A stretch of DNA of 64,000 bases from a virus, in the IMG/VR virus record IMGVR_UViG_3300023235_001889, positions 62,001 to 126,000 of that record; one strand, written 5' to 3'. Positions 1-64,000 of this stretch are shown in pieces. The notes under the pieces were generated by a model. It was not told where the DNA came from, did no database searches, and was given only the letters and a program-made list of their open reading frames with translations. Both the position numbers and the translations under genes were made by a program. Each line of letters begins with the position of its first letter. Positions within the stretch are counted from its first letter, which is position 1.

Positions 1-1
1 G

Positions 2-1132
2 AATCGAAAAAAAGGTAATGATTATAAGTTCTTCGATAGAACTATAAGTGAAATGTTCAATGTGGGCGGCACGGAGTTTATGGTGCATAAATACGTTGGC
101 ACAGTTAATCAAGGTGGTGGCACCAATCCAACACAGCCTAGTTATCCGGGCGATGCCGCAACTAATATTCAAGACATGTTATTATTGGAAAATCGCGACA
201 GAGTTTATGATAAAAATATATATTCATTAATGGGTTCGTATAATGTTCAAGATAATGATTTCGACTTAAGTCAATTTGGTTTATTTTTAAGCGGTGATAC
301 ATTATTCATACAATTTCACCTTAATGACATGGTTGATTTGGTTGGAAGAAAACTTATCGCTGGTGATGTATTAGAAGTTCCACATTTACGCGACGATTTA
401 GTATTGGACGGCGAAGATGATGGAATAAGTGATACATATGCTATACCAAAGTTATATAAAATTGAAGATGCAAGTAGATCATCTGAGGGATTTAGCCCCA
501 CGTGGTATCCGCATATATGGAGAGTTAAGATAAGTCCATTATCAGACAGCCAAGAATACAGAGATTTACTTGAACGTGATATTGGTAGTTTTAATGATGG
601 ATATCCATCATGTTTTGATGGCACTGATGCCGACGATGATGGCAATTTGGGCGATACTGGTGTTTCGTTATCCGATTTAATAAGTACTGGCCCAATTGAA
701 AAAGAAATAGCCGATGCGATTATAGCAGAAGCGGAACGCGATGTCCCCAATCGCAATTTAGAACATTCACAATTATGGGTTTCAGAGCATAATGAACAAG
801 GATTGCCACATTTATTCATGACCGACGGTGAAGCACCAAATGGTGCAACATTATTAGGTTCCGGTTCAGAGTTTCCAGAACTCCCACCTGATGGATCATG
901 GTTTTTACGAACAGATTATTCTCCTGATGTTTTATATAAAAGAGAAGGATCATCATGGATTAGAACCGAAGTTGATTGGCGTGAAAAATGGACTACAGCA
1001 AATAGAACATTATTACAGTTCTTGAATAACAGAAATACAGTCGATACTGCCGACGGACCAATAGATTCAAAAGTTGCAGTAAGTAAAATTGTCCCACATA
1101 GAAACAAACCGGGACCAGACGAGGTAAGTTAA
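2..1132 (+). CDS. 14: Neck protein, T4 gp14-like (5' end outside window)
   Basis: Head-tail connector (neck) protein. The frame is open to the left edge: 17 codons precede the first in-window Met at 53 and read as a natural continuation (FFDRTISEMFNVGG), so the true start lies outside. The block with FGLFLSGDTLFIQFHLNDM and a GDVLEVPHLRDD-type segment resembles the core of T4 gp14. The C-terminal part carries an inserted-looking segment (GSWFLRTD, then LYKREGSSWIR) similar to modules in the next two tail genes. The stop overlaps the next ATG by one base, and the order gp14-gp15-gp18-gp19 agrees with T4. The family call rests on partial similarity plus gene order. Confidence 0.65.
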   Translation, partial: NRKKGNDYKFFDRTISEMFNVGGTEFMVHKYVGTVNQGGGTNPTQPSYPGDAATNIQDMLLLENRDRVYDKNIYSLMGSYNVQDNDFDLSQFGLFLSGDTLFIQFHLNDMVDLVGRKLIAGDVLEVPHLRDDLVLDGEDDGISDTYAIPKLYKIEDASRSSEGFSPTWYPHIWRVKISPLSDSQEYRDLLERDIGSFNDGYPSCFDGTDADDDGNLGDTGVSLSDLISTGPIEKEIADAIIAEAERDVPNRNLEHSQLWVSEHNEQGLPHLFMTDGEAPNGATLLGSGSEFPELPPDGSWFLRTDYSPDVLYKREGSSWIRTEVDWREKWTTANRTLLQFLNNRNTVDTADGPIDSKVAVSKIVPHRNKPGPDEVS

Positions 1133-2493
1133 TGGCAGATTATTTTTATGACCACCAAATAAGAAGATTAATAATTCAAGTATGTAGAATGCTTGGTGGA
1201 TTTGTAGTGCATACTGGTGAAAATGCAGATGGTGTAGTGCAAGTAAGAGATGCACCATGTAGATGGGGTGAACCATCACGAATGGTTTCTCAGATAATGA
1301 GAAAAGGTTCAGAAAATACAATGCTTTATACACCATTAATGAGTGTTCATATAGCAGGTATAAGTGCCGCACCGTCAAGGCGACAAAATCCCACACATGT
1401 TGAAACCGATCTTGTGGATGAACGTGAATTTGATAATGATACTGGTTTGTATACAGAAAATTTAGGTGATAGATTTACCGTTAAGAGATATATGTCTGTT
1501 CCATATGATTTTACATTTCAATTGGATATATGGACAAGCAACCAAGATCAAAAAATGCAATTATTGGAACAATTAATGACATTATTTAATCCATCTGTCG
1601 ATATTCAAACAGGTGATAATCCATTGGATTGGTCTGCTATTACATTTGCTACATTAGAAGATGATATAACATGGACGTCGAGATCAATACCAATGGGAAC
1701 GGATGAACAGATTGATATCTCTACAATGAGATTTAATATTCCTTATTGGATTAATCCACCAGCAGAACAATCACGCCGACGTGCGATTGAAACCATCGTT
1801 ACTAATATGAGTACCGTGGATGAACTACCCGTCGATGATTCAGATTTTTCGTGGAGTGAGGGTGATAATTTATATCAAAGTATTATTACTCCGGGCAATC
1901 ATATAATAGATGTAACTGGTAATGAAATAAAATTGTTAGGTGATAATGGTTCAGATGTAGATTTGAATAATGAGATATATGATTGGAGTAAATTATTATA
2001 TAAATATAGCAATTTCAGTGATAATAAAACAAATAATTTAGAAATAAAAACAAAATTTGGCGATTCTGATGGTATACAGGGGAGTATTGCGTTCCATACA
2101 ACAGAAAGTAATATATTATTATGGACTATTGATGAAGATACACTACCGCAAGATACACTTACACCAGTGGACGCCATTACTGACCCATCGGCTAAATTTC
2201 CTGGTGACGGTTTGCCTGCTGCTGCTTTGGGTCAGAGGTATTTGATCGCCGATAACATAACCGCAACTGGATCGATATGGGGAGATATAACTGCTGAAGT
2301 TAATAGCATTATAGAATACACCGGAACGGTGTGGATTGTGTCGTTTGATAGCACCGCTGTAGTGGCAGACACCAAACAAGTTGTGCTTAATGTATTCACT
2401 AATAAACAATTGCGATGGAACCCAGAAAAAAAGGATTGGGAGTTCGCAGTCGATGGGACATACAAACCAGGAACGTGGAAAATTATAACATAA
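1132..2493 (+). CDS. 15: Tail sheath stabilizer / completion protein, gp15-like
   Basis: Terminates the sheath and joins tail to neck in T4-type virions. The N-terminus (YFYDHQIRRLI), the FTVKRYMSVPYDFTFQLDIW segment, the run LLEQLMTLFNPS and the MRFNIPYWINPP ending of the core all fit gp15. At 453 residues it is much longer than T4 gp15 (about 270). The extra 220 C-terminal residues hold a module with GQRYLIAD, SIIEYTGTVWIVSF and LRWNPEKKDWEF, resembling surface modules in the neighbouring neck and sheath genes. The start overlaps the gp14 stop, so translation is probably coupled. Confidence 0.75.
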   Translation: MADYFYDHQIRRLIIQVCRMLGGFVVHTGENADGVVQVRDAPCRWGEPSRMVSQIMRKGSENTMLYTPLMSVHIAGISAAPSRRQNPTHVETDLVDEREFDNDTGLYTENLGDRFTVKRYMSVPYDFTFQLDIWTSNQDQKMQLLEQLMTLFNPSVDIQTGDNPLDWSAITFATLEDDITWTSRSIPMGTDEQIDISTMRFNIPYWINPPAEQSRRRAIETIVTNMSTVDELPVDDSDFSWSEGDNLYQSIITPGNHIIDVTGNEIKLLGDNGSDVDLNNEIYDWSKLLYKYSNFSDNKTNNLEIKTKFGDSDGIQGSIAFHTTESNILLWTIDEDTLPQDTLTPVDAITDPSAKFPGDGLPAAALGQRYLIADNITATGSIWGDITAEVNSIIEYTGTVWIVSFDSTAVVADTKQVVLNVFTNKQLRWNPEKKDWEFAVDGTYKPGTWKIIT

Positions 2494-2521
2494 TATAAAA
2501 CACAGACAAAACCAGATAAAA

Positions 2522-2529
2522 AATAAATA
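2522..2529 (+). promoter_or_regulatory. Putative late promoter octamer AATAAATA
   Basis: One mismatch to the T4 late promoter TATAAATA. It lies 40 bases before the gp18 start, in a noncoding gap. The same octamer recurs before many virion genes here. Confidence 0.45.
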
Positions 2530-2569
2530 CATATAGAATTTGGTTGGAAAATAAGAGGATAACAACGCT

Positions 2570-5110
2570 ATGCCACAATTAGTATCACCCGGTGCATCAA
2601 TTACAATAACGGATGAGTCATTCTACCCTACTGCTGGGCAAGGAACCATACCACTTATTGTATTTGCTACTAGATCGAACAAGGCTAACCCAAACGATTC
2701 AGATTTTTCAGTTGAATCATCTCTTGCTCCAGGCACAGTTCCTGACGTGGCAGGAAAATTGACTTTAGTGACAAGTCAACGTGAATTGATTCAAACATTT
2801 GGAGAGCCGGTCTTTGTTGAAGAAGCAGGAACGCCCAGCCATGGTAATGAACTTAATGAATATGGATTACATGCCGCAATGCAATATTTTGGAATAGCAG
2901 ATCGTGCGTATGTAATACGTGCAGACATTCCAATGGAAGAATTAGAGCCACGCGATGTTCCCCCTGTTGGCCCTCCAGTAAATGGAACATATTGGTTTGA
3001 CTTAACAACTACACAGTTTGGTGTATTTCAAGGCGACTTAACACAATGGGTACATAATGTTCCATTGTTATTAGATTTAGATGTTCCAGCAATAGATAGT
3101 TCAATTGTAGATGCACAAGGTGATGATGGTAATTTTGCTATCGATATCGGCAATAGTGCTCTTGGATTATTAGAAAAAATCGCCGGAACGTGGTATCGTG
3201 TAGGCTCTGCTGATTGGATAACTGCTAAAGGTTCAACCAGCCTTGTTGGCGGCGGCTCGGGTCCAGCAACCGTGACTTATACCCCACATACTGGTGGTGT
3301 TGGTAATATATTGCCAGTATTTAACGATCAGGCTGTATGGGTTAAAACAACTACACCAAATTTGGGCGTTGATTATAAAGTTAAATTATATAATTCAACA
3401 ACACAACTTTTTACTGAAATATTTGCACCATTATATGCATCTGAAACAGATGCAGAAACATTCTATGGAACTAATTTAGTGGCTGGTAGTTTATTTGTAG
3501 ACTATGATCCAACTAATTCAACACATGACATTAAACGTTATGATGGAACCAATTGGGTTTCATTGGTATATGAAGCTAATTTAGTAGTTCCAACAACCGA
3601 AGCAGTAGAAGGTGTGCTATGGTATAATACAGAATTCCAAGTTGATATTATGACGAGTGATGGTAGCAATTGGTTGGGTTATGTTAATAGATATCCAAGT
3701 ACCGATCCAAACGGTGTTATTCTTTCAGGAACTGCACCAGTATTTCAATCCGATGGAACTGCGTTGGTTGATAATGATTTATGGATCGATACCACAGATG
3801 TAGAAGAATATCCAAAAATTTATCGTTGGTTTGTTTCTACATCAGAATGGGTATTGGTTGACAATGCGGATCAAACTACAGATCAAGGTATAATTTTTGG
3901 CGATGCAAGAGAAATTGGCGGTCCAGCAGGCACAGACTCTGTTCCAGGTTTGTCTAGTAACTTAATTGACGGTGATGCACCAGAGCCATTGTTGTATCCA
4001 GCAGGAATGCTATTGTTCAATATGAGATTTAGTTCATTGAATGTTAAAAAATGGGTTAACAATCACACAGATGATGCCGTGTTGGTTGGTGGTGCAGGAA
4101 CAAGTAATACTGCAACTAGTGACAGATGGGTAACAGAAAGTGGTCTTAAGACTGACGGATCACCATATATGGGACGTAAAGCACAACGTGCAGTAATCGT
4201 TCAATCTATGCAATCTGTATTTGCTTCAAATGAAGATATTCGTTCTGAATTTATATTCTTTAACTTAATGGCATGCCCTGCATATCCTGACGTTATTGAT
4301 GAAATGATTACATTGAATGTCGATAACAAAGAAATCGCATTTATTGTTGGTGATACACCATCAAGACTTGCGCCGGATGGTAGTAGCATACAAAACTACG
4401 CAACTGGAGCATCTGGCAATCCAGTTAATGGTGAAGATGGAAGAACTGCGGGTGTATCTAGTGCATATGTTGCACAATGGTATCCATGGGGCTTAAGCAC
4501 CAATATAGATGGTTCTGAAGTTATGATTCCACCAAGCACAATGGCTCTTAGAACATTGGCTTTCAATGATCAGGTTGCTTTCCCATGGTTTGCACCAGCG
4601 GGTTATCAGCGCGGTTTGGTTTCTAATGCACAAAGTGTTGGATATTTGAATACTGAAGGTGAGTTCCAGCAGGTTATATTAAATCAAGGTCAGCGCGATG
4701 TTCTATATCTTAACAATATTAACCCTATTTCGGCTAGACCGAATCGTGGATTGGTTATGTTCGGACAAAAAACATTAAATCCATTGGATAGCGCATTAGA
4801 TCGTATTAACGTAGCACGATTAATGAACTATGTTAGATACAATCTTAACGAATTGGTTCAACCATACTTGTTTGAACCTAATGATCAACAAACACGTGAT
4901 GCAGTTCGTATTACAGTTGAGCGTTTCTTAGGTGATTTGATGGGCAAGCGTGCATTATTTGACTTTGGTGTAAGAGTTGATGAGACTAATAACACACCAT
5001 TGCGTATTGATCGTAACGAATTATGGATTGATGTTGCACTTAAACCGATTAAAGCAATCGAATTTATATATATACCTATTCGTATATTGAATACAGGCGA
5101 TGATATATAA
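2570..5110 (+). CDS. 18: Tail sheath protein, gp18-like, enlarged
   Basis: Contractile sheath subunit. The N-terminus (MPQLVSPGASITITDESFY, then IPLIVFATRSNK) and the C-terminal domain (RLMNYVRYNLNELVQPYLFE, ERFLGDLMGKRALFDFGV, IKAIEFIYIPIRI) are typical of T4-like sheaths. It has 846 residues against 659 in T4. The excess is in the middle, where about four copies of a short pattern occur (GTYWFDLTT, GVLWYNTE, NDLWIDTT, each followed by a segment ending in a Trp such as GSNWLGY). These look like surface-exposed beta modules. It has its own late-type promoter upstream and a strong terminator downstream, fitting high expression. Confidence 0.93.
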   Translation: MPQLVSPGASITITDESFYPTAGQGTIPLIVFATRSNKANPNDSDFSVESSLAPGTVPDVAGKLTLVTSQRELIQTFGEPVFVEEAGTPSHGNELNEYGLHAAMQYFGIADRAYVIRADIPMEELEPRDVPPVGPPVNGTYWFDLTTTQFGVFQGDLTQWVHNVPLLLDLDVPAIDSSIVDAQGDDGNFAIDIGNSALGLLEKIAGTWYRVGSADWITAKGSTSLVGGGSGPATVTYTPHTGGVGNILPVFNDQAVWVKTTTPNLGVDYKVKLYNSTTQLFTEIFAPLYASETDAETFYGTNLVAGSLFVDYDPTNSTHDIKRYDGTNWVSLVYEANLVVPTTEAVEGVLWYNTEFQVDIMTSDGSNWLGYVNRYPSTDPNGVILSGTAPVFQSDGTALVDNDLWIDTTDVEEYPKIYRWFVSTSEWVLVDNADQTTDQGIIFGDAREIGGPAGTDSVPGLSSNLIDGDAPEPLLYPAGMLLFNMRFSSLNVKKWVNNHTDDAVLVGGAGTSNTATSDRWVTESGLKTDGSPYMGRKAQRAVIVQSMQSVFASNEDIRSEFIFFNLMACPAYPDVIDEMITLNVDNKEIAFIVGDTPSRLAPDGSSIQNYATGASGNPVNGEDGRTAGVSSAYVAQWYPWGLSTNIDGSEVMIPPSTMALRTLAFNDQVAFPWFAPAGYQRGLVSNAQSVGYLNTEGEFQQVILNQGQRDVLYLNNINPISARPNRGLVMFGQKTLNPLDSALDRINVARLMNYVRYNLNELVQPYLFEPNDQQTRDAVRITVERFLGDLMGKRALFDFGVRVDETNNTPLRIDRNELWIDVALKPIKAIEFIYIPIRILNTGDDI

Positions 5111-5137
5111 TATATAATATATAATAAAATAACCAAT

Positions 5138-5175
5138 AAAAAACCCATTCCTTTTGTTAGGAATGGGTTTTTTAT
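5138..5175 (+). terminator. Rho-independent terminator after gp18
   Basis: Perfect 10-bp stem AACCCATTCC / GGAATGGGTT (5142-5151, 5160-5169) with an 8-base loop, followed by a T run. Confidence 0.9.
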
Positions 5176-5205
5176 ATAGGGTGTTAACGGTTTTTTAAAA
5201 AAAAC

Positions 5206-5213
5206 AATAAATA
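5206..5213 (+). promoter_or_regulatory. Putative late promoter octamer AATAAATA (gp19)
   Basis: Lies between the gp18 terminator and the gp19 start, 36 bases before the ATG. The terminator implies that gp19 needs its own promoter, which makes this site more convincing. Confidence 0.5.
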
Positions 5214-5249
5214 TTAGTATAAAAACATTATATTTGAGGATAATATATT

Positions 5250-5867
5250 ATGGCTACTTTAGATAAATTTGGCGTTCCGCTACAAACAGGTGATAGCACC
5301 CGTGGTGGCATATTACAGCCTAAATTAAAATACCGATTCCGTGTGTTGACCCAAAATTTCGGTCCAACCAATGAGCAATCGAATTTAACACGACAAGTTA
5401 TGAATGTAACAAAGCCCAAAATCAGTTTTGAAGAAGTTATGCTTGATAGTTATATGTCAAAAGCGTGGGTTGCTGGTAAACATACGTGGGAAATGGTTAC
5501 ATTAGTTGTTCGTGATGATATTTCCAACAGTGTTAGTAAACTTGTTGGGCATCAAATGCAAAAACAAGTTAATCACTTCGAACAAACAGCCCCTGCTGCC
5601 GGTGTTAATTATAAATTCACTATGAATATTCAAACTCTTGACGGCGGAAATGATGTTGTTCAAGAAGATTGGACTTTGGAAGGATGTTGGTTACAAAACG
5701 TTGATTACGATTCGCTTGATTATGCTGCTGGTGCAGACGTTCAAATGATCACAATGCAAGTTAGATTTGATAATGCTACAATGCTTGATGCATTTGTTGA
5801 AACTGGCATCAACTTCACATCTGGTGCTGCTGCTCCTGGCGCTGCTGCTGGAAATGGTTCGGGTTAA
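5250..5867 (+). CDS. 19: Tail tube protein, gp19-like
   Basis: Forms the inner tube of the contractile tail. Its 205 residues are close to T4 gp19 (163) plus an Ala/Gly-rich C-terminal tail (AAAPGAAAGNGSG). Conserved features include LKYRFRVLTQNFG, a VTKPKISFEEV strand, HTWEMVTLVVRDD, and EDWTLEGCWLQNVDYDSLDY near the C-terminus. It sits directly after the sheath gene, as in T4. It has a separate late-type promoter, so sheath and tube amounts could be set independently. The next gene follows after 6 bases. Confidence 0.93.
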   Translation: MATLDKFGVPLQTGDSTRGGILQPKLKYRFRVLTQNFGPTNEQSNLTRQVMNVTKPKISFEEVMLDSYMSKAWVAGKHTWEMVTLVVRDDISNSVSKLVGHQMQKQVNHFEQTAPAAGVNYKFTMNIQTLDGGNDVVQEDWTLEGCWLQNVDYDSLDYAAGADVQMITMQVRFDNATMLDAFVETGINFTSGAAAPGAAAGNGSG

Positions 5868-5873
5868 TAGAAT

Positions 5874-6698
5874 ATGGCACGTGGTGGTGATTTAACAGAC
5901 AAATTTGGAAGGCGGTTATTATTTAGAGAGAGCCAATATGGTGCTCAAAACTTTAAAATATCTGATTCGAATGCTCCTGGATTCACCCGAACTGCATTAA
6001 TACCAAAACCAAAATTTTTATTCTTTGCACGATTTAGGATATCAAAAACCGCACTTGATGCAGCCGCACAACTTGGCGACAAAAGTGCATTTGATAATAT
6101 CAAAAATGATGTCATATTTCAAATTAAACAGATCGATAAACCAAAGTTTAATATACAATCTGAAACGTTAAATCAATATAATAAGAAACGTGTAGTGCAG
6201 ACGGGTATAGATTATAATCCGATGACTATTAATTTTCATGACGATGTTGGTGATAAAGTAATGAGATTTTGGAATGATTATTTTAAATACTATTATGGCG
6301 ACGGTGGTAGAGAATCAACGTTAGATTGGCGCAATGATATGGTCACCCGCGATTTTGTAAACGGACAACAGAATGAAAATGGATGGGGTTATCGTGGAAA
6401 TTTTGCTGGTGGATCGGTTAATATGCATTTAATTGAATCTATTGAGTTAATACAGTTTTACGGACAAGAATTTACATCTATGCAATTTGTTAGACCTATT
6501 ATAACGATATTCGATCACGATAACAATGATTATGCTGAAGGTCGCGTAGGAACTGGTATTCGTATATCATTTGATTATGAGGGTGTTATATATAATTTAG
6601 ACCCAACTAATGTAGAAGGACATGAAGATGAATTTGACTTCCTTTCAGATTATTATGATCCACAAGGAAGAACAAGAATTGATGTTGGTGGTACGTAA
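5874..6698 (+). CDS. Second tube-like protein, possible tail-tube initiator
   Basis: 274 residues. It shows the same strand order as the tube protein next door: KPKFLFFARFRI, then IKQIDKPKFNIQSETLNQY, a GIDYNPMTINFHDD strand, MRFWNDYFKYYYGD, and a late SIELIQFYGQEF segment. In T4 the baseplate tube initiators gp48 and gp54 share the gp19 fold, so a tube-initiation or cap role fits. That is inference from pattern and position. It starts 6 bases after gp19 and is followed by its neighbour after 2 bases, so the three genes are likely one unit. Confidence 0.5.
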   Translation: MARGGDLTDKFGRRLLFRESQYGAQNFKISDSNAPGFTRTALIPKPKFLFFARFRISKTALDAAAQLGDKSAFDNIKNDVIFQIKQIDKPKFNIQSETLNQYNKKRVVQTGIDYNPMTINFHDDVGDKVMRFWNDYFKYYYGDGGRESTLDWRNDMVTRDFVNGQQNENGWGYRGNFAGGSVNMHLIESIELIQFYGQEFTSMQFVRPIITIFDHDNNDYAEGRVGTGIRISFDYEGVIYNLDPTNVEGHEDEFDFLSDYYDPQGRTRIDVGGT

Positions 6699-6700
6699 TT

Positions 6701-7366
6701 ATGGTAACATTTAAAGAACAAACAAAAGTGACAACTGGTGGTAAAGTTATTTCTGATAATATAGTGTTAGGAGTACAGTCTTCTACTGACGCTAGTAGTT
6801 TATCAAATTTAACTATTGCAAGCGGTAGCACTCCTTCTACTGACGCGATAGAAAAGGAAACTGGTGTTAAAAATACAATTAATAATTTTGGACGGCCTAT
6901 AAGTCGAACAACATTTAGTGTATTAACAGGTGAAACATTACCGCGTAATACTGGTATAGATTCATTAAAAATAGATAGTGCAGCTTCGGTATTGAATACA
7001 AGCGTTGTTTCTACTGAACAAGTTGTATCACCGGGTGTAACTACTATAACCAATAGTAGCGCATCATCTGAATTCAGTCGATCATTGGGTTCTGCATCGG
7101 CACTAGCAATACGAGAAGGTTTTGTGGATGGTGTTGCGGTATTTGTTGATTCGATAGAAACTGATAGTATATATGCAAATACCATCGTTAATAAACTTCC
7201 TAACAGCACATATAGACTTACAGGAAAGGGCGCTACCGTTATGAATTCAATGAGATCACCCAATAGTGCACTAGGTGTTCGAAATAATGTAAAGTTGCCA
7301 TGGGAAAATCCTGAAACTTTAAACAATAATAAAAGAATGTTAGACGCAGAAACTGGTTCATCGTAA
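6701..7366 (+). CDS. Hypothetical protein, Ser/Thr-rich, tail operon
   Basis: 221 residues, not recognised. The composition is rich in Ser, Thr, Asn and Val without Cys, suggesting an extended or beta-rich virion component. Repeated-looking short stretches (SSTDASSLSNLTIASGS, TPSTDAIEKETG) occur in the N-terminal third. The start lies 2 bases after the tube-like gene, so it is probably translated from the same message. A baseplate or tail-associated role is inferred only from position. Confidence 0.6.
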   Translation: MVTFKEQTKVTTGGKVISDNIVLGVQSSTDASSLSNLTIASGSTPSTDAIEKETGVKNTINNFGRPISRTTFSVLTGETLPRNTGIDSLKIDSAASVLNTSVVSTEQVVSPGVTTITNSSASSEFSRSLGSASALAIREGFVDGVAVFVDSIETDSIYANTIVNKLPNSTYRLTGKGATVMNSMRSPNSALGVRNNVKLPWENPETLNNNKRMLDAETGSS

Positions 7367-7376
7367 TAATATCTAT

Positions 7377-7384
7377 AATAAATA
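7377..7384 (+). promoter_or_regulatory. AATAAATA octamer before gp4
   Basis: Matches the late octamer but ends only 6 bases before the gp4 ATG. If active, the transcript would start at or next to the start codon, so this copy may be fortuitous or produce a leaderless message. Confidence 0.25.
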
Positions 7385-7390
7385 GTTATT

Positions 7391-7858
7391 ATGGCTAAAC
7401 GTGATAAATGGGCTAAGGGGGAGTTTACCCCAAAAAATCCTGAAAAATATATTGGCACCTATCCTATAATATACCGAAGCTCATGGGAAAATGTGCTAAT
7501 GCAAAAGTGCGACACCCATCCAAACATCCAACAATGGGCAAGTGAAAGTATTAGAATACCATATTTCAATCCATTTTCACAAAAATCGACAATATATATA
7601 CCTGATTTTTTATTAAATTATGTGGATAGAAATGGAAATACCATTGTAGAAATAATAGAAATAAAACCATTAAAACAATCTATTGATGAGAAAGCAACGT
7701 CGCGTGACAGTAAAGCGGCTCTAGCGTTAAATAAAATAAAATGGCACGCCGCAATGGCATGGGCTAAAAAAAATGGCATGAGGTTTCGTGTAATGAACGA
7801 AACTGACATGTTTACACAAAAACCAGCCAGCAAACCAAGAAAAAGGAAAATTAAATGA
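7391..7858 (+). CDS. 4: Head completion nuclease, gp4-like
   Basis: 155 residues. Small head-completion protein added after DNA packaging in T4-like phages, also called gp50/gp4. The signature FTPKNPEKYIG, IIYRSSWENVLMQKCD and QQWASESIRIPY is strong. A PD-(D/E)XK-type nuclease arrangement is visible: Pro71-Asp72 in YIPDFLL and Glu90-Ile-Lys92 in EIIEIKP. The C-terminus is very basic (KPASKPRKRKIK), fitting DNA contact. Its stop overlaps the start of the following gene by 4 bases. Confidence 0.88.
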   Translation: MAKRDKWAKGEFTPKNPEKYIGTYPIIYRSSWENVLMQKCDTHPNIQQWASESIRIPYFNPFSQKSTIYIPDFLLNYVDRNGNTIVEIIEIKPLKQSIDEKATSRDSKAALALNKIKWHAAMAWAKKNGMRFRVMNETDMFTQKPASKPRKRKIK

Positions 7859-8307
7859 CAGAACATATAGATGATTTTTTGGATATACCGCATATAGATG
7901 AAATAAAAGAAGACGCACCAAAAGAAGTAACATTACCGCAAAATAATACTTCTATTATGCATGTTGATAGCGAACATTCTAATGAAACCGAGGATATTAG
8001 AAAAAAAGCATTAGCATTACAAGAAGAAATAGCAGATGTAGCACGTAATACAGAGCCTAGTAGAAGTGCGAGAATGTTTGAAGTATCAGGACAACACTTA
8101 ACATTGGCACTTAAGGCATCTGATTCAAAAGAAAAAAGGAAATTAGAGGCAGCTAAACTTAAATTAGATGCAGCTAGATTGAAAGTGGATGACGATACCG
8201 TTAATAGTCTTAACAGCGGCGCTGAAGTTATCGCTGATCGCAATGCATTGATAAAACAAATGATGTCAGAAGATGAAGTTGTAGATGTAGACTCAGTAGA
8301 TGAATAA
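7855..8307 (+). CDS. 16: Terminase small subunit, gp16-like
   Basis: 150 residues. Regulatory, DNA-recognition subunit of the packaging motor. The N-terminal acidic DDFLDIPHIDEIKED and the central helical pair (RKKALALQEEIADVA, then SARMFEVSGQHLTLALKASD, then a long Lys/Leu helix) match the layout of T4 gp16, including the ARMFEV segment that corresponds to RHMEVF in T4. The C-terminus is acidic. It overlaps gp4 by 4 bases. Unusually it lies about 6 kb from the large subunit, with radical SAM genes in between. The call rests on layout and short matches. Confidence 0.6.
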   Translation: MTEHIDDFLDIPHIDEIKEDAPKEVTLPQNNTSIMHVDSEHSNETEDIRKKALALQEEIADVARNTEPSRSARMFEVSGQHLTLALKASDSKEKRKLEAAKLKLDAARLKVDDDTVNSLNSGAEVIADRNALIKQMMSEDEVVDVDSVDE

Positions 8308-8349
8308 TTATCAGTTTAAAAACATATATTAGTTTAGTTTTTAGTGTTG

Positions 8350-8355
8350 TATAAT
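8350..8355 (+). promoter_or_regulatory. Possible -10 element TATAAT before radical SAM genes
   Basis: A perfect TATAAT lies 24 bases before the ATG of the first radical SAM gene, in a 72-base gap. No good -35 sequence is found 16-18 bases upstream, so a promoter is only possible. Confidence 0.3.
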
Positions 8356-8379
8356 AGTCAATAAAAAGGAATTAATTTA

Positions 8380-10212
8380 ATGAATAATGTCGTAGAAATG
8401 GTAAAAATACCAAAAAAGAAAGATGACACGCCAAAAACCGATATAGTATCATTGGTTGTTTGTCCATCATGGGGTGTTTATTTTCCTCCTTATAATATAT
8501 CACGTATTTCTGCGGTGTTAAGACAGGATGGATATAATGTATTTGTTCATGATGTTAATGTTGATACCCGTGAATATCTTATGTCTTGCACAGATGTAGA
8601 TTATTGGTCGGGTGAAAAATATTTTCATTGGCATGTTCGTCATTTTAATGAAGTTATATTTCCATTAATACAAGATTTTATTGATGATAAAATTGAAGAA
8701 ATATTAATTAATAAGCCCGACATAGTTGGTTTTAGTTTATATACAACTAATATTGCATGCAGTTTTTATATGATGAAAAAAATGAAGGAAATAAATCCAA
8801 ACTTAACAATTGTATGTGGTGGTCCAGAGTGTTTTTTAGAATTTAAACCAGAGAAATTTATAGATTATGTAGTCGTCGGTGAAGGCGAAGATAAAATACT
8901 TGATATAATGGAATCGTATAAAAAAGAAGAAATACATAAAACTGATGAGACAAAAATTGTTGGCAAATTGCGAACAAAATTAGATATAAACAGAATTCCA
9001 TCACCAGATTATAGCGACTTCAATTTCGATTTATATACCGAACGTAACGGTGTGTCTATCGAGACTTCGCGTGGTTGTATAGCAAAATGCACATTTTGTA
9101 CGGAAACGTGGTTTTGGAAATATAGATGGCGCTCCTCTGATTCAATTATTGCGGAAATGGAAGAACAAATAGAGAAGTATGGTATATCACATTTTTGGTT
9201 CATTGATAGTTTAATAAACGGCAATTTAAAAGAATTTGGATTATTAGTTGATGGTATCATATCTAATGAATTAAATATTGAATGGAATGGGTATGCGAGA
9301 TGCGATGCACGAATGGACCTTGATTTTCTAAAAAAAGTAAGAAAGGCTGGATGCACTTGTTTATCATTTGGCATTGAAAGTGGGTCTATGAAAGTATTGG
9401 GTGATATGGAAAAAAAGATTAAATTGCCTGTAATTGAACAAAATTTAAAAGATGGGTATTTGGCGCGTATTGCAAATCATACTAATTGGGTTTTGGGCTT
9501 CCCAACAGAAGGAAAATTGGAATATTATCATACATTGGTGTTGGTATATAATTGTCGTGAGTGGATACATGCTATATCACCAGGAATGGGTTGTGGAATA
9601 TCACCCAACACGCCATTATATGATAGAAGAGAAGATTTTGGTATATTGCCAGAATATGATACATTTTTAGATTCGTGGTATACAAGTGAATACAAAAATA
9701 CAAAATTACATAGATTTTTACGAGTTAGATTATTCCATATATGGTTGATGATTATAGAGAATAACACAGATGCCTCGATGATAAATGGGCAACTACATCC
9801 TTATTTGGTAGATCAATTTAAAATTAACATTAAGAATGAAAAAAGTGACGTTGAACGAATGGAACCATTGCCAGATATAGATTTATATCATATATCAGAT
9901 GGTGATTCATTTTCAAGTGATGTAGCAAATGAATATTTTCCATTTTTATGGTCTATATATAAAGCATTTGGTGCGTTTGATTTAGAATTAGCGTTTGATG
10001 CTGAAAAAGACAACGCAGAATTTGGTGATGTCATAGGATGTCAATATAATTCTACTTTATCATTTGCGGTTGATGATGACGGAAAATTTAAATATAATAT
10101 AATTCATCGATTTAATCATATTCCAATACATGAAATGATGATAGACGGTTTACAAAAAAATATGTCGTTTGATGCGTCATATAACGGTGAAGGCGATTTT
10201 AATGATTTCTAG
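8380..10212 (+). CDS. B12-binding-type radical SAM enzyme
   Basis: 610 residues. The N-terminus (about 20-170) is a Rossmann-like cobalamin-binding-type domain (VYFPPYNISRISAVLRQDGY, DIVGFSLYTTN, VVCGGPECFLEF, YVVVGEGE) without an obvious DxHxxG base-off motif. The radical SAM core follows, with the cluster-binding Cys233, Cys237 and Cys240 (SRGCIAKCTFC), then FWFIDSLINGN and SFGIESGSMKVL strands. The last 150 residues are a family-specific tail. Such enzymes methylate or rearrange unactivated carbons; the substrate is unknown. It is preceded by AAAAAGGA and followed by a second radical SAM gene overlapping by 11 bases. Neither is a usual T4 gene, so acquisition is likely. Confidence 0.85.
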   Translation: MNNVVEMVKIPKKKDDTPKTDIVSLVVCPSWGVYFPPYNISRISAVLRQDGYNVFVHDVNVDTREYLMSCTDVDYWSGEKYFHWHVRHFNEVIFPLIQDFIDDKIEEILINKPDIVGFSLYTTNIACSFYMMKKMKEINPNLTIVCGGPECFLEFKPEKFIDYVVVGEGEDKILDIMESYKKEEIHKTDETKIVGKLRTKLDINRIPSPDYSDFNFDLYTERNGVSIETSRGCIAKCTFCTETWFWKYRWRSSDSIIAEMEEQIEKYGISHFWFIDSLINGNLKEFGLLVDGIISNELNIEWNGYARCDARMDLDFLKKVRKAGCTCLSFGIESGSMKVLGDMEKKIKLPVIEQNLKDGYLARIANHTNWVLGFPTEGKLEYYHTLVLVYNCREWIHAISPGMGCGISPNTPLYDRREDFGILPEYDTFLDSWYTSEYKNTKLHRFLRVRLFHIWLMIIENNTDASMINGQLHPYLVDQFKINIKNEKSDVERMEPLPDIDLYHISDGDSFSSDVANEYFPFLWSIYKAFGAFDLELAFDAEKDNAEFGDVIGCQYNSTLSFAVDDDGKFKYNIIHRFNHIPIHEMMIDGLQKNMSFDASYNGEGDFNDF

Positions 10213-11515
10213 AAAATATATACCAAAAAATAAATCCATGTGTTTAGACCCTTTTACGTCATTATTTATGGGAGCAATGGGTGAAAATAGATTGTGTTGT
10301 GTTAGTTTAAATCCCATAACAGGTGATGAAAAAGGTCAACATCCACAAAAAATATATCCTAAAGATATTCATAATGATATTTGGACTAGTGATTATTTTA
10401 AAGATATTAGACAGAAAATGATTAATGGTGAAAAAATAGAAGAATGTCAGAGATGTTACGATATAGAAGAAGCTGGTGGAAGTTCTAAGAGAATGTTTAG
10501 TAATGAATCTATTTGTACTTTAGATAAAGATTTTTCCATTAATGTTGATACAGGAAATAATAAACACACGCCGGTATTTTTGGATATTCGCCCATCTAAT
10601 TTATGTAATTTAAAATGTAGAATGTGTTACAGTGATTCTAGTTCATTGATTGGTAAAGAAATATCGAATAATGAAGAATTGACTGATATTATGCCATATT
10701 TGCAAGATTTTGGAACATCGAATTGGTTTGATAGTGATATAATGCAAGAACAATTAAGACAAATTATGCCAAATATTAGAAGAATAAATTTACTTGGTGG
10801 CGAAACGTCTATTATTAAAAATGTTCATAAATTATTGAAGTGGTGCATTGATGAAGGATATAACGATCAGCTTATAATAGACATTGCTACTAATATGACT
10901 AACACCAATGATGATTTTTTCAATTTATTGAAGCAATTTAAGTGTGTGAATCTTTATATAAGCATTGATGGCGTCGATGTTGTTACAGAATATATTAGAT
11001 TTCCAAGTAAATGGAGTATAATAGAACGAAATATCAATCGATGTTTAACTATGGATATCCCAGATGGAAATATATTGAATATACATACTTTATGTACTGC
11101 TAATATATATAATATTTTATATTTACATGATGTAATATCGTGGATTTATACTGTGCCTGATCCGTTGGATAGGTTTTGCGGTCTTGATCATAATGCGCGA
11201 ATATTTTTTAACATTGTATATCATCCAGAACATCAATGTATAAATTTATTACCGATAGAACGTCGTCAAGAAGTGATACAAAAACTATTGGAAATCGCCG
11301 AAGGTGTTGGTTTTGATGAACATTTAATCAAACGTTCAAGTTTATCAGTCGTTATTAATGAATTGAACGATCAGAATGTGGCAACTGATGAAAATCATGA
11401 TCTTTTTATAAAAAGCACCAAAGTATATGATCGAATTAGAAAACAGTCGATAGAAACCACCTTGCCGGAACTATATGATATATTTAAAGAAGATTTTGAA
11501 AAATCTGAAAAATAA
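10202..11515 (+). CDS. Twitch/SPASM-type radical SAM protein
   Basis: 437 residues from ATG 10202, which I prefer because GAAGG lies just before it; an in-frame ATG at 10169 would overlap the previous gene further. The N-terminus carries Cys14, Cys32, Cys33 and a CQRC pair near residue 80, the pattern of an auxiliary Fe-S (twitch-like) domain. The radical SAM triad is Cys135, Cys139 and Cys142 (SNLCNLKCRMC), followed by INLLGGETSI and LYISIDGVDVVTEYIR strands typical of the barrel. These proteins usually modify peptides or proteins. Overlap with the upstream B12-type enzyme suggests the two act together. Substrate unknown. Confidence 0.82.
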   Translation: MISRKYIPKNKSMCLDPFTSLFMGAMGENRLCCVSLNPITGDEKGQHPQKIYPKDIHNDIWTSDYFKDIRQKMINGEKIEECQRCYDIEEAGGSSKRMFSNESICTLDKDFSINVDTGNNKHTPVFLDIRPSNLCNLKCRMCYSDSSSLIGKEISNNEELTDIMPYLQDFGTSNWFDSDIMQEQLRQIMPNIRRINLLGGETSIIKNVHKLLKWCIDEGYNDQLIIDIATNMTNTNDDFFNLLKQFKCVNLYISIDGVDVVTEYIRFPSKWSIIERNINRCLTMDIPDGNILNIHTLCTANIYNILYLHDVISWIYTVPDPLDRFCGLDHNARIFFNIVYHPEHQCINLLPIERRQEVIQKLLEIAEGVGFDEHLIKRSSLSVVINELNDQNVATDENHDLFIKSTKVYDRIRKQSIETTLPELYDIFKEDFEKSEK

Positions 11516-11539
11516 AAATGATATTAAACGGCGTTTTAT

Positions 11540-11553
11540 TATAAATATAAATA
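11540..11553 (+). promoter_or_regulatory. Two overlapping TATAAATA late promoter octamers
   Basis: Two exact copies of the T4 late promoter sequence overlap by two bases (11540-11547 and 11546-11553), 31 bases before the next start codon, in a 69-base gap that holds nothing else recognisable. Confidence 0.6.
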
Positions 11554-11584
11554 GTATAACAACATAAATATATGGATTTAAAAT

Positions 11585-12427
11585 ATGGTCGTTCATAAAA
11601 CATTTAGAGATTACGTACAAGAACAAGAGAACATTTATAGCCTTCGTATTAAATCCGTCGTTCCAATGGGTTCCGATGAAGTTGAAATGATAGAGCGCGT
11701 TTTACAAAAATACGTATTATTGGATATAACTAATCCAACAAAAACAATCAGACAACGTCATCCCTTAGAGTTCCAAGATATCAATAATGCAGAGGTATGG
11801 ATTATTGACATTCGTTGTGGGTTGCCTGTTAGTGCATATGTATTAAGACAAGAACTTAAATTGGCTTTAAATATATCAGAGAATTTCATCGTTGTTCGTG
11901 GCGAGAATGATCCCCTTGAAATAGAAACACAGCGTCTTAACGCATTGAATGATATTGACGAAAAGGCTTTAGATAAGCAATTAAGTCCAGCAGCAAGATT
12001 AGGCACTAATAGTGAATACGATAAAGATGAGCGCGGTGATTTAGAAGAGCCTATGTATGGAAATGAATATAATAGCAATTTCTTAGAAACATTGGCTGAC
12101 ATTGCAGCAAAAAGAGAGCGTTATGGCATAGAACCAGCTTCTACGGAATTAGATGACGGCGATACTGTAATGGATGATGTAGCACCAGAAGATGGTAATG
12201 CATTTAATAAAGATATTGAGGATGCACCAAAGATAAAATCATTAAATTATGCAGAAACGTTGAAAAATATACGCAAAGCAGAAAATACCAATGATTCAAG
12301 ATTAAGCACTAAAGGCAACTATGACAACGATGAAGTCAAACAATCAAAGAAATTTGATAAATATGGTAAGACTGATAAAGTTGCTACTGTGACTATAACC
12401 AACACCCGTAGCGGTATTCGTAAGTAA
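11585..12427 (+). CDS. Hypothetical virion-associated protein
   Basis: 280 residues, function not recognised. The first 120 residues form a compact domain (YSLRIKSVVPMG, EMIERVLQKYVLLDIT, AEVWIIDIRCGLPVSAYVLRQEL, FIVVRGENDPLE) with an alternating strand/helix pattern like a ferredoxin fold. The rest is acidic and low in structure. The N-terminal FRDYVQEQ resembles, weakly, the capsid-targeting leader of T4 internal proteins. Two exact late promoter octamers precede it, so strong late expression and a virion role are inferred. The next gene begins 14 bases downstream. Confidence 0.7.
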   Translation: MVVHKTFRDYVQEQENIYSLRIKSVVPMGSDEVEMIERVLQKYVLLDITNPTKTIRQRHPLEFQDINNAEVWIIDIRCGLPVSAYVLRQELKLALNISENFIVVRGENDPLEIETQRLNALNDIDEKALDKQLSPAARLGTNSEYDKDERGDLEEPMYGNEYNSNFLETLADIAAKRERYGIEPASTELDDGDTVMDDVAPEDGNAFNKDIEDAPKIKSLNYAETLKNIRKAENTNDSRLSTKGNYDNDEVKQSKKFDKYGKTDKVATVTITNTRSGIRK

Positions 12428-12441
12428 AGGAACTATATAAT

Positions 12442-13686
12442 ATGAGTAATAGTAATGATATGAGAAATCTTATGAATGTGATATCGGAAGATGGTCCATT
12501 AGCTCCTGGCGCATTTACTGATCCAATGAACGCGATGCCTGAACCAACTATGGATGATCCAATGGATGATATTGCATCCTCTGGTCCAGAAACAAAGATC
12601 GAAGTTACCATGAAAGATGGTGATGAAGTTGAAGTAGAAGTTTACGCTAAACAAGGCGAAGAACTAAGCCGCATTATGGATTTGGCTGGCATGCTTCACA
12701 AAGAAAAACAAACAGGCGCACTTGGTGCACCTGATATGGGCATGGAACCTGATATGGCACCCGACATGGCTGTAGCGCCTGATATGGCACCTGATATGGG
12801 CATGGAACCTGATATGGCACCTGACGCGGCTGTAGCACCTGATATGGCACCTGATATGAGTATGGAACCAGAAATGTCTCCTACTGATGACGATTTTGAT
12901 ATAAATTATGGCGACGGTGCATCAAATATGGATGGCGTTGATGATATTGGTGATATTTCACTTGGTATGGACGACTCACCAGAGATGGATTTTGATATTG
13001 CTGACGATGTTGGCCCTATTTCTGATCCAAATGATGATATGTATGAAGACAATGTTAAAAAGCACGACTTTGGATATCCAAATCCAATGCAAGGTCAAGA
13101 AGAATATGAACTTACCGCGTTCAATCATGCTGGTGGCGCAACCAAACCGGTTCGAATCGTTCCTGCAAACAGTGGCGACAATGCATTAAGTGATACACCA
13201 AGAAAAGGTCTTGCTGAATACATCAATGATGTGGGTAGTTCTAAAAAAAAAGTCTTAGATGAGACATTTAACGACGATGACGTTGAAAATACAGTAGCTG
13301 GATTAACTTCTGGTGTTGATGTAGATGATAATACCATCGATAAGTTAAAAAAAGTAGCAAAAGATACACAACAAGGAACATCACCAGATGAATTATCTTC
13401 TGAAAAAGAAGATGACGTTTTAGATGCCGCGAGTGCGCAAGGTGTTCAACTCAATCCAAATCAAAAAGCAAAATTACAAAAAAACGTTCAAGATCAACAA
13501 AAAGATGATTCTATAAGTGAAACCAACGATGATTTCAAGTTATCTATGGTTGATGAAGAAGAATTAGCAGAACGTAAAAGACGTTATTCGTTTAGCCATC
13601 AAGACTTTGGCAAAGGTATTGTTACAACACCTGATGCTAAACGTAAAAGATCAGCAAGACGTGGATTATCTATCTACAAAAAGTAA
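12442..13686 (+). CDS. Acidic repeat-containing protein, probable internal/scaffold-type virion protein
   Basis: 414 residues, not recognised. The N-terminus MRNLMNVISE-D fits a targeting leader ending in the I-x-E pattern cut by T4-type prohead proteases. Residues about 95-150 are a Met/Pro/Asp repeat encoded by 60-base tandem units. The protein is strongly acidic (runs of Asp in the middle) and ends in a very basic segment (KRKRSARRGLSIYKK). Acidic body with basic tail would suit a head-core or DNA-associated protein, but that is inference. RBS AAAGGAAC is well placed. Confidence 0.65.
   Translation: MSNSNDMRNLMNVISEDGPLAPGAFTDPMNAMPEPTMDDPMDDIASSGPETKIEVTMKDGDEVEVEVYAKQGEELSRIMDLAGMLHKEKQTGALGAPDMGMEPDMAPDMAVAPDMAPDMGMEPDMAPDAAVAPDMAPDMSMEPEMSPTDDDFDINYGDGASNMDGVDDIGDISLGMDDSPEMDFDIADDVGPISDPNDDMYEDNVKKHDFGYPNPMQGQEEYELTAFNHAGGATKPVRIVPANSGDNALSDTPRKGLAEYINDVGSSKKKVLDETFNDDDVENTVAGLTSGVDVDDNTIDKLKKVAKDTQQGTSPDELSSEKEDDVLDAASAQGVQLNPNQKAKLQKNVQDQQKDDSISETNDDFKLSMVDEEELAERKRRYSFSHQDFGKGIVTTPDAKRKRSARRGLSIYKK
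12730..12875 (+). repeat. 60-base in-frame tandem repeat
   Basis: Two units of 60 bases (12730-12789 and 12790-12849) differ at only a few positions, and a partial third copy follows. Each encodes 20 residues rich in PDM (PDMGMEPDMAP, DMAVAPDMA). Copy number could change by slippage without breaking the frame. Confidence 0.85.
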
Positions 13687-13699
13687 AGGATTGAGTAAA

Positions 13700-13981
13700 T
13701 TGAATAGAATAAGTTCTTCCAAAGACTTCTTCACCAAATTAAACGACAACTTTCGACTGACAACAGTTGAAGTTATATACCGCATGCCAGATTATCAATC
13801 AATATTACAAGAATTTGTCTGGCAAACCTTAGATCGACCACCTGAATATCCAAGAATATACAAATTTTTAGAATATTGGGAAATTAATATAGAAGCCCCG
13901 ATATATAGCGTTAAAATCGCTGATAGACCCATGATATCTATGCATGAGTTAAGGCCGGTTGATACTTATTACAAAATTTAG
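13700..13981 (+). CDS. Conserved small hypothetical protein upstream of terminase
   Basis: 93 residues if started at TTG 13700, which has AAAGGA nine bases upstream. The in-frame ATG at 13607 lies well inside the preceding gene and has no clear RBS. The sequence reads FFTKLNDNFRLTTVEVIYRMPDYQS, LQEFVWQTLDRPPEYPRIYKFLEYW, then a short PIYSVKIADRP strand and a final HELRPVDTYYKI. It is aromatic and compact with no Cys. I do not recognise a function; its position before the packaging ATPases suggests a head or packaging role. Confidence 0.7.
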   Translation: MNRISSSKDFFTKLNDNFRLTTVEVIYRMPDYQSILQEFVWQTLDRPPEYPRIYKFLEYWEINIEAPIYSVKIADRPMISMHELRPVDTYYKI

Positions 13982-13991
13982 AGGTAAATAA

Positions 13992-14693
13992 ATGAAAAAA
14001 TCGAAATATAGTTCATTTGAAATAGATGAAATAAAAAAATGTATGGCTGATCCTATATATTTTATGACAACCTATGTTAAAATACAACATCCGGTTAAAG
14101 GACAAATAAATTTTAATGCAACGGAAGAACAATGTGAATATATAGATGCGTGCGATGATTATAGATTCGTTATAGCATCATTTGAACGACAAAAAGGTAA
14201 AACGACGGCGGGTGCGGCATATTTGTTGTGGAAAGTGTTGTTTCATCCAGATTTAACCATACTTGCTTGTGGGGCAAAGCATGAACATGCAAGGGAGATA
14301 TTGTGGAGGATTCGGTATTCATATGAATGCTTGCCAGAATTTCTTCAACCGAGTACAACAACATGGAATAAAGGTTGTATAGAATTTGAAAACGGGTCGC
14401 GAATAATAGGTAATGGGATAACTGCGAACACTGCTAAAGGGCTTACTGTATCATTATTATATATTGACGAGTTCGCATTTGTAGAACCAAAATCAGCAAA
14501 AGAATTTTGGTCATCTATTGCACCAACGTTATCCACTGGTGCAGATTGTATAATATCGTCAACCGGTAATGGCGAAAATGATAATATGTTTAAAAACATA
14601 TGGATGGATTCTATAACCAATGAAGTAAATGGTATAGGCATAAATGGATTTAAATCGGTAGGTAAATATACAGTGTTGAATCGAAGATGGTAA
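13992..14693 (+). CDS. ATPase-only paralogue of the large terminase (truncated gp17-like)
   Basis: 233 residues, collinear with the first 230 of the full gp17 that follows. Both begin with a K-C-x-x-D-P-x-Y-F pattern and continue with KIQHPxKG, a Walker A site (here Glu65-Arg-Gln-Lys-Gly-Lys-Thr-Thr72), the Walker B LLYIDEFAF and the SIAPTLSTGADCIISST segment. The coupling motif is STGN instead of STPN. It stops just after the NGFKS segment, so the rest of the ATPase domain and the nuclease domain are absent. Intact frame, RBS GAGG, and retained Walker residues argue against a fresh pseudogene. Its stop overlaps the gp17 start. Confidence 0.85.
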   Translation: MKKSKYSSFEIDEIKKCMADPIYFMTTYVKIQHPVKGQINFNATEEQCEYIDACDDYRFVIASFERQKGKTTAGAAYLLWKVLFHPDLTILACGAKHEHAREILWRIRYSYECLPEFLQPSTTTWNKGCIEFENGSRIIGNGITANTAKGLTVSLLYIDEFAFVEPKSAKEFWSSIAPTLSTGADCIISSTGNGENDNMFKNIWMDSITNEVNGIGINGFKSVGKYTVLNRRW

Positions 14694-16267
14694 GCCATAC
14701 AGTAGACGTATCGTTAGTTAAGCGCGGACATGCTAAAAACACTTATGATTTATATAAACTAAAAGAACTAAAACGATGTATTAAAGACCCTGTGTATTTC
14801 TTAGAGAATTATATGAAAATTCAGCATCCTACAAAGGGTGCTATGTCGTTTACTCCATATGATTTTCAACGTGAATTAATAGAAACATACGCTTTTCAAC
14901 GATCTTCCATAGCAATGTTACCCCGCCAGTCTGGTAAAACCACATGTGCTGCTGGATTTTTATTATGGAAGGCAATGTTTACACCCGATTCGACTATTCT
15001 CGTTGCTGCTCACCAATATTCTGGTGCTTCAGAAATTATGCAGCGTGTTAGATATGCGTATGAAGAATTTCCCGATTTTCTTCGTGCGGGTGTTATGGAA
15101 TATAACAAAGGAACAATTACATTTGATAATGGTTCACGTATTCTATCATCTGCAACAACTGAAAAAACTGGACGTGGTTTGGCTCTTTCATTAATATATC
15201 TCGATGAGTTCGCGTTCGTAGAACCTCGTATTGCACAAGAATTTTGGACTGCGTTGGCACCGACATTGTCTACTGGTGGTGATTGTATCATTACTTCTAC
15301 ACCAAATACAGAATCTGATAAGTTTGCAGAGATTTGGTTCGATGCAAATAATGTTTATGATGAATTTGGTAATGTTAGAGAAAATGGCCTTGGTGTAAAT
15401 GATTTTAAATCGTTTTCAATTGATTGGAAAGTTGTTCCTAGACCAGAAACAACTGAAGAATTTGAACGAAAGATGCGTGCACAGTTAGGTGATGATCGAT
15501 GGTTACGAGAATTTGAATGTCAGTTTATATCATTCGAAGAAACATTAATAGCAGGAATGATATTAAAGGATTTGAGAGGCATTGAACCAAAATCTAAGGT
15601 TGGTCGTGTGCGATGGTATGCTGATATACTACCAAACAGAATGTATATAGTAGGACTTGATCCAAGTATGGGAACTGGTGGTGATAATGCCGCTATAACT
15701 GTATGGCGAACACCAGATATGATGCAAGTAGCCGAATGGACTCATAATAAATCCGATACTAAAGAACAAGTGCGCGTGTTGATTGATATTTTAGTTGAAA
15801 TACATCGTGCGATGAAGAGTAATCCAGAACAGACCGGAAAACCGGAAATATATTGGTCGGTTGAGAATAATTCATTGGGTGAAGCAGCCCTTCAGATTAT
15901 TGATGCAACTGGTGAAGATAAGTTTCCTGGTGAGTTTGTTCATGAACCAAAGAAAAAACGTAAAGGATTTACTACCACGCCTAAAAATAAGATCGAATCA
16001 TGTGTTAGAATGAAACATTTGATCGAACATAAAAAAATGATAGTTAATTCAATGCCTATGGTTTCTGAACTTAAATCGTTCGTTCGTGATAATCGATCCT
16101 TCAAGGCAAGGGTGGGTCAATCAGATGATACGGTGTTATCAGGATTATTATGTATGAGGATATTAACCGAAGTTCAAAATTGGGATTCTGATATATATAA
16201 TGAATTGGCTGATATTATAGACATCGATGATGGAACGGCTGATCCTATGCCTGGAATATTTGCATAA
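14687..16267 (+). CDS. 17: Terminase large subunit, gp17-like
   Basis: 526 residues. Packaging ATPase and headful nuclease. The ATPase domain has Walker A Pro79-Arg-Gln-Ser-Gly-Lys-Thr-Thr86, Walker B LIYLDEFAF and coupling motif STPN. The RNase H-like nuclease domain shows the three acidic sites: Asp325 (GLDPSMGTGG), Glu393 (WSVENNSLGEAAL) and Asp480/Asp481 (QSDDTVLSGLL). Length is slightly below T4 gp17 (610). The start overlaps the stop of the truncated paralogue by 7 bases and lacks a strong RBS, so it is probably translationally coupled to that gene. Confidence 0.95.
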   Translation: MVSHTVDVSLVKRGHAKNTYDLYKLKELKRCIKDPVYFLENYMKIQHPTKGAMSFTPYDFQRELIETYAFQRSSIAMLPRQSGKTTCAAGFLLWKAMFTPDSTILVAAHQYSGASEIMQRVRYAYEEFPDFLRAGVMEYNKGTITFDNGSRILSSATTEKTGRGLALSLIYLDEFAFVEPRIAQEFWTALAPTLSTGGDCIITSTPNTESDKFAEIWFDANNVYDEFGNVRENGLGVNDFKSFSIDWKVVPRPETTEEFERKMRAQLGDDRWLREFECQFISFEETLIAGMILKDLRGIEPKSKVGRVRWYADILPNRMYIVGLDPSMGTGGDNAAITVWRTPDMMQVAEWTHNKSDTKEQVRVLIDILVEIHRAMKSNPEQTGKPEIYWSVENNSLGEAALQIIDATGEDKFPGEFVHEPKKKRKGFTTTPKNKIESCVRMKHLIEHKKMIVNSMPMVSELKSFVRDNRSFKARVGQSDDTVLSGLLCMRILTEVQNWDSDIYNELADIIDIDDGTADPMPGIFA

Positions 16268-16319
16268 TAAAAGTGTTTATACTAAATATAGATAGAATTT
16301 AAAGCAAAAGGTAAAGTTA

Positions 16320-18437
16320 ATGGAAGAGCAACAATTTTTAAAAACCGTTATGGATGAAGCGGAAAAATCGCTAAGTGCTGGCGGTTATAAAAATATAGAA
16401 TATTTTGATGAAAATCTTGTTGCCATGAATGGAACAGGTGGTCAAAATATTGACGGCGAAGAAACTGTTGCAAAAATGTTAAAGCCTTCCGGTAATGACC
16501 TAATATTAACGTTAGCATATGTTGACGATAACAAATATTTAATAACTGTCACCATGGATAAATCAACGAATAGTGAAGTATATGATAAAACTTCTGGTGA
16601 TATGCTAAAACGCTTGGCTGGAACATGGGGTTCTAAACTTGGATATCGTTTAGATACATGGGGCGGCGAAATAAAATCAAAAGATGACCGTTCTGGCATA
16701 AAAGGACAAATACAGGGTGCAACTACTATGGATACACAACTTGACGAAACAAAATCGAAAATGACTGGAACAACAAGGTCTAGTTATCAAAAGGTTGGTG
16801 AATGTAAAGTTATTATTCGCCATACTGCACGAGTAGACGAAGATAAATTTGGCTCAAGAAGCCGAAATATCAATTCAATTTTCATTGAAACAAAAGGCGG
16901 AGAACGCTTTAAGATGTCTGAAAATAATTTACATGGCGCACGCGCTATGGCAAGACACTTAAGTAATAGCGGTTCGCCATTTGATACGGTTGGTGTTAAA
17001 ATAACAACTATGATGGAAGAAATGAAACAACTTCGTGTTATGGTTACAGAATCAAAAACGTTTAGTAGAGCAACCACAATAACTGAAGAACAAAGTGATT
17101 TGTTTTCAAATATTAAAGGTCAATATATCACATTACGAGAAACATTAAAAAAGATGTCCGGTAAAATGGGCTATATGAATCATACTGCTATATTAGACGA
17201 AGAGAATTTACTAGAACAGGAAACTGGAAAAATGGATGTAGATACAGTGAGCAAAGCAGCGAAAAATAAAGAAAATGAAGACACTGTTTTAAACGACCAA
17301 GTGCCAGAATATGATAGACCTGATGACGATAAGAAAAATCTTATTCGTGATGCAGATGATTTATTTTCTGTTAATGAAAACAAATATGGTGTTTCACCAG
17401 AAGAAGTTGTATTAGAAGCATGGTTTAATGATGTTGATAGTATTGAATTTTTCAATGAAGAAGATTTGTCAATAGATGATTCAGCACCAACGATAAAAAA
17501 AACTCTTCCTGAAAATGCGTTAAGTATGCTAAACCTATATTCTAATCATCCATTATTTGATCATTATTTGGGTTTATATGAAGAGCAAGAAATACTTGAT
17601 GAAGTGTTATCACTAATTGAAGAAGATTCTACATTGTGGAATAGAGTTTCTGAAAATCGTGGAATGCTCAATGAATTTAATTCCGATATCACAGAAGCAA
17701 ATTTTGAAGAATCATTAGGAAAAATTAAAAAATTAACAGCGGATCGCCGAATGAATATGGAAAACGCGATCAATCAGGTATCTAAAGAAATAATGGGCGA
17801 TAACCAAGATGCTGAAATGTTAACAAAAGTTATAGAAAAATTAACCACGTTGGCTACCGAATCTGGTTTAATGCCAAATGATTTTGGAACAACATTTACT
17901 GATCAAGTTCTAGCACCCAATGAAACAATCGAAGCACATACTGCTGAAATAGAAGCAGAAGAATATTACGGCGATGCAAAATTTTCCGAAAGCGTTGATG
18001 AAGATACGTTTGAAGAAATGAACCAAATACGCAAGAATGCTGGCATGGAAGCACTTGTTAGTGAAGATACTGTTGAAGAAGGTGATCCTTTTGCACGCCA
18101 GAGTAAACGAAACCTTGCTAATCCAAAAGCGCGTATGTCTTTAATAAATCCTGAAGATAAAATAGGTTCTTCGACGTTGGGCGTGAAGGAAGGCACCGAA
18201 GGAACAGATGATGCACCAAGCTGTGCAGATTGTGGAGCAACTAAAACCCTTAATTCGCGCCATGGGTATGAATGTAAAGAATGTGATAAAGATACACCGA
18301 ATATGAAAGAAGGAACTGAAAAATATGTGGAAGTTGAAATGCCACATCATCTTCCACAAGTAAAAGAAAATACTGATAAGCCAGAAATATCTGGAGATTT
18401 TTCAAGAATGATTGAATTAGCACGATATAGAAACTAA
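16320..18437 (+). CDS. Large hypothetical virion-type protein with C-terminal zinc ribbon
   Basis: 705 residues, not recognised. Residues 1-130 and 150-245 look like compact domains (NLVAMNGTGG, DLILTLAYVDDNKYLITVTM; later SIFIETKGGERFKMSENNLHGARAMARHLSN). The middle is acidic and helical. Near residues 630-660 there are two Cys pairs (CADCG and CKECDKD) that could bind zinc. It ends RMIELARYRN. An ACTAAATA sequence in the gap before it may be a weak late promoter. It is followed by a strong terminator, so it closes the packaging block. Role inferred only from position. Confidence 0.65.
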   Translation: MEEQQFLKTVMDEAEKSLSAGGYKNIEYFDENLVAMNGTGGQNIDGEETVAKMLKPSGNDLILTLAYVDDNKYLITVTMDKSTNSEVYDKTSGDMLKRLAGTWGSKLGYRLDTWGGEIKSKDDRSGIKGQIQGATTMDTQLDETKSKMTGTTRSSYQKVGECKVIIRHTARVDEDKFGSRSRNINSIFIETKGGERFKMSENNLHGARAMARHLSNSGSPFDTVGVKITTMMEEMKQLRVMVTESKTFSRATTITEEQSDLFSNIKGQYITLRETLKKMSGKMGYMNHTAILDEENLLEQETGKMDVDTVSKAAKNKENEDTVLNDQVPEYDRPDDDKKNLIRDADDLFSVNENKYGVSPEEVVLEAWFNDVDSIEFFNEEDLSIDDSAPTIKKTLPENALSMLNLYSNHPLFDHYLGLYEEQEILDEVLSLIEEDSTLWNRVSENRGMLNEFNSDITEANFEESLGKIKKLTADRRMNMENAINQVSKEIMGDNQDAEMLTKVIEKLTTLATESGLMPNDFGTTFTDQVLAPNETIEAHTAEIEAEEYYGDAKFSESVDEDTFEEMNQIRKNAGMEALVSEDTVEEGDPFARQSKRNLANPKARMSLINPEDKIGSSTLGVKEGTEGTDDAPSCADCGATKTLNSRHGYECKECDKDTPNMKEGTEKYVEVEMPHHLPQVKENTDKPEISGDFSRMIELARYRN

Positions 18438-18460
18438 CCCCCAAAATATAATAAAAAACT

Positions 18461-18489
18461 AAAAACGTCACTTCGGTGGCGTTTTTTTA
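18461..18489 (+). terminator. Rho-independent terminator with UUCG tetraloop
   Basis: 8-bp stem AACGTCAC / GTGGCGTT (one G-T pair) closed by TTCG, followed by a T run. It ends the packaging block. Confidence 0.9.
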
Positions 18490-18518
18490 TTGACTAAGTA
18501 TTCGCAAGTATATATTAT
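18490..18518 (+). promoter_or_regulatory. Sigma70-like promoter P1 before gp32
   Basis: TTGACT, 17-base spacer, TATTAT (18513-18518). It lies directly after the terminator, in a noncoding interval of about 300 bases (18438-18738) that otherwise holds a second promoter and an AT-rich leader. Confidence 0.6.
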
Positions 18519-18553
18519 GTATTCGTAGCCAAAATATAGGGTTAATTATAATA

Positions 18554-18583
18554 TTGACAAAGTAAATGATAAATAGGTATACT
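18554..18583 (+). promoter_or_regulatory. Sigma70-like promoter P2 before gp32
   Basis: TTGACA, 18-base spacer, TATACT (18578-18583). A GATAAATA sequence (18568-18575) sits inside the spacer and resembles the late octamer. The transcript would have a leader of about 150 bases before the gp32-like start. Confidence 0.7.
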
Positions 18584-18738
18584 ACAAAATATGATACACC
18601 ATAATATTGGTAAGTTGAATATTTTTATATGCAAACTAAATTATAAGTTTGAGTGTGGCTAACGGCCCTCTTATACAAATAGAAAACTAACATATGGCTA
18701 ATAAAAGCAAATATAATACAAATACGGAGAAATACTAA

Positions 18739-19827
18739 ATGTCAAACAAACTACAAGAATTGCGTAAAAAACTACAAGAAAAAGAAAATAACCAAAATAA
18801 TTTTTCAGGCGACAACGCACTATATCCTTTTTGGAATATCCCATACAGCACAGATACCGAAATAACACCTGCATCGATTCGATTCTTACCGGATGGAAAT
18901 GAGGATAATGATTACTTTTGGGTTGAAGTTCAAAAAATCAAATTAACTTTCGCTGGCATCAAAGACGGTGACGAAAACAAAGAAGTTTTTGTTCAAGTTC
19001 CTTGTGTTGAGATGTGGGACGAAACATGTCCTATTCTTACTGCCATTAGACCGTTATTTAAAGGCGATAAAGAATCAGAAAAAACTGCTAGAAAATATTG
19101 GAAAAAGCGTTCTTATATTTTTCAAGGATTTGTTCGTGATAATCCATTAGAAGAAACCGATTCACCAGAAAATCCAATCCGTCGTTTTGCGATCAACACC
19201 AAGTTGTTTGGAAAAATAAAGGCTGGATTGATGGATGCAGATATGGAAGAAATGCCAGATGATTATATCGCTGGTAATGATTTCAAGATTGTCAGAACTA
19301 AGCAAACAACTGAAATCGGAACATTTGCCAACTATGATACTTCTTTCTATGCTAAAAGACCAAGTAGCCTAACGCCCGATGAAGCAGAAGCAATCGAAAC
19401 TCATAAATTGAGTAATCTTACCGATTTCATGCCAAAGAAGCCAGACGCAGAAACCATGTCCGCTATTGAAGAAATGTTTTCTGCATCAATGGATGGTGAA
19501 TTATATGACGCTGAACGTTGGGGTAAATTTTATCGCCCAGCCGGAGTAAAATATGAAAAACCTGCGGACGGAACTGTTGCAACTGAAAATTCAGAAACAA
19601 CTGGTAAACTTGAAACTCCTAAAATTCCAGTAGAAGAGACTCCTGTATCGACACCTACTGAAACCGTGGCTGAAACACCAATAGTTGAAACACCAACTGT
19701 TGTTGCCGAAGACACGCCTTCTGCGCCTGTTGTAGAAGAACCTGCCTCTGAAGAATCAGAAGCTAAGAAGCCGCCAAGAGATGTTTTGGCTGAAATCAAA
19801 GCTAGAGCAGAAGCACAAAAAGTCTAA
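18739..19827 (+). CDS. 32: Single-stranded DNA binding protein, gp32-like
   Basis: 362 residues. Coats single-stranded DNA during replication and recombination. The OB-fold core shows FWNIPYSTDTEITPASIRFLP, YWKKRSYIFQGFV, IRRFAINTKLFGKIKAG and DFKIVRTKQTTE. Only two Cys (CVEMWDETC) remain where T4 gp32 has four zinc ligands, so the zinc site may be incomplete. The C-terminal 90 residues are an extended Pro/Thr/Glu/Val repeat (ETPVSTPTETVAETP) that takes the place of the acidic tail, ending in a Lys/Arg-containing helix. Two promoters upstream and its own terminator downstream suggest early, abundant expression. Confidence 0.88.
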   Translation: MSNKLQELRKKLQEKENNQNNFSGDNALYPFWNIPYSTDTEITPASIRFLPDGNEDNDYFWVEVQKIKLTFAGIKDGDENKEVFVQVPCVEMWDETCPILTAIRPLFKGDKESEKTARKYWKKRSYIFQGFVRDNPLEETDSPENPIRRFAINTKLFGKIKAGLMDADMEEMPDDYIAGNDFKIVRTKQTTEIGTFANYDTSFYAKRPSSLTPDEAEAIETHKLSNLTDFMPKKPDAETMSAIEEMFSASMDGELYDAERWGKFYRPAGVKYEKPADGTVATENSETTGKLETPKIPVEETPVSTPTETVAETPIVETPTVVAEDTPSAPVVEEPASEESEAKKPPRDVLAEIKARAEAQKV

Positions 19828-19840
19828 ATTTGTTGTTTTA

Positions 19841-19873
19841 TGGTATGACGGAGAAATCCGTCATACCATTTTT
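19841..19873 (+). terminator. Rho-independent terminator after gp32
   Basis: Perfect 11-bp stem TGGTATGACGG / CCGTCATACCA with a 6-base loop and five T residues. It may attenuate readthrough into uvsX, for which no separate strong promoter is visible in the 70-base gap. Confidence 0.9.
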
Positions 19874-19897
19874 CATTAAAATCAAAGGAGTTACAAT

Positions 19898-20995
19898 ATG
19901 ACATTCGATCCTACCTCATTAATAAAAGGTATAACAAAAACACTAAACATTCCTGTTGGCTTTTCCGATCCAAAAATTTGGATTGATACAGGAAACTATG
20001 CATTAAATCGATTAATAAGTGGTGATTATTTTAAAGGTGTTCCACTTAGTAAAGTGACAATGCTTGCTGGTGAACAAAGCGCTGGTAAATCATTGATTGC
20101 TGCTAGTGTTATGAAAACAGCACAGAAACAACATGACGCATTCGTTATATTGTTAGATTCAGAAGGTGCGGGTGATGAACAATGGTTAATTAATGCCGGT
20201 GTTGATACCGATCCTAATAAATTTATTCGCGTTCCGGTATTCACTGTTACAACATGTACTGAAACGGTTGCTATGACAATTAAAGAATTATTAACTAGAT
20301 ATCCAGAAAAAGCAGTATTGATTGTTCTCGATTCGGTTGGTATGCTAGAAACTGAATCTGGTCAAGAAAAATTCTTGGCGGGTAAAACACCCGGCGACCA
20401 AGGTCAATTAGCTAAACAATTGAAAAAATTCATTAAAGGTTGCATTTTTGCAGCAGAACAAAAGAATATTGGATTTTTATGCACCAATCACACTTATGAT
20501 TCTATGGATATGTTTAATCCAGATGCTAAAATAACAGGTGGTAATGGTGTGATATATGCTAGTTCTATTGTTATTGCATTAAAGAAAAAGAAACTCAAAG
20601 ATACAAAAACCGAAAAAGTGTTAGAAAAATATAGAACTGAGACTATTACAGGTGTTCATGGTATTAATACAGAAGCATTGGTATATAAGTCAAGATTTAG
20701 TAAACCATTTGAAAAAACCACTATCACTATTCCTTGGACTACCGGCATTGATCCATATAGTGGATTGTTGCAGTTGTTTGAACAGGATGGATTAATCAAA
20801 CAACCAGGAACAAAAATGGTTTATACTGATAAAAAAGGCGTTGAGCATAAATACTTCCGAAAAGATATGCCAAATGAACTTCTTGATCAAATTATGAACG
20901 AAAATCCGGTTGTAATGTCTAAAGATGAAGAAATTGAAGCAGCGAGAAGAGAGTTGGCATTAGAACAAGAAGCTTTAAATGACGAGGATGATTAA
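19898..20995 (+). CDS. uvsX: UvsX recombinase (RecA family)
   Basis: 365 residues. Strand-exchange ATPase for recombination-dependent replication and repair. Walker A is GEQSAGKS at 58-65, Walker B is VLIVLDSVG, and the catalytic Glu lies in LLDSEGAGDE. The LCTNHTYDS and KITGGNGVIYASSIVIALKKK segments are typical of UvsX. Length is near T4 UvsX (391). RBS AAAGGAG is optimal. The stop overlaps the following ATG (TAATG). It is grouped with gp32, UvsY and UvsW, the presynaptic partners. Confidence 0.95.
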   Translation: MTFDPTSLIKGITKTLNIPVGFSDPKIWIDTGNYALNRLISGDYFKGVPLSKVTMLAGEQSAGKSLIAASVMKTAQKQHDAFVILLDSEGAGDEQWLINAGVDTDPNKFIRVPVFTVTTCTETVAMTIKELLTRYPEKAVLIVLDSVGMLETESGQEKFLAGKTPGDQGQLAKQLKKFIKGCIFAAEQKNIGFLCTNHTYDSMDMFNPDAKITGGNGVIYASSIVIALKKKKLKDTKTEKVLEKYRTETITGVHGINTEALVYKSRFSKPFEKTTITIPWTTGIDPYSGLLQLFEQDGLIKQPGTKMVYTDKKGVEHKYFRKDMPNELLDQIMNENPVVMSKDEEIEAARRELALEQEALNDEDD

Positions 20996-21237
20996 TGTCA
21001 AAAGTTGATTTAGAAGAAGTATTTTTTGATTTTTTTGATGCAGCGAAATCACACATATCAGACGCAGATCAATTATCATTATGTATAGATATGATAAGAA
21101 ATCTCGAAGATGGTGGGCACGAATTAGGTGTATTAAAAGGTCATGATGATATAGTAGATGAAGCACTTAGTGAAGTATTTCCAGATTTATATGATGATGA
21201 TGAAGAAGTTAATGTCGATGACGAGGGTGAATATTAA
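20995..21237 (+). CDS. Small acidic hypothetical protein
   Basis: 80 residues, very acidic, with a C-terminal Asp/Glu run (DDDEEVNVDDEGEY). Two predicted helices (EEVFFDFFDAAKSH and QLSLCIDMIRNLEDGG). It is held between uvsX and uvsY by TAATG overlaps on both sides, so co-translation is likely and a link to recombination is plausible. No family recognised. Confidence 0.75.
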   Translation: MSKVDLEEVFFDFFDAAKSHISDADQLSLCIDMIRNLEDGGHELGVLKGHDDIVDEALSEVFPDLYDDDEEVNVDDEGEY

Positions 21238-21704
21238 TGAATAAATGGTTTACTTCCATTGTGATAAATGAGGACGTTTCTAAAGTATCAGATGCAGTTC
21301 AATATTTTGAGCAAGAAATGGTGGAAGCTAAAGCAGAATGTGATATATCAGGAAGTCTAGAGCAAGCATCTGCTAGACTTCCTGGTTATTTTCAATATAG
21401 ATATAGCCAACTCCAAGAACTTGAAGGGATATTGGAATATCTCAATATAGAACTAAAAAAACTGCGTTCTATAAGTTTTAGAGAATATAAAGAAAAGTAT
21501 GATACTAGTTTGACTGCCTCTGCGATTGAAAAATATATCGATGGTGAGCCAGATGTTGTCGCATGGTCGAAAGAAATAAATAAAGTTGCACTGATTAGAA
21601 ATCAATATATTGGTGTTACTAAAAGTATGGATATGAAAAACTTTCAAATCGGTCACGTAACTAAACTAAGGGCAATGGGTATAGAAGACGCGTTTTTACA
21701 ATAA
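21237..21704 (+). CDS. uvsY: UvsY-like recombination mediator
   Basis: 155 residues (T4 UvsY has 137). Helps UvsX replace gp32 on single-stranded DNA. The N-terminal part is helical with an aromatic loop (LPGYFQYRYSQLQELEGIL). The C-terminal half follows the UvsY layout: LTASAIEKYIDGEPDVVAWSK, then INKVALIRNQYIGVTKSM, then FQIGHVTKLRAMG, matching the SLQYWGILLDFCSGALDAI and HIQDMRAFE regions of T4. Placement one short gene after uvsX supports the call, which is by eye. Confidence 0.72.
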   Translation: MNKWFTSIVINEDVSKVSDAVQYFEQEMVEAKAECDISGSLEQASARLPGYFQYRYSQLQELEGILEYLNIELKKLRSISFREYKEKYDTSLTASAIEKYIDGEPDVVAWSKEINKVALIRNQYIGVTKSMDMKNFQIGHVTKLRAMGIEDAFLQ

Positions 21705-21707
21705 ATA
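21700..21707 (+). promoter_or_regulatory. Putative late promoter octamer AATAAATA
   Basis: Overlaps the uvsY stop codon and lies 25 bases before the start of a small membrane protein gene. Confidence 0.4.
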
Positions 21708-21732
21708 CTTATAGTAAGATCGAGGATTTAAA

Positions 21733-22095
21733 ATGCAAGTTACTATAAAATCTCTGGGTGTCATATTTGGCACCATTGTTGCAGCCGCAGGTGTAATAAC
21801 TGCCGCATATAATTTTGTTATATGGGTTGATGATATATATGTAGACAACCACGAGTTGGAGATCATGATAGATGGTCAAACTGACATTCTTAATATAATG
21901 AATGATAATATCATTAATGTAGGGTCGGCTATATATGATAGGAAGATCGATGAAATAGACCAGTGGATTAAAGATTTGTCCACACGTGAGAATATGAACA
22001 ATGCCGAAAGTGCGTTCTTGATTACATTAAAAGAACAGCGCATTGACGTTCTAGCCAAAAAGGCACAATTGAGTAAAATACAAGTGGGTTTTTGA
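21733..22095 (+). CDS. Small membrane protein with coiled coil
   Basis: 120 residues. One N-terminal transmembrane segment (about residues 8-32: LGVIFGTIVAAAGVITAAYN) is followed by helical, charged sequence to the end (ELEIMIDGQTDILNIM, then KIDEIDQWIKDLSTREN). This is the layout of an inner-membrane spanin, a holin accessory or a phage membrane coiled-coil protein, but no motif decides. A second small exported protein follows after one base, and the pair may act together at the envelope. Confidence 0.65.
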   Translation: MQVTIKSLGVIFGTIVAAAGVITAAYNFVIWVDDIYVDNHELEIMIDGQTDILNIMNDNIINVGSAIYDRKIDEIDQWIKDLSTRENMNNAESAFLITLKEQRIDVLAKKAQLSKIQVGF

Positions 22096-22096
22096 T

Positions 22097-22402
22097 ATGA
22101 TTAAAAATATTTTATTTTGGGTAATTTTAAGTTCATTTATAACTGTTGGAACTGTGCATGCAGAAAAATCCAACACTACCGATATTGAAAAATGTTTATC
22201 CGAAAATGATGCAGAACGCGAAAAATTAAAATGTGTGAGCAAAGTAATAAGCAAACAACTGAAAAAAATACCAAAAATTGATGTTACCAGAAAACTAAAA
22301 GATGCGGTTAGAAATCTTGGTGATACATTGAATAAGCCTATTCAAGTTCCGATGGGTGTTAGAAAAAGCCAAGATGTAAGACAACAACAGTATATAAAAT
22401 AA
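22097..22402 (+). CDS. Small exported protein with cleavable signal peptide
   Basis: 101 residues. A classical signal peptide (MIKNILFWVILSSFITVG) ends in VHA before EKS, predicting cleavage by signal peptidase I. There is no lipobox Cys. The mature part has two Cys (EKCLSENDAEREKLKC) that could form a disulfide in the periplasm, then a basic helix. It starts one base after the membrane coiled-coil gene. A periplasmic role is inferred; function unknown. Confidence 0.65.
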   Translation: MIKNILFWVILSSFITVGTVHAEKSNTTDIEKCLSENDAEREKLKCVSKVISKQLKKIPKIDVTRKLKDAVRNLGDTLNKPIQVPMGVRKSQDVRQQQYIK

Positions 22403-22406
22403 CAAA

Positions 22407-22436
22407 TTGACTTTATACTGTGTTTTTTAGTATAAT
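22407..22436 (+). promoter_or_regulatory. Sigma70-like promoter before uvsW
   Basis: TTGACT, 18-base spacer, perfect TATAAT (22431-22436), 29 bases before the uvsW start. Confidence 0.75.
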
Positions 22437-22465
22437 AACACTATAAAAACAATATTGGTAAAGTA

Positions 22466-23935
22466 ATGAGTAAACCCTGTACATTAAAAATACTTGATGA
22501 AGTAAATATAAAATTTGACGGATTGACTGGACCCGAAGGGGCTACTGTTCGTCGTAAAATGGTGAATGCACTTAAGTTTGAAGTTCCTGGCGCAAGATTC
22601 ATGCCAGCGGTTAAACTTGGTAGGTGGGACGGTAAAGAAAGTTTTTGCACCGTTGGTGGCTCAAGTTTCATAAATGCATTAGAAATATTAATTCCTATCG
22701 TTGAAGGTGCGGGATATGATATCGCGTTAGAGGATTATAGATCAGCAACAACATATGAATTTGATCCAATTGATGAGAATATGTTCAGTCATGTGAAATG
22801 GCCCGAAGGGCATCCGGCTGAAGGCACACCCATCGTGTTGCGTGATTATCAAGTAAATTGTATCAATGAATATTTAGATAATACACAATGCATTCAAGAA
22901 ATATCAACCGCTGCTGGTAAAACAATTATAACGGCGGGTTTGAGCCATATTGTCGAACGTGAAACCGGTGGAAGAACTGTTATTATCGTTCCAAATAAAT
23001 CACTAGTGGGTCAAACCGAAGAAGATTATTTAAACGTGGGTTTAGATGTTGGTGTATATTTCGGTGATCGTAAAGATATAGGTAAACAGCACACTATTTG
23101 CACATGGCAAAGTTTGGAAGTATTAGCAAAGAAGGGTTCGATAGATGGTTTAAATCTTATTGAAGCATTTTTGGATAATGTCAAGTGTGTCATAGTTGAC
23201 GAGTGTCATGCAGCAAAAGCAAAAGTTTTAAAGAAACTTCTAACTGAATCATTTAATCATGTTCCTATTCGATGGGGACTAACTGGAACCATACCAGAAG
23301 AAGAGCACCAACAACTCATTTTGACTTTTTGTATTGGTGATATGATAAATCAATTAACGGCAAAAGAACTTCAAGATATAGGCGCATTATCTATGTGTCA
23401 CATCAATATTGTCCAAACACAAGACAGTGGTGAATATAAAACATATCCAGAGGAATTAAAGTATTTGGTATCTGAACCAGCAAGGATGAAATTCATTGCT
23501 GGCTCAATCACACGTATTATAGAAACAGGTAATACGTTGATATTGGTTGACCGATTAAAGGCTGGTGAATTATTAGAAGAATTTATCGATGATTCAGTGT
23601 TTTTAAGTGGCGCTGACAAGACTGCTGTTAGAAAAGAAGAATTTGATAAAATAAATAAAGCAGATAATGGTGTAGTTATTGCTACTTATGGTATTGCATC
23701 TACGGGTATTAACATACCAAGAATATTTAACTTGGTTATGATTGAACCTGGAAAAAGTTATATTCGCGTGATACAATCCATTGGTAGAGGTATTCGTACA
23801 GCCAAAGATAAAGATTTTGTAGATGTTTGGGATTTTACAAGTTCATTGAAATTTTCTAAACGCCATCTTACAAAAAGAAAATCATATTATAAAAAAGTTA
23901 ATTATCCATTCACAGTAACAAAGGTAAAATATTAA
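22466..23935 (+). CDS. uvsW: UvsW helicase (superfamily 2)
   Basis: 489 residues (T4 UvsW 503). ATP-dependent helicase that unwinds branched DNA and R-loops, shifting replication to the recombination-dependent mode. An N-terminal accessory domain (VPGARFMPAVKLGRWDGKES) precedes the helicase core: Q-like RDYQ, Walker A STAAGKT, DECH box (VIVDECHAAKA), motif III LTGT, and in the second domain GVVIATYGIASTGINIP and QSIGRGIR (motif VI). It has its own strong promoter. The stop overlaps the next ATG. Confidence 0.95.
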   Translation: MSKPCTLKILDEVNIKFDGLTGPEGATVRRKMVNALKFEVPGARFMPAVKLGRWDGKESFCTVGGSSFINALEILIPIVEGAGYDIALEDYRSATTYEFDPIDENMFSHVKWPEGHPAEGTPIVLRDYQVNCINEYLDNTQCIQEISTAAGKTIITAGLSHIVERETGGRTVIIVPNKSLVGQTEEDYLNVGLDVGVYFGDRKDIGKQHTICTWQSLEVLAKKGSIDGLNLIEAFLDNVKCVIVDECHAAKAKVLKKLLTESFNHVPIRWGLTGTIPEEEHQQLILTFCIGDMINQLTAKELQDIGALSMCHINIVQTQDSGEYKTYPEELKYLVSEPARMKFIAGSITRIIETGNTLILVDRLKAGELLEEFIDDSVFLSGADKTAVRKEEFDKINKADNGVVIATYGIASTGINIPRIFNLVMIEPGKSYIRVIQSIGRGIRTAKDKDFVDVWDFTSSLKFSKRHLTKRKSYYKKVNYPFTVTKVKY

Positions 23936-24444
23936 TGTTCGTTTTAACGCCAGAAAATACCAGTTTAGAAACATCGCTGATGCCAAATAAACTCAATAAA
24001 GATGTGGATATGCGATATTGTGTCCTTGATTACACTGAACCTGAGTTTATTGATTATAGATTTCCGATTGTAGCGTGGTTGGATGAATATGGCAAATCAT
24101 CTATCGAACTACAAATAGGTGGATATACTATACAAGCGCCCACTAATTGGTCTATTTTAATAGGCGATGAAGACAGCGAGAATATGGAATTATTACCAGT
24201 TCTCGGTTTTCATGGACGTGATTTTAAAGCATTTACGTTTAATCCATGCGCGGGTTATATGATTAAATTTATGCCTATTGAAGAAATGAATATATATGAA
24301 AAAATAACATGGAACATACCAAATTTGCATCCGACTTATATGATAGCAATACCATTGCATGGTGGTGAAAATCCACCGTGTGTATTTTTTGCTGAAACTA
24401 AAAATAAACTACCAGAGTTGATAGATATATCTGATGTGATGTAA
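23935..24444 (+). CDS. Conserved-looking hypothetical protein after uvsW
   Basis: 169 residues, beta-rich. Readable strands are FPIVAWLDEYG, SSIELQIGGYTIQAP, NWSILIGDEDS and LLPVLGFHGRDFKAFTFNP, then FMPIEEMNIYEKITW and MIAIPLHGG. No family is recognised. It overlaps uvsW by one base (TAATG), so it is made with the helicase, and it is followed by a bidirectional terminator. A role in replication or recombination is inferred from position only. Confidence 0.7.
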   Translation: MFVLTPENTSLETSLMPNKLNKDVDMRYCVLDYTEPEFIDYRFPIVAWLDEYGKSSIELQIGGYTIQAPTNWSILIGDEDSENMELLPVLGFHGRDFKAFTFNPCAGYMIKFMPIEEMNIYEKITWNIPNLHPTYMIAIPLHGGENPPCVFFAETKNKLPELIDISDVM

Positions 24445-24472
24445 AAAAAGGGAGGCAAAAGCCTCCCTTTTT
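24445..24472. terminator. Bidirectional rho-independent terminator
   Basis: Perfect stem AAAAAGGGAGGC / GCCTCCCTTTTT with an AAAA loop. A-run and T-run flank it, so it works for the + strand uvsW unit and for the minus-strand structural gene ending at 24492. Confidence 0.92.
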
Positions 24473-24491
24473 ACGTTTATTGTAATAACAA

Positions 24492-25607
24492 TTAGGCAGA
24501 TTGTAGATCAGCTTCGCCTGTTACGGCTGCGGCTACATCTAATTTCCACGAATATGTATTACCTTCCCATGTTTTAACAACATGTTGTAATATAGTTTTT
24601 GCATGTTCTGTTCCAACACCTTCAATAGTGATCTGATCATCAATAGCATGACCAGTACCAGCAGTATCAATAGTCATGCCAGTAATGTCACCAGTACCAC
24701 CAACCGAAGCAACAGATAATGTACCATTTCCTCCAGTTACAGATACAACAGCACCAGTAGTATAACCAGTACCAGCAGTATCAATAGTAAGAGCATTAAT
24801 ACCCCAAGATACAGTTAATGTTGCACCAGAACCACCACCTGCGGTTGAAGTAGCGGATGGGTTTATAGGAAGAACGGTATATACTCCAGCAGCACCGTCA
24901 GCTACATCAAAAATACCTTGAGTAGCAGTTTCCATTGTCATATCAAACAGAATGTTGTCACCTGTTCCACTTAACTGTGAAGCGAATGAAACAACTTGGG
25001 TGTCACCAACAATACCAGATGTAGATGCTGTCAATACTGTAAATTCAGTTACATCACCGTTGCCATCAATTGCGTCAACACGAACAGTTGAACCATCATC
25101 CATTGTATATACATCGAGTACTACAGAAGCTGTTCCGCCACCTGCATCACCACCAGTAAATACACTGAAATCAGCTTCAGTTTGTCCAGCAACAGTGGAA
25201 ATATCATTAACAGTCCATCCCGCTGCAACTGAAAATGTACCGCCTGCATTTGTATCTATTGCATCGCCTACATTATATCCTGATCCGGTTGTTGTAACAA
25301 CAGCGGATGCAGCACTCAAATTAAGAATGCTAACTTCCGCAGTACCATCACCAGCAGATACGCCGAATACGGATACGTCCAGTTGTGCTTCTCCAACTGC
25401 TGAAGGATCAGCTAATTGTAGTTTTGCTCTACCAGTTCTAGTTGGCGTTGAACCACCAACCACACTAGCTAGAGTATAAGTTCTACTGCCCGGTTGGTCC
25501 ATGATCCAACATAGTTCTGTACCCGCGCCGATATCAGCTAGCACTTGAAGCTGATTATTAGATTGGCTAGTATTGCCAAAATTTTGTTTTCTTAAAGGTC
25601 TTCCCAT
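24492..25607 (-). CDS. Repeat-rich beta structural protein (minus strand)
   Basis: 371 residues. The N-terminus MGRPLRKQNFGNTS and low Cys/Lys, Gly/Thr/Val/Ser-rich composition suggest a virion decoration or fibre-type protein. Short motifs recur: SGYNVGDAIDTNAGGTFSVA, TIDTAGTGYTTGAVVSVTGG and TIDTAGTGHAIDDQITIEG, each a strand-turn unit. The C-terminal HAKTILQHVVKTWEGNTYSW is different and may be the assembly domain. RBS AGGAGAG is strong and a late octamer lies upstream on the same strand. It is one of few minus-strand genes and is isolated as a single-gene unit with its own terminator. Confidence 0.8.
   Translation of the reverse strand: MGRPLRKQNFGNTSQSNNQLQVLADIGAGTELCWIMDQPGSRTYTLASVVGGSTPTRTGRAKLQLADPSAVGEAQLDVSVFGVSAGDGTAEVSILNLSAASAVVTTTGSGYNVGDAIDTNAGGTFSVAAGWTVNDISTVAGQTEADFSVFTGGDAGGGTASVVLDVYTMDDGSTVRVDAIDGNGDVTEFTVLTASTSGIVGDTQVVSFASQLSGTGDNILFDMTMETATQGIFDVADGAAGVYTVLPINPSATSTAGGGSGATLTVSWGINALTIDTAGTGYTTGAVVSVTGGNGTLSVASVGGTGDITGMTIDTAGTGHAIDDQITIEGVGTEHAKTILQHVVKTWEGNTYSWKLDVAAAVTGEADLQSA
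24651..24788 (-). repeat. 24-base direct repeats inside structural gene
   Basis: The 24 bases at 24651-24674 recur exactly at 24765-24788. Both encode the TIDTAGTG unit of the beta-repeat protein. Exact identity suggests a recent duplication or conversion. Confidence 0.85.
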
Positions 25608-25667
25608 AATATATCTCTCCTATAATTCGTCCGGTATTTAACTCCTAGACTTCGATTATGTTATAGT

Positions 25668-25675
25668 TATTTATT
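25668..25675 (-). promoter_or_regulatory. Putative late promoter octamer, minus strand
   Basis: AATAAATA read on the minus strand, 60 bases before the start of the repeat-rich structural gene. It is the same octamer as used on the + strand, which supports its being a true signal. Confidence 0.5.
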
Positions 25676-25732
25676 GAATATCATCTCGATTTGCTATACA
25701 ATGCTATGATAATAAGTATAAATGGATGAAAA

Positions 25733-26239
25733 ATGGCAGAAAAGAAAAAATATAAACTAGATTTGTATAATAAATTTTTACCCGCTATAATGCGACGTGA
25801 TGTTAATATATACAGTAAACTCAGCGACGAAGAACGTAAAGGATTTGCAGATATTGTTGCATTGCGCACGATGAGCAGTGCAAAAACGAATGACGTGGAT
25901 ATATTAACATATTTAATACTAACTGCCAATAGCGTTAATAAACATATGTGGAACTCCGCCTTTAAGGGTCATGATGAATTAAAAATGATGACATTTGCGG
26001 CTGCTGGCCCTGTCGTTCCTGTAGAATTCGAATACATCGCAGCAAAAAGAAAAAAAACGATAAGTCCTAAAGTATTAGACGTTCTTAAGAGATATTATCC
26101 AACCGCAAGTGAAAGTGAGTTGAAAATGTTTATAGACATCAATGATGCTGCTGATTTAATAGAAATAGGTTTAATGCTTGGTATGCAGAAAGATAAAATG
26201 ACAGTTTACAAAAAAGAGGTTAAAAAGTTAAAGAAATAA
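25733..26239 (+). CDS. Possible clamp loader small subunit (gp62-like)
   Basis: 168 residues, helical and basic at the C-terminus (KKEVKKLKK). The central part (YLILTANSVNKHMWNSAFKGHDELKMMTFAAAG, then an AAKRKKT basic segment) and the final helices resemble the layout of T4 gp62, where a basic turn follows a LMAAVP segment. Matches are weak. Its place in a replication-type operon with a zinc-finger protein and a DnaE-like protein agrees. If wrong, it is an unassigned early protein. Confidence 0.4.
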   Translation: MAEKKKYKLDLYNKFLPAIMRRDVNIYSKLSDEERKGFADIVALRTMSSAKTNDVDILTYLILTANSVNKHMWNSAFKGHDELKMMTFAAAGPVVPVEFEYIAAKRKKTISPKVLDVLKRYYPTASESELKMFIDINDAADLIEIGLMLGMQKDKMTVYKKEVKKLKK

Positions 26240-26269
26240 CTGATTATTATGGCTAAAGAAGGATTTATA

Positions 26270-26962
26270 ATGACAAATGTTGATAAATATAAGTGTAATT
26301 TTTGCGACAGAGAATTTGTTCGCGAAAGAACGCTTATTAGTCATATGTGCGAAACCAAACGCCGACATTTTAATAAAAGTGAACGATATGCGCAAATAGG
26401 GCTTGAAGCATGGAAGACATTTTACCGATTGACTGGTTCTGATGGTGGTAAAGATAAAACTTATAGTGATTTTATGAAATCACGTTATTATATAGCATTT
26501 ATCAAGTTCGGCAAGCACGTTTTGGCAACCAATATGGTAAATCAATCACAATTTATACCATTTGTTATTAAAAATCATATAAAACTCGATGATTGGTGCA
26601 AAGATTCAATATATGAAGAATATACAAGAACGGTATGTCGTCGTGAAGATGTTTATACCGCGATGGAACGTCAAGTAAAGATAATGACCGATTGGGCAGA
26701 TGAAAATGGTGAAGAATGGTTTGATTATTTCAAAAAAATACCACCCGGAACTGCATATAAGATGATTACATCGGGTAGACTAAGTCCGTGGTTGTTATTA
26801 AACAGTAATTTAGTAGAAACAGAGTTATTTCCCCGATTATCAGATGAACAATTTGTTCATATCGCAGATTTTATAAATTTTGACTACTGGCGTATTAAAA
26901 TGAAGAATGAAGAAGAAGATTTAGCGTTTGTAACAGAATTTATAAAGGAATGTGAACTATGA
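26270..26962 (+). CDS. C2H2-type zinc finger protein, replication region
   Basis: 230 residues from ATG 26270, chosen because AAAGAAGGA lies six bases upstream; an in-frame ATG at 26249 has a poor RBS. The N-terminus has a C2H2-like finger (YKCNFCDREF, then LISHMCETKRRHF). The remainder is a helical body with YYIAFIKFGKHVL, IKLDDWCKDSIYEEY, and MITSGRLSPWLLLNS. I recognise no enzyme motif. A finger plus helical body in this operon would suit a DNA-binding replication accessory such as a helicase loader, which is inference. Confidence 0.7.
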   Translation: MTNVDKYKCNFCDREFVRERTLISHMCETKRRHFNKSERYAQIGLEAWKTFYRLTGSDGGKDKTYSDFMKSRYYIAFIKFGKHVLATNMVNQSQFIPFVIKNHIKLDDWCKDSIYEEYTRTVCRREDVYTAMERQVKIMTDWADENGEEWFDYFKKIPPGTAYKMITSGRLSPWLLLNSNLVETELFPRLSDEQFVHIADFINFDYWRIKMKNEEEDLAFVTEFIKECEL

Positions 26963-27294
26963 TATCAGAAAAACAGATGAAAGCGGTTAGAAAAATAATG
27001 TATAGAGATGACGATGATGATAAATCAAAATCATCTAAAAAAAAGATAAATGAAATAAAAATAACAGGCTCATCAAGGGCTGTCATGATAGAAAGTGGTG
27101 GTGTTAAGCATCAATTACCTACAATGGCTTCTGTATCACAGTTAATTGAGCAATGTAGAACACAAAAAAATGCATTAACTGACGCACAATCAAATATTAA
27201 GAAATTAACTGAAACTATTAAGAAAATGGATTCGGCATTAAAAGAAGTTGAACGTGAATTGACCACAAAAGCGGATATGTATGATTCGAAATGA
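26959..27294 (+). CDS. Small coiled-coil hypothetical protein
   Basis: 111 residues. A Lys/Asp-rich N-terminal half (DDDDDKSKSSKKK) is followed by GSSRAVMIESGGVKHQLPTMASVSQLIEQC and then a long heptad-type helix to the end. It overlaps the zinc finger gene and the following gene by four bases each, so it is co-translated in this operon. Function unknown. Confidence 0.7.
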   Translation: MISEKQMKAVRKIMYRDDDDDKSKSSKKKINEIKITGSSRAVMIESGGVKHQLPTMASVSQLIEQCRTQKNALTDAQSNIKKLTETIKKMDSALKEVERELTTKADMYDSK

Positions 27295-27905
27295 AAATAA
27301 GAAATGCTGATACTGACATTGACATTGATTTTCAAGACCCTACAAAGGCGCTTGAAGGATTAAGCCACATTCGTGCTATATTAACGGATGATGATGGCAA
27401 TGTTAGACCGCATGTATCTGGTGTGTATTTTCAAGAGGTGCCATATGATCCAATAACGGGTTTATGTAGTTTAGAATCAAAAGATGCAGAAGCGCGTGGA
27501 TATTTTAAGTTAGATTTTCTTCATGTTCATCAATATGATGGAATAAAAAGCGAAGAGCATCTAACATCGTTGATGCATGCTGAACCAATTTGGGAAATGC
27601 TCGAAGATGAATTTTTTGTAAAGCAGTTATCACAAATACATAGGCATTTTGAAATAATTTCGTCGTATGCACCAAGAACGATAATGCAGTTGGCTATGGT
27701 GTTAGGGATGATACGTCCAGCAAAGAGACATTTGTTGGGTGAAGAATTTGATATAGTTGAAAAGACGATATGGGATAAGCCAGAAGAAGGCGACGAAGGT
27801 TATGAATTCAGAAAAAGTTTTTTTAAGAAACCTCACTCCGTCAGTTATGCATACGGAATTGTAGTTCAAATGAATTTATTAGTGGAGAATGGTGATATAA
27901 ATTAA
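27291..27905 (+). CDS. DnaE-like mini-palm protein (C-family polymerase motifs)
   Basis: 204 residues. Reading in order, it carries motifs that match the catalytic palm of bacterial DNA polymerase III alpha: TDIDIDF (Asp9, Asp11; cf. PDFDVDF with Asp401/Asp403 in E. coli DnaE), GYFKLDFL (Asp75; cf. KFDFLGL with Asp555), IMQLAMVLGMIRP (cf. IALVALYRPG) and FFKKPHSVSYAYGI (cf. FNKSHSAAYAL). DnaE itself exceeds 1,100 residues; here the PHP, most of the fingers, beta-binding and OB parts are missing. All three catalytic Asp are kept. It could be a tiny polymerase, a regulator or a structural relic. The stop overlaps the minus-strand gene's stop. Confidence 0.7.
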   Translation: MKIRNADTDIDIDFQDPTKALEGLSHIRAILTDDDGNVRPHVSGVYFQEVPYDPITGLCSLESKDAEARGYFKLDFLHVHQYDGIKSEEHLTSLMHAEPIWEMLEDEFFVKQLSQIHRHFEIISSYAPRTIMQLAMVLGMIRPAKRHLLGEEFDIVEKTIWDKPEEGDEGYEFRKSFFKKPHSVSYAYGIVVQMNLLVENGDIN

Positions 27906-28279
27906 TCCATTGGTCGAATAAGTTGTATTTTTTTTCTTTTTATTCGTTTCTGGAAATTCTCTTCAAGATTGATGAGTGGCCCCATGATATCCGTAACATC
28001 TTTCATTGGTAGACACTTTAATGTGCTTTTATATGGCTTCATTTCAATTCTTAGGAATATGTTAATAGGTATAAGGTGATTGCTTTCTTCCCACCATAGT
28101 TTACCAAGTTCTAAAAAGTGTTTTTTATCTTTTTCTTCTTTTAATTTGTTATAAGTGTAAAGACTGATTAACTTATTATCAGAATTTATTATAATACCAA
28201 TCAAATCTTCTTCTGCGAACGTCAAACATGTTAAATATGGATGTTTGTTGTTAAGTTTTTCAAATTCTTCTGGTGTCAT
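27902..28279 (-). CDS. Hypothetical protein, minus strand
   Basis: 125 residues, basic C-terminus (QKRIKRKKIQLIRPMD). The N-terminal half looks like a small beta barrel (YLTCLTFAEEDLIGIIINSD, KLISLYTYNKL), followed by FLELGKLWWEESNHLIPINIFLRIE. RBS AGGACT on the minus strand. Its stop overlaps the stop of the convergent DnaE-like gene by 4 bases. The family is not recognised. Confidence 0.7.
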   Translation of the reverse strand: MTPEEFEKLNNKHPYLTCLTFAEEDLIGIIINSDNKLISLYTYNKLKEEKDKKHFLELGKLWWEESNHLIPINIFLRIEMKPYKSTLKCLPMKDVTDIMGPLINLEENFQKRIKRKKIQLIRPMD

Positions 28280-28291
28280 ATATAAGTCCTG

Positions 28292-28300
28292 TGGTATAAT
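28292..28300 (+). promoter_or_regulatory. Possible extended -10 element (TGGTATAAT)
   Basis: Perfect TATAAT with the TGn extension on the + strand, in the divergent gap 28280-28410. No good -35 is seen. It would give a leader of about 100 bases for the aminotransferase gene. Confidence 0.4.
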
Positions 28301-28410
28301 ATATAGTTAACGCTATGGTTTTATTTAGTAAATTAAAAATAGGTGTTTATAAATGATATTTTTATTACTAACCGACGTGAATTAATTATGAAGAAAAAGG
28401 ACGAATATTA

Positions 28411-29511
28411 ATGAAAGTACCATTTATTGATTTAGGTAGAGCATTTAAAAAACATCGCAAAGAATATATGGATATTGCCGAATCTGCATGGGAAAACGGA
28501 ATGATAGTTGGTGGTAAATATGTAGAAGAATTTGAGAATAATATATCTTCTATGTGTATGCGGAAATATGGTATAGCGGTTGCATCTTGCACTGATGCAT
28601 TATATTTTTCATTATTAGCCAACAATATCGGTGTGGGCGATGAAGTAATAGTGACCTCACATTCATTTGTGGCATCTGCGTCGTGTATATTGAAAGTAGG
28701 GGCAACACCAGTGTTTATGGATATTGAATTGGATACATTTATGATTGATCCAGATAACATCAAAGAATATATAACTGATCACACAAAGGCAATAATTGCT
28801 GTTCATTTGTATGGTCAGTCATTGCCTATACAAAAAATAGAAAACATTGCTGCTGCCCATTCATTAATTTTAATAGAAGATGCCGCCCAATCGTTGGGAG
28901 CAATGTATGATAATCGTCCAGTTGGTAGCATGGGTGATATTAGTTGCATTAGTTTTGATTCATTAAAGACGTTGGGATCGTTTGGTAACGGCGGAATGTT
29001 ATTAACTGATGATGATACCAGTGTTGATATATTAAAATCATTAGGAAATCATGGTAAAATACCTAATAATAACAACGAGAAACATCATTATGTTGGCGGA
29101 AGAAGTGTAATGACGAGCGCAGAAGCAGGTATGTTAAATCGCCGTTTGGTTGATTTCGGTTCAGATGTTATCGATAGAACCAGAATTGCGAACATATATA
29201 ATGATGGATTAAGCAATATAAAATCTATAATAACCCCGCAAAGTAATAAAGGATCACACACGTGGCACAAATATGTGATTATGGTTGAAGAATTGGAAGA
29301 ACTTAATTCATTTTTATTATTGAATGATATAGGAACTAGAACATGGCATACACCTTTATATAGAGAACCAATATTTGATCGTTTTATAAAATCAGTATGT
29401 CCAAATGCAGAGTTAATATCGACTCGAATATTGGGATTACCTATATTTGCGGAAATGACAAAAAACGAAGCCGAATATGTCGTTGAAATTATTTCCGAAT
29501 TTTATCATTAA
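28411..29511 (+). CDS. DegT/DnrJ/EryC1-family sugar aminotransferase
   Basis: 366 residues. PLP-dependent transaminase of nucleotide-linked keto sugars. The N-terminus VPFIDLGRAFKKHRKEY, the NGMIVGGKYVEEFE segment, ASCTDALYFSLLANNIG, GDEVIVTSHSFVASA, ILIEDAAQSLGA and the PLP lysine Lys186 in SFDSLKTLGSFGNGG are all present. It therefore looks active. Together with the convergent glycosyltransferase it could make and place an amino sugar on the host surface or virion. RBS AAAAGGA. No sugar dehydratase or nucleotidyltransferase for the sugar is visible in the window, so the substrate must come from the host or other phage genes. Confidence 0.88.
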   Translation: MKVPFIDLGRAFKKHRKEYMDIAESAWENGMIVGGKYVEEFENNISSMCMRKYGIAVASCTDALYFSLLANNIGVGDEVIVTSHSFVASASCILKVGATPVFMDIELDTFMIDPDNIKEYITDHTKAIIAVHLYGQSLPIQKIENIAAAHSLILIEDAAQSLGAMYDNRPVGSMGDISCISFDSLKTLGSFGNGGMLLTDDDTSVDILKSLGNHGKIPNNNNEKHHYVGGRSVMTSAEAGMLNRRLVDFGSDVIDRTRIANIYNDGLSNIKSIITPQSNKGSHTWHKYVIMVEELEELNSFLLLNDIGTRTWHTPLYREPIFDRFIKSVCPNAELISTRILGLPIFAEMTKNEAEYVVEIISEFYH

Positions 29512-30367
29512 GGCGACTTATTACATCATAATTGATGCTATTCCATGTTTGTTTTAGTGATTTGCTTTGCGATTCGGTAAAATCTTCTACGATTAATCCG
29601 TATTGTTCTAGTTGATTTTCTACTTCTATTTTTATATTATTATTGACGAATTGGCTTTCTAAATATGAATAATCAGAAATATCAGACAATCGCGTTGGAT
29701 TGTTTTTATTATTAAATCCATGCAATGCTCCAGCGCGTGCACCGGATATACTGTATTCACCATATGTTTCATCCATGCCTATGCTGCACCATATGAATAG
29801 TCTACTATGTGTAACGGGTTCACTCGCAGCCCAATCTTTATTGGTTTGTATATACATGTTGGTTCCGCTAGCTAATTTTGATGCTTCGCGAAATGCTGAT
29901 CTCCATGTTAATTTTGGTGATCTATTAAAGTTAGATGTTGTTGCACACTCTTCTTGTATTACCACACCTTCTGTTCCTGCATTTAATGTAAAATCGACAA
30001 CATTGGTATTTGTAAATTTTTGAACTAATGCTTTTGGAAACATATGTATTGATCCATATCCATATATTAATCCATTAACTGGATTCAATGATCTCCATAC
30101 GTGTACACGTTGGTCGCCGTTATAAAAATCTACGGCTTCAAATGAGAAATTCGGATTCAACACCGCGTCAGCATCCATTGTTATAAAATAATCAGTTTCG
30201 CATATATCAGCGGCTTTCTTCCAAGCGTTGGCTATTCCATCGACACCATGTACCCGTTTTGCGTTTGGTACTATTTTTGTTAATTTGTTAAATCCTTCAT
30301 CGGCATATTCTTCATCGTATGACATGTATATGAAGTCGACAGGTATATTATTATTGATTTTTACCAT
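29489..30367 (-). CDS. Glycosyltransferase-like protein (GT-A type)
   Basis: 292 residues. The N-terminal PVDFIYMSYDEEYADEGF and the acidic YFITMDADAVLNPNF (DxD motif for metal and nucleotide sugar) are typical of a GT-A fold. Later segments (VHVWRSLNPVNGLIYGYGSIHMFPKAL, HGFNNKNNPTRL) would form the acceptor side. It is convergent with the aminotransferase, with 3' ends overlapping by 23 bases, and has its own strong sigma70-like promoter. Acceptor unknown; modification of host surface glycan, of phage DNA or of virion protein are all possible. Confidence 0.7.
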   Translation of the reverse strand: MVKINNNIPVDFIYMSYDEEYADEGFNKLTKIVPNAKRVHGVDGIANAWKKAADICETDYFITMDADAVLNPNFSFEAVDFYNGDQRVHVWRSLNPVNGLIYGYGSIHMFPKALVQKFTNTNVVDFTLNAGTEGVVIQEECATTSNFNRSPKLTWRSAFREASKLASGTNMYIQTNKDWAASEPVTHSRLFIWCSIGMDETYGEYSISGARAGALHGFNNKNNPTRLSDISDYSYLESQFVNNNIKIEVENQLEQYGLIVEDFTESQSKSLKQTWNSINYDVISRLNDKIRK

Positions 30368-30393
30368 GATAATCCTTATAATGAATAATCTAT

Positions 30394-30423
30394 ATTATAA
30401 CATAAATATTAATATCAAGTCAA
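30394..30423 (-). promoter_or_regulatory. Sigma70-like promoter for glycosyltransferase
   Basis: Minus strand: TTGACT (complement of 30418-30423), 18-base spacer, perfect TATAAT (complement of 30394-30399), 26 bases before the start codon. Confidence 0.75.
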
Positions 30424-30490
30424 TAAGGATATTGATTAGAATAGTATCAGTTATGCTAAATAGTAGTAGAAATATTATGGAATAAGTGAA

Positions 30491-31333
30491 ATGACAGCAA
30501 TAAAAATCTATAAGATTCCGATTGTGGTTGATTTGACTGTATTGGATCATGGAGTAAAAAATAATAACATGTCTTTTAGGGATAGCGATTTTACCGTTTA
30601 TAAAAATGCTTACAATCCAATCGAGTTTATCGTTAGGGATAGTGATAGACGTCCGGTTGATGTAACAAATAAAGATTTAACGATGACTATTGTTGATTTT
30701 TATTCGGGGTTAGTTGTGATACAAAAGTCTGTTGAAATTCTTGACGCAGCAAAAGGGCGTATTAGATTTTCCATTGATCCATTGGATACGCCACAATGGA
30801 ATGTTGGAACATATAAGTATTCTATATTGATAACAAATGAAGACACAACCATGAATTTATTGGGTGTCGATCAAAACAACCAAGCGATAGGATATTTTGA
30901 ATTTGTAGACGGTATCCTACCAGAACCATCCGACAGTCAAAGCATATTAGGCGAGCAGTTCACTCCTGTTAATGTGGTACCACCAACCCTTGAACCAACT
31001 ATTTACGTTACTGGGGCGTTTCCTGGCGATGCTACGTTGGGTGATAATGATGGGTTACACACAGTTGTGGTATACTTAACTGATTATGCTGGAAAGTTTT
31101 GGATAGAGGCTAGTTTAGAGGATGATCCAACATCATTAGATAAGGATTGGTTCATTGTTAATTTGAGTTCGTTCAATGCATATCACGAATTTGGTAACAC
31201 TCCCAACCCAACAGATATATTCACTGGATTGGAAGCATTTAATTTCACCGGAAATATACAATGGGTGAGATTCAAACATCAACCCGATGATGACAATATT
31301 GGAACATTGGATAAGGTATTGTTTAGAAACTAA
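30491..31333 (+). CDS. Probable structural (baseplate or fibre-type) protein
   Basis: 280 residues, beta-rich without Cys. The N-terminal domain (MSFRDSDFTVYKNAYNPIEFIVRDSDRRPVD, LTMTIVDFYSGLVVIQKSVEI, RIRFSIDPLDTPQWNVGTYKYSI) looks like an immunoglobulin-like upper-baseplate or adhesin domain. The C-terminal half (IYVTGAFPGDATLGDN, WVRFKHQPDDDNIGTLDKVLFRN) is a second beta domain. Related-looking modules occur in marine phage structural proteins, by memory only. It is flanked by metabolic-type genes, which is unusual. Confidence 0.6.
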   Translation: MTAIKIYKIPIVVDLTVLDHGVKNNNMSFRDSDFTVYKNAYNPIEFIVRDSDRRPVDVTNKDLTMTIVDFYSGLVVIQKSVEILDAAKGRIRFSIDPLDTPQWNVGTYKYSILITNEDTTMNLLGVDQNNQAIGYFEFVDGILPEPSDSQSILGEQFTPVNVVPPTLEPTIYVTGAFPGDATLGDNDGLHTVVVYLTDYAGKFWIEASLEDDPTSLDKDWFIVNLSSFNAYHEFGNTPNPTDIFTGLEAFNFTGNIQWVRFKHQPDDDNIGTLDKVLFRN

Positions 31334-31335
31334 TA

Positions 31336-31364
31336 TTGAATCATTGATTAATATCTGATATAAT
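31336..31364 (+). promoter_or_regulatory. Sigma70-like promoter before asparagine-synthetase-like gene
   Basis: TTGAAT, 17-base spacer, perfect TATAAT (31359-31364), 27 bases before the ATG. Confidence 0.65.
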
Positions 31365-31391
31365 AATTGAAATATTATATTAGGTACATCC

Positions 31392-33197
31392 ATGACGCAG
31401 ACATTATACGCATATTATTCACCATTAAATATAAAAACTACCCACGTGCAATATAGTGATGAATTTATCACAATTGGATGTGATGATTCTATGATATATA
31501 CATCAGATACTTATGTATTAGCAATGATTGGCGAGTTTTTTAACTCAGATGAAATCGCAATAGAAATAGGCGTTGAATTGGAAGCGCATAGCGACGTAGA
31601 ATTACTTTCAAAATTAATACATATTAAAGGCATCGATGATGCTATAACTTTTCTTATAGGATGTTATTCTATAATTTATTATAATAAGCATTATAAATCG
31701 TGGTTATTGATAACCGATAAATTAGGCAGTCTATATCCGTATTATTACTGTAATTTAGATGATTTTATGATTTCAATTGATCACCATTTATTTAAAAATA
31801 TAAATTTGAATGTTAATATAAATTGGCTCAATAGATATATAAAAGGTGTATTCAAGCCCACAGTAGAAACTTTTATAAGTGGAGTATATAAACTTTTTGG
31901 CGGCATGATGTATTCATACCCAACTAACGAAAAGATACAATATTATGATTTATATGCTGATTTGGATGACGCGTTTTGTAACACAAATCATGATATATCG
32001 TCATCGTGCGCCGTTGACTATACTCATAATATTATAAAAAATACAATAATCAATACTAGTAGAAATTCTGATGCGCCCATATATGGTGTAGAAAATTCAT
32101 ATGGTGTTGATGGTTTAACTATCGTTGCTATATTGAATGACTTAAAGATAAAACCCAACACTTATACATCGTTTTTTCCACCACAAATAACAAAACCAAA
32201 TTTCAATGAAGAAAAAAACGCAGAAATTGTAGAATTTCGTATGGATATAATCAATAAAGCAAGAAATACATTTAATGCATATAACTATTTTGATGAAATT
32301 GTTTATGATGATGTTAATTCGTATATTGATCCGTTATGCTTTAAACACTGTTTGGGTATACATTGGGGAGGAAACGTGTTTTTTAAGGACCGGTTGGCTA
32401 CACAGGCAAAGATAGATGGCGTTACGCATATGTATGAGGGTGGATATGGTGATGCTGTATTTTTACATAGAACTAGATATATGATTGCTTATATGCTACA
32501 TCAATATAGTGATCGTTATATTAATATAAAAAAATATTTTACACCTGAAGGAACCGAGGCACAACGCATGGCTTCTATTCGGATAATAAGTGAAGATTTT
32601 TCTGATATATTAAACAAATATGATGTTTACAGTTATGAAGGATTTGATATAACGAGCAATTTTTTATATAAATTTTTTAACGAGTGTGATGGCGATTATA
32701 TTAAGTATATCATAGCTTCATCATTTATAGAAAATACAAATGCAACACCCGATAGATATGGTAGAATGTTGAGTGACATACCAAATATTGATGTGTTTAA
32801 GGATATAAGACTATGGAAATACATGCTTCAACTTCCTGAATATTTAATGTTTGATACTATGAAAAAATCACAAATACAATATGATTTGATAAAAAAATGT
32901 GTTGGTGATGGTGATTATGGCATTACGAAAACAGATGGATTTGGTTATGAAAAAATGACTTCTGGTTATGATCCAGCACATAAAGACAATTTTTATCGTG
33001 CGTCTATTCTTTATAAACATTCAGATAAAACCCGCAACGATTTTGATGCTGGATTGATTTTGATGAAAGATTTGGGAATAGATCAAGGATTGATTGAATA
33101 CTTTACAAAATTAGATGAAGAAAGTAAAGATTGTATGCATCATGAGCTATATCGTGTATTGATGTTATATTATTGGCACAACGAGTGGAAACAATGA
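31392..33197 (+). CDS. Asparagine-synthetase-like protein with altered catalytic motifs
   Basis: 601 residues. The N-terminal half follows a class II glutamine amidotransferase layout (GCYSIIYYNKHYKSWLLITD, GSLYPYYY), but there is no Cys after the initiator Met, so glutaminase activity is unlikely. The C-terminal half resembles the ATP-binding synthetase domain. The expected SGGxDS loop is replaced by Ser236-Tyr-Gly-Val-Asp-Gly241 (VENSYGVDGLTIVAIL). Later segments such as THMYEGGYGDAVFLHRTRY fit the family. Either a changed chemistry (amide or adenylate formation on another substrate) or a non-catalytic role is possible. It has its own promoter. Confidence 0.65.
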   Translation: MTQTLYAYYSPLNIKTTHVQYSDEFITIGCDDSMIYTSDTYVLAMIGEFFNSDEIAIEIGVELEAHSDVELLSKLIHIKGIDDAITFLIGCYSIIYYNKHYKSWLLITDKLGSLYPYYYCNLDDFMISIDHHLFKNINLNVNINWLNRYIKGVFKPTVETFISGVYKLFGGMMYSYPTNEKIQYYDLYADLDDAFCNTNHDISSSCAVDYTHNIIKNTIINTSRNSDAPIYGVENSYGVDGLTIVAILNDLKIKPNTYTSFFPPQITKPNFNEEKNAEIVEFRMDIINKARNTFNAYNYFDEIVYDDVNSYIDPLCFKHCLGIHWGGNVFFKDRLATQAKIDGVTHMYEGGYGDAVFLHRTRYMIAYMLHQYSDRYINIKKYFTPEGTEAQRMASIRIISEDFSDILNKYDVYSYEGFDITSNFLYKFFNECDGDYIKYIIASSFIENTNATPDRYGRMLSDIPNIDVFKDIRLWKYMLQLPEYLMFDTMKKSQIQYDLIKKCVGDGDYGITKTDGFGYEKMTSGYDPAHKDNFYRASILYKHSDKTRNDFDAGLILMKDLGIDQGLIEYFTKLDEESKDCMHHELYRVLMLYYWHNEWKQ

Positions 33198-33217
33198 TGA
33201 CATAAGTGTAACTTAAT

Positions 33218-33225
33218 GATAAATA
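33218..33225 (+). promoter_or_regulatory. Late-type octamer GATAAATA
   Basis: One of the octamer variants, 28 bases before the GIY-YIG endonuclease gene. Confidence 0.35.
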
Positions 33226-33253
33226 ACTATATAATTGATATAGGAGATTTATC

Positions 33254-34186
33254 ATGTTCATTTATAAAATAACTAATAAAATAACCGGAAAGATGTATAT
33301 TGGACTGGATTCTAACATCAATAAAACTAGTCGATGGTCGGCTCATAAAACTACTACTCGTAAATATATAAAAAATAGTGAAACCCCCAAGGGGTATTTG
33401 TATCGTGCTATGGTAAAATATGGAATAGATTGTTTTGATTATGAAATAATAGAAAATAATATCAATTCTAGAGTGACACTTGCAGAACGAGAAATATTCT
33501 ATATTCAAAAATATGATACATATAACGGCGATCACTATAATATGACCATTGGCGGTGATGGCGTAAGTGGGCATACACATGATGTTTCAGATGAGACAAA
33601 AATGAAACTAGCGCAAATAGTAAAAGATGAATGGAACAAATACACTAATGATGAATATAAAGAACGCTGTAATAATATTCAAAAAGGGATAACACAATAT
33701 TTAGATTCTATGACGCCCGAACAATATGATGAATATATCGATAAGTGCTCAAGAGCCGGTAAAATATCAAACAGCAAAAGGACATTACAAGAAAAACAAG
33801 AATATGCTAAACCACTACGTAAATGGGTCGATTCGTTATCACCAAATGAACGTAAAATATTAAATGATAAAATATCAGAAGGGCATATCACAAGGTTGGA
33901 TAATATGACTGATAAAGAAAAAATAGAAGATTCTAAACGTCGCTCAAGTAATGCCACAATATGGTGGGATGAAATGTCAGAAGGATATAGTAAAACCATA
34001 AGAAAAAAAATGAGCGATAAGAAGAAAAAGAAGTATATCATTACATCGCCAGATGGTATTATTTATGAGTTGACTGGTATATTTGATTTTTGTAAGAAGA
34101 ACAAGTTGCATCACGGTGCCATGTATGCTATATCTAATGGCAAGGCTAAAACATATAAGGGGTGGCATTGTAAAAAGGCTACATAA
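33254..34186 (+). CDS. GIY-YIG homing endonuclease (free-standing)
   Basis: 310 residues. The GIY-YIG domain is N-terminal: FIYKITNKITGKMYIG (Tyr4, Tyr15-Ile-Gly17), Arg27 in SRWSAHK and a Glu in LAEREIFYIQKY. The middle is a long basic helical linker with repeated Lys-rich units (RAGKISNSKRTLQEKQ, ILNDKISEGH). The C-terminus (YIITSPDGIIYELTGIFDFCKKNKL, AMYAISNGKAKTYKGWHCKK) is a NUMOD-type DNA-binding module. It stands directly upstream of the primase gene with 3 bases between, a typical site for a free-standing mobile endonuclease beside a conserved replication gene. Confidence 0.9.
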   Translation: MFIYKITNKITGKMYIGLDSNINKTSRWSAHKTTTRKYIKNSETPKGYLYRAMVKYGIDCFDYEIIENNINSRVTLAEREIFYIQKYDTYNGDHYNMTIGGDGVSGHTHDVSDETKMKLAQIVKDEWNKYTNDEYKERCNNIQKGITQYLDSMTPEQYDEYIDKCSRAGKISNSKRTLQEKQEYAKPLRKWVDSLSPNERKILNDKISEGHITRLDNMTDKEKIEDSKRRSSNATIWWDEMSEGYSKTIRKKMSDKKKKKYIITSPDGIIYELTGIFDFCKKNKLHHGAMYAISNGKAKTYKGWHCKKAT

Positions 34187-34189
34187 AAA

Positions 34190-35233
34190 ATGGCTATCGA
34201 TTTAACACAGATTGTTCTACAATATTTACCAACAGACAGAAAGACCAATGCAACTGGATTTTATGTTTGTTGTCCCATGTGTATGTCTATGGGTGAATCA
34301 AGACCGGATACAAAATATAGAGGAGGATTTACGATAGCGCCGGATGGGGGCTGGTTGTTTCATTGTTATAACTGTCATCATAAAAATCGATGGATATACA
34401 ATGGCAGAGTAGGTAAAAATTTGATGTATTTTTTAACATCAATTGGTATACCTTCAAAAATGATTCCTGTGCGTTTGCGGTTATTGCGCAACGATGAAAC
34501 ATTATCAGTAAAAATACACATCGAAGAAGAGGAAGTTCCAGATATTGCGATAAACTTTGATGAAGTTAAATTGCCATCTGGTTGTTCGTCATTTGATAGT
34601 TGGGTTGAAGATGATGAGCCGCCTTCGATGTTCATTGATGCATTCAGTTATATGGCATCACGCGGTGAAGCAGTGTTTAATGGGTCCACTTATTATTGGA
34701 CGGGTGATTCGAACTATGCAATCAATCAGCGTGTTATCATACCATTCTATCATCATGGTAAAGTAGTTGGATATACAGGCAGAGTATTCACTGGTAATAA
34801 AAAATTACGAAAATATTACAGCGAGCAACAGTCGGATTATATGTATAATCAAGATTTGCTTGAAGGTGATGCCGAGATTATATTTTTGGTTGAAGGAATA
34901 CTGGATGCAATATCTATTGGTGGCATCGGCGTGTTAGGAAATCATTTGACTGAAAAACAGGTTAATTTGTTAAAATGGTCCGGTAAGCGCATTATTTTAA
35001 TACCGGATAGAAATGATGCTGGGGGTAAATTATTCGATCAGGTGGTTTCCCTTGGGCATGAGGTGGCGTTAATATCAACAGAATGGGGAACGGGTATAGT
35101 AGATTGTGCAGAGGCGACTAAAAGATTTGGTATTCTTTATACATTGGAAACAATAATAAAAAATGCCACAAAAAATAAAATGAAATTGAAATTATTTAGG
35201 TCGGGAATGTTCCGTCTTAAATCGAATGGTTGA
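34190..35233 (+). CDS. 61: DNA primase, gp61-like
   Basis: 347 residues (T4 gp61 342). Makes RNA primers for lagging-strand synthesis. The N-terminal zinc ribbon has Cys27/Cys28, Cys31, His58/Cys59 and Cys62 (YVCCPMC and FHCYNC). The TOPRIM fold is visible as FLVEGILDAISIGG and IILIPDRNDAGGKLF (Glu and Asp-x-Asp equivalents). It lies immediately upstream of the helicase gene (12 bases), matching the gp61-gp41 primosome pair. Confidence 0.92.
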   Translation: MAIDLTQIVLQYLPTDRKTNATGFYVCCPMCMSMGESRPDTKYRGGFTIAPDGGWLFHCYNCHHKNRWIYNGRVGKNLMYFLTSIGIPSKMIPVRLRLLRNDETLSVKIHIEEEEVPDIAINFDEVKLPSGCSSFDSWVEDDEPPSMFIDAFSYMASRGEAVFNGSTYYWTGDSNYAINQRVIIPFYHHGKVVGYTGRVFTGNKKLRKYYSEQQSDYMYNQDLLEGDAEIIFLVEGILDAISIGGIGVLGNHLTEKQVNLLKWSGKRIILIPDRNDAGGKLFDQVVSLGHEVALISTEWGTGIVDCAEATKRFGILYTLETIIKNATKNKMKLKLFRSGMFRLKSNG

Positions 35234-35244
35234 GGAAAATATAA

Positions 35245-36750
35245 ATGAGTGCAGATTTTGGATTACTAAAGCAAAAATTATTAATAGAGTACATGTTAGC
35301 AGATGAAACGGTATTTCATCGGTGTCGAAATATATTAAAATCGTCGTATTTTGACCCAGAATTGGTTAATGTGGTCGAGTTATTGATTACACACACAGAT
35401 GAATATAAAGCAGTTCCAACAGTTCAACAAATCAAAGCAGAAACCGCAACTGAACTTGATTTAGTGCCAGAAATTCGTGAACAAGATCAAGCTTGGGCAA
35501 TGGATAATATTGAAAAATTTTGTCAGCAGGGTGCTATTATTGAAGCGGTATCAAAGGCGTTTGAATATATTGAATCTGGCGAGCACGGTACCATTGAAAC
35601 TATGATTCGCGAAGCGGTATTGGTTGGCTTACAGAAAGACCTTGGTTTGGATTATTTCACTAATCCAAGAGAACGATTAGAACGCCTTAAACTTAAAAAT
35701 CTTATTCCCACTGGTTGGCGCGATCTTGATAGAAAATTATTTGGCGGTTTGAACAGAGGTGAAATTACTATTTTTGCTGCTGGTTCTGGTGTTGGTAAAA
35801 GTTTGTTCTTACAGAATGCATGTTTAAATTGGGTCAGCGGTGTTCAATATACTTGGGGTGAAGGTGATAACAATCCTAAAATTATCCCACCATTAAATGT
35901 ATTGTATATTTCACTTGAATTAAGTCAAGATTTGACGTCTAAGCGCATAGATTCTATGGTTACTGGCATTAGTGCCCGAGAAATATTTGCAAAAATAGAT
36001 GAAGTTGAATTAAAGGTTACTACACAAGGTAAAAAAAGTGGTAGATTTACTATCAAATATTTGTCACAAGGTTCAAACACCAATGACATTAGAGCGTTAA
36101 TCAAAGAATATGAATTGGTGTATGGATGTGTGCCTGATTGTATAGCGGTAGATTATTTGGATGAAATGGGTCCAATTGCTAGCAATGTTAAAGATGATAA
36201 TTTATACATGAAAGATAAACATGTTACTGGTGATTTGCGCGACTTGGCAGTCGAGTTAGATGTTGTTTTAATCACCGCATCACAACTCAATCGATCTGCG
36301 GTTGATGAGTCTGAACAAAACCACGCGATGATTGGTGGTGGTATCAGTAAAATTCAACGCGCAGATAACGTTGTTTCTATATACCAAAGTGCGGCAATGA
36401 AAGAAGAGGGAACATTCATGTGTACTTTCTTAAAAACCCGTTCAAGTTCTGGTGTAGGTAGTAAAATATATTTAAGTTTCAATAATGATAGTATGAAAAT
36501 ATCCGATCAAGATGAAAATTATAATGCAGGTGGTGATACAACATCCATTGATGGTACAGGTCTTAGAAATAGCACTACAATGACAAACAATGATTTGATA
36601 AAATCAATAAAATCGGGCGCATCTAAGCCAGCGCCCACACCTTCTGCTCCTGTTCATGATCCAGAAACTGGTGAAATAAGTGAAACCGGCGAGATTAAAG
36701 AAAGTATGATGGAGCGATTAACAAGAATGAAGAAGGATGGCTTGTTGTAA
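35245..36750 (+). CDS. 41: Replicative DNA helicase, gp41-like (DnaB family)
   Basis: 501 residues (T4 gp41 475). Hexameric 5'-3' helicase of the replisome. The N-terminal helical domain is followed by a linker (LIPTGWRDLDRKLFGGLNRG), Walker A AAGSGVGKS, LNVLYISLELSQDLTSKRID, Walker B CIAVDYLDEMGP and the Arg/Gln region (VLITASQLNRSAV, KIQRADNVVSIYQS). The C-terminal tail is Pro/Ser/Glu-rich. Downstream partner of the primase gene. Confidence 0.95.
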   Translation: MSADFGLLKQKLLIEYMLADETVFHRCRNILKSSYFDPELVNVVELLITHTDEYKAVPTVQQIKAETATELDLVPEIREQDQAWAMDNIEKFCQQGAIIEAVSKAFEYIESGEHGTIETMIREAVLVGLQKDLGLDYFTNPRERLERLKLKNLIPTGWRDLDRKLFGGLNRGEITIFAAGSGVGKSLFLQNACLNWVSGVQYTWGEGDNNPKIIPPLNVLYISLELSQDLTSKRIDSMVTGISAREIFAKIDEVELKVTTQGKKSGRFTIKYLSQGSNTNDIRALIKEYELVYGCVPDCIAVDYLDEMGPIASNVKDDNLYMKDKHVTGDLRDLAVELDVVLITASQLNRSAVDESEQNHAMIGGGISKIQRADNVVSIYQSAAMKEEGTFMCTFLKTRSSSGVGSKIYLSFNNDSMKISDQDENYNAGGDTTSIDGTGLRNSTTMTNNDLIKSIKSGASKPAPTPSAPVHDPETGEISETGEIKESMMERLTRMKKDGLL

Positions 36751-36754
36751 GTGT

Positions 36755-36782
36755 GATAAATAACCTAGAAGTATAATAAATA
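36755..36782 (+). promoter_or_regulatory. Pair of late-type octamers (GATAAATA, AATAAATA)
   Basis: Copies at 36755-36762 and 36775-36782 in a 71-base gap. The second lies 39 bases before the next start and marks the switch from replication genes to the virion-cargo block. Confidence 0.45.
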
Positions 36783-36821
36783 CTTAATATTATATAAATT
36801 GCGCAGGTATGGATATTACAT

Positions 36822-37082
36822 ATGATTAAAAAAACTAAGAGCCTCCTTGATGAACTTGACGAAATCGTTCCAACCAAGGACAAGCATATTGTTGTAGAAG
36901 CACGTGCACAACATTTTATTGCCAGTGGAATCAATCTATTAGAAATGATTGAAGAGCATTTTACTCCTGAAGAGGCTGATGAATTATCTCGTCGCCTCTT
37001 TAATTCATTAAAAGGTAGAAGCCCCGCAAAATTCCAACGCAAAATGCAACAAATTCAGGAAAACAATAGTAACAATGAATAA
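36822..37082 (+). CDS. Small helical hypothetical protein
   Basis: 86 residues, all helical. It reads LLDELDEIVPTKDKHIVVEARAQHFIASGINLLEMIEEHF, then a SRRLFNSLKGRSPAKFQRKM basic helix. It overlaps the next gene by 8 bases and opens the block of probable head-associated genes. The family is not recognised. Confidence 0.75.
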   Translation: MIKKTKSLLDELDEIVPTKDKHIVVEARAQHFIASGINLLEMIEEHFTPEEADELSRRLFNSLKGRSPAKFQRKMQQIQENNSNNE

Positions 37083-37629
37083 AGTTGACGATATGCGCAA
37101 ATTGATGGAAACTATATCTCATGGTGAACAAGATGACATCAATGAGGCCGGTGGAGTTATTGACAAAACTTTAGCGAAATTTGGAAACAAACGCGCTAAA
37201 GGTAAAGTTGATGTCAACAATGAAAAAAACAGCATAGAAGATGGTTGGAAAGAATTCGCAGGAGCGCAAGATTTCGATAATAAGAATGTTGAAGGATTTA
37301 AAGATTTCCTACAATTTTGGAATTTTAATGGCCCTGAAATAGATTCTATTGTTACAGAACCATTCAATATTAAACAATCATTGAAAAATGCTGCAAAAAT
37401 TCAACACAAATCAGGCAAGGGTGTAACGGGTGAACGTGATGGTCGACCAGCGCCGACACCAAGTAACGATGATTATAAATCAATTATTAAATTTTATACA
37501 AATGATTTAAAAGGAAATGTTGCATCTTTAGAATTGGAAATGGCTGCAATTAAAAATCCGAAATTGATAAGTGGTGATCCACTTGCATCATTGGGTTATG
37601 CATTCATGAAAGCCAACGGCAAAGGATAA
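37075..37629 (+). CDS. Probable packaged head protein with cleavable leader
   Basis: 184 residues. The N-terminus MNKVDDMRKLMETISHGEQ ends in DINE before AGG, fitting the (I/L)-x-E cleavage rule of T4-type prohead proteases. The body is mildly basic, with FKDFLQFWNFNGPEIDSIV and two Lys-rich segments. No enzymatic motif seen. It is followed after 3 bases by another gene of the same type. Packaging is inferred from leader and context. Confidence 0.65.
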   Translation: MNKVDDMRKLMETISHGEQDDINEAGGVIDKTLAKFGNKRAKGKVDVNNEKNSIEDGWKEFAGAQDFDNKNVEGFKDFLQFWNFNGPEIDSIVTEPFNIKQSLKNAAKIQHKSGKGVTGERDGRPAPTPSNDDYKSIIKFYTNDLKGNVASLELEMAAIKNPKLISGDPLASLGYAFMKANGKG

Positions 37630-37632
37630 CAT

Positions 37633-38826
37633 ATGCATAGCAACATACGAGATTTTATATCAGTTATCGACGATAATATGAATACCCCCGATAATATAAT
37701 ATTATTGGAGAGTGATTTTGTTAATCCATCTACAGAACTTACAGACGATCAAATAAAGCAAATATTTGTCATCATAAGCCAAGCGGCAGCTTATAAAAAA
37801 CTCCGTGGCAACCTTAAAGGTTATAAACCTTCTTTAAAAACCAATAAAGTAACAAACGAAGAGTTAATAAACGAACTCGATCCATTTGGTGGAATGGCAA
37901 AAGCGACAGATGCACTCATGGCAAAATTTGGATCGAAAGGTGCAAAGATGGCTCAAGTGGCAAAAGAAACTGCACTAGGGTTATGGAAAAAATGGGAAAA
38001 AGATTCAATTAAAGGTGGAATGGTCCCATCTGTTGAATCTGTTGCTAGATGGGTAAATGATGAAGAATTTGATGCAGATTTGATAGATGCTGCATTTAGA
38101 GGGGTTGGTGTTCCTAATGTAAAAAATTCATTGAGAAATATAAGCACGGTTGATAGATTGCCATTAACACAATGGATGGATGAAAATAATATAAAACCTG
38201 GTGCTTTAAATGGAATTGTATTAAAAGATTATTTGTCTGATATTGATGTACAAGATCGCGATGTTGATGCGATATTGGATGGCATTGGATTAAAAAATAC
38301 TGGCACTGTGATATCGCGAGTTCAATTGAAAAAATTGGAAAAAGCATTAGATGCATACATACCATCTGAAGAACCCGAAGGCGAAGTTGCCACTGATGTT
38401 GACGTTGATGCTAATACTAGCACCAATACCAATTCTGGAACGCCATTAGATGGTGGATGGCTTGCTCGCGACGTATATTCTTATATTATTAAAAATTATA
38501 ATGTAGACGATAAAGATGATTTGGCTAATGAATTCAAAGCAGCCAAGGTTAAGAATGTAGATGACGAAATGAGTGATGATCAAGTAAGAAAGGTGTTAAA
38601 TTCTGTAAAAGATGATGAAAAAAATATGTTTTCCGTGGCTGATGATGCATCGAAATCTTCTGATGAAATAATGAAAACAACACAAGAAATAGTTAAAGAT
38701 ATGGGAAGCAGTATAAAAAAAGCAACATCTGTGGGTAAAGAATTTGTAAAATCTGGTGATATATCATCGACTAGTGAACTTCAGAAACTTGGTATTGCTA
38801 TATTAACTGCACGAAAGAAAATATAA
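37633..38826 (+). CDS. Hypothetical virion-cargo-type protein
   Basis: 397 residues, helical, alternating acidic and basic stretches, with no Cys. The N-terminus MHSNIRDFISVIDDN and IILLE before SDF could be a targeting leader with an L-x-E cleavage site. Three segments look like repeats of one helical unit (NDEEFDADLIDAAFRGVGVPNVKNSL, DIDVQDRDVDAILDGIGLKN, VDDKDDLANEFKAAKVKNVDDE). The repeat ends in an (I/V)GLKN or VGVPN-like turn. Function unknown. Confidence 0.65.
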   Translation: MHSNIRDFISVIDDNMNTPDNIILLESDFVNPSTELTDDQIKQIFVIISQAAAYKKLRGNLKGYKPSLKTNKVTNEELINELDPFGGMAKATDALMAKFGSKGAKMAQVAKETALGLWKKWEKDSIKGGMVPSVESVARWVNDEEFDADLIDAAFRGVGVPNVKNSLRNISTVDRLPLTQWMDENNIKPGALNGIVLKDYLSDIDVQDRDVDAILDGIGLKNTGTVISRVQLKKLEKALDAYIPSEEPEGEVATDVDVDANTSTNTNSGTPLDGGWLARDVYSYIIKNYNVDDKDDLANEFKAAKVKNVDDEMSDDQVRKVLNSVKDDEKNMFSVADDASKSSDEIMKTTQEIVKDMGSSIKKATSVGKEFVKSGDISSTSELQKLGIAILTARKKI

Positions 38827-38835
38827 GGTATAAAA

Positions 38836-40170
38836 ATGAGCATTAAAAAATTCAATGAAGAAACTACATCTATAGCCGGTTCTGATATTGAACCAACATT
38901 GCGATATTTATCACCTATTGTTGGTATTGCGTATGAATCTGTGTTAGATAAATCTGGAAAAATAGTAAAACGTGGATTAGAAGATTGCACATTGGGCACC
39001 TCTTCAAAATCTGGAACTGGCGCTTTCGGTAAGCACGGAACTGTTGGTGATATTGATATAGTTATCGATGAATCGTCACATGATACTAATAGTTTTGTTT
39101 CACGATTAGTCAATAAGTTAGGACCAGATAAAATAGGAAAACCTGTTAATGGTGGTATAACTATACCAACGAAAGTTAATGTTGGCGGCGCTGAAGGAGC
39201 AAATTTGGTCGAGGTTGATTTTATAATCGGTGATCCTGAATTATTAACCTTTACGCATCACTCACCAGACCCAACGAGTTTAAGTGAATATAATGGTATC
39301 GCTCGCAATGAAATGATGCGTGCTGTATTACAAGATTCACGCCGCCAAGTGCGCGATCCTGAAACAAAAGAGATTATGGCATTGGTTGGACCTGCATATT
39401 TTCTTGATAAAGGATTTGTTCAAGAATGGCGTCACTTTCCAATGAAAGGTGATGGTAGCGGACGTCAAAGTATTAATAAACCAATAAGTAAAAGTGAATT
39501 CACTGAAACATACCCTGATCACACTGGAAATGAAAAACCATTGATGCTTTCGAAGCCTCGTGAAATGATGGATTATATGTTCCCTAATGCAAACACCAAA
39601 ATTGAAGAATATGATTGTTTTGAAACTATAAGAGATTTAGTTATAGAACATAAGCCAAAAAATGCTGAATCTATATTCAATTTATTTGCACAAAGTATGC
39701 ATCGTAAAGGACAGCCAGTGCCGCAGGGTTTGGTCGTAGAATGTCGTCAAATGGTTGAAAAATCTAACGTTCTTACTGAAGTTCGTGATATAAGCCTTAA
39801 TCGTGTGATGGAATCTGTTGTAAGACGTGGAAAATTTGAAGATTTTAGAAAATCTTGCTTGAATACATTAACAGATAATCGAAAACTTGATCATTTTACA
39901 AAACCTAAAGCAACTGCTGATAATATGCCACTAGAAGGATTGACATATCTTATTAATAAGTGCGGCATGATGAATGAGTGGAATGATTTGAACAAAAATG
40001 ATTATGGAACCAATTATCATCACAAAGTTTCTGATTTTGGTGCATTTTATGAAGATTTATGCGAACTTATCGGCGAAGATAACTTTATGTTCGTTGCAGA
40101 ACATTATGGATTAAAGATAAATTCTGATTCTTTTATCAATAGTTTAATCGAAATGGAATATGATGGCTAA
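38836..40170 (+). CDS. Nucleotidyltransferase-fold protein (possible virion cargo)
   Basis: 444 residues. A polymerase-beta-type nucleotidyltransferase pattern is visible: GKHGTVGDIDIVID gives the helix-turn and paired acidic residues Asp72 and Asp74, and LVEVDFIIGD near residue 145 gives a third acidic position. The rest (MMDYMFPNANTKIEEYDCFETIRDL and beyond) is helical. The N-terminal MSIKKFNEE resembles the short leaders of this block. Such folds transfer nucleotides to RNA, proteins or small molecules; target unknown. It overlaps the inserted homing endonuclease by 11 bases. Confidence 0.6.
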   Translation: MSIKKFNEETTSIAGSDIEPTLRYLSPIVGIAYESVLDKSGKIVKRGLEDCTLGTSSKSGTGAFGKHGTVGDIDIVIDESSHDTNSFVSRLVNKLGPDKIGKPVNGGITIPTKVNVGGAEGANLVEVDFIIGDPELLTFTHHSPDPTSLSEYNGIARNEMMRAVLQDSRRQVRDPETKEIMALVGPAYFLDKGFVQEWRHFPMKGDGSGRQSINKPISKSEFTETYPDHTGNEKPLMLSKPREMMDYMFPNANTKIEEYDCFETIRDLVIEHKPKNAESIFNLFAQSMHRKGQPVPQGLVVECRQMVEKSNVLTEVRDISLNRVMESVVRRGKFEDFRKSCLNTLTDNRKLDHFTKPKATADNMPLEGLTYLINKCGMMNEWNDLNKNDYGTNYHHKVSDFGAFYEDLCELIGEDNFMFVAEHYGLKINSDSFINSLIEMEYDG

Positions 40171-41098
40171 ACAAAATATTTTAACTACTGAAAAATATAT
40201 TAAAAATGTGATTTCTCGACATGGTATATTATTTGACTATTCCAAAACTGAATATATTGGGTCTAAATATAAAATCGAAGTTGGTTGCGCACAACACGGA
40301 ATGTATTGGGTTGAAGCCGGAAGTCATTATAGAAAACCAGTGTGTCCATTATGTTCAAGAGACCAGAGTAATAAAAATCAACGAATAATGAATGCGGATG
40401 AATATATTATAAAAGCGAATAAAGTCCACAATAATTACTACAAATATCCTGATTTGAAATATAAAAACAGTCGCACTAAAATTGATATATTATGTCCAAA
40501 TCACGGTATATTTAAGCAACGTACAGGAGTTCATTTACTCGGTGATGGATGTCCAAAATGCGCAAATGAATATAGAACAAACAAGCAACGTATGTCTATC
40601 GATGAATATTTAAATAGAGCAAGGCGAATGCATGATGATATATATGATTATTCAAATGTTGTATATACAGCACTATCCAATAAAATAGAAATAATATGCA
40701 TTAAACATGGCAGTTTTTCACAAAATGCCGGGAGCCATATTAATGGTAGCGGTTGCCCTGTGTGTGATAAAGGAAAAACGTCGTCTAAATCTGAAAAAAA
40801 ATGGTTAGATAGTAAAAACATTCCAGAAATATATAGAAATTATCCAATAAAAATAAAAAATAATAGAACGTTATATGTTGATGGATATGACCCAACCACT
40901 AATACAGTTTATGAATTTTGGGGTGATTTTTGGCACGGAAATCCTCGAATATTCAATCAATCTGACATTAATACCAGAACTAATATATCATTTGGTGAAT
41001 TATATAATAATACATTAAATAAAATTAATATTCTTGTAAAAAATGGATATAAAATTATAGATATATGGGAAGATGAATGGAAAGAGACTATAATATAA
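40160..41098 (+). CDS. Homing endonuclease with three zinc-ribbon repeats and Vsr-like domain
   Basis: 312 residues. Three repeats of about 60 residues follow one pattern: a helix, YDYS or YYKY, an IxIxCxxHG segment, and a closing GCPxC (VCPLC, GCPKC, GCPVC). These form DNA-binding zinc ribbons. The C-terminus (KSEKKWLDSKNI, LYVDGYDPTTNTVYEFWGDFWHGNP, IIDIWEDEW) matches the Vsr/EDxHD-type endonuclease fold seen in homing enzymes. A second ATG at 40163 is equally possible as start. It is inserted between two head-block genes, overlapping both, which suits a mobile free-standing endonuclease. Confidence 0.85.
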   Translation: MMAKQNILTTEKYIKNVISRHGILFDYSKTEYIGSKYKIEVGCAQHGMYWVEAGSHYRKPVCPLCSRDQSNKNQRIMNADEYIIKANKVHNNYYKYPDLKYKNSRTKIDILCPNHGIFKQRTGVHLLGDGCPKCANEYRTNKQRMSIDEYLNRARRMHDDIYDYSNVVYTALSNKIEIICIKHGSFSQNAGSHINGSGCPVCDKGKTSSKSEKKWLDSKNIPEIYRNYPIKIKNNRTLYVDGYDPTTNTVYEFWGDFWHGNPRIFNQSDINTRTNISFGELYNNTLNKINILVKNGYKIIDIWEDEWKETII

Positions 41099-41853
41099 TG
41101 GATTTCATACAAAATCTTTGCGAAGGGCGGCTATTCGGTAGCGGTAAATCCAACCTTGCGCATTATAGTGCAAAACAAATAACAGAAATGTTATATTTGC
41201 AATTTTTAGGTATTCAAATATTGAAATATGAATCAGGAAGTCTGCCTGTTGCACAACGATATGTTAGAAGCACAGGAAATCTGACCAATTTTGATTATTG
41301 GCGTTCAGGAAAAAATGAATTATATTTGATGTTGCACCTTATTGTTGGTCAATATGCTGACGAACAACGTCATATGTTGAAATATGGCAAGCGTGATGCA
41401 CGATACCTTGAATTAACTAGATTGAATAAGCAAAATCTTGTTAGATTTTTGCGCTCTGTTGCATCTGGTCATTTTGATGAAGGTTCGGATCGTAGATTTC
41501 TTATGGAACTCGAACGAGGATTGAGGATAACAGATAGCAACTTAAAAAACATCAGAAGGGTGGCTGGTCAGTGGAAAATGCAATCATTTTCGACTAAAAA
41601 AACTACATTAACTCGACTTTTACAGTTATTTCGTTCTAAAGCACGTCGTTCTGAATTATTACCATATTTAGAGTCGCTAGCAATTGCCATGAACATGGAA
41701 AACCGAAAACTTACCGCAATAAGCAACGAGCCAAATCCTGTTGCTCAAAAAACACCAGTAAAGCCAAATATGGCATTTTTAAAGAATATGTCGGCTGGTA
41801 TTGCTTCCGGTAATACTGCTGCATCTATTTTAATGCGAAAAAAGAAAGATTAA
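41098..41853 (+). CDS. Helical hypothetical head-block protein
   Basis: 251 residues from ATG 41098, which overlaps the stop of the endonuclease gene; an in-frame ATG at 41077 lies inside it and is rejected. The N-terminus MDFIQNLCEGRLF resembles short leader sequences of neighbouring genes. The body is helical and basic (LYLQFLGIQILKYESG, NELYLMLHLIVGQYADEQRHML, LMELERGLRITDSNLKNIRR, SKARRSELLPYLESLAIAM). Function unknown, probably virion-associated. Confidence 0.7.
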   Translation: MDFIQNLCEGRLFGSGKSNLAHYSAKQITEMLYLQFLGIQILKYESGSLPVAQRYVRSTGNLTNFDYWRSGKNELYLMLHLIVGQYADEQRHMLKYGKRDARYLELTRLNKQNLVRFLRSVASGHFDEGSDRRFLMELERGLRITDSNLKNIRRVAGQWKMQSFSTKKTTLTRLLQLFRSKARRSELLPYLESLAIAMNMENRKLTAISNEPNPVAQKTPVKPNMAFLKNMSAGIASGNTAASILMRKKKD

Positions 41854-41867
41854 CTCTATTTTTTTGC

Positions 41868-41894
41868 GATAAATAATAAATATTAATATAAATA
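41868..41894 (+). promoter_or_regulatory. Cluster of late octamers, including exact TATAAATA
   Basis: GATAAATA (41868-41875), AATAAATA (41875-41882) and TATAAATA (41887-41894) within 27 bases. The last abuts the RBS, so the upstream copies are the likelier promoters for the next gene. Confidence 0.5.
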
Positions 41895-41906
41895 GAGGTA
41901 TCTTTT

Positions 41907-42116
41907 ATGCGTGCGTATGAATTTATTAAAGAAAACGCAAGTTCTGGCGGAACCTCTGCAAGTAGTGTAGCTACGGTTGTAAAACCACAAGTTACTACAG
42001 CAGAAGGTGAAACATTATTTGGTGGTGATGCAAATGACCACCCTGCATATGGTGATTCCACTAATGTAACAGTTATTCGTAGACCAAGTCCTACTGCGGA
42101 AGCTAATAAGAAATAA
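41907..42116 (+). CDS. Small packaged-type protein with capsid-targeting-like leader
   Basis: 69 residues. MRAYEFIKE-NASS is strikingly like the T4 internal-protein leader MKTYQEFIAE-A, including a Glu where the prohead protease would cut. The mature part is Ser/Thr/Gly-rich and flexible (SSGGTSASSVATVV, FGGDANDHPAYGDS). RBS GAGG and upstream late octamers fit late expression. Internal virion protein by inference. Confidence 0.7.
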   Translation: MRAYEFIKENASSGGTSASSVATVVKPQVTTAEGETLFGGDANDHPAYGDSTNVTVIRRPSPTAEANKK

Positions 42117-42169
42117 CCGGACTACAACAAAGCTGGCGAGTTAGATCGCTAAAAACGAGGAAATAACAA

Positions 42170-42601
42170 ATGTCTTTAAATGGATTAGATAGAAATAAAG
42201 TTGATGGAACTGCTAACCCAGCAGAGTCTTTCAATCGTAACTTAGACTTCTTTACAGTAACAGTGACTGGTGGATTAACATTCCGTTCCGACGGTGCCGC
42301 AGGTCTTGATGATGATGGTGTACCTGTTGACGCAGAACAGTATCTTTTTGATAAAATGATTGAATTGGTTAGCCAAAAAGCACAACCAATCGTTTTAACT
42401 GGTGGAACAACTGGTGCCACAGTATTCAATATGATCATTGAGCACTCTGGACTATGGACAGAAGCTGGTGCAACAGACCCGAAAGCTGAATCTCTTGATA
42501 CAGTTCTTCAGGATGCAATCTTAGCGCTTTCTGATGATGCTGACAATCAATTGTTTGCAACTTTTGCAACTACTGTAGCACACACTAATACTCTTACTTA
42601 A
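42170..42601 (+). CDS. Hypothetical virion-type protein, strong RBS
   Basis: 143 residues, acidic, no Cys. N-terminal strands FFTVTVTGGLTFRSDG, a DDGVPVDAEQYLFDKMIELVSQKA helix, then PIVLTGGTTGATVFNMIIEH and a C-terminal helix (SLDTVLQDAILALSDDADNQLF). The preceding RBS AGGAAA is good, and the codons look like those of the major structural genes. It is followed by an unusual structured noncoding interval. Function not recognised. Confidence 0.7.
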   Translation: MSLNGLDRNKVDGTANPAESFNRNLDFFTVTVTGGLTFRSDGAAGLDDDGVPVDAEQYLFDKMIELVSQKAQPIVLTGGTTGATVFNMIIEHSGLWTEAGATDPKAESLDTVLQDAILALSDDADNQLFATFATTVAHTNTLT

Positions 42602-42852
42602 GTAATAGTAGAATAAAAAAATCCTAAAGGTATTACCTTTAGGTGAGAATATGATTTTAATGCTTTTTGGCGAAATTTAACTATTATAACCCTTGGGGAG
42701 GAATACAGATAAGAAATACATTTTAGAATATGAAAATATTTAAGTGTCCCATTGTCTGTGTAGTTAAGTAAATCGCCAAGAATGTAATAGTTGGATCATA
42801 TGACCCCAGCTTTTAAAAAATCCTTCAGACTTCGGTCTTGGAGGATTTTTTT
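42602..42852 (+). ncRNA. Structured noncoding interval, candidate RNA element
   Basis: Nearly 300 bases without a gene. It holds a perfect inverted repeat CCTAAAGGTA / TACCTTTAGG (42624-42644 region), then an interrupted long stem made of TTGGCGA (42667-42673) with TCGCCAA (42773-42779) and, nested inside, TTAACTA (42678-42684) with TAGTTAA (42761-42767). ACAGA / TCTGT can pair further inside. It ends in a strong terminator. The nested pairing suggests a folded RNA rather than an empty gap, but there is no similarity I recognise and the identity is unknown. Confidence 0.45.
42818..42852 (+). terminator. Rho-independent terminator with UUCG loop
   Basis: Stem AATCCTTCAGAC / GTCTTGGAGGATT closed by TTCG, with mismatches in the middle, followed by eight T. 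A-run on the left makes it usable in both directions. Confidence 0.88.
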
Positions 42853-42860
42853 TGACTAAA

Positions 42861-42868
42861 TATAAATA
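42861..42868 (+). promoter_or_regulatory. Exact late promoter TATAAATA
   Basis: Exact T4 late octamer directly after a terminator and 29 bases before the next ATG. Confidence 0.65.
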
Positions 42869-42897
42869 ATAACCGGTTATAACAATAGGATTAACAT

Positions 42898-43311
42898 ATG
42901 CTGAATTTAAATTTTTACAAAGTTAGAACAGGATTAGACATACGTCCTATTTCACAAGAAGGTGATGCTGAATCACAGGCACGATTTGATCAAATATTGC
43001 AAACCGTGGCACAAAAATCAGAAATAGATTATATTAATCCAAATATTTTTACAATTATTGAAAAAAGTCCTGCTGATTTGGGAGCATATAAAGGAAAACA
43101 GAAAACATTGTATGTTATGGTGTTTGGATTAGATAAAGATCGTAGTGCATGGACCGGAAGTGATTTGAAAATGACATTAGGTAATATGAGTGCTACTGTT
43201 TCATTAAAGAAGGCTAATATAGATGCTGAATTGTGGGTTGGTGGTGCAGTAAATAATATTAGTGCAGAAAAGGCTTTATTTGATTTGCGATCAGTTAAGA
43301 AAAAAATATAA
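42898..43311 (+). CDS. Hypothetical protein
   Basis: 137 residues, basic C-terminus (SVKKKI). It contains ARFDQILQTVAQKSEIDYINPNIF, LYVMVFGLDKDRSAWTGSDLKMTLGNM and a beta region (SATVSLKKANIDAELWVGGAV). It follows a terminator and an exact late promoter, so it begins a new transcript. Family not recognised; late expression suggests a virion role. Confidence 0.7.
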   Translation: MLNLNFYKVRTGLDIRPISQEGDAESQARFDQILQTVAQKSEIDYINPNIFTIIEKSPADLGAYKGKQKTLYVMVFGLDKDRSAWTGSDLKMTLGNMSATVSLKKANIDAELWVGGAVNNISAEKALFDLRSVKKKI

Positions 43312-43321
43312 TATTCAACGT

Positions 43322-43350
43322 GTTACATATTTTATTAGATGATGTATAAT
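43322..43350 (+). promoter_or_regulatory. Possible sigma70-like promoter before PAS gene
   Basis: Perfect TATAAT (43345-43350) with GTTACA 17 bases upstream, a 4-of-6 match. It lies 19 bases before the PAS gene start. Confidence 0.4.
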
Positions 43351-43369
43351 ATAATAGATGGTTTTATAA

Positions 43370-44290
43370 ATGACTGAATTTATTATAAATATTATAGATA
43401 AGCGTATATTAACTGATGGTGCTATTGTGAAAGACATACTTGATACATTAGAAATATCTCCATTTTTATTTCATTCATTGGATGAAGATGGTTTAATATT
43501 AAAGGTTAGCCAAGGATGGCTAGATGCTACTGGCTATTCATTAGATGATGTGATAGGCAAGAAAGGTGTTGAGTTGTTGACACCGGATTCGGCATCAAAA
43601 GCAACCACTGAAACACTTCCTGTGTTATTTGAAACAGGACGAAGTGAAAATGTTTATTATCAATTAATAAAAAAAGATGGGGAATTGATGGATGTATTGA
43701 TTTCGGCCATTGTATATGAAACGGATTTAGGAAAATGCACCCTAAGTATAACTACGGATATAACAGAGCAAAAATCTGGTGAAAAAATGCTTGATCGTTA
43801 TAGGGAAAATTTAGAAGATTTAGTTAAAGAGCGTACCGAAGAATTCAATGATACATTAGAAATGTATAAAACACTGGCAAGAATATCACCCGTTGGTATT
43901 ATGCGCGTTAATGAGTTTGGAGCGTGCGATTTTGTTAATAAAAAATGGTGTGATATGACTGGATTGACAAAAAAAGAATCAAGCGGGTCTGGTTGGATGT
44001 CTGCTATACATCCAACCGATATTGAACAAGTGAATGATATATGGGAAGAAGCTGTAAAGCACCAAAAGAGTTGGACACGCGAATTTAAGTTATGTGATAT
44101 AAAAGGAAATTCCATATGGGTTCAATGCTCTGGAAATATAGTAAATAATGGGAATAATGGTCACGTAGTAACATTTACTAATGTAACAAAAGAAAAAAAG
44201 ATATTGCCTGAATTATTATCACTGAATGAAATGATTAAAACTGAAACTGGTAATAATAAAGTTAGGAGAAGAAAGAATAATGGCAACTGA
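43370..44290 (+). CDS. Tandem PAS-domain sensor protein
   Basis: 306 residues. Two PAS domains: about 28-135 (FHSLDEDGLILKVSQGWLDATGYSLDDVIGK, ISAIVYETDLGKCTLSITTDITEQK) and about 165-275 (ARISPVGIMRVNEFGACDFVNKKWCDMTGLT, GWMSAIHPTDIEQVNDIWEEAV, TREFKLCDIKGNSIWVQ, VVTFTNVTKEKK). A signalling helix joins them (YRENLEDLVKERTEEFNDTLEM), as in sensor kinases. No kinase, cyclase or DNA-binding output domain follows. It overlaps the next gene, a membrane coiled-coil protein, by 11 bases, so the two may form one sensory complex. The ligand cannot be told from sequence. Confidence 0.85.
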   Translation: MTEFIINIIDKRILTDGAIVKDILDTLEISPFLFHSLDEDGLILKVSQGWLDATGYSLDDVIGKKGVELLTPDSASKATTETLPVLFETGRSENVYYQLIKKDGELMDVLISAIVYETDLGKCTLSITTDITEQKSGEKMLDRYRENLEDLVKERTEEFNDTLEMYKTLARISPVGIMRVNEFGACDFVNKKWCDMTGLTKKESSGSGWMSAIHPTDIEQVNDIWEEAVKHQKSWTREFKLCDIKGNSIWVQCSGNIVNNGNNGHVVTFTNVTKEKKILPELLSLNEMIKTETGNNKVRRRKNNGN

Positions 44291-44627
44291 TCCTATCACA
44301 TGGCCTGTGGCAGTTACGATTCTTGGTGGTATAGTTGTTGTGGTATCAGCAATAGTTGGATATATGAATCAATCGTTTAGGCGTGATATGCCATGGAAAG
44401 ACCCTATAGCAAAAATGAATGCTGCTGTTATTAAAATGGAAACTCGGGTTGAGCAAGCCATTTCTAAGACAGAGGATGTGAGTACACATTTACAAGAACA
44501 TGAAATGCGCAATGAAAGAGATTTTGATCGCGTTCTTGAACGTCTTGAAAAGGTTACAGACTTGATGATTGACTTAATACGTAGCGATGGATCGAATGAA
44601 ACTCCACCGAGCGACAAAAAAGAATAA
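44280..44627 (+). CDS. Membrane-anchored coiled-coil protein
   Basis: 115 residues. One N-terminal transmembrane helix (about 8-30, WPVAVTILGGIVVVVSAIVGYM) is followed by an RRD positive patch and a long amphipathic helix (VIKMETRVEQAISKTEDVSTHLQEHE, FDRVLERLEKVTDLMIDLI), ending in an acidic tail. The layout resembles small phage membrane proteins linked to holins, but no holin family is recognised. Overlap with the PAS gene suggests coupled translation and joint function, for example passing a sensed signal to the membrane. Confidence 0.7.
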   Translation: MATDPITWPVAVTILGGIVVVVSAIVGYMNQSFRRDMPWKDPIAKMNAAVIKMETRVEQAISKTEDVSTHLQEHEMRNERDFDRVLERLEKVTDLMIDLIRSDGSNETPPSDKKE

Positions 44628-44630
44628 ATA
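44623..44630 (+). promoter_or_regulatory. Putative late promoter octamer AATAAATA
   Basis: Overlaps the stop of the membrane protein gene and lies 31 bases before the basic packaged-type protein. Confidence 0.45.
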
Positions 44631-44661
44631 CTCAATATAATAACGATTTAGAGGGTGTTCC
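44631..44661 (+). promoter_or_regulatory. Leader and RBS of packaged-protein gene
   Basis: Short leader between the late octamer and the ATG, with GAGGGTG as ribosome binding site. Its RBS is among the stronger of the cargo block. Confidence 0.4.
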
Positions 44662-44973
44662 ATGCTTTTATCTGAACTATTCGACGATGATAATGTCGAA
44701 CCTAGCCAAAAATTAAACGAAGGTGCTAAAATAGCATGGGCGCGGGTAGGTAATAAAGTTGTAAAAAAATACCGTTGTAGTAGTGGTCCAAGACTTGGTA
44801 GAATAGTCGCCAATCCAACACAATGTAATAAACCCGTCGATTTGAAAAAACGTATGAAATTCAAGCAAACTAAATTGGCTAAAGGTTCGAGAATGTCTCG
44901 AAAAGCAGGACGTACAAAACGTCGCAATCCTGCCAGTTTACGCATTCAGCGCATGAATAAAGGAATGAAATAA
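44662..44973 (+). CDS. Very basic histone-like packaged protein with leader
   Basis: 103 residues. MLLSELFDDDNVEPSQKLNE closely resembles the N-terminus of the T4 packaged protein Alt (MELITELFDEDTTLP). LNE before GAK fits prohead protease cleavage. The remainder is extremely basic (VVKKYRCSSGPRLGR, LKKRMKFKQTKLAKGSRMSRKAGRTKRRN), so a DNA-bound internal head protein is likely. The stop overlaps the next ATG (TAATG). Confidence 0.78.
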   Translation: MLLSELFDDDNVEPSQKLNEGAKIAWARVGNKVVKKYRCSSGPRLGRIVANPTQCNKPVDLKKRMKFKQTKLAKGSRMSRKAGRTKRRNPASLRIQRMNKGMK

Positions 44974-45422
44974 TGAAAATAACCGAACTCATAAAAGAAC
45001 GCGTAGACGTTAATAAAATAGATTGGGTTGACGATCCATCAATTGGTTGGATTTTAGAATCAAGCCCATGTAGAATTTATTATGGCGCACAACATGATGA
45101 CCTTGTGAGTATCATGGAGAATGGTATATATGCATCCGATGATGGATATGTAAAATGTTCAATGGAGCCACGCACGGCGCATTTCCAAGCTACACCGTTA
45201 ACTGAATCAATAGATAACGACAATCGCGTGGTATTGGTTATAGATATACCAGAAAGTTTTAGTGCTGCAAATCCGTTATATACAGATTTTGATAGAGAAA
45301 AGGATTTGTATGAAAGTTGGGGAAAATCAGATTCGGAATTTTATGCATTATATGATATAAGTGTCCCCAAGCATATACCAGTAGAATATATAAAAGGATA
45401 TATGATTAAAAATGACAGCTAA
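44973..45422 (+). CDS. ADP-ribosyltransferase-like protein with capsid-targeting-like leader
   Basis: 149 residues. The leader MKITELIKE resembles T4 Alt and internal-protein leaders. The body has the layout of a small ADP-ribosyltransferase fold: RIYYGAQHDDLVSIMENGIYA (Arg34, Tyr36, Gly38; the usual YHGT-type NAD site), then a strand with VVLVIDIP, and EFYALYDISVPKHIPVEYIKGYMI at the end, where the late Glu and PxEYIKG pattern occur in the family. T4 also packages an ADP-ribosyltransferase (Alt) and injects it to modify host RNA polymerase. That parallel is inference. Confidence 0.55.
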   Translation: MKITELIKERVDVNKIDWVDDPSIGWILESSPCRIYYGAQHDDLVSIMENGIYASDDGYVKCSMEPRTAHFQATPLTESIDNDNRVVLVIDIPESFSAANPLYTDFDREKDLYESWGKSDSEFYALYDISVPKHIPVEYIKGYMIKNDS

Positions 45423-47328
45423 AATAATAAAATTAGATCAGTATATATCTGAATATGTTAACATGCAGCAGCCTAACATAACTGCCGGTATGATGTCTGC
45501 ATATGATATAACTGAAGAACAAGCAAATATCATACAAGAGAAACTATCAGAAAAACAATGGTTTGAATTAAGTGGAACATTTGCCAATGATAAGCTTAGT
45601 GTTATGGAAAAAACCAACAGTATAAGACAGATGGTTGATCCTATTTTATCAGTAGAAAGAAATCTTCAAATGGAAGATTTGTTCAATGGTATTAGTATTG
45701 CCGAAGATTATAACTATCGCCGTTCTATGACAAGTGAAATGGCTCGCGGTAGCGCAATGGATTGGCTCGAAGAAAATGGTATTGATTATCTTATAGATAA
45801 TTCTGGAAATTTTGCTGTTAAATGTAATGATAGAAAGACACATTATCGTGTTAATAGACAGTTTGAGCATATTTTAGGTAAATGGGACGCACCAAAGGCG
45901 GGAACAAATGTTGATCCTGCTATTCGTCAGAAAGCACTTACTGTTGACATGAAAGGCAATGTACTTCGTGACGCAATCAATGAAACAGGGCTTAATGAAG
46001 CCGCACAAGATGGTTCTATGCCATTAGATATGTCTGGCACCCCACCGATGTTTCCTGCTGTTGGTGATGGCGACATGACTGATGGAGCATCACCCACGTT
46101 TGAGAACACCGAGGATGGTGCGATTCAAATATTGGGTGATTATATGAATTTCAGTTCCGAAATATATGTAGAACGATTGGAAGAAGAAGCAAATGAATGG
46201 TTGGTGTGCGACGATGCTGTTGAAAAGTCGTTTGTTGTTGATACTGATAAAGGTTGCTTTGAAGAGATTCAATATATATGTGAACAGAATTTTAGTAGAG
46301 GTAATACCGGCAATACGCAAGGATTTGGAACTGCGGGTGATTCAGTTCATACAAAACGTGGTTATATGTTTGATCCTAGTGGTAGACCGGTTGACCCAGA
46401 TGGTAATCCTGTCGATCCAGTGAGTAATGTATCTAAAGAAAAATCGGGGAAATTTACAGATATATCAACCGATGAATTTAATGCTGTAAAATCAGAAGAA
46501 GACAAAATTAATCTTATGGTTAAGCATGGAATTATTGATACGGAAAAAGTGCCAGAAAGATATTGGAGTAATTTCATAGCAACACATTATAATGAAACCG
46601 TTCCAAAAATATTGGCAATTCGTGCCAAAGGTGGCAATGATGGTGTTAAAGAAGCAAATAATAAAACAAAACCAAAAGTGGCAAAAACTAGAAATCCATA
46701 TGCACCACATTTAAAAAGAAAAGGTCATATGGTTGAGCCAGATGCTACGAATTATAAACGAAATCCAAAGCATAAACCCAATTATAAAGATGTGCACGAA
46801 GGTGTGATGGGTGCTGCTACTGGTATGACGGGAATGCAAACATTGGGTATGCACAAATTGCGTAAAATGTCAGGATTTCCTGATGCATCTATGACAGTTA
46901 TTGAAATAGACCCATTTGAGCAACCCGTAAAAAACGAACCACTTGTTACTCATGGCAGCGAAATACATGACATGAACGACGCATTAGATCATCTTAATGA
47001 AGTGTTTAATATATATAAAACATTGAATGGTGAAGCCAAAACAGAACTTCGATTGAACCTTATCAATACAATAATGGACGACGGTTCAAAACTAAGTGAA
47101 TCAGTTATCGGATTATTGTTGAACAATAAATCATCCGTGTTGTTAGAATACAATGATGATGGTGAAATGTTATCAGTTGAAGATAAAGAATATTTGAATA
47201 TGGTATTATCTGATATAAAAGGTTCTATAATGGAAGATATTTCAATAAGTGATAATGATGTAAGTGTGCCATTATCGAGAATAGCGTATTTGCTAGAAGC
47301 TTTACAACATCAAATGGAAATAGAATAA
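45412..47328 (+). CDS. Large hypothetical virion-block protein
   Basis: 638 residues. The N-terminus KIIKLDQYISE-Y ends in an I-x-E site, and GLNE-AAQ near residue 197 is a second site of the same type. The middle is Gly/Asp/Pro-rich (MFDPSGRPVDPDGNPVDP). A basic segment (KRKGHMVEPDATNYKRNPKHKPNYK) precedes a helical C-terminal domain. No enzyme motif found. It overlaps the neighbouring genes on both sides, so all are translated together. Confidence 0.65.
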   Translation: MTAKIIKLDQYISEYVNMQQPNITAGMMSAYDITEEQANIIQEKLSEKQWFELSGTFANDKLSVMEKTNSIRQMVDPILSVERNLQMEDLFNGISIAEDYNYRRSMTSEMARGSAMDWLEENGIDYLIDNSGNFAVKCNDRKTHYRVNRQFEHILGKWDAPKAGTNVDPAIRQKALTVDMKGNVLRDAINETGLNEAAQDGSMPLDMSGTPPMFPAVGDGDMTDGASPTFENTEDGAIQILGDYMNFSSEIYVERLEEEANEWLVCDDAVEKSFVVDTDKGCFEEIQYICEQNFSRGNTGNTQGFGTAGDSVHTKRGYMFDPSGRPVDPDGNPVDPVSNVSKEKSGKFTDISTDEFNAVKSEEDKINLMVKHGIIDTEKVPERYWSNFIATHYNETVPKILAIRAKGGNDGVKEANNKTKPKVAKTRNPYAPHLKRKGHMVEPDATNYKRNPKHKPNYKDVHEGVMGAATGMTGMQTLGMHKLRKMSGFPDASMTVIEIDPFEQPVKNEPLVTHGSEIHDMNDALDHLNEVFNIYKTLNGEAKTELRLNLINTIMDDGSKLSESVIGLLLNNKSSVLLEYNDDGEMLSVEDKEYLNMVLSDIKGSIMEDISISDNDVSVPLSRIAYLLEALQHQMEIE

Positions 47329-47546
47329 TGAAATTATGGGAACTGGCGCATGGATTAATGATTTCTCTTACGAACGAAGAAGATGAATTATTGAATAAAA
47401 TGATGGAAGATGATAAAGTAGTATTAAGTGAACGTGAAGAAGTTGTTGCGCAACACTTAACACAAAAAAGTGTATTCATACGTGAAGAAACTGATGAAAA
47501 ATATATTTTCACAGTTAATTATCGTATAGACACGTGGCGCGATTAA
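47328..47546 (+). CDS. Small hypothetical protein, winged-helix-sized
   Basis: 72 residues. MKLWELAHGLMISLTNEEDELLNKM, then a VVLSEREEVVAQHLTQKSVFIREE helix and a YIFTVNYRID strand. The helix-helix-strand layout is compatible with a small winged-helix domain. The N-terminal MKLWELAHG is also leader-like. Function unknown. Confidence 0.65.
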   Translation: MKLWELAHGLMISLTNEEDELLNKMMEDDKVVLSEREEVVAQHLTQKSVFIREETDEKYIFTVNYRIDTWRD

Positions 47547-47578
47547 ATAGATCGATATAATATTAAAGGTATAATAGA

Positions 47579-48283
47579 ATGGTAAGTCGCGAAGAAGTTA
47601 GTGAAATGGAACGATTGAATAGGATCATGAAAGGTGAGCGCCCAGCGCCCACTGCTACTACTATGACAACAAGCGCTGGTGGCCCAAATCCTGATGCTAT
47701 AATACTTCAAAAAGGCCCATCATCGGCTGATGTTTCGGATATGGCTAAAATAATGGAGAATTTCTCTGGTGCTACCGGTGTAACAAGTTTTAAAAGTTTA
47801 CATGATAATGCAACAACGGCAGTTAATGAATTAGTTAATACTGCACATGTTGCTCCAGTATTGAACGAAGCCTTACGCACCACTCAAACAGATACTGGTG
47901 TTAAGATTGGCGTTTGGGAAATAACAAAACATCAACGTGAAGGTATGGCGATTAAACCGGATATTATATATAAAGTTAATAATACCAATACTGGACAAAA
48001 AATAAAAGCATCATTTATGGTTTTGGAATCTGCTAGGTCTGTTGTTAAGTTGCTTAATAATGGTGCGGATTTTTCACATCCTGTTATTAAACAAATTGCA
48101 CAATTTGAAATAGATTATCGTACAACTCGAACACGAGCATTAGAAGAGAAAGCGTGTTGGCAGCGTGCTAAGAAGAAAAATAGTGAATTTAAGATGAATT
48201 TATATGAAGCCAAATTTGATGCGGCTAAAAATAAAACACTATTAATACGAGAACGTATCATTAACGTTTTTAATAAAATATAA
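47579..48283 (+). CDS. Hypothetical virion-block protein
   Basis: 234 residues. A flexible N-terminal third (PTATTMTTSAGGPNPDA) is followed by an alpha/beta region (VAPVLNEALRTTQ, VKIGVWEITKHQ, IIYKVNNTNTGQKIKASFMVLESARSVVKLL) and a basic helical C-terminus (KACWQRAKKKNSEFKMNLYEAKFDAAKNK). No family is recognised. Confidence 0.65.
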   Translation: MVSREEVSEMERLNRIMKGERPAPTATTMTTSAGGPNPDAIILQKGPSSADVSDMAKIMENFSGATGVTSFKSLHDNATTAVNELVNTAHVAPVLNEALRTTQTDTGVKIGVWEITKHQREGMAIKPDIIYKVNNTNTGQKIKASFMVLESARSVVKLLNNGADFSHPVIKQIAQFEIDYRTTRTRALEEKACWQRAKKKNSEFKMNLYEAKFDAAKNKTLLIRERIINVFNKI

Positions 48284-48342
48284 ACATACTACATAATGAA
48301 TATTACTGAATAATTACATAATAAAGCGTAAAGGAGTTTACT

Positions 48343-48837
48343 GTGCCGGATTCTATAACAAATAGCGACACCAAAAACGTAGAAATAATCGAAGACGACG
48401 TTGATGTTAGTCAACTTGAAACACTTGAGGAACAAAAATTATATTGCGGAAAAATGCTTGATGGTATATTATATGAAGAAAATAAATTAAATAATAGATT
48501 GATAACTGTTGGGTCAGTTAATAATACAGTTCAAGCGGATGATAGAATAGCATCTTCGTTTGGTGAATATTTGGGTTATAATTACGGAAGAATGGATGCT
48601 TCAAAAGGTGTTTTTTCAAGCGTGTTAATCAATCTTGGTAATTTCATCGAAGGTTCCTTGGATACAGTAGATCATGGTGCGAGAGGAATGTATATAAATT
48701 TATGGTATAATTTAGGATTATCCAGTTTGAATGATTTCGCTGAATGTTTAATAGAGTTAGAAAAAATAGAAACCGACGTGATTGAATTAGCGATGAAAGA
48801 AGGTAAAGATTTATTAACGTTAGAAGCAATACACTAA
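48343..48837 (+). CDS. Hypothetical protein, GTG start
   Basis: 164 residues from GTG 48343, set by the strong RBS AAAGGAG seven bases upstream; no ATG competes. Acidic N-terminus (EIIEDDVDVSQLETLEEQ), then helical (LYCGKMLDGILYEENKLNN, FGEYLGYNYGRMDASKG, FIEGSLDTVDHGARGMYINLWYN). It is followed by an Fe-S carrier gene after 17 bases and may be co-expressed. Function unknown. Confidence 0.68.
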   Translation: MPDSITNSDTKNVEIIEDDVDVSQLETLEEQKLYCGKMLDGILYEENKLNNRLITVGSVNNTVQADDRIASSFGEYLGYNYGRMDASKGVFSSVLINLGNFIEGSLDTVDHGARGMYINLWYNLGLSSLNDFAECLIELEKIETDVIELAMKEGKDLLTLEAIH

Positions 48838-48854
48838 TACAATGGAGATATACA

Positions 48855-49244
48855 ATGAGTAAAATAATAGAATCAGATTGTGGTAATGTTACAACTTTGG
48901 CTGGCGACGAAACACCAGATGAAGTGTATGTATCTGACACTGCAAAAATAAAAGTTGCAGAAATATTGGCATCTGAAGAAGATGATGATTTGTTTTTGCG
49001 CATAGGTGTGTATGGCGGCGGTTGTTCAGGATTTCAATATAAATTTGGGTTGCATAATGAAATAGATGATGACGATTTTGTTATTGAATGGGATGATGGA
49101 AAAGTAGTTGTCGATTCCATGAGTATATCATATATGAAAGGCGCAACTGTTGACTTTATTAAAGATTTAATGAGTGAACATTTTTCTATTGTTAACCCTG
49201 GTGTTTCATCAAGTTGTGGCTGCGGTGAAAGTTTTTCGGTGTAA
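48855..49244 (+). CDS. A-type iron-sulfur carrier (IscA/HesB family)
   Basis: 129 residues. Delivers Fe-S clusters to apoproteins. The three conserved Cys are present: Cys57 in YGGGCSGFQY, and Cys121 and Cys123 in SSSCGCGESF. The core follows the family (KIKVAEILAS, LFLRIGVYGGG, VIEWDDGKVVVDSMSISYMKGATVDF). A 20-residue N-terminal extension is unusual. In this genome it could support host or phage Fe-S enzymes, including the two radical SAM proteins. RBS GGAGA. Confidence 0.93.
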   Translation: MSKIIESDCGNVTTLAGDETPDEVYVSDTAKIKVAEILASEEDDDLFLRIGVYGGGCSGFQYKFGLHNEIDDDDFVIEWDDGKVVVDSMSISYMKGATVDFIKDLMSEHFSIVNPGVSSSCGCGESFSV

Positions 49245-49272
49245 TGACGCTGTGCGTATAATTCATATAATT

Positions 49273-49280
49273 AATAAATA
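49273..49280 (+). promoter_or_regulatory. Putative late promoter octamer AATAAATA
   Basis: 36 bases before the next start in a 72-base gap. Confidence 0.45.
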
Positions 49281-49316
49281 ATAAGTAGTTATAGAAAATA
49301 AATGGATTGATATGTT

Positions 49317-50753
49317 ATGAATTTGGATGATTTAAATAGCACCACTGATACAAATAGAAAACTCGCTAAATTAGCGGAAACGTTAAACAAAGATTTTAAC
49401 GTTGATATTTCTATATATGAAACACTGGATGCTTCAGATTTGGTTAATTATTTAACTGATTTAAAACAGGCTAAATCTAAAATTATGCTTGAATCTTCAT
49501 TCAATGATTATCATAGTAATCCAGCATATACACAAAACATTATGCTATCAGAAGCATTACGAATGCTTTTAACTGAAATACACCCAAAACGTAAACAATC
49601 CTCTAATAAAATGGACGAAACTTTAGATTATAAAGTGTATCCAGCAACCGGTGTTATGGTTGATGTAGAAAATGCTGACACAATGGATGCTTGTGCGCAA
49701 AACACACAATCAGATGTCGGAACTAATGAACAACAAACAGGGGTTTATGTCGCCGTAATGAATCCTGATCGATTTTTGGGCGACAAAGAAGTAAACATAA
49801 TGTCGATTGAACCATTTGTTACATCACAGAACGAAGTAAGCCCGTTAAGCCGAAAAGTCTCTCGTATAATGGTGGATACCGACGAACAAATCAACGAGGA
49901 TGCTGATGAAATGACAACAAAAACAGAAGATATAATCAAAGGACTAGGTGGTCTTTTGGAAAGTTCACTGTTGAATGAAAATGAATTGCAGCGTGCTGAA
50001 ATCGTTTTTGCAACAAATGACTTGGTTATGCGTTTAGGAAAAATGATTGAAGACCTTAGTAAAATGGGAACTGATGACATTATGCCATTGGTTGACGGTT
50101 TGCGTGAAAATTACGGCGGCGCGGTTGCTGTTAAATTCAGCCAAGACGCTGAAGAAAAAATACACGATGCTACAAAAGGCGTCGACGCTATGAAAGACAT
50201 GTTGGATAGATATAGAGAGAAATTCGAAGGGCGTATATCTGACGAAGATGCACAACAGCCTATCGATTTGGCTACTATGCAAGGTGGCGACGATGAGGCT
50301 ATGATGGCACCAGAGTTGGGTGATTTAAGTGCTGAACCAGATGACGATCTTAGTATGGATAATCCAGATGTCGGATTAGATATGGAAGACGGTGCAGATG
50401 AGCCATTGGGTCGAGCATTAAAAGAATCTAAAGTTGTTAACATTGCTGGTAAAAAAATTAAATTGACGTTAGAGCAAATTGAAGTGTTGCATAAAGCAAA
50501 GCAACTTACTGAAAAAATCAACGTATTAAACACTGCCGCAGTAATCGACATACCAAGCACCACTTATCTTAATTTGGGTGGTAAAAAAATACGTATTACT
50601 GAATCGCAATTGAAATCACTATTGTTCGCTAAATCATTCAAGCAGCGTGTTGATGAGAAAAAAGCAAACAATGTTAAATTATCAGAAAAGCAAGCAAGGA
50701 TGTTAGTTCAGGCTAAAATGTTAACACAAAAAATCGGCAAATTGGTAAAATAA
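49317..50753 (+). CDS. Hypothetical virion protein with C-terminal helix repeats
   Basis: 478 residues. The N-terminal half is helical, with VGTNEQQTGVYVAVMNPDRF and DKEVNIMSIEPFVTS between. The middle is acidic (DLSAEPDDDLSMDNPDVGLDM). The C-terminus has about three related units: GKKIKLTLEQIEVLHKAKQL, GKKIRITESQLKSLLFAKSF, and VKLSEKQARMLVQAKML. They look like a repeated strand-helix module, perhaps a binding array. A late octamer precedes it. Virion role inferred from context. Confidence 0.65.
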   Translation: MNLDDLNSTTDTNRKLAKLAETLNKDFNVDISIYETLDASDLVNYLTDLKQAKSKIMLESSFNDYHSNPAYTQNIMLSEALRMLLTEIHPKRKQSSNKMDETLDYKVYPATGVMVDVENADTMDACAQNTQSDVGTNEQQTGVYVAVMNPDRFLGDKEVNIMSIEPFVTSQNEVSPLSRKVSRIMVDTDEQINEDADEMTTKTEDIIKGLGGLLESSLLNENELQRAEIVFATNDLVMRLGKMIEDLSKMGTDDIMPLVDGLRENYGGAVAVKFSQDAEEKIHDATKGVDAMKDMLDRYREKFEGRISDEDAQQPIDLATMQGGDDEAMMAPELGDLSAEPDDDLSMDNPDVGLDMEDGADEPLGRALKESKVVNIAGKKIKLTLEQIEVLHKAKQLTEKINVLNTAAVIDIPSTTYLNLGGKKIRITESQLKSLLFAKSFKQRVDEKKANNVKLSEKQARMLVQAKMLTQKIGKLVK

Positions 50754-50769
50754 CAAAGAGAACAATGGT

Positions 50770-51180
50770 ATGCTTATAAGTGAATTATTAGATAACAAAG
50801 TAACGAGTATTATAAGTGAATCTGATGATTTTGTTCTTAAAAGCGCATTGAATGCTATAATATTGGATGTAAGAGAACGATTACAGAATAACAGTGAGTA
50901 TCCGGTTGATATATATGGCGTCATTAAAGCGCTTAATGCAAGATCGGCATTTTTAGCTATCGATCCAAATGATAATGATCGCAGGGTTATTATTATGCAA
51001 GAATTTGAAGAACATGGTATGAGTGTAGAACAAGGGTCAGGAAAAATATCATTGGCGAGTGAAGAAGAACCTCAAACCGATGCACAAGAAACAGAACAAG
51101 AAAAGCAATCGCAAGAAGTTGGAAAAAAAGCGATGGATAATATTAAAAAAGATAGCGAAAACGGCGCAGCCGAATTATAA
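50770..51180 (+). CDS. Small probable packaged protein with leader
   Basis: 136 residues. MLISELLDNKVTSIISE-S resembles the T4 Alt-type leader and ends in an I-x-E protease site. The folded core (FVLKSALNAIILDVRERLQ, YPVDIYGVIKALNARSAFLAID, RRVIIMQEFEE) is followed by a Gln/Glu-rich tail (PQTDAQETEQEKQSQ). Function unknown. Confidence 0.68.
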   Translation: MLISELLDNKVTSIISESDDFVLKSALNAIILDVRERLQNNSEYPVDIYGVIKALNARSAFLAIDPNDNDRRVIIMQEFEEHGMSVEQGSGKISLASEEEPQTDAQETEQEKQSQEVGKKAMDNIKKDSENGAAEL

Positions 51181-51195
51181 AGGAAAGGATTTAAC

Positions 51196-52377
51196 ATGAG
51201 TGAAGAACTTGATCGTATTAAAAAAATGGCTGGTCTTGAACCTGCTACTATAGCAGAAAAAGTTGAATTGAATGCGGCAGCGTCTGTTGAAGAAGTTCCG
51301 TTTAGCCATAAAGATCACGTGGAAAATGTGAAAAAAACAAAACTTAAAGCATCTATAGAAGAACCCGGTGCGACTAATTTAAAAGGCGCAATTACCGCAG
51401 TTGCTACTGGTGATTTGACTCTTGATGATGGAAAAATATCAGAAGCAAAATTTGGCATATTAAAAACATTGGACGAAAGTTCTGCTGAAAAGAAAGCTGG
51501 TCGTAAAGCGGCAGGTTCATATGGTAGACCTGGTTCTAAAGCGCAAAAACAGGCTGCTTCTAAATCCTCTAGAAAATCTGGAAAAAATGATATAAAAGAT
51601 CAAAAAGTTGATGAAGATCGTGATTTTTCAAAACATAGTGATAAGACATTGGCTAACATGATAAGCCAATTTAATAGAGATGGTACCGCAGTTCCACGTG
51701 ACTTACAAAATGAATTCACAAAGCGCGAAAATAACGCAGTTCATGAAAGCATTATGTTTTCGAAAGGTTCGTTAGAGCGCGATATGGTTGAAATGATTTT
51801 TGATGAAATGAAACTTGGTAAAAATGCAACAGAAATATCTGAATCATTATCTTTTTCATTGAATGATGTAGAATCTGTATATAATCATATTAAAAAAAAA
51901 GTCAATGAAGGCTATACAGTTCTCCCACCAATAACCGATCAAGAAAAAGAACGTTATGTTAATAGAGAACATGAAGGTCTGGAGGGGCCATTTCGTTTGC
52001 GTTCTGGAAAGTTTGTTTATTATGATAAAAAAGCAGGCAAATATTATGATTCTGATACCGATTTGTATATTAGTGACGAAGATTATTTTGCACACGATAA
52101 GCCATCCGATTCTATAGCTGAATCCGAACCTAATGATGATGCAGTTAAGTATGGCGTCGAATATGGACGTAAATATTTAGAATCAGAAGAAGCACTTGTG
52201 ATTTTATCCGATTTAAGAAGTGGATTGCTTGATGCAAATGAAGCCGCAGGTGCAGAGCACGATTTGATGCAAAACCTTGAAGGAAATATCACAAACGGTC
52301 TCAGTGGTGCAGAAATGAATGCAACCGAAGGTGATGTAAAACAAGCAATGGATATAGTAATAGGCAAATATATATAA
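51196..52377 (+). CDS. Probable packaged virion protein with basic segment
   Basis: 393 residues. LDRIKKMAGLEPATIAE-K and KISE-AKF offer prohead-protease-type cleavage sites. Residues about 95-130 are Lys/Ser/Gly-rich (AGRKAAGSYGRPGSKAQKQ, SKSSRKSGKN), like an H1-type tail. A helical middle and an aromatic beta patch follow (GPFRLRSGKFVYYDKKAGKYY). RBS AAAGGA. It is the last gene before a terminator and ends the cargo block. Function unknown. Confidence 0.65.
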   Translation: MSEELDRIKKMAGLEPATIAEKVELNAAASVEEVPFSHKDHVENVKKTKLKASIEEPGATNLKGAITAVATGDLTLDDGKISEAKFGILKTLDESSAEKKAGRKAAGSYGRPGSKAQKQAASKSSRKSGKNDIKDQKVDEDRDFSKHSDKTLANMISQFNRDGTAVPRDLQNEFTKRENNAVHESIMFSKGSLERDMVEMIFDEMKLGKNATEISESLSFSLNDVESVYNHIKKKVNEGYTVLPPITDQEKERYVNREHEGLEGPFRLRSGKFVYYDKKAGKYYDSDTDLYISDEDYFAHDKPSDSIAESEPNDDAVKYGVEYGRKYLESEEALVILSDLRSGLLDANEAAGAEHDLMQNLEGNITNGLSGAEMNATEGDVKQAMDIVIGKYI

Positions 52378-52386
52378 TTTTTATAT

Positions 52387-52416
52387 TTGACGTTTAAGTA
52401 TAGAACCCTGTATAGT
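52387..52416 (+). promoter_or_regulatory. Sigma70-like promoter overlapping a terminator
   Basis: TTGACG, 18-base spacer, TATAGT (52411-52416). The -10 lies inside the left arm of the following terminator hairpin, so transcripts begun here would lack that arm and escape termination. Confidence 0.5.
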
Positions 52417-52446
52417 ATGTTTAAATAACTATATAGGGTTTTTTCA
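52403..52446 (+). terminator. Rho-independent terminator of cargo block
   Basis: 13-bp stem AACCCTGTATAGT / ACTATATAGGGTT (one G-T pair) with an 11-base loop and a T run. Confidence 0.85.
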
Positions 52447-52461
52447 TTTATGGAAGCAAAC

Positions 52462-53154
52462 ATGGTAAACAGAGTAAACAAATACGACTACGCAGAATTT
52501 AACAATATAGACAATAAAGAAACCGGAAAACGTGTATATGCGTGTCCAGATGGATCATTTCTTCCTTCGGTTACAACAATTCTATCTGCAACAAAAGATA
52601 TGACATTTTTAGATCAATGGAGAGCACGCATCGGCGATGCAGAGGCAGACCGTCAAGTTCATGAGGCGGTTACTATTGGTACATTAATGCATGAAAGTGT
52701 AGAACAGCACATATTAGGCGAAGAACGCAAAATAAAAGGCAATTTGGTGCACCGTAAAGCCCGTCAGTTAGCGGATAGAATCATTACGCGTGGACTATCC
52801 AGCGTTGATGAGGTATGGGGTGTAGAGATACCTCTATACTTTCCTGGTGCATATGCAGGTAGAACCGATTTGATCGGACAGTTCGACGGTGTTCCATCTA
52901 TTATGGATCACAAAAACTCCAAAAAAATAAAAAAAGAAGAATGGGTTGAAGATTATTATATACAAGGTTGTGCATATTGTTTAGCGCACAATGAGATATA
53001 TGGTTCTAATATACGCCAAGTTGTGTTGTTTATGGCTTCACGTGAAGATGATGATTATAAGACATATATGCTCAATGGTGATAAATTTGACGATTTTACC
53101 GACAAATGGATTAGAAAACTTGAAGATTTTATGCTTAATCAAGATGGTGAATAA
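52462..53154 (+). CDS. PD-(D/E)XK nuclease, RecB/Cas4-like
   Basis: 230 residues from ATG 52462, which has GGAAG six bases upstream; the ATG at 52450 is possible but lacks an RBS. The exonuclease core is clear: FLPSVTTILSA, GTLMHESVEQHI, YAGRTDLIGQFDG with the catalytic Asp, SIMDHKNSKK with D-x-K in place of E-x-K, and YYIQGCAYCLAHNEIYG. It probably processes DNA ends in recombination or degrades host DNA. It has its own early-type promoter. Confidence 0.8.
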   Translation: MVNRVNKYDYAEFNNIDNKETGKRVYACPDGSFLPSVTTILSATKDMTFLDQWRARIGDAEADRQVHEAVTIGTLMHESVEQHILGEERKIKGNLVHRKARQLADRIITRGLSSVDEVWGVEIPLYFPGAYAGRTDLIGQFDGVPSIMDHKNSKKIKKEEWVEDYYIQGCAYCLAHNEIYGSNIRQVVLFMASREDDDYKTYMLNGDKFDDFTDKWIRKLEDFMLNQDGE

Positions 53155-53162
53155 AATAAATA
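53155..53162 (+). promoter_or_regulatory. Putative late promoter octamer AATAAATA
   Basis: Directly after the nuclease stop, 30 bases before the tailspike GTG start. Confidence 0.45.
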
Positions 53163-53192
53163 CAATAGAATATATATTAGAGGTATAATACG

Positions 53193-54938
53193 GTGACGAT
53201 ACAGCAAATTTCAAGAATACAGCACCGACGTGGGTTGCGTATAGATTTACCGGCTTCATTAAATGATGCTGAATTTGGTTGGGCAGATGATACGCGAGAA
53301 CTTTTTATTGGTAACGGAACCGAATCATCAGTTCCTGGTAATACACAGATATTAACCGAAGAGACATCAGCCTCAGTATTACAATATTCATATATCAGTA
53401 ATATTGGCGCTAATGCTATTACGGGTTTTGAGCGAGAGCCGCTTGATCCATATGTACCAAGTGCAAACTATCCAACAATTCGATCATATCAAGAAAAATT
53501 CGATGATTTCGTTAGTGTATTAGATTATGGCGCGATTGGCGATGGCTCAGTTGATGATGCCGCTGCAATCCGTCGTGCAATGTTCGATCTTTATGATGAA
53601 ACAGGATCGCCCGTTGCAGCACAAAGAAAATTTAGATCATTATATTTTCCTGCTGGAACATATGCATTAGAGAAAGAAATATTATTATATCCTAATGCAG
53701 TCATGATAGGAGATGGTCCCGGTAGAACGATTTTTAAATTGACAAATGCTGGCGTTTTAGATGTTGGTGGTGATGGTGATTGTGTAGCAAGAACCGTTGA
53801 TAGTAAAGGTCAAATTGGCGCAGCGATTGACGCCAGTGCTGTTTATGATCCCGGTAATATAAACGTAACCGGTATTACTTTTGAAAGCGAAACATCGAAT
53901 ATCGGTGGTTATTTATTGGGTGAAATAGATATAGTTAAATTAGAAGATGCGTTAAATGTTAATTTCGTTGATTGTGATTTTATAGGAACTTGGGTATTGG
54001 GTGCAACTTCATTATCTAGGGCTATTCATATAGATAAACCGGGTTCAACTGTTCCTGATATTGGTTCATATACTTTTGATAATTGTTTATTTTCAAAAAA
54101 TGGCGTTGGGTTTGAACCAGTATTTGCTTCATCGAATGTATATGTTGTAAACTCAAGATTTGATACATTAGAAAGTGGTTTCATTTTGGGCGATTCTAAT
54201 ACATTGGATATTAGTTTATATAGAGTATCGCATAGCATTTTTGAAACCATTGAAGATATTGGTTTTGACGTACAGACGATGGGTGTAGGAAATATTTCAA
54301 CATACAATCATTATCGTGGAAATGGCGGCTCTGATTATAGTATTGCAGCGGTAAGATTTGCAGGATTGACCGATTTTACGGTACCAACGGATACTACATC
54401 TGGTGGTGTTAGTTTGGGTGATATATTTGATATCGTTACTGTATTTGATTGCGATGATAAATTGACAAATACTCGTGTTCAGAATAGATCATTGAATAAC
54501 ATTGTAATGAATAATCAAGATGCGTTTCAAATACCTATCGGATTTTGTGGTAATATTACAATAGAAGGTGATGTTACTATTACTGGAACATTATTATCTG
54601 GTGGAACAGCTATAACTGGTTCTGGTGGAACACCAGTTATAATCATTCCGTATATTGCATCAACGGGTGAAGCTATATTTTTTGATTACGTTATGAGAGT
54701 GCCAACCGAAGAAGTTTTTCGTGTTGGAACATTGCGCGTTGTTCATGATGGTTTGGGATTAGTGTCTGGTATATCATATGATGAAACATATGCAGAGTTA
54801 AATGGACCACCTACGCAACCTATTGCATTAGAAGCCAAGTTTGCAGCACTTGATACAATTGAAGTTACAGTGATCGATCCACTTGGACAGGCATTATTGC
54901 CATCATTTAACTTCCTACCAAGATCGATTAGATTATAA
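53193..54938 (+). CDS. Beta-helix tailspike / fibre protein
   Basis: 581 residues, GTG start with AGAGGT upstream. The N-terminus (ISRIQHRRGLRIDLPASLNDAEFGW, ELFIGNGT) is the short attachment domain found on phage fibres and tropism proteins. SVLDYGAIGDGSVDDAAAIRRAM and LYFPAGTY mark a pectate-lyase-like right-handed beta helix, which continues as short repeated strands to about residue 480. The C-terminal 90 residues may be the receptor or trimer domain. A polysaccharide-binding or depolymerising role is usual for the fold; no catalytic residues can be assigned by eye. Confidence 0.82.
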   Translation: MTIQQISRIQHRRGLRIDLPASLNDAEFGWADDTRELFIGNGTESSVPGNTQILTEETSASVLQYSYISNIGANAITGFEREPLDPYVPSANYPTIRSYQEKFDDFVSVLDYGAIGDGSVDDAAAIRRAMFDLYDETGSPVAAQRKFRSLYFPAGTYALEKEILLYPNAVMIGDGPGRTIFKLTNAGVLDVGGDGDCVARTVDSKGQIGAAIDASAVYDPGNINVTGITFESETSNIGGYLLGEIDIVKLEDALNVNFVDCDFIGTWVLGATSLSRAIHIDKPGSTVPDIGSYTFDNCLFSKNGVGFEPVFASSNVYVVNSRFDTLESGFILGDSNTLDISLYRVSHSIFETIEDIGFDVQTMGVGNISTYNHYRGNGGSDYSIAAVRFAGLTDFTVPTDTTSGGVSLGDIFDIVTVFDCDDKLTNTRVQNRSLNNIVMNNQDAFQIPIGFCGNITIEGDVTITGTLLSGGTAITGSGGTPVIIIPYIASTGEAIFFDYVMRVPTEEVFRVGTLRVVHDGLGLVSGISYDETYAELNGPPTQPIALEAKFAALDTIEVTVIDPLGQALLPSFNFLPRSIRL

Positions 54939-54957
54939 ACCACATATTGGAAAAACA

Positions 54958-55419
54958 ATGCAACCATACTTGCTTTCACCAGAAGACAGGATAAGACATT
55001 GGAAAGAATATAGACTTTCCTTAGACGACACCATGAACGACATGGAACAATTATTAAATACGATGCATTATTGGAATCAATATCCAATAATAAATCGATA
55101 TATCGATCCCTATAGTCCTGAGACGTGGCCTACTTCATGGGAGATGATTTACGCCAACGAATATTGCAAGTCTTCGTTGGCATTTTTAATGGAGCAAACA
55201 TTGTTATTGGGATTTGATAATAGATGGACTGTGGATAGATTAAAAATGTTTTATATCGACGACACTGCGTTAAGTGACGCATTTATCGTGTTAGTCATTG
55301 ATAATAAACATGTATTAAATTATGATCAAGACCAAATAATTAATTTGGATTCTATAGTAAAAACATGTATAATACGTCATGAATACTTACTTGAAGATAG
55401 TAAACATATTATAATCTAA
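54958..55419 (+). CDS. Hypothetical protein after tailspike
   Basis: 153 residues from ATG 54958. An upstream in-frame ATG at 54883 would overlap the tailspike by 56 bases and has no RBS. It is helical and aromatic: LLSPEDRIRHWKEYRLSLDDTM, MEQLLNTMHYWNQYPIINRY, SWEMIYANEYCKSSLAFLMEQT, then AFIVLVIDNKHVLNYDQDQI. Perhaps a chaperone or tail accessory by position, but not recognised. Confidence 0.7.
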   Translation: MQPYLLSPEDRIRHWKEYRLSLDDTMNDMEQLLNTMHYWNQYPIINRYIDPYSPETWPTSWEMIYANEYCKSSLAFLMEQTLLLGFDNRWTVDRLKMFYIDDTALSDAFIVLVIDNKHVLNYDQDQIINLDSIVKTCIIRHEYLLEDSKHIII

Positions 55420-55424
55420 GATCG

Positions 55425-55432
55425 TATAAATA
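55425..55432 (+). promoter_or_regulatory. Exact late promoter octamer TATAAATA
   Basis: Exact match, 41 bases before the ribonucleotide reductase start. Unexpected for a nucleotide-synthesis gene, since these are early in T4. Confidence 0.4.
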
Positions 55433-55473
55433 TAAAACATAAACAATAAAATAGAAAAATAGGAAAATACAAT

Positions 55474-57771
55474 ATGACGGATTTGAGAGTATTCAAAAGC
55501 TATAGATCATTACATCCCGGTATGGGGCAAGCGGTAGCAGAAAGAACTATATTACGAAAAAAAGAAGATGACACATGGGAAGATTGGGGCGACGTAGCGG
55601 ATAGAGTAGCATTAGGCAATTCTCTTTTATGTCCAGAAACAAAAGATCAAAATCCAGAATATAAATTACTTAAAAAACATATCGCTAAAGCATCATTATT
55701 GATGAGTGGTAGACATCTACAACACGGCGACGGTCATCAACCTAAAAGAAATATGGAAGTATTCACTAACTGCGCCACTGCTGCATCTAGTTTTGTTTTA
55801 TTCTATCTCCTATTGAATGGTTCCGGCGTTGGTCGCTGTTACGATGATGATATGATTTTGGTGAATTGGGACAATGCTCCCAATATCCGGTGTGTTTTGG
55901 ACGAAGATCATCCAGATTTTGATTGGTCTGCGCACGAATCATCTAGAGATGCTATTCACAAATATGGCGAAGGTAAAGATACACTATGGTTTAAAGTTAC
56001 AGACGATAGAGAAGGTTGGGCAAAAGCGCTTGAAATATGGGAAAATGCAGCTTTTGAAAAAATTCACCGTGATAAAACATTGGTATTGGATTTCTCATTG
56101 GTTCGCTGCAAAGGCTCTCCCATCGGCGGAATGCAATCACGTCCAGCGTCCGGTCCTGTCGCACTTATGAATGCGTTTCAAAAGGCTGCTACATTAAAAG
56201 GCGCAGGTCTTTCACCTTGGAGACAAGCAATATACGTCGATCATTACTTTGCTGAGTGTGTTCTTGTTGGTGGTGCTCGTCGTGCGGCAAGAATGTCCAC
56301 GAAATATTGGAAAGATGAAAACATTTTTGGTTTTATAACAGTAAAGCGCCCCGTTGAATTTGCCGATAAAAAGTTTGATGATATTATGGAAATTCGTGCA
56401 GAAGCTGCATCACATGGTATATTGCCACCACAAGGATTTTTGTGGAGTTCCAATAACTCAGTTGCAGTTGATGCTGAATTTTGGGAATTGGCTAATTTAA
56501 AGCGCGGTCATCCTAAATTTATGAATGCGATGGCACAACAGGCCCGTAAAGTTCTTAAATTGGTTACAGAAGCATCTTATGCTGATGGAACCGGTGAGCC
56601 TGGACTTATTAATGTTGACAAATTGGTACAAAAAGATGATGGTTGGGATGATTTAAATCGTGGCGATTTCATTGGTAGTGAAAAATACCAAATAGAAGAT
56701 GATACACAAATATTAATTTCACGTCTTGCTAAAAAAGCAAAGCGTAAAAAATATCATACAATTACTAACCCATGTGGCGAAATCGCGCTTAATGTCCTTG
56801 GTGGATATTGTGTTATTGCCGACGTGGTTCCATATCATGCTGATACTTTGGATGAAGCCGAAGAAGCATTCCGTGTTGCTACACGTGCATTGATTCGTGT
56901 GAACCTTATGGATAGCCTTTATAAAGAAGAAGTTAAACGCACCAATCGTATTGGTGTAGGAATGACCGGCGTTCATGAATTTGCATGGAAATTCTTCAAT
57001 TTGGGTTTCCGTGATTTAATTGACGAAGAAAAATCTAAAGAATTTTGGCTGACACTTAACCGTTTCAATGAAGCAGTGTACGAAGAAGCAAGAGATTATT
57101 CCGCACAGTTGGGCTTAAAAACGCCACACACGATGACAACGATTAAACCTGCTGGAACTACCAGTAAACTGTTTGGGCTTACTGAGGGGTGGCATTTGCC
57201 AGCGCTGTCGTGGTATATGCGCTGGGTGCAGTTCCGTAATGACGATCCATTGGTGGTTAAATATTCATCTGCTGGATATCCAACACGCGAACTAAAGCAA
57301 TATGAAGGAACCACCATTGTCGGTTTCCCAACCGAACCAGCGATTGCTAGTTTAGGTTTGGGTGATAAATTAGTTACTGCTGGCGACGCAACACCAGAAG
57401 AACAGTATAAATGGTTGATGCTTGGTGAAAAATATTGGATTAACGGTGTTAATAAAGATGGATCAGAAAAGAAAGCCAATTATGGCAATCAAATTTCTTA
57501 TACATTGAAATATAAACCAGATGAAGTTGATTTTAAGCAGTTTAAAGATATGCTGACTCATTATCAAAGCCAAATTCGTGCATGTTCAGTTATGCCACAA
57601 ATTGATGCGGCAGCATTTGAATATCAGCCAGAAGAATCAATTAATAAGGCTAAGTATGAAGAAATGATGCGTGCGATTGAACGCGTAATGGTTGAAGATA
57701 TCGGCAAAGAGCATATTGATTGTGATACTGGTGCATGTCCTGTAGATTTTTCTGCTGGTGAAAAAATATAA
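55474..57771 (+). CDS. nrdJ: Class II (adenosylcobalamin) ribonucleotide reductase
   Basis: 765 residues, the size of monomeric class II enzymes. Reduces ribonucleotides to deoxyribonucleotides with B12 and no oxygen requirement. Active-site residues can be read: Cys100 (FTNCATA), thiyl Cys434 and Glu436 in TNPCGEIAL, and the C-terminal redox pair Cys750/Cys755 in CDTGACP. Other family segments are GSGVGRCYDDD, NSLLCPETK and IKPAGTTSKL. The next genes encode a Nudix hydrolase and a glutaredoxin, a possible electron donor. No NrdA/NrdB genes are in the window. Confidence 0.93.
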   Translation: MTDLRVFKSYRSLHPGMGQAVAERTILRKKEDDTWEDWGDVADRVALGNSLLCPETKDQNPEYKLLKKHIAKASLLMSGRHLQHGDGHQPKRNMEVFTNCATAASSFVLFYLLLNGSGVGRCYDDDMILVNWDNAPNIRCVLDEDHPDFDWSAHESSRDAIHKYGEGKDTLWFKVTDDREGWAKALEIWENAAFEKIHRDKTLVLDFSLVRCKGSPIGGMQSRPASGPVALMNAFQKAATLKGAGLSPWRQAIYVDHYFAECVLVGGARRAARMSTKYWKDENIFGFITVKRPVEFADKKFDDIMEIRAEAASHGILPPQGFLWSSNNSVAVDAEFWELANLKRGHPKFMNAMAQQARKVLKLVTEASYADGTGEPGLINVDKLVQKDDGWDDLNRGDFIGSEKYQIEDDTQILISRLAKKAKRKKYHTITNPCGEIALNVLGGYCVIADVVPYHADTLDEAEEAFRVATRALIRVNLMDSLYKEEVKRTNRIGVGMTGVHEFAWKFFNLGFRDLIDEEKSKEFWLTLNRFNEAVYEEARDYSAQLGLKTPHTMTTIKPAGTTSKLFGLTEGWHLPALSWYMRWVQFRNDDPLVVKYSSAGYPTRELKQYEGTTIVGFPTEPAIASLGLGDKLVTAGDATPEEQYKWLMLGEKYWINGVNKDGSEKKANYGNQISYTLKYKPDEVDFKQFKDMLTHYQSQIRACSVMPQIDAAAFEYQPEESINKAKYEEMMRAIERVMVEDIGKEHIDCDTGACPVDFSAGEKI

Positions 57772-57788
57772 CCAAAGGATTATAGAAA

Positions 57789-58199
57789 ATGATAAAATAT
57801 GTTGTTGGGTTTTTATTCAGTAAAGATATAAAAAATGTGTTACTTATTGAAAAAACCAAACCCGATTGGCAAAAAGGATCGTTGAATGGCGTCGGTGGTA
57901 AAGTTGAAGAAGGTGAAACACCACTTGATGCCATGATACGAGAATTTCAAGAAGAAGCTGCCCTCAAAATAACTGAATGGAACCACTGCGTAGTAATAAC
58001 TGGTGACGGTTTCGTTGTTGATTTTTATAGGGCATTTAGTGATGACATATATCAAGCCACATCATTAACGGAAGAACAAATACAAGTGTGTGATACATTT
58101 TCATTGCCTAACAATGTGATATATAATTTAAAATGGATTATTCCGTTTTGTCTTGATAATAATTCACAAAAACCAATGAATATTACCCATATAAAATAA
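57789..58199 (+). CDS. Nudix hydrolase
   Basis: 136 residues. Hydrolyses nucleoside diphosphates linked to another moiety. The Nudix box is complete: Gly37-x5-Glu43-x7-Arg51-Glu52-x2-Glu55-Glu56 (GKVEEGETPLDAMIREFQEE). The SLNGVGGK segment precedes it. It lies between RNR and glutaredoxin, so cleaning of oxidised or non-canonical dNTPs fits, though substrates cannot be read from sequence. Confidence 0.93.
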   Translation: MIKYVVGFLFSKDIKNVLLIEKTKPDWQKGSLNGVGGKVEEGETPLDAMIREFQEEAALKITEWNHCVVITGDGFVVDFYRAFSDDIYQATSLTEEQIQVCDTFSLPNNVIYNLKWIIPFCLDNNSQKPMNITHIK

Positions 58200-58206
58200 G
58201 GAGATT

Positions 58207-58464
58207 ATGATGAATGTAATCGTATATTCAACAAATACATGCCCATATTGCGTGAAAGCTAAAACATGGCTTTCCACCAATAATATAAAATTTGACGAAA
58301 TAATACTTGATAATCAAGATGACATTGCCAAATTTAAAAAAGATTGCCCAGGAAAAAATACTGTTCCACAAATATTAATCAATGATGAATTGATTGGTGG
58401 ATGTGATGATTTAATGGCTAGACAAGAATATGTTCTTGATTTAGTTTCTGGAGTTGCAGTATGA
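58207..58464 (+). CDS. Glutaredoxin
   Basis: 85 residues. Thiol-disulfide oxidoreductase with the CPYC active site (Cys12, Cys15), TVPQILIN (cis-Pro loop) and IGGCDDLMA (glutathione-binding Gly-Gly). A second ATG at 58210 has better spacing from GGAG and may be the true start. Likely electron donor for the upstream ribonucleotide reductase. The stop overlaps the next ATG (ATGA). Confidence 0.94.
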   Translation: MMNVIVYSTNTCPYCVKAKTWLSTNNIKFDEIILDNQDDIAKFKKDCPGKNTVPQILINDELIGGCDDLMARQEYVLDLVSGVAV

Positions 58465-59237
58465 GTTTTTTAGGAATACAGGATACATCAAATAACCGAT
58501 ATTTCCACTATTTAACTATCGAGCAGAATGATGTAGGTTTGGCTATTCACAAAATGCATTTGGATGATGAGGTGGTATTAGAGGTAGATGGAGTTTTCGC
58601 CGCAGAAAATATTATAATTAAAAAAATATTAGACGCACAAACCGAAGATTCATATATTCCAGTGAATATAATAGCAGGTGCATCTAATGTTGGGCAAAAA
58701 TCTAGACGTGGACGCGGTAATATATTGATTGTAAATCCACATGCTAAATTAAATTTACTATATTGGCCGGGTAAAATACAAACCAGTGAATTAATACCAA
58801 TAGACAAAGGTATTTGTATATATAAATCCCAAAGTGAGATTGACGCTATTGGATATTACACTTCTAGTGCGATTGTCGGTAAAGGATATTGTTTTTTACG
58901 TGAAAATTGGGAAAAATTTGCTTGTGTTGCGCCATTGACAAATATTGATTGGTCAGAAATGCAAGAAAAACAATACAAGTGGTCGAGAGAAACGTTTGGT
59001 GAGTCCACATTGGAATCTAATTTAGATCATTTACGCGATGAATTGGATGAAATAGTTGAAAATCCAAATGATATTGAAGAATGGGCTGACGTTATGTTAT
59101 TATATATGAATGCATCAAGTTTTGTTGGATTTACAATGGATGATATATATAAAGCAGTGCAGAAAAAATATGAAAAAAATGTAAAACGCAAATGGGGTAA
59201 ACCCGATGAACGTGGCGTAGTTAAGCATGTCGAATAA
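58461..59237 (+). CDS. MazG-like pyrophosphohydrolase with N-terminal extension
   Basis: 258 residues. The C-terminal 100 residues form a MazG/DUF550-type all-alpha domain (MQEKQYKWSRETFG, LDHLRDELDEIVENPNDIEEWADVMLL with the metal-binding Glu/Asp set, FTMDDIYKAVQKKYEKNVKRKWGKP). The N-terminal 150 residues are an unassigned beta-rich domain (IYESS-free, with VPVNIIAGAS-like strands and a SRRGRGNILIVN turn). MazG proteins hydrolyse NTPs or the alarmone ppGpp in phage-infected cells; which applies here is unknown. Confidence 0.8.
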   Translation: MSFLGIQDTSNNRYFHYLTIEQNDVGLAIHKMHLDDEVVLEVDGVFAAENIIIKKILDAQTEDSYIPVNIIAGASNVGQKSRRGRGNILIVNPHAKLNLLYWPGKIQTSELIPIDKGICIYKSQSEIDAIGYYTSSAIVGKGYCFLRENWEKFACVAPLTNIDWSEMQEKQYKWSRETFGESTLESNLDHLRDELDEIVENPNDIEEWADVMLLYMNASSFVGFTMDDIYKAVQKKYEKNVKRKWGKPDERGVVKHVE

Positions 59238-59898
59238 CGTTGGTGTAAATCCTATTATTTGCGCGTTAGATATGAACGACTATACAATATCGTCGAAATT
59301 GACACGTAATTTATCTCCTTACGTTGGTATGGTTAAGGTAGGATTAGAGTCGTTTATCTATGATCATTATGGTGCTATAAATGTGGCAAGCATGCATGAG
59401 GTTGATGTATTTTTAGACCTTAAATTTTATGATATACCAAATACAGTAGAAAAAGCAATAAAGCCATTTACTTATTATAAATATATTAAAATGATGACTA
59501 TCCATGGAAGTGGTTCTGTTGATATGATAAAAGCGGCGGTAAATGCAGCAGAAAATATAGATATTATCGCAGTTACATTGCTAACAAGCACAGAAGAAAA
59601 GAACGCAACTGAAATTGTATTAAAAATTGCAGAAAAATCATTAAAAAATGGTGCTGCTGGTATCGTATGTTCTGCAAGAGAAGTGTTGGATTTGCGCAAA
59701 GAATTTGGTAATGATTTTAAAATCGTCGTTCCTGGTGTTAGACCAAAATGGTATACAACAAGCGACGACCAGCGTAGAACTGGAACACCAAGTGAAATAA
59801 TAAACAACGGCGCAACGAATTTAGTTATCGGTAGACCAATAACTTCATCAGATAATCCAGTTGAAGCAACAAAAAAGATATTAGAAGAATTAAAATGA
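59227..59898 (+). CDS. pyrF: Orotidine 5'-phosphate decarboxylase
   Basis: 223 residues. Last step of de novo UMP synthesis. The catalytic set is visible: Asp15 (ICALDM), Lys37 (VKVGLE), and Asp64-x-Lys66-x-x-Asp69 (DLKFYDIPNT). VVPGVRP, the DDQRRTGTPSEII segment and LVIGRPIT bind the phosphate. Full length and apparently active. It overlaps the MazG-like gene by 11 bases. A pyrimidine-synthesis enzyme is uncommon on phages and extends the nucleotide cluster from dNTPs to UMP. Confidence 0.93.
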   Translation: MSNNVGVNPIICALDMNDYTISSKLTRNLSPYVGMVKVGLESFIYDHYGAINVASMHEVDVFLDLKFYDIPNTVEKAIKPFTYYKYIKMMTIHGSGSVDMIKAAVNAAENIDIIAVTLLTSTEEKNATEIVLKIAEKSLKNGAAGIVCSAREVLDLRKEFGNDFKIVVPGVRPKWYTTSDDQRRTGTPSEIINNGATNLVIGRPITSSDNPVEATKKILEELK

Positions 59899-60539
59899 GA
59901 ACAGGATTAAGCCCAAAAGAATTCTTTAATGCAATGAAGAAAAAGCCTGCACTACAGGCAATACTTAATGCATTTGAAGCATATTCCATAGAAGAATTAG
60001 AAAATATCCACGGACAACCTCGTTGGATACGCGTCGTGTTGGTTGAATTGAAACAAGATGAACTTGGTGGCGTTATTGACGAAGGTGCAATATTACGTGC
60101 TGAACAAATCGCCGATATGATGATGAATTCAACCGAAATAAATGAAACACCCGAACCCATACAATACGAAGTACGTCAATATTTAGGCAACGATTGGAAT
60201 ATGTCTTGTGGCATGTCGGGTTCTATGTTGGTGGAAGTGAAATGCGAAGATTTATTATATGTTATGGAAGTAGATAGCCAAATAGAGAAATTTATTGTTG
60301 GTATGGAAAGTTCCGTGGGTATATTAACTGATATACAATGGAATAGATTCTTGCAAAATTCAACATCGTTGGGTTGTATGACTAAAATAGAATATACTAA
60401 AAAAGTTGCAGAAAACAGTAAAGGAAAAATGACAAAAACACCGGAAGAGCGTGACATGATAGCAAAAACCGCTGGCCCTAGATCGTATGTTGATCCAAAT
60501 CGACCAAGATTTGAGATTATACGTCATGAAGTAACTTAA
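59895..60539 (+). CDS. Hypothetical protein
   Basis: 214 residues. LSPKEFFNAMKKKPALQAILNAFEAYSIEELENIHG is helical, WIRVVLVELKQDELG a strand, and a beta region follows (SGSMLVEVKCEDLLYVMEVDSQ). The C-terminus is basic and extended (RPRFEIIRHEVT). It overlaps pyrF by 4 bases. Not recognised; perhaps a metabolic accessory. Confidence 0.68.
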   Translation: MRTGLSPKEFFNAMKKKPALQAILNAFEAYSIEELENIHGQPRWIRVVLVELKQDELGGVIDEGAILRAEQIADMMMNSTEINETPEPIQYEVRQYLGNDWNMSCGMSGSMLVEVKCEDLLYVMEVDSQIEKFIVGMESSVGILTDIQWNRFLQNSTSLGCMTKIEYTKKVAENSKGKMTKTPEERDMIAKTAGPRSYVDPNRPRFEIIRHEVT

Positions 60540-60555
60540 TTAAAAGGAATATAAT

Positions 60556-60897
60556 ATGTTATTAGAAAAACAAGCAAAAGTCAACGATGTTGTTGCCGTC
60601 CGATTAGTGTCAGGTGAGGAAATTGTTGGTAGATTGACATCAACAAGTGATACTGCCATAGTAATAGCAAAACCGTTAGTTTTAGGTATGCGTCAAATGC
60701 AAAATCCGAAATCTGGTGAAATAGAAACGGGTATGGCTTTCGCGCCATTTATGCTATCACTAGCAGAAGAAGATGGTATAACGTTGCAAGCAAGCAATAT
60801 CGTTACAAAAATAAAAGCAAGACAGGCAATTAGTGATTCTTATATACAACAAACTTCTAGCATAGAATTGCCATCATCGCCGCCATTGATTGTATGA
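60556..60897 (+). CDS. Sm-like small beta-barrel protein
   Basis: 113 residues. VNDVVAVRLVSGEEIVGRLTSTSDTAIVIAKPLVL has the two-part strand pattern of an Sm/LSm fold (first half xGxxVxVxLxSGExixGxL). The rest (AFAPFMLSLAEEDGITLQAS, IVTKIKARQAI) completes a barrel. RNA binding is possible, as with Hfq, but the fold match is by eye only. Overlaps the next gene by 4 bases. Confidence 0.55.
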   Translation: MLLEKQAKVNDVVAVRLVSGEEIVGRLTSTSDTAIVIAKPLVLGMRQMQNPKSGEIETGMAFAPFMLSLAEEDGITLQASNIVTKIKARQAISDSYIQQTSSIELPSSPPLIV

Positions 60898-61106
60898 CCG
60901 AAAAAATAGTCAATGTAATAAAAGCGGCAACAAATATATATCTTAAAACACATGATGCATATGAACGCGTAAAAGTGTGTGAAAGTTGTGATAAATACCT
61001 TAAGATGGCAAAAATTTGTGGTGAGTGCAAATGTTTTGTTCCAGCAAAATCAAGATTGCGATACGCAACTTGTCCGCTAGATAAATGGGAGATTTTAGAT
61101 GCCTAA
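60894..61106 (+). CDS. Small zinc ribbon protein
   Basis: 70 residues. Four to six Cys in two pairs (VCESCDKYLKMAKICGECKC, then TCPLDKW) form a treble-clef or ribbon type zinc site. Preceded by a helix (IKAATNIYLKTHDAY). Possibly a nucleic-acid or protein adaptor; it lies among late baseplate-type genes and overlaps the PAAR gene by 8 bases. Confidence 0.7.
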   Translation: MTEKIVNVIKAATNIYLKTHDAYERVKVCESCDKYLKMAKICGECKCFVPAKSRLRYATCPLDKWEILDA

Positions 61107-61395
61107 ACCAGTACATAGACATACAGATTCAAGAGTGTGCGGCGCTACAACAGTTGTTGTAGGGCAATCGACAGTTATAGCCAACGGTTTGTTAGTATCC
61201 GTTCAGGGTGATCCAAATACACATGGTGGTGGTGCGTTAGGCGCTACTGTTAATCCTGGTTCAGTTATTATCGAAGGCAAAGAAATGGTTGTAGTGGGCA
61301 GTTCTGCTGCACCTGATGCGTTATGTCCTATTCCCGGTGGACCGCATTGTGATCCAAAATCATCATCGGGGAGCGACGACGTTCTAGCTTTTTGA
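61099..61395 (+). CDS. PAAR-domain spike tip protein
   Basis: 98 residues. PAAR proteins form the sharp tip of contractile injection spikes (T4 gp5.4). The pattern of paired His/Cys for metal binding is present (HRHTDSRVCGATTVVVGQ, then DPNTHGGG, CPIPGGPHCDPK), along with Gly-rich short strands (VIANGLLVSVQGD, PGSVIIEGKEMVVVG). This tip would be the first part of the phage to pierce the outer membrane. Confidence 0.9.
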   Translation: MPKPVHRHTDSRVCGATTVVVGQSTVIANGLLVSVQGDPNTHGGGALGATVNPGSVIIEGKEMVVVGSSAAPDALCPIPGGPHCDPKSSSGSDDVLAF

Positions 61396-61405
61396 GGAAT
61401 AATAA

Positions 61406-62269
61406 ATGAGTTGTTTACCAATTAATGACCCAAATCAATTTGATTTGTTTAATTCGAATATAAATTTTGCACCGGTACCATCTTCCGCGTTCCCACCAAA
61501 CATGGCAGCAATTATGGACGAGTTAGCAAAACCCGATGCCTTTGCGCCTTCTGTTAATTTAACAGTAGTCGACGATGCAATAACCGCGCTAGATGCGATG
61601 ACCGGTCCAGAAATAGCAGCACTTCCGGCAAACAGTCAACAATTAATCGCTGGAACCTATGATTTTGCAGGCGATCCTCTTTTTAATGCATTTACGAGTA
61701 ACTATAATATAGCAATTCCCCCATTGATAAGCAATGGTGATAGTTTACGTGATATATTGTCTTTATTTAGAACACATATAGTTGGAATACCAACTACTGT
61801 TCCTGGTGTTATTGGTAGTTTAGGTCACGCAAATATTTTAAGATCGTTTGGGGCAATAAGTTCAGGTAATGGGTTGCAAAAACATCTTGGATTGGGAGCA
61901 ATACCAGATTGCGGTCTTGCTGATGGTTTATTGGATTCGCTATTGAAATTATTGCAGCCATTAATAGATTTGTTGGCTAACTTGCTTGACCCATTGTTTA
62001 ATTTGATTCTAGCAATATTGGGTATACTTGCGGCAATCCTTGCGGAATTATTAAATTTATTAAACATACTACAGAGATTGTTAGATTTCGCAACCGGATC
62101 ACAACTTTTATCACTTGATCCATGTGCATTATTGTTTATGGGCCAAAGTGGTTCAACCACGTTGAATAACGAAGTAAATAGCGGCATTGAGTGGGTTAAT
62201 CCAGATGCACCTCAAATACCCACCGCAGGACAAGATTTACCAACACCGCCACCGCCAAGAAATCAATGA
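61406..62269 (+). CDS. Hydrophobic baseplate-associated protein
   Basis: 287 residues. After an extended N-terminal half, residues about 175-240 are an almost continuous leucine-rich hydrophobic helical block (LLDSLLKLLQPLIDLLANLL, FNLILAILGILAAILAELLN). It ends in a Pro-rich tail (LPTPPPPRN). Located right after the PAAR tip and RBS AGGAAT. It could be a tail-tip component inserted into the host membrane during injection, or a membrane protein. Function inferred. Confidence 0.65.
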   Translation: MSCLPINDPNQFDLFNSNINFAPVPSSAFPPNMAAIMDELAKPDAFAPSVNLTVVDDAITALDAMTGPEIAALPANSQQLIAGTYDFAGDPLFNAFTSNYNIAIPPLISNGDSLRDILSLFRTHIVGIPTTVPGVIGSLGHANILRSFGAISSGNGLQKHLGLGAIPDCGLADGLLDSLLKLLQPLIDLLANLLDPLFNLILAILGILAAILAELLNLLNILQRLLDFATGSQLLSLDPCALLFMGQSGSTTLNNEVNSGIEWVNPDAPQIPTAGQDLPTPPPPRNQ

Positions 62270-62862
62270 AACAAACTATCAAATATATATGTTATGTATG
62301 TTATATTTTGTTGGGAATATATGTTTTATCATTTCCATCAGATACATTTAGTGAAAATGTTTTCAGTGTGGTTATGTCCGAGGAACAAAGAACATTTATA
62401 ATTAATGGTTTGATTGATAGCGATGTTGCTGACGATTTTTTAGAACGTCGCGAACATATAAATCGTATTGTGTTAAATTCACATGGTGGTTATAAATTAT
62501 ATATCGATGAACTCGCAGATTATACCCGCCAACACAATATAACGACCATAATTGAAGAATATGGTGTGTGTTATGCTGGATGTTTGGGGGTATACACTGC
62601 GAGTAAAACCAGACTGGCACATTGGAACAGTTATTTTTATCTTGGGCATCCAGTATGGAAATATAATGGCATTACATACCCCGCATCTAAAGGAACTATT
62701 GAAATGATCGCAACATTGCGTGCAGATGGTGTTAGTGCCGAGTTGACTAATCAGTTGGATATCGTGGATTCAGTTATATTCAACGCAGAAGCAGCAAAAC
62801 GCTATGGTGTAGTCACAAAACTATATAATCAATATGACGTGGTTTCAAAACGTTTTTATTAA
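62266..62862 (+). CDS. Membrane-anchored ClpP-fold protein with altered nucleophile site
   Basis: 198 residues. One N-terminal membrane segment (KYICYVCYILLGIYVLSF) then a ClpP/crotonase-type fold: INRIVLNSHGGYKLYIDELADY (Gly-Gly oxyanion), VCYAGCLGVYTASKTRLAHW, and GHP with His128. In active periplasmic relatives the nucleophile Ser sits between the two Cys (C-x-S-x-C), but here Cys102-Tyr-Ala-Gly-Cys106 has no Ser. So it is probably not a protease as such, or uses another residue. Periplasmic by topology. It overlaps the upstream gene by 4 bases. Confidence 0.7.
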   Translation: MKQTIKYICYVCYILLGIYVLSFPSDTFSENVFSVVMSEEQRTFIINGLIDSDVADDFLERREHINRIVLNSHGGYKLYIDELADYTRQHNITTIIEEYGVCYAGCLGVYTASKTRLAHWNSYFYLGHPVWKYNGITYPASKGTIEMIATLRADGVSAELTNQLDIVDSVIFNAEAAKRYGVVTKLYNQYDVVSKRFY

Positions 62863-62875
62863 AAAAACATATTAC

Positions 62876-62906
62876 TTGACACTTATATCGTGTTGTGGTA
62901 TAAATA
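62876..62906 (+). promoter_or_regulatory. Dual promoter of the tmRNA gene
   Basis: TTGACA, 17-base spacer, TATAAA (62899-62904). The -10 is also the exact late octamer TATAAATA (62899-62906). It could serve both host sigma70 and phage late RNA polymerase, giving tmRNA throughout infection. Confidence 0.65.
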
Positions 62907-62910
62907 TACT

Positions 62911-63190
62911 TGAAATCGTTGATAGCAACATAATAGAACTTTCTAGAAGAGACTTCGAAGTCTCCTGCTCCACCAATTTACTACTTTCGGGGCAGAATTG
63001 GGATCGATAGGAGTTAATAAAAGTTGAAGTAGATTTTCCCGATCTAAGCTGGGTTAACGCGACGAAACACTACAAACGCAAGCTTAACAGCAAGCAATGA
63101 TAATTTCAAAATGGATACTCGCCTAGCGGCCTGATCCTAACTGAATTTATTCGGGGTTTGGGAGACACCTGTCAACAGAAGTCTCCCATT
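62911..63190 (+). ncRNA. ssrA: Circularly permuted (two-piece) tmRNA
   Basis: tmRNA rescues stalled ribosomes and tags the protein for degradation. The gene is permuted: the acceptor piece comes first (T-arm GAGAC-TTCGAA-GTCTC at 62949-62964, acceptor strand CTGCTCC 62965-62971, A, then encoded CCA 62973-62975). A 13-base spacer follows, then the coding piece begins with GGGGCAG (62989-62995), which pairs with CTGCTCC (one G-T). AAAAGTT (63019-63025) can pair with AACTTT (62937-62942) as helix P2. The tag reading frame lies inside. A hairpin GGGAGAC / GTCTCCC (63160-63187) ends it. T-loop is one base short of usual. Ends are approximate. Confidence 0.88.
63090..63134 (+). other. tmRNA tag reading frame
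   Basis: Resume codon GCA at 63090, encoding ASNDNFKMDTRLAA, stop TGA 63132-63134. The NDN core and hydrophobic LAA end match tags of alphaproteobacterial permuted tmRNAs (such as ANDNFAEEFAVAA in Caulobacter). The LAA end is what ClpXP recognises. Confidence 0.85.
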
Positions 63191-63193
63191 ACT

Positions 63194-64000
63194 TTATGAC
63201 ATTAAACTCCACGATCCATCTGATTGTGGATATTGCCAAGTCCAACTCCCATCATCCAAATATTTTCTTTTCCTACCCGCAACAGTTTTACTTTGTTTTT
63301 TTGCGCTACGTTTGCCATTTATTGCAGGTGAACCTTTTTTGGCATTCAAACTGTTTGAACATGACATTGAGCAGCATAGTTTTTTTCGTTTTATATATTC
63401 TACCACAAAATCAGAACCGCATTTTATGCATATTTTAATAACTGGGGGATTCTTTTTTGGTGGCGTCGTAATAGGTTTTGATGAAATCGCTACTTTTTTT
63501 CTACGTGGCATTTTTATACCTTTATTCCATGCGATGCATCCCTTTGGTCTACCCGTCCTGTTTGGGTTTTTGATGGGTTTATCTATTAATAGCATAAAAT
63601 CGCCAGAACGTCTTGATTGAATCATTTCTGGTGTCAATCCTTTATTCCATGCAGGTTTTATTCTGTTTTTTGTATGACCCTTGTGGCTCCCACCAACCGC
63701 AGTTTTTTTCATATTGTAATAACGATTACACCCTTCCATGACATTTTTGCTGATTGATAACTCACTATCAGTTATCATATTCAACCAGCGCTGTTCTTCG
63801 TTTTGTAAATCTTTGATATTTCCATCAATATATTTAAGTACTCGCATTTTAAAGTCGATTGGTCGTTTTTTGTGAGCATTTAGCATCCATTTACTGGAGC
63901 ATATATAAGAATCGTCGATCTGTCCAAAGTGACTTCCAACATAAAACATATTATGTTTTTTATCGTGCCATATGTAGACGTATCCGGTATATTGATTTGA
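63194..64000 (-). CDS. GIY-YIG homing endonuclease (5' end outside window)
   Basis: Open to the right edge on the minus strand: 17 codons upstream of the in-window Met read GYVYIWHDKKHNMFYVGSHFG, giving the GIY-YIG signature (Y-V-Y and F-Y-V-G). The middle holds NUMOD-type basic repeats (HTKNRIKPAWNKGLTPEMI, CIAWNKGIKMPRRK). A Cys4 zinc site follows (CIKCGSDF and CCSMSC) and the protein ends in a short W-rich segment (GSWTWQYPQSDGSWSLM). It is convergent with and directly abuts the tmRNA, which may be its homing site or just its neighbour. Confidence 0.88.
   Translation of the reverse strand, partial: SNQYTGYVYIWHDKKHNMFYVGSHFGQIDDSYICSSKWMLNAHKKRPIDFKMRVLKYIDGNIKDLQNEEQRWLNMITDSELSISKNVMEGCNRYYNMKKTAVGGSHKGHTKNRIKPAWNKGLTPEMIQSRRSGDFMLLIDKPIKNPNRTGRPKGCIAWNKGIKMPRRKKVAISSKPITTPPKKNPPVIKICIKCGSDFVVEYIKRKKLCCSMSCSNSLNAKKGSPAINGKRSAKKQSKTVAGRKRKYLDDGSWTWQYPQSDGSWSLMS

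What the first reader, a model, noticed from the sequence alone, without database searches (positions are those of the whole stretch)
27291..27905. 204-residue protein carrying all three catalytic Asp motifs of DnaE polymerases
TDIDIDF, KLDFL, an IRP segment and FKKPHSVSYAYG appear in the same order as in the DnaE palm and fingers, but without the other DnaE domains. T4-type phages use a family B polymerase, so a miniature C-family palm is unexpected. It could be a minimal polymerase, a decoy that competes with host Pol III, or a repair factor.
Basis: partly seen in the sequence, partly recalled or inferred. Interest (0 to 1): 0.82.

Follow-up and report, generated by a model that had tools for sequence, protein, structure and literature searches.

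The report
Half of a split mini DNA polymerase
The 204-residue protein is the catalytic, metal-binding half of a miniature bacterial-type DNA polymerase that large T4-like phages encode as two separate proteins from distant genes; this oddity was predicted in 2021 and has not, to my knowledge, been tested at the bench.

Summary
Window 27291-27905 (+) encodes 204 aa with the DnaE motifs in order, and it is a true C-family (Pol III alpha) relative: profile-profile probability 97%, AlphaFold pLDDT 92, and every confident structural match is DnaE. The catalytic residues are essentially invariant in 100 relatives and dN/dS is about 0.11, so a decoy or decaying fragment is unlikely. But it is not a stand-alone mini-polymerase. 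It starts at the catalytic Asp motif and lacks the nucleotide-binding GRGS part of the palm. That part is a second small protein (phrog_11127, PF07733 above cut-off), present far away in all 14 relatives' genomes searched, and in 12 of 15 further large contigs (all 11 of at least 220 kb). It ends about six residues before the point where this protein begins. The window's own record, a 194-kb piece, holds neither that partner nor the family B polymerase all the relatives carry. Iyer et al. 2021 (PMC7824862) already described this split minimal Pol III in group 2.2 jumbo phages, so this is a new member of a known, experimentally untested kind. Most likely the halves assemble non-covalently into a second, repair- or recombination-linked polymerase: it sits between UvsW and primase/helicase genes.

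The parts
27291..27905 (+). C-terminal (metal- and template-binding) half of a split minimal DNA polymerase III alpha; 204 aa, phrog_11778
   Evidence: phrog_11778 E=3e-62; hhalign vs DnaE 97.1%; AF2 pLDDT 92.0; Foldseek PDB ranks 1-7 all DnaE, probability 0.99-1.00
27312..27332 (+). TDIDIDF, equivalent to E. coli DnaE D401/D403/D405; D9 in 99 of 100 and D11, D13 in 100 of 100 relatives
   Evidence: predicted strand 10-14
27411..27422 (+). HVSG, equivalent to DnaE H511-G514, H and G invariant
27507..27521 (+). KLDFL, equivalent to DnaE K553/D555 (third catalytic Asp), K and D invariant
   Evidence: predicted strand 73-78
27711..27725 (+). IRPAK, equivalent to the DnaE finger motif R639-P640; R, P and the following K invariant
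27822..27857 (+). FKKPHSVSYAYG, equivalent to DnaE F756-N757-K-S-H760...Y764; H and Y invariant, N757 position is K/R
26959..27294 (+). Small coiled-coil-like protein just upstream, overlapping the polymerase half by 4 bases (ATGA, translational coupling likely); the position is usually occupied in relatives but the sequence diverges
26249..26962 (+). C2H2-zinc-finger-like protein (phrog_11058), conserved neighbour in 96 of 101 loci; candidate accessory subunit (inference)
27902..28279 (-). phrog_11637 protein, convergent conserved neighbour in 96 of 101 loci
22466..23935 (+). UvsW-type DNA helicase; with SSB (18739-19827), UvsX (19898-20995) and UvsY (21237-21704) upstream forms the recombination/replication cluster
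34190..36750 (+). DNA primase (34190-35233) and DnaB-like replicative helicase (35245-36750) downstream

Best explanation
This is the C-terminal half of a two-chain, minimal C-family DNA polymerase. Shown by sequence and structure comparison: it carries the three catalytic aspartates, K553/H511 equivalents and a shortened finger region of DnaE, while the GRGS (incoming-nucleotide phosphate) part of the same palm is a separate ~170-aa protein in every related complete genome searched. The seam lies between DnaE residues ~393 and ~399, right beside the catalytic Asp motif. Inferred: the two proteins bind each other non-covalently to rebuild one nucleotidyltransferase active site. With phage SSB, clamp or neighbouring small proteins supplying the missing DNA grip, they act as a second, probably short-patch, polymerase beside the family B replicase. 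Repair or recombination-dependent synthesis is most likely, given its place in the SSB-UvsX-UvsY-UvsW-primase-helicase cluster.
For: Homology of both halves to DnaE: hhalign 97.1% and 96.1%; PF07733 above cut-off for the N half; AF2 pLDDT 92.0 and 92.6; the confident PDB matches of both halves are all DnaE. Complementary content: the N half aligns to DnaE 321-392 and stops; this half starts at DnaE ~399. Both halves in 14 of 14 genomes and in 12 of 15 further contigs, including all 11 of 220 kb or more. Residues equivalent to D403, D405, D555, K553, H511, R639, P640, H760, Y764 are 100 of 100, D401 99 of 100, and GRGS 94 of 94 in the partner. dN/dS 0.114 and 0.113. Conserved replication/recombination synteny. 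Independent published description of the same split in group 2.2 jumbo phages.
Against: No complex could be modelled and no activity is known. The thumb, the YQEQ segment and R709 of DnaE are missing, so DNA and dNTP grip may be weak. DnaE's invariant R390 is replaced by E (93 of 94) and N757 by K/R, so chemistry may differ. The partner gene is not in the window's 194-kb record, although the family B polymerase is also missing there, which points to an incomplete record. Distance correlation between the halves is no better than background.
Confidence: 0.75

Rival explanations
1. The pair is a nucleotidyltransferase but not a DNA polymerase: for example a terminal or RNA/protein nucleotidyl-adding enzyme that keeps the pol-beta-type palm but uses another acceptor.
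For: Loss of the DnaE thumb, the YQEQ/R709 segment and all DNA-binding C-terminal domains; invariant charge changes R390 to E and N757 to K/R at the active site.
Against: Finger motifs R639-P640 and F-K-K-x-H...Y, which in DnaE belong to the fingers, are still invariant; the gene sits in the replication cluster.
Confidence: 0.13
2. The protein works alone as a minimal polymerase.
For: Confident single-chain fold (pLDDT 92) with all three Asp.
Against: It lacks the GRGS motif; a GRGS partner co-occurs in all 14 genomes tested and all 11 further contigs of 220 kb or more.
Confidence: 0.03
3. It is a decoy or inhibitor of host Pol III (clamp, tau or epsilon titration).
For: Homology to the host alpha subunit; phage origin.
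Against: The parts of alpha that bind beta clamp, tau and (PHP) epsilon are absent; catalytic residues are invariant across phages of very different hosts; dN/dS 0.11.
Confidence: 0.04
4. The halves form a structural or scaffolding complex in the replisome or recombination machine whose catalytic residues hold metal for stability only.
For: Lost DNA-grip elements; conserved linkage to small neighbour proteins.
Against: Full conservation of catalytic Asp, Lys and the nucleotide-phosphate GRGS loop in the two chains.
Confidence: 0.05

Closest known systems
Split minimal DNA polymerase III alpha of group 2.2 jumbo phages (Iyer et al. 2021, Viruses 13:63, PMC7824862)
   Same: [quoted passage not shown] Atu_ph07, named there in group 2.2, carries this family.
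   Different: A new member from an unnamed viral record; its partner and family B polymerase are not in the 194-kb piece. The paper's accessions for the two units are in a figure I could not read, so identity of the families is inferred from its description.
phrog_11778 (this half) and phrog_11127 (partner half), both labelled 'DNA polymerase'
   Same: Full-length profile matches, E=3e-62 and 9e-51 for a viral-contig partner.
   Different: PHROGs lists them as separate families; the label does not say they are two halves of one palm.
Bacterial DnaE / Pol III alpha (PF07733, PF17657)
   Same: Palm catalytic Asp, Lys, His, finger RP and KxH motifs; fold.
   Different: About 375 aa in two chains instead of ~1160 in one; no PHP, thumb, HhH, clamp-binding, OB or tau-binding parts.
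Cyanobacterial split DnaE (split intein, trans-spliced; from general knowledge)
   Same: A C-family polymerase encoded by two genes.
   Different: There the halves are ligated by an intein at another site and give a full-length enzyme; here no intein sequence is present at either end.

Membership tests
Split minimal Pol III alpha of group 2.2 jumbo phages (Iyer et al. 2021) | C-terminal metal/template-binding unit homologous to DnaE as a stand-alone small protein | tested here: met
Split minimal Pol III alpha of group 2.2 jumbo phages (Iyer et al. 2021) | Separate N-terminal NTP-binding unit encoded far away in the same genome | tested here: inconclusive
   Met in 14 of 14 relatives' genomes and 12 of 15 further contigs; not found in the window's own 194-kb record, which is probably incomplete
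Split minimal Pol III alpha of group 2.2 jumbo phages (Iyer et al. 2021) | Family B replicase in the same genome | tested here: inconclusive
   Met in 14 of 14 relatives; not found in the window's own record
Split minimal Pol III alpha of group 2.2 jumbo phages (Iyer et al. 2021) | T4-type UvsW helicase, T4-type SSB and DnaB-type helicase | tested here: met
C-family DNA polymerase (DnaE/PolC) | Three catalytic Asp (D401, D403, D555) and K553 in order | tested here: met
C-family DNA polymerase (DnaE/PolC) | GRGS nucleotide-binding motif in the same chain | tested here: not met
   Absent from the 204 aa; present in the separate partner of relatives
C-family DNA polymerase (DnaE/PolC) | PHP, thumb, HhH, clamp-binding and OB domains | tested here: not met
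   No Pfam match; lengths between aligned motifs leave no room
C-family DNA polymerase (DnaE/PolC) | Template-directed DNA synthesis | not testable with these tools
   needs purified proteins

The most novel reading that the evidence does not exclude
A working DNA polymerase whose single active site is completed in trans by two unlinked, never-ligated polypeptides (~375 aa in all), kept as a second polymerase in large T4-like phages, and produced by fission of a DnaE at a mobile-element insertion hotspot beside the catalytic aspartates rather than being a relic of an ancestral minimal enzyme.
Probability: 0.35. Interest if true: 0.75.

Novelty: new member of a known kind. Interest (0 to 1): 0.42.

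Why it matters
If the two halves make an active enzyme, it would be one of the smallest replicative-type (C-family) polymerases and an active site shared between separately encoded chains, useful for asking which parts of DnaE are needed for chemistry and how split polymerases evolve. It also bears on why T4-like jumbo phages keep a bacterial-type polymerase beside their family B replicase, a question raised in 2021 and, in the papers I could search, still untested.

Tried and rejected
Single-sequence Pfam and PDB searches gave no DnaE hit for this protein. The weak NCBIfam hit to arginine succinyltransferase (E=3e-4; 1yle E=0.27) was rejected: it covers 59 residues, is far below the cut-off, and disappears with the family profile. 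A fusion or adjacency of the two halves was sought in 200 fetched loci and not found. The 310-aa open frame around one partner copy (L128) was rejected as upstream read-through, not a fusion. Distance correlation (mirror-tree) between the halves, r=0.90, is no higher than between other gene pairs of the cluster (0.73-0.93) and vanishes when UvsW is held constant in a small sample, so it is inconclusive. A family A polymerase as main replicase of the relatives was looked for and none passed the cut-off. The two-chain complex could not be folded, since the tool takes single unmodified proteins. Foldseek full-length superpositions have high rmsd (7-19 A) because the targets are multi-domain; only the identity and probability of the matches are used, not the geometry, and active-site distances were not measured.

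Full report
What is there. The ORF at window 27291-27905 (+) is real, 204 aa, with an ATG that overlaps the stop of the upstream gene by four bases. The window lies in a 194,073-base viral record. Around the gene is a T4-type replication and recombination cluster: terminase (14687-16267), SSB, UvsX, UvsY, UvsW, then small proteins, the DnaE-like gene, and after an insertion of sugar- and amido-enzyme genes the primase and DnaB-like helicase.

Is it DnaE? Yes. A 60-sequence profile matches M. tuberculosis DnaE at collinear places including MPDIDIDF and FNKSHAAGY. Profile-profile comparison with seven DnaE proteins gives 97.1%. AlphaFold2 gives pLDDT 92.0, and the first seven PDB matches are all Pol III alpha chains (probability 0.99-1.00), the next being at 0.03.

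It is one half. Searching the genomes of 14 relatives with PF07733 did not find this protein but a second small ORF in every one of them, above the curated cut-off, matching profile positions ~16-96. These ~150-200 aa proteins (phrog_11127) end with WGVGRGSSVASYxLxLIGxHxxDSxxYxLDxxEFL(K), which is E. coli DnaE ~321-393. In 80 of 94 copies the chain ends two residues after the F391 equivalent; in 64 of 100 copies the other half starts no more than two residues before the D401 equivalent under the start choice of my script (one of these, L011, begins after D401 only because of that choice). So the palm is cut within about six residues of the catalytic Asp motif, with the phosphate-binding GRGS on one chain and the metal ligands on the other. 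The partner's own AlphaFold model (pLDDT 92.6) also matches Pol III alpha chains first.

The halves go together. Both are in 14 of 14 genomes (these genomes were brought in by this half), and in 12 of 15 other contigs selected for either half, including all 11 of at least 220 kb; the three exceptions are 156-195 kb pieces. They never lie within 10 kb of each other in the fetched loci. All 14 genomes also hold a family B polymerase and none a family A one above the cut-off. The window's record lacks both the partner and the family B polymerase, which I read as incompleteness; this is not proven.

Is it active? Residues equivalent to D403, D405, H511, G514, K553, D555, R639, P640, H760 and Y764 are identical in 100 of 100 copies and D401 in 99 (the exception is the L011 start choice); GRGS is identical in 94 of 94 partners; dN/dS is 0.114 (65 pairs) and 0.113 (17 pairs). 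This argues for catalysis and against a decoy. Notable differences: R390 of DnaE is E in 93 of 94 partners, N757 is K or R, the region holding YQEQ and R709 is missing, and there is no thumb, so the chemistry or its accessory needs may differ.

How it probably works (inference). The chains pair to rebuild a C-family palm; template and primer may be held by neighbours such as the C2H2 protein (96 of 101 loci), by SSB or by the clamp. Some relatives also encode a DnaQ-like exonuclease beside UvsW, which could proofread. Its location suggests synthesis tied to recombination or repair. None of this is shown.

What is known. Iyer et al. 2021 (PMC7824862) described exactly this: a minimal Pol III alpha in group 2.2 jumbo phages, split into two proteins from distant genes, beside a family B polymerase, perhaps for one strand or for repair, and they view it as a model of an ancestral enzyme. 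Earlier papers saw single halves, such as CBB_328 described as truncated (PMC5259590) and Atu_ph07 gp316 (PMC6102473). I found no experimental study in the library.

A lead on origin. In two unrelated phages an ordinary-looking DnaE is interrupted near the same seam: Alicyclobacillus phage KKP_3916 has an endonuclease-like ORF between RFANKGR and the next polymerase piece, and Bacteroides phage BS-TP1 has an N half ending FERFLLPERAG plus an intein-like tail and a C half resuming at SLPDVDNDF. The seam may be a mobile-element hotspot, which would favour origin by fission over an ancestral minimal form. This is a lead, not a test.

Noticed in passing
L210 2897-8089 (Alicyclobacillus phage KKP_3916): Its DnaE is broken into pieces by endonuclease-like ORFs, one break at or next to the same catalytic seam as the jumbo-phage split.
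   Followed up: partly
L204 1636-3369 and L214 (Bacteroides phage BS-TP1): DnaE is in two genes separated by a Dda-like helicase gene; both broken ends, at the same seam, carry intein-like extra sequence, although the splice residues do not look canonical.
   Followed up: partly
window 28411-33197: A DegT-type aminotransferase, a family 2 glycosyltransferase (minus strand), a structural-type protein and a glutamine-amidotransferase-domain protein sit between the polymerase half and the primase, where most relatives have only one or two genes.
   Followed up: no
window 33254-34186: GIY-YIG-type homing endonuclease gene directly upstream of the primase gene.
   Followed up: no
window 24492-25607 (-): 371-aa Gly/Thr/Ala-rich repetitive protein on the opposite strand inside the replication cluster; found next to the polymerase half in only 1 of 101 loci.
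   Followed up: partly
window 26249-26962 and 27902-28279: Two proteins of unknown function (phrog_11058 C2H2-like; phrog_11637 convergent) flank the polymerase half in 96 of 101 loci each; possible accessory or regulatory partners.
   Followed up: partly
L217, L218: Contigs assigned to archaeal MAGs (Natrialbaceae, Pacearchaeota) carry the phage gene; probably phage contigs binned wrongly.
   Followed up: no
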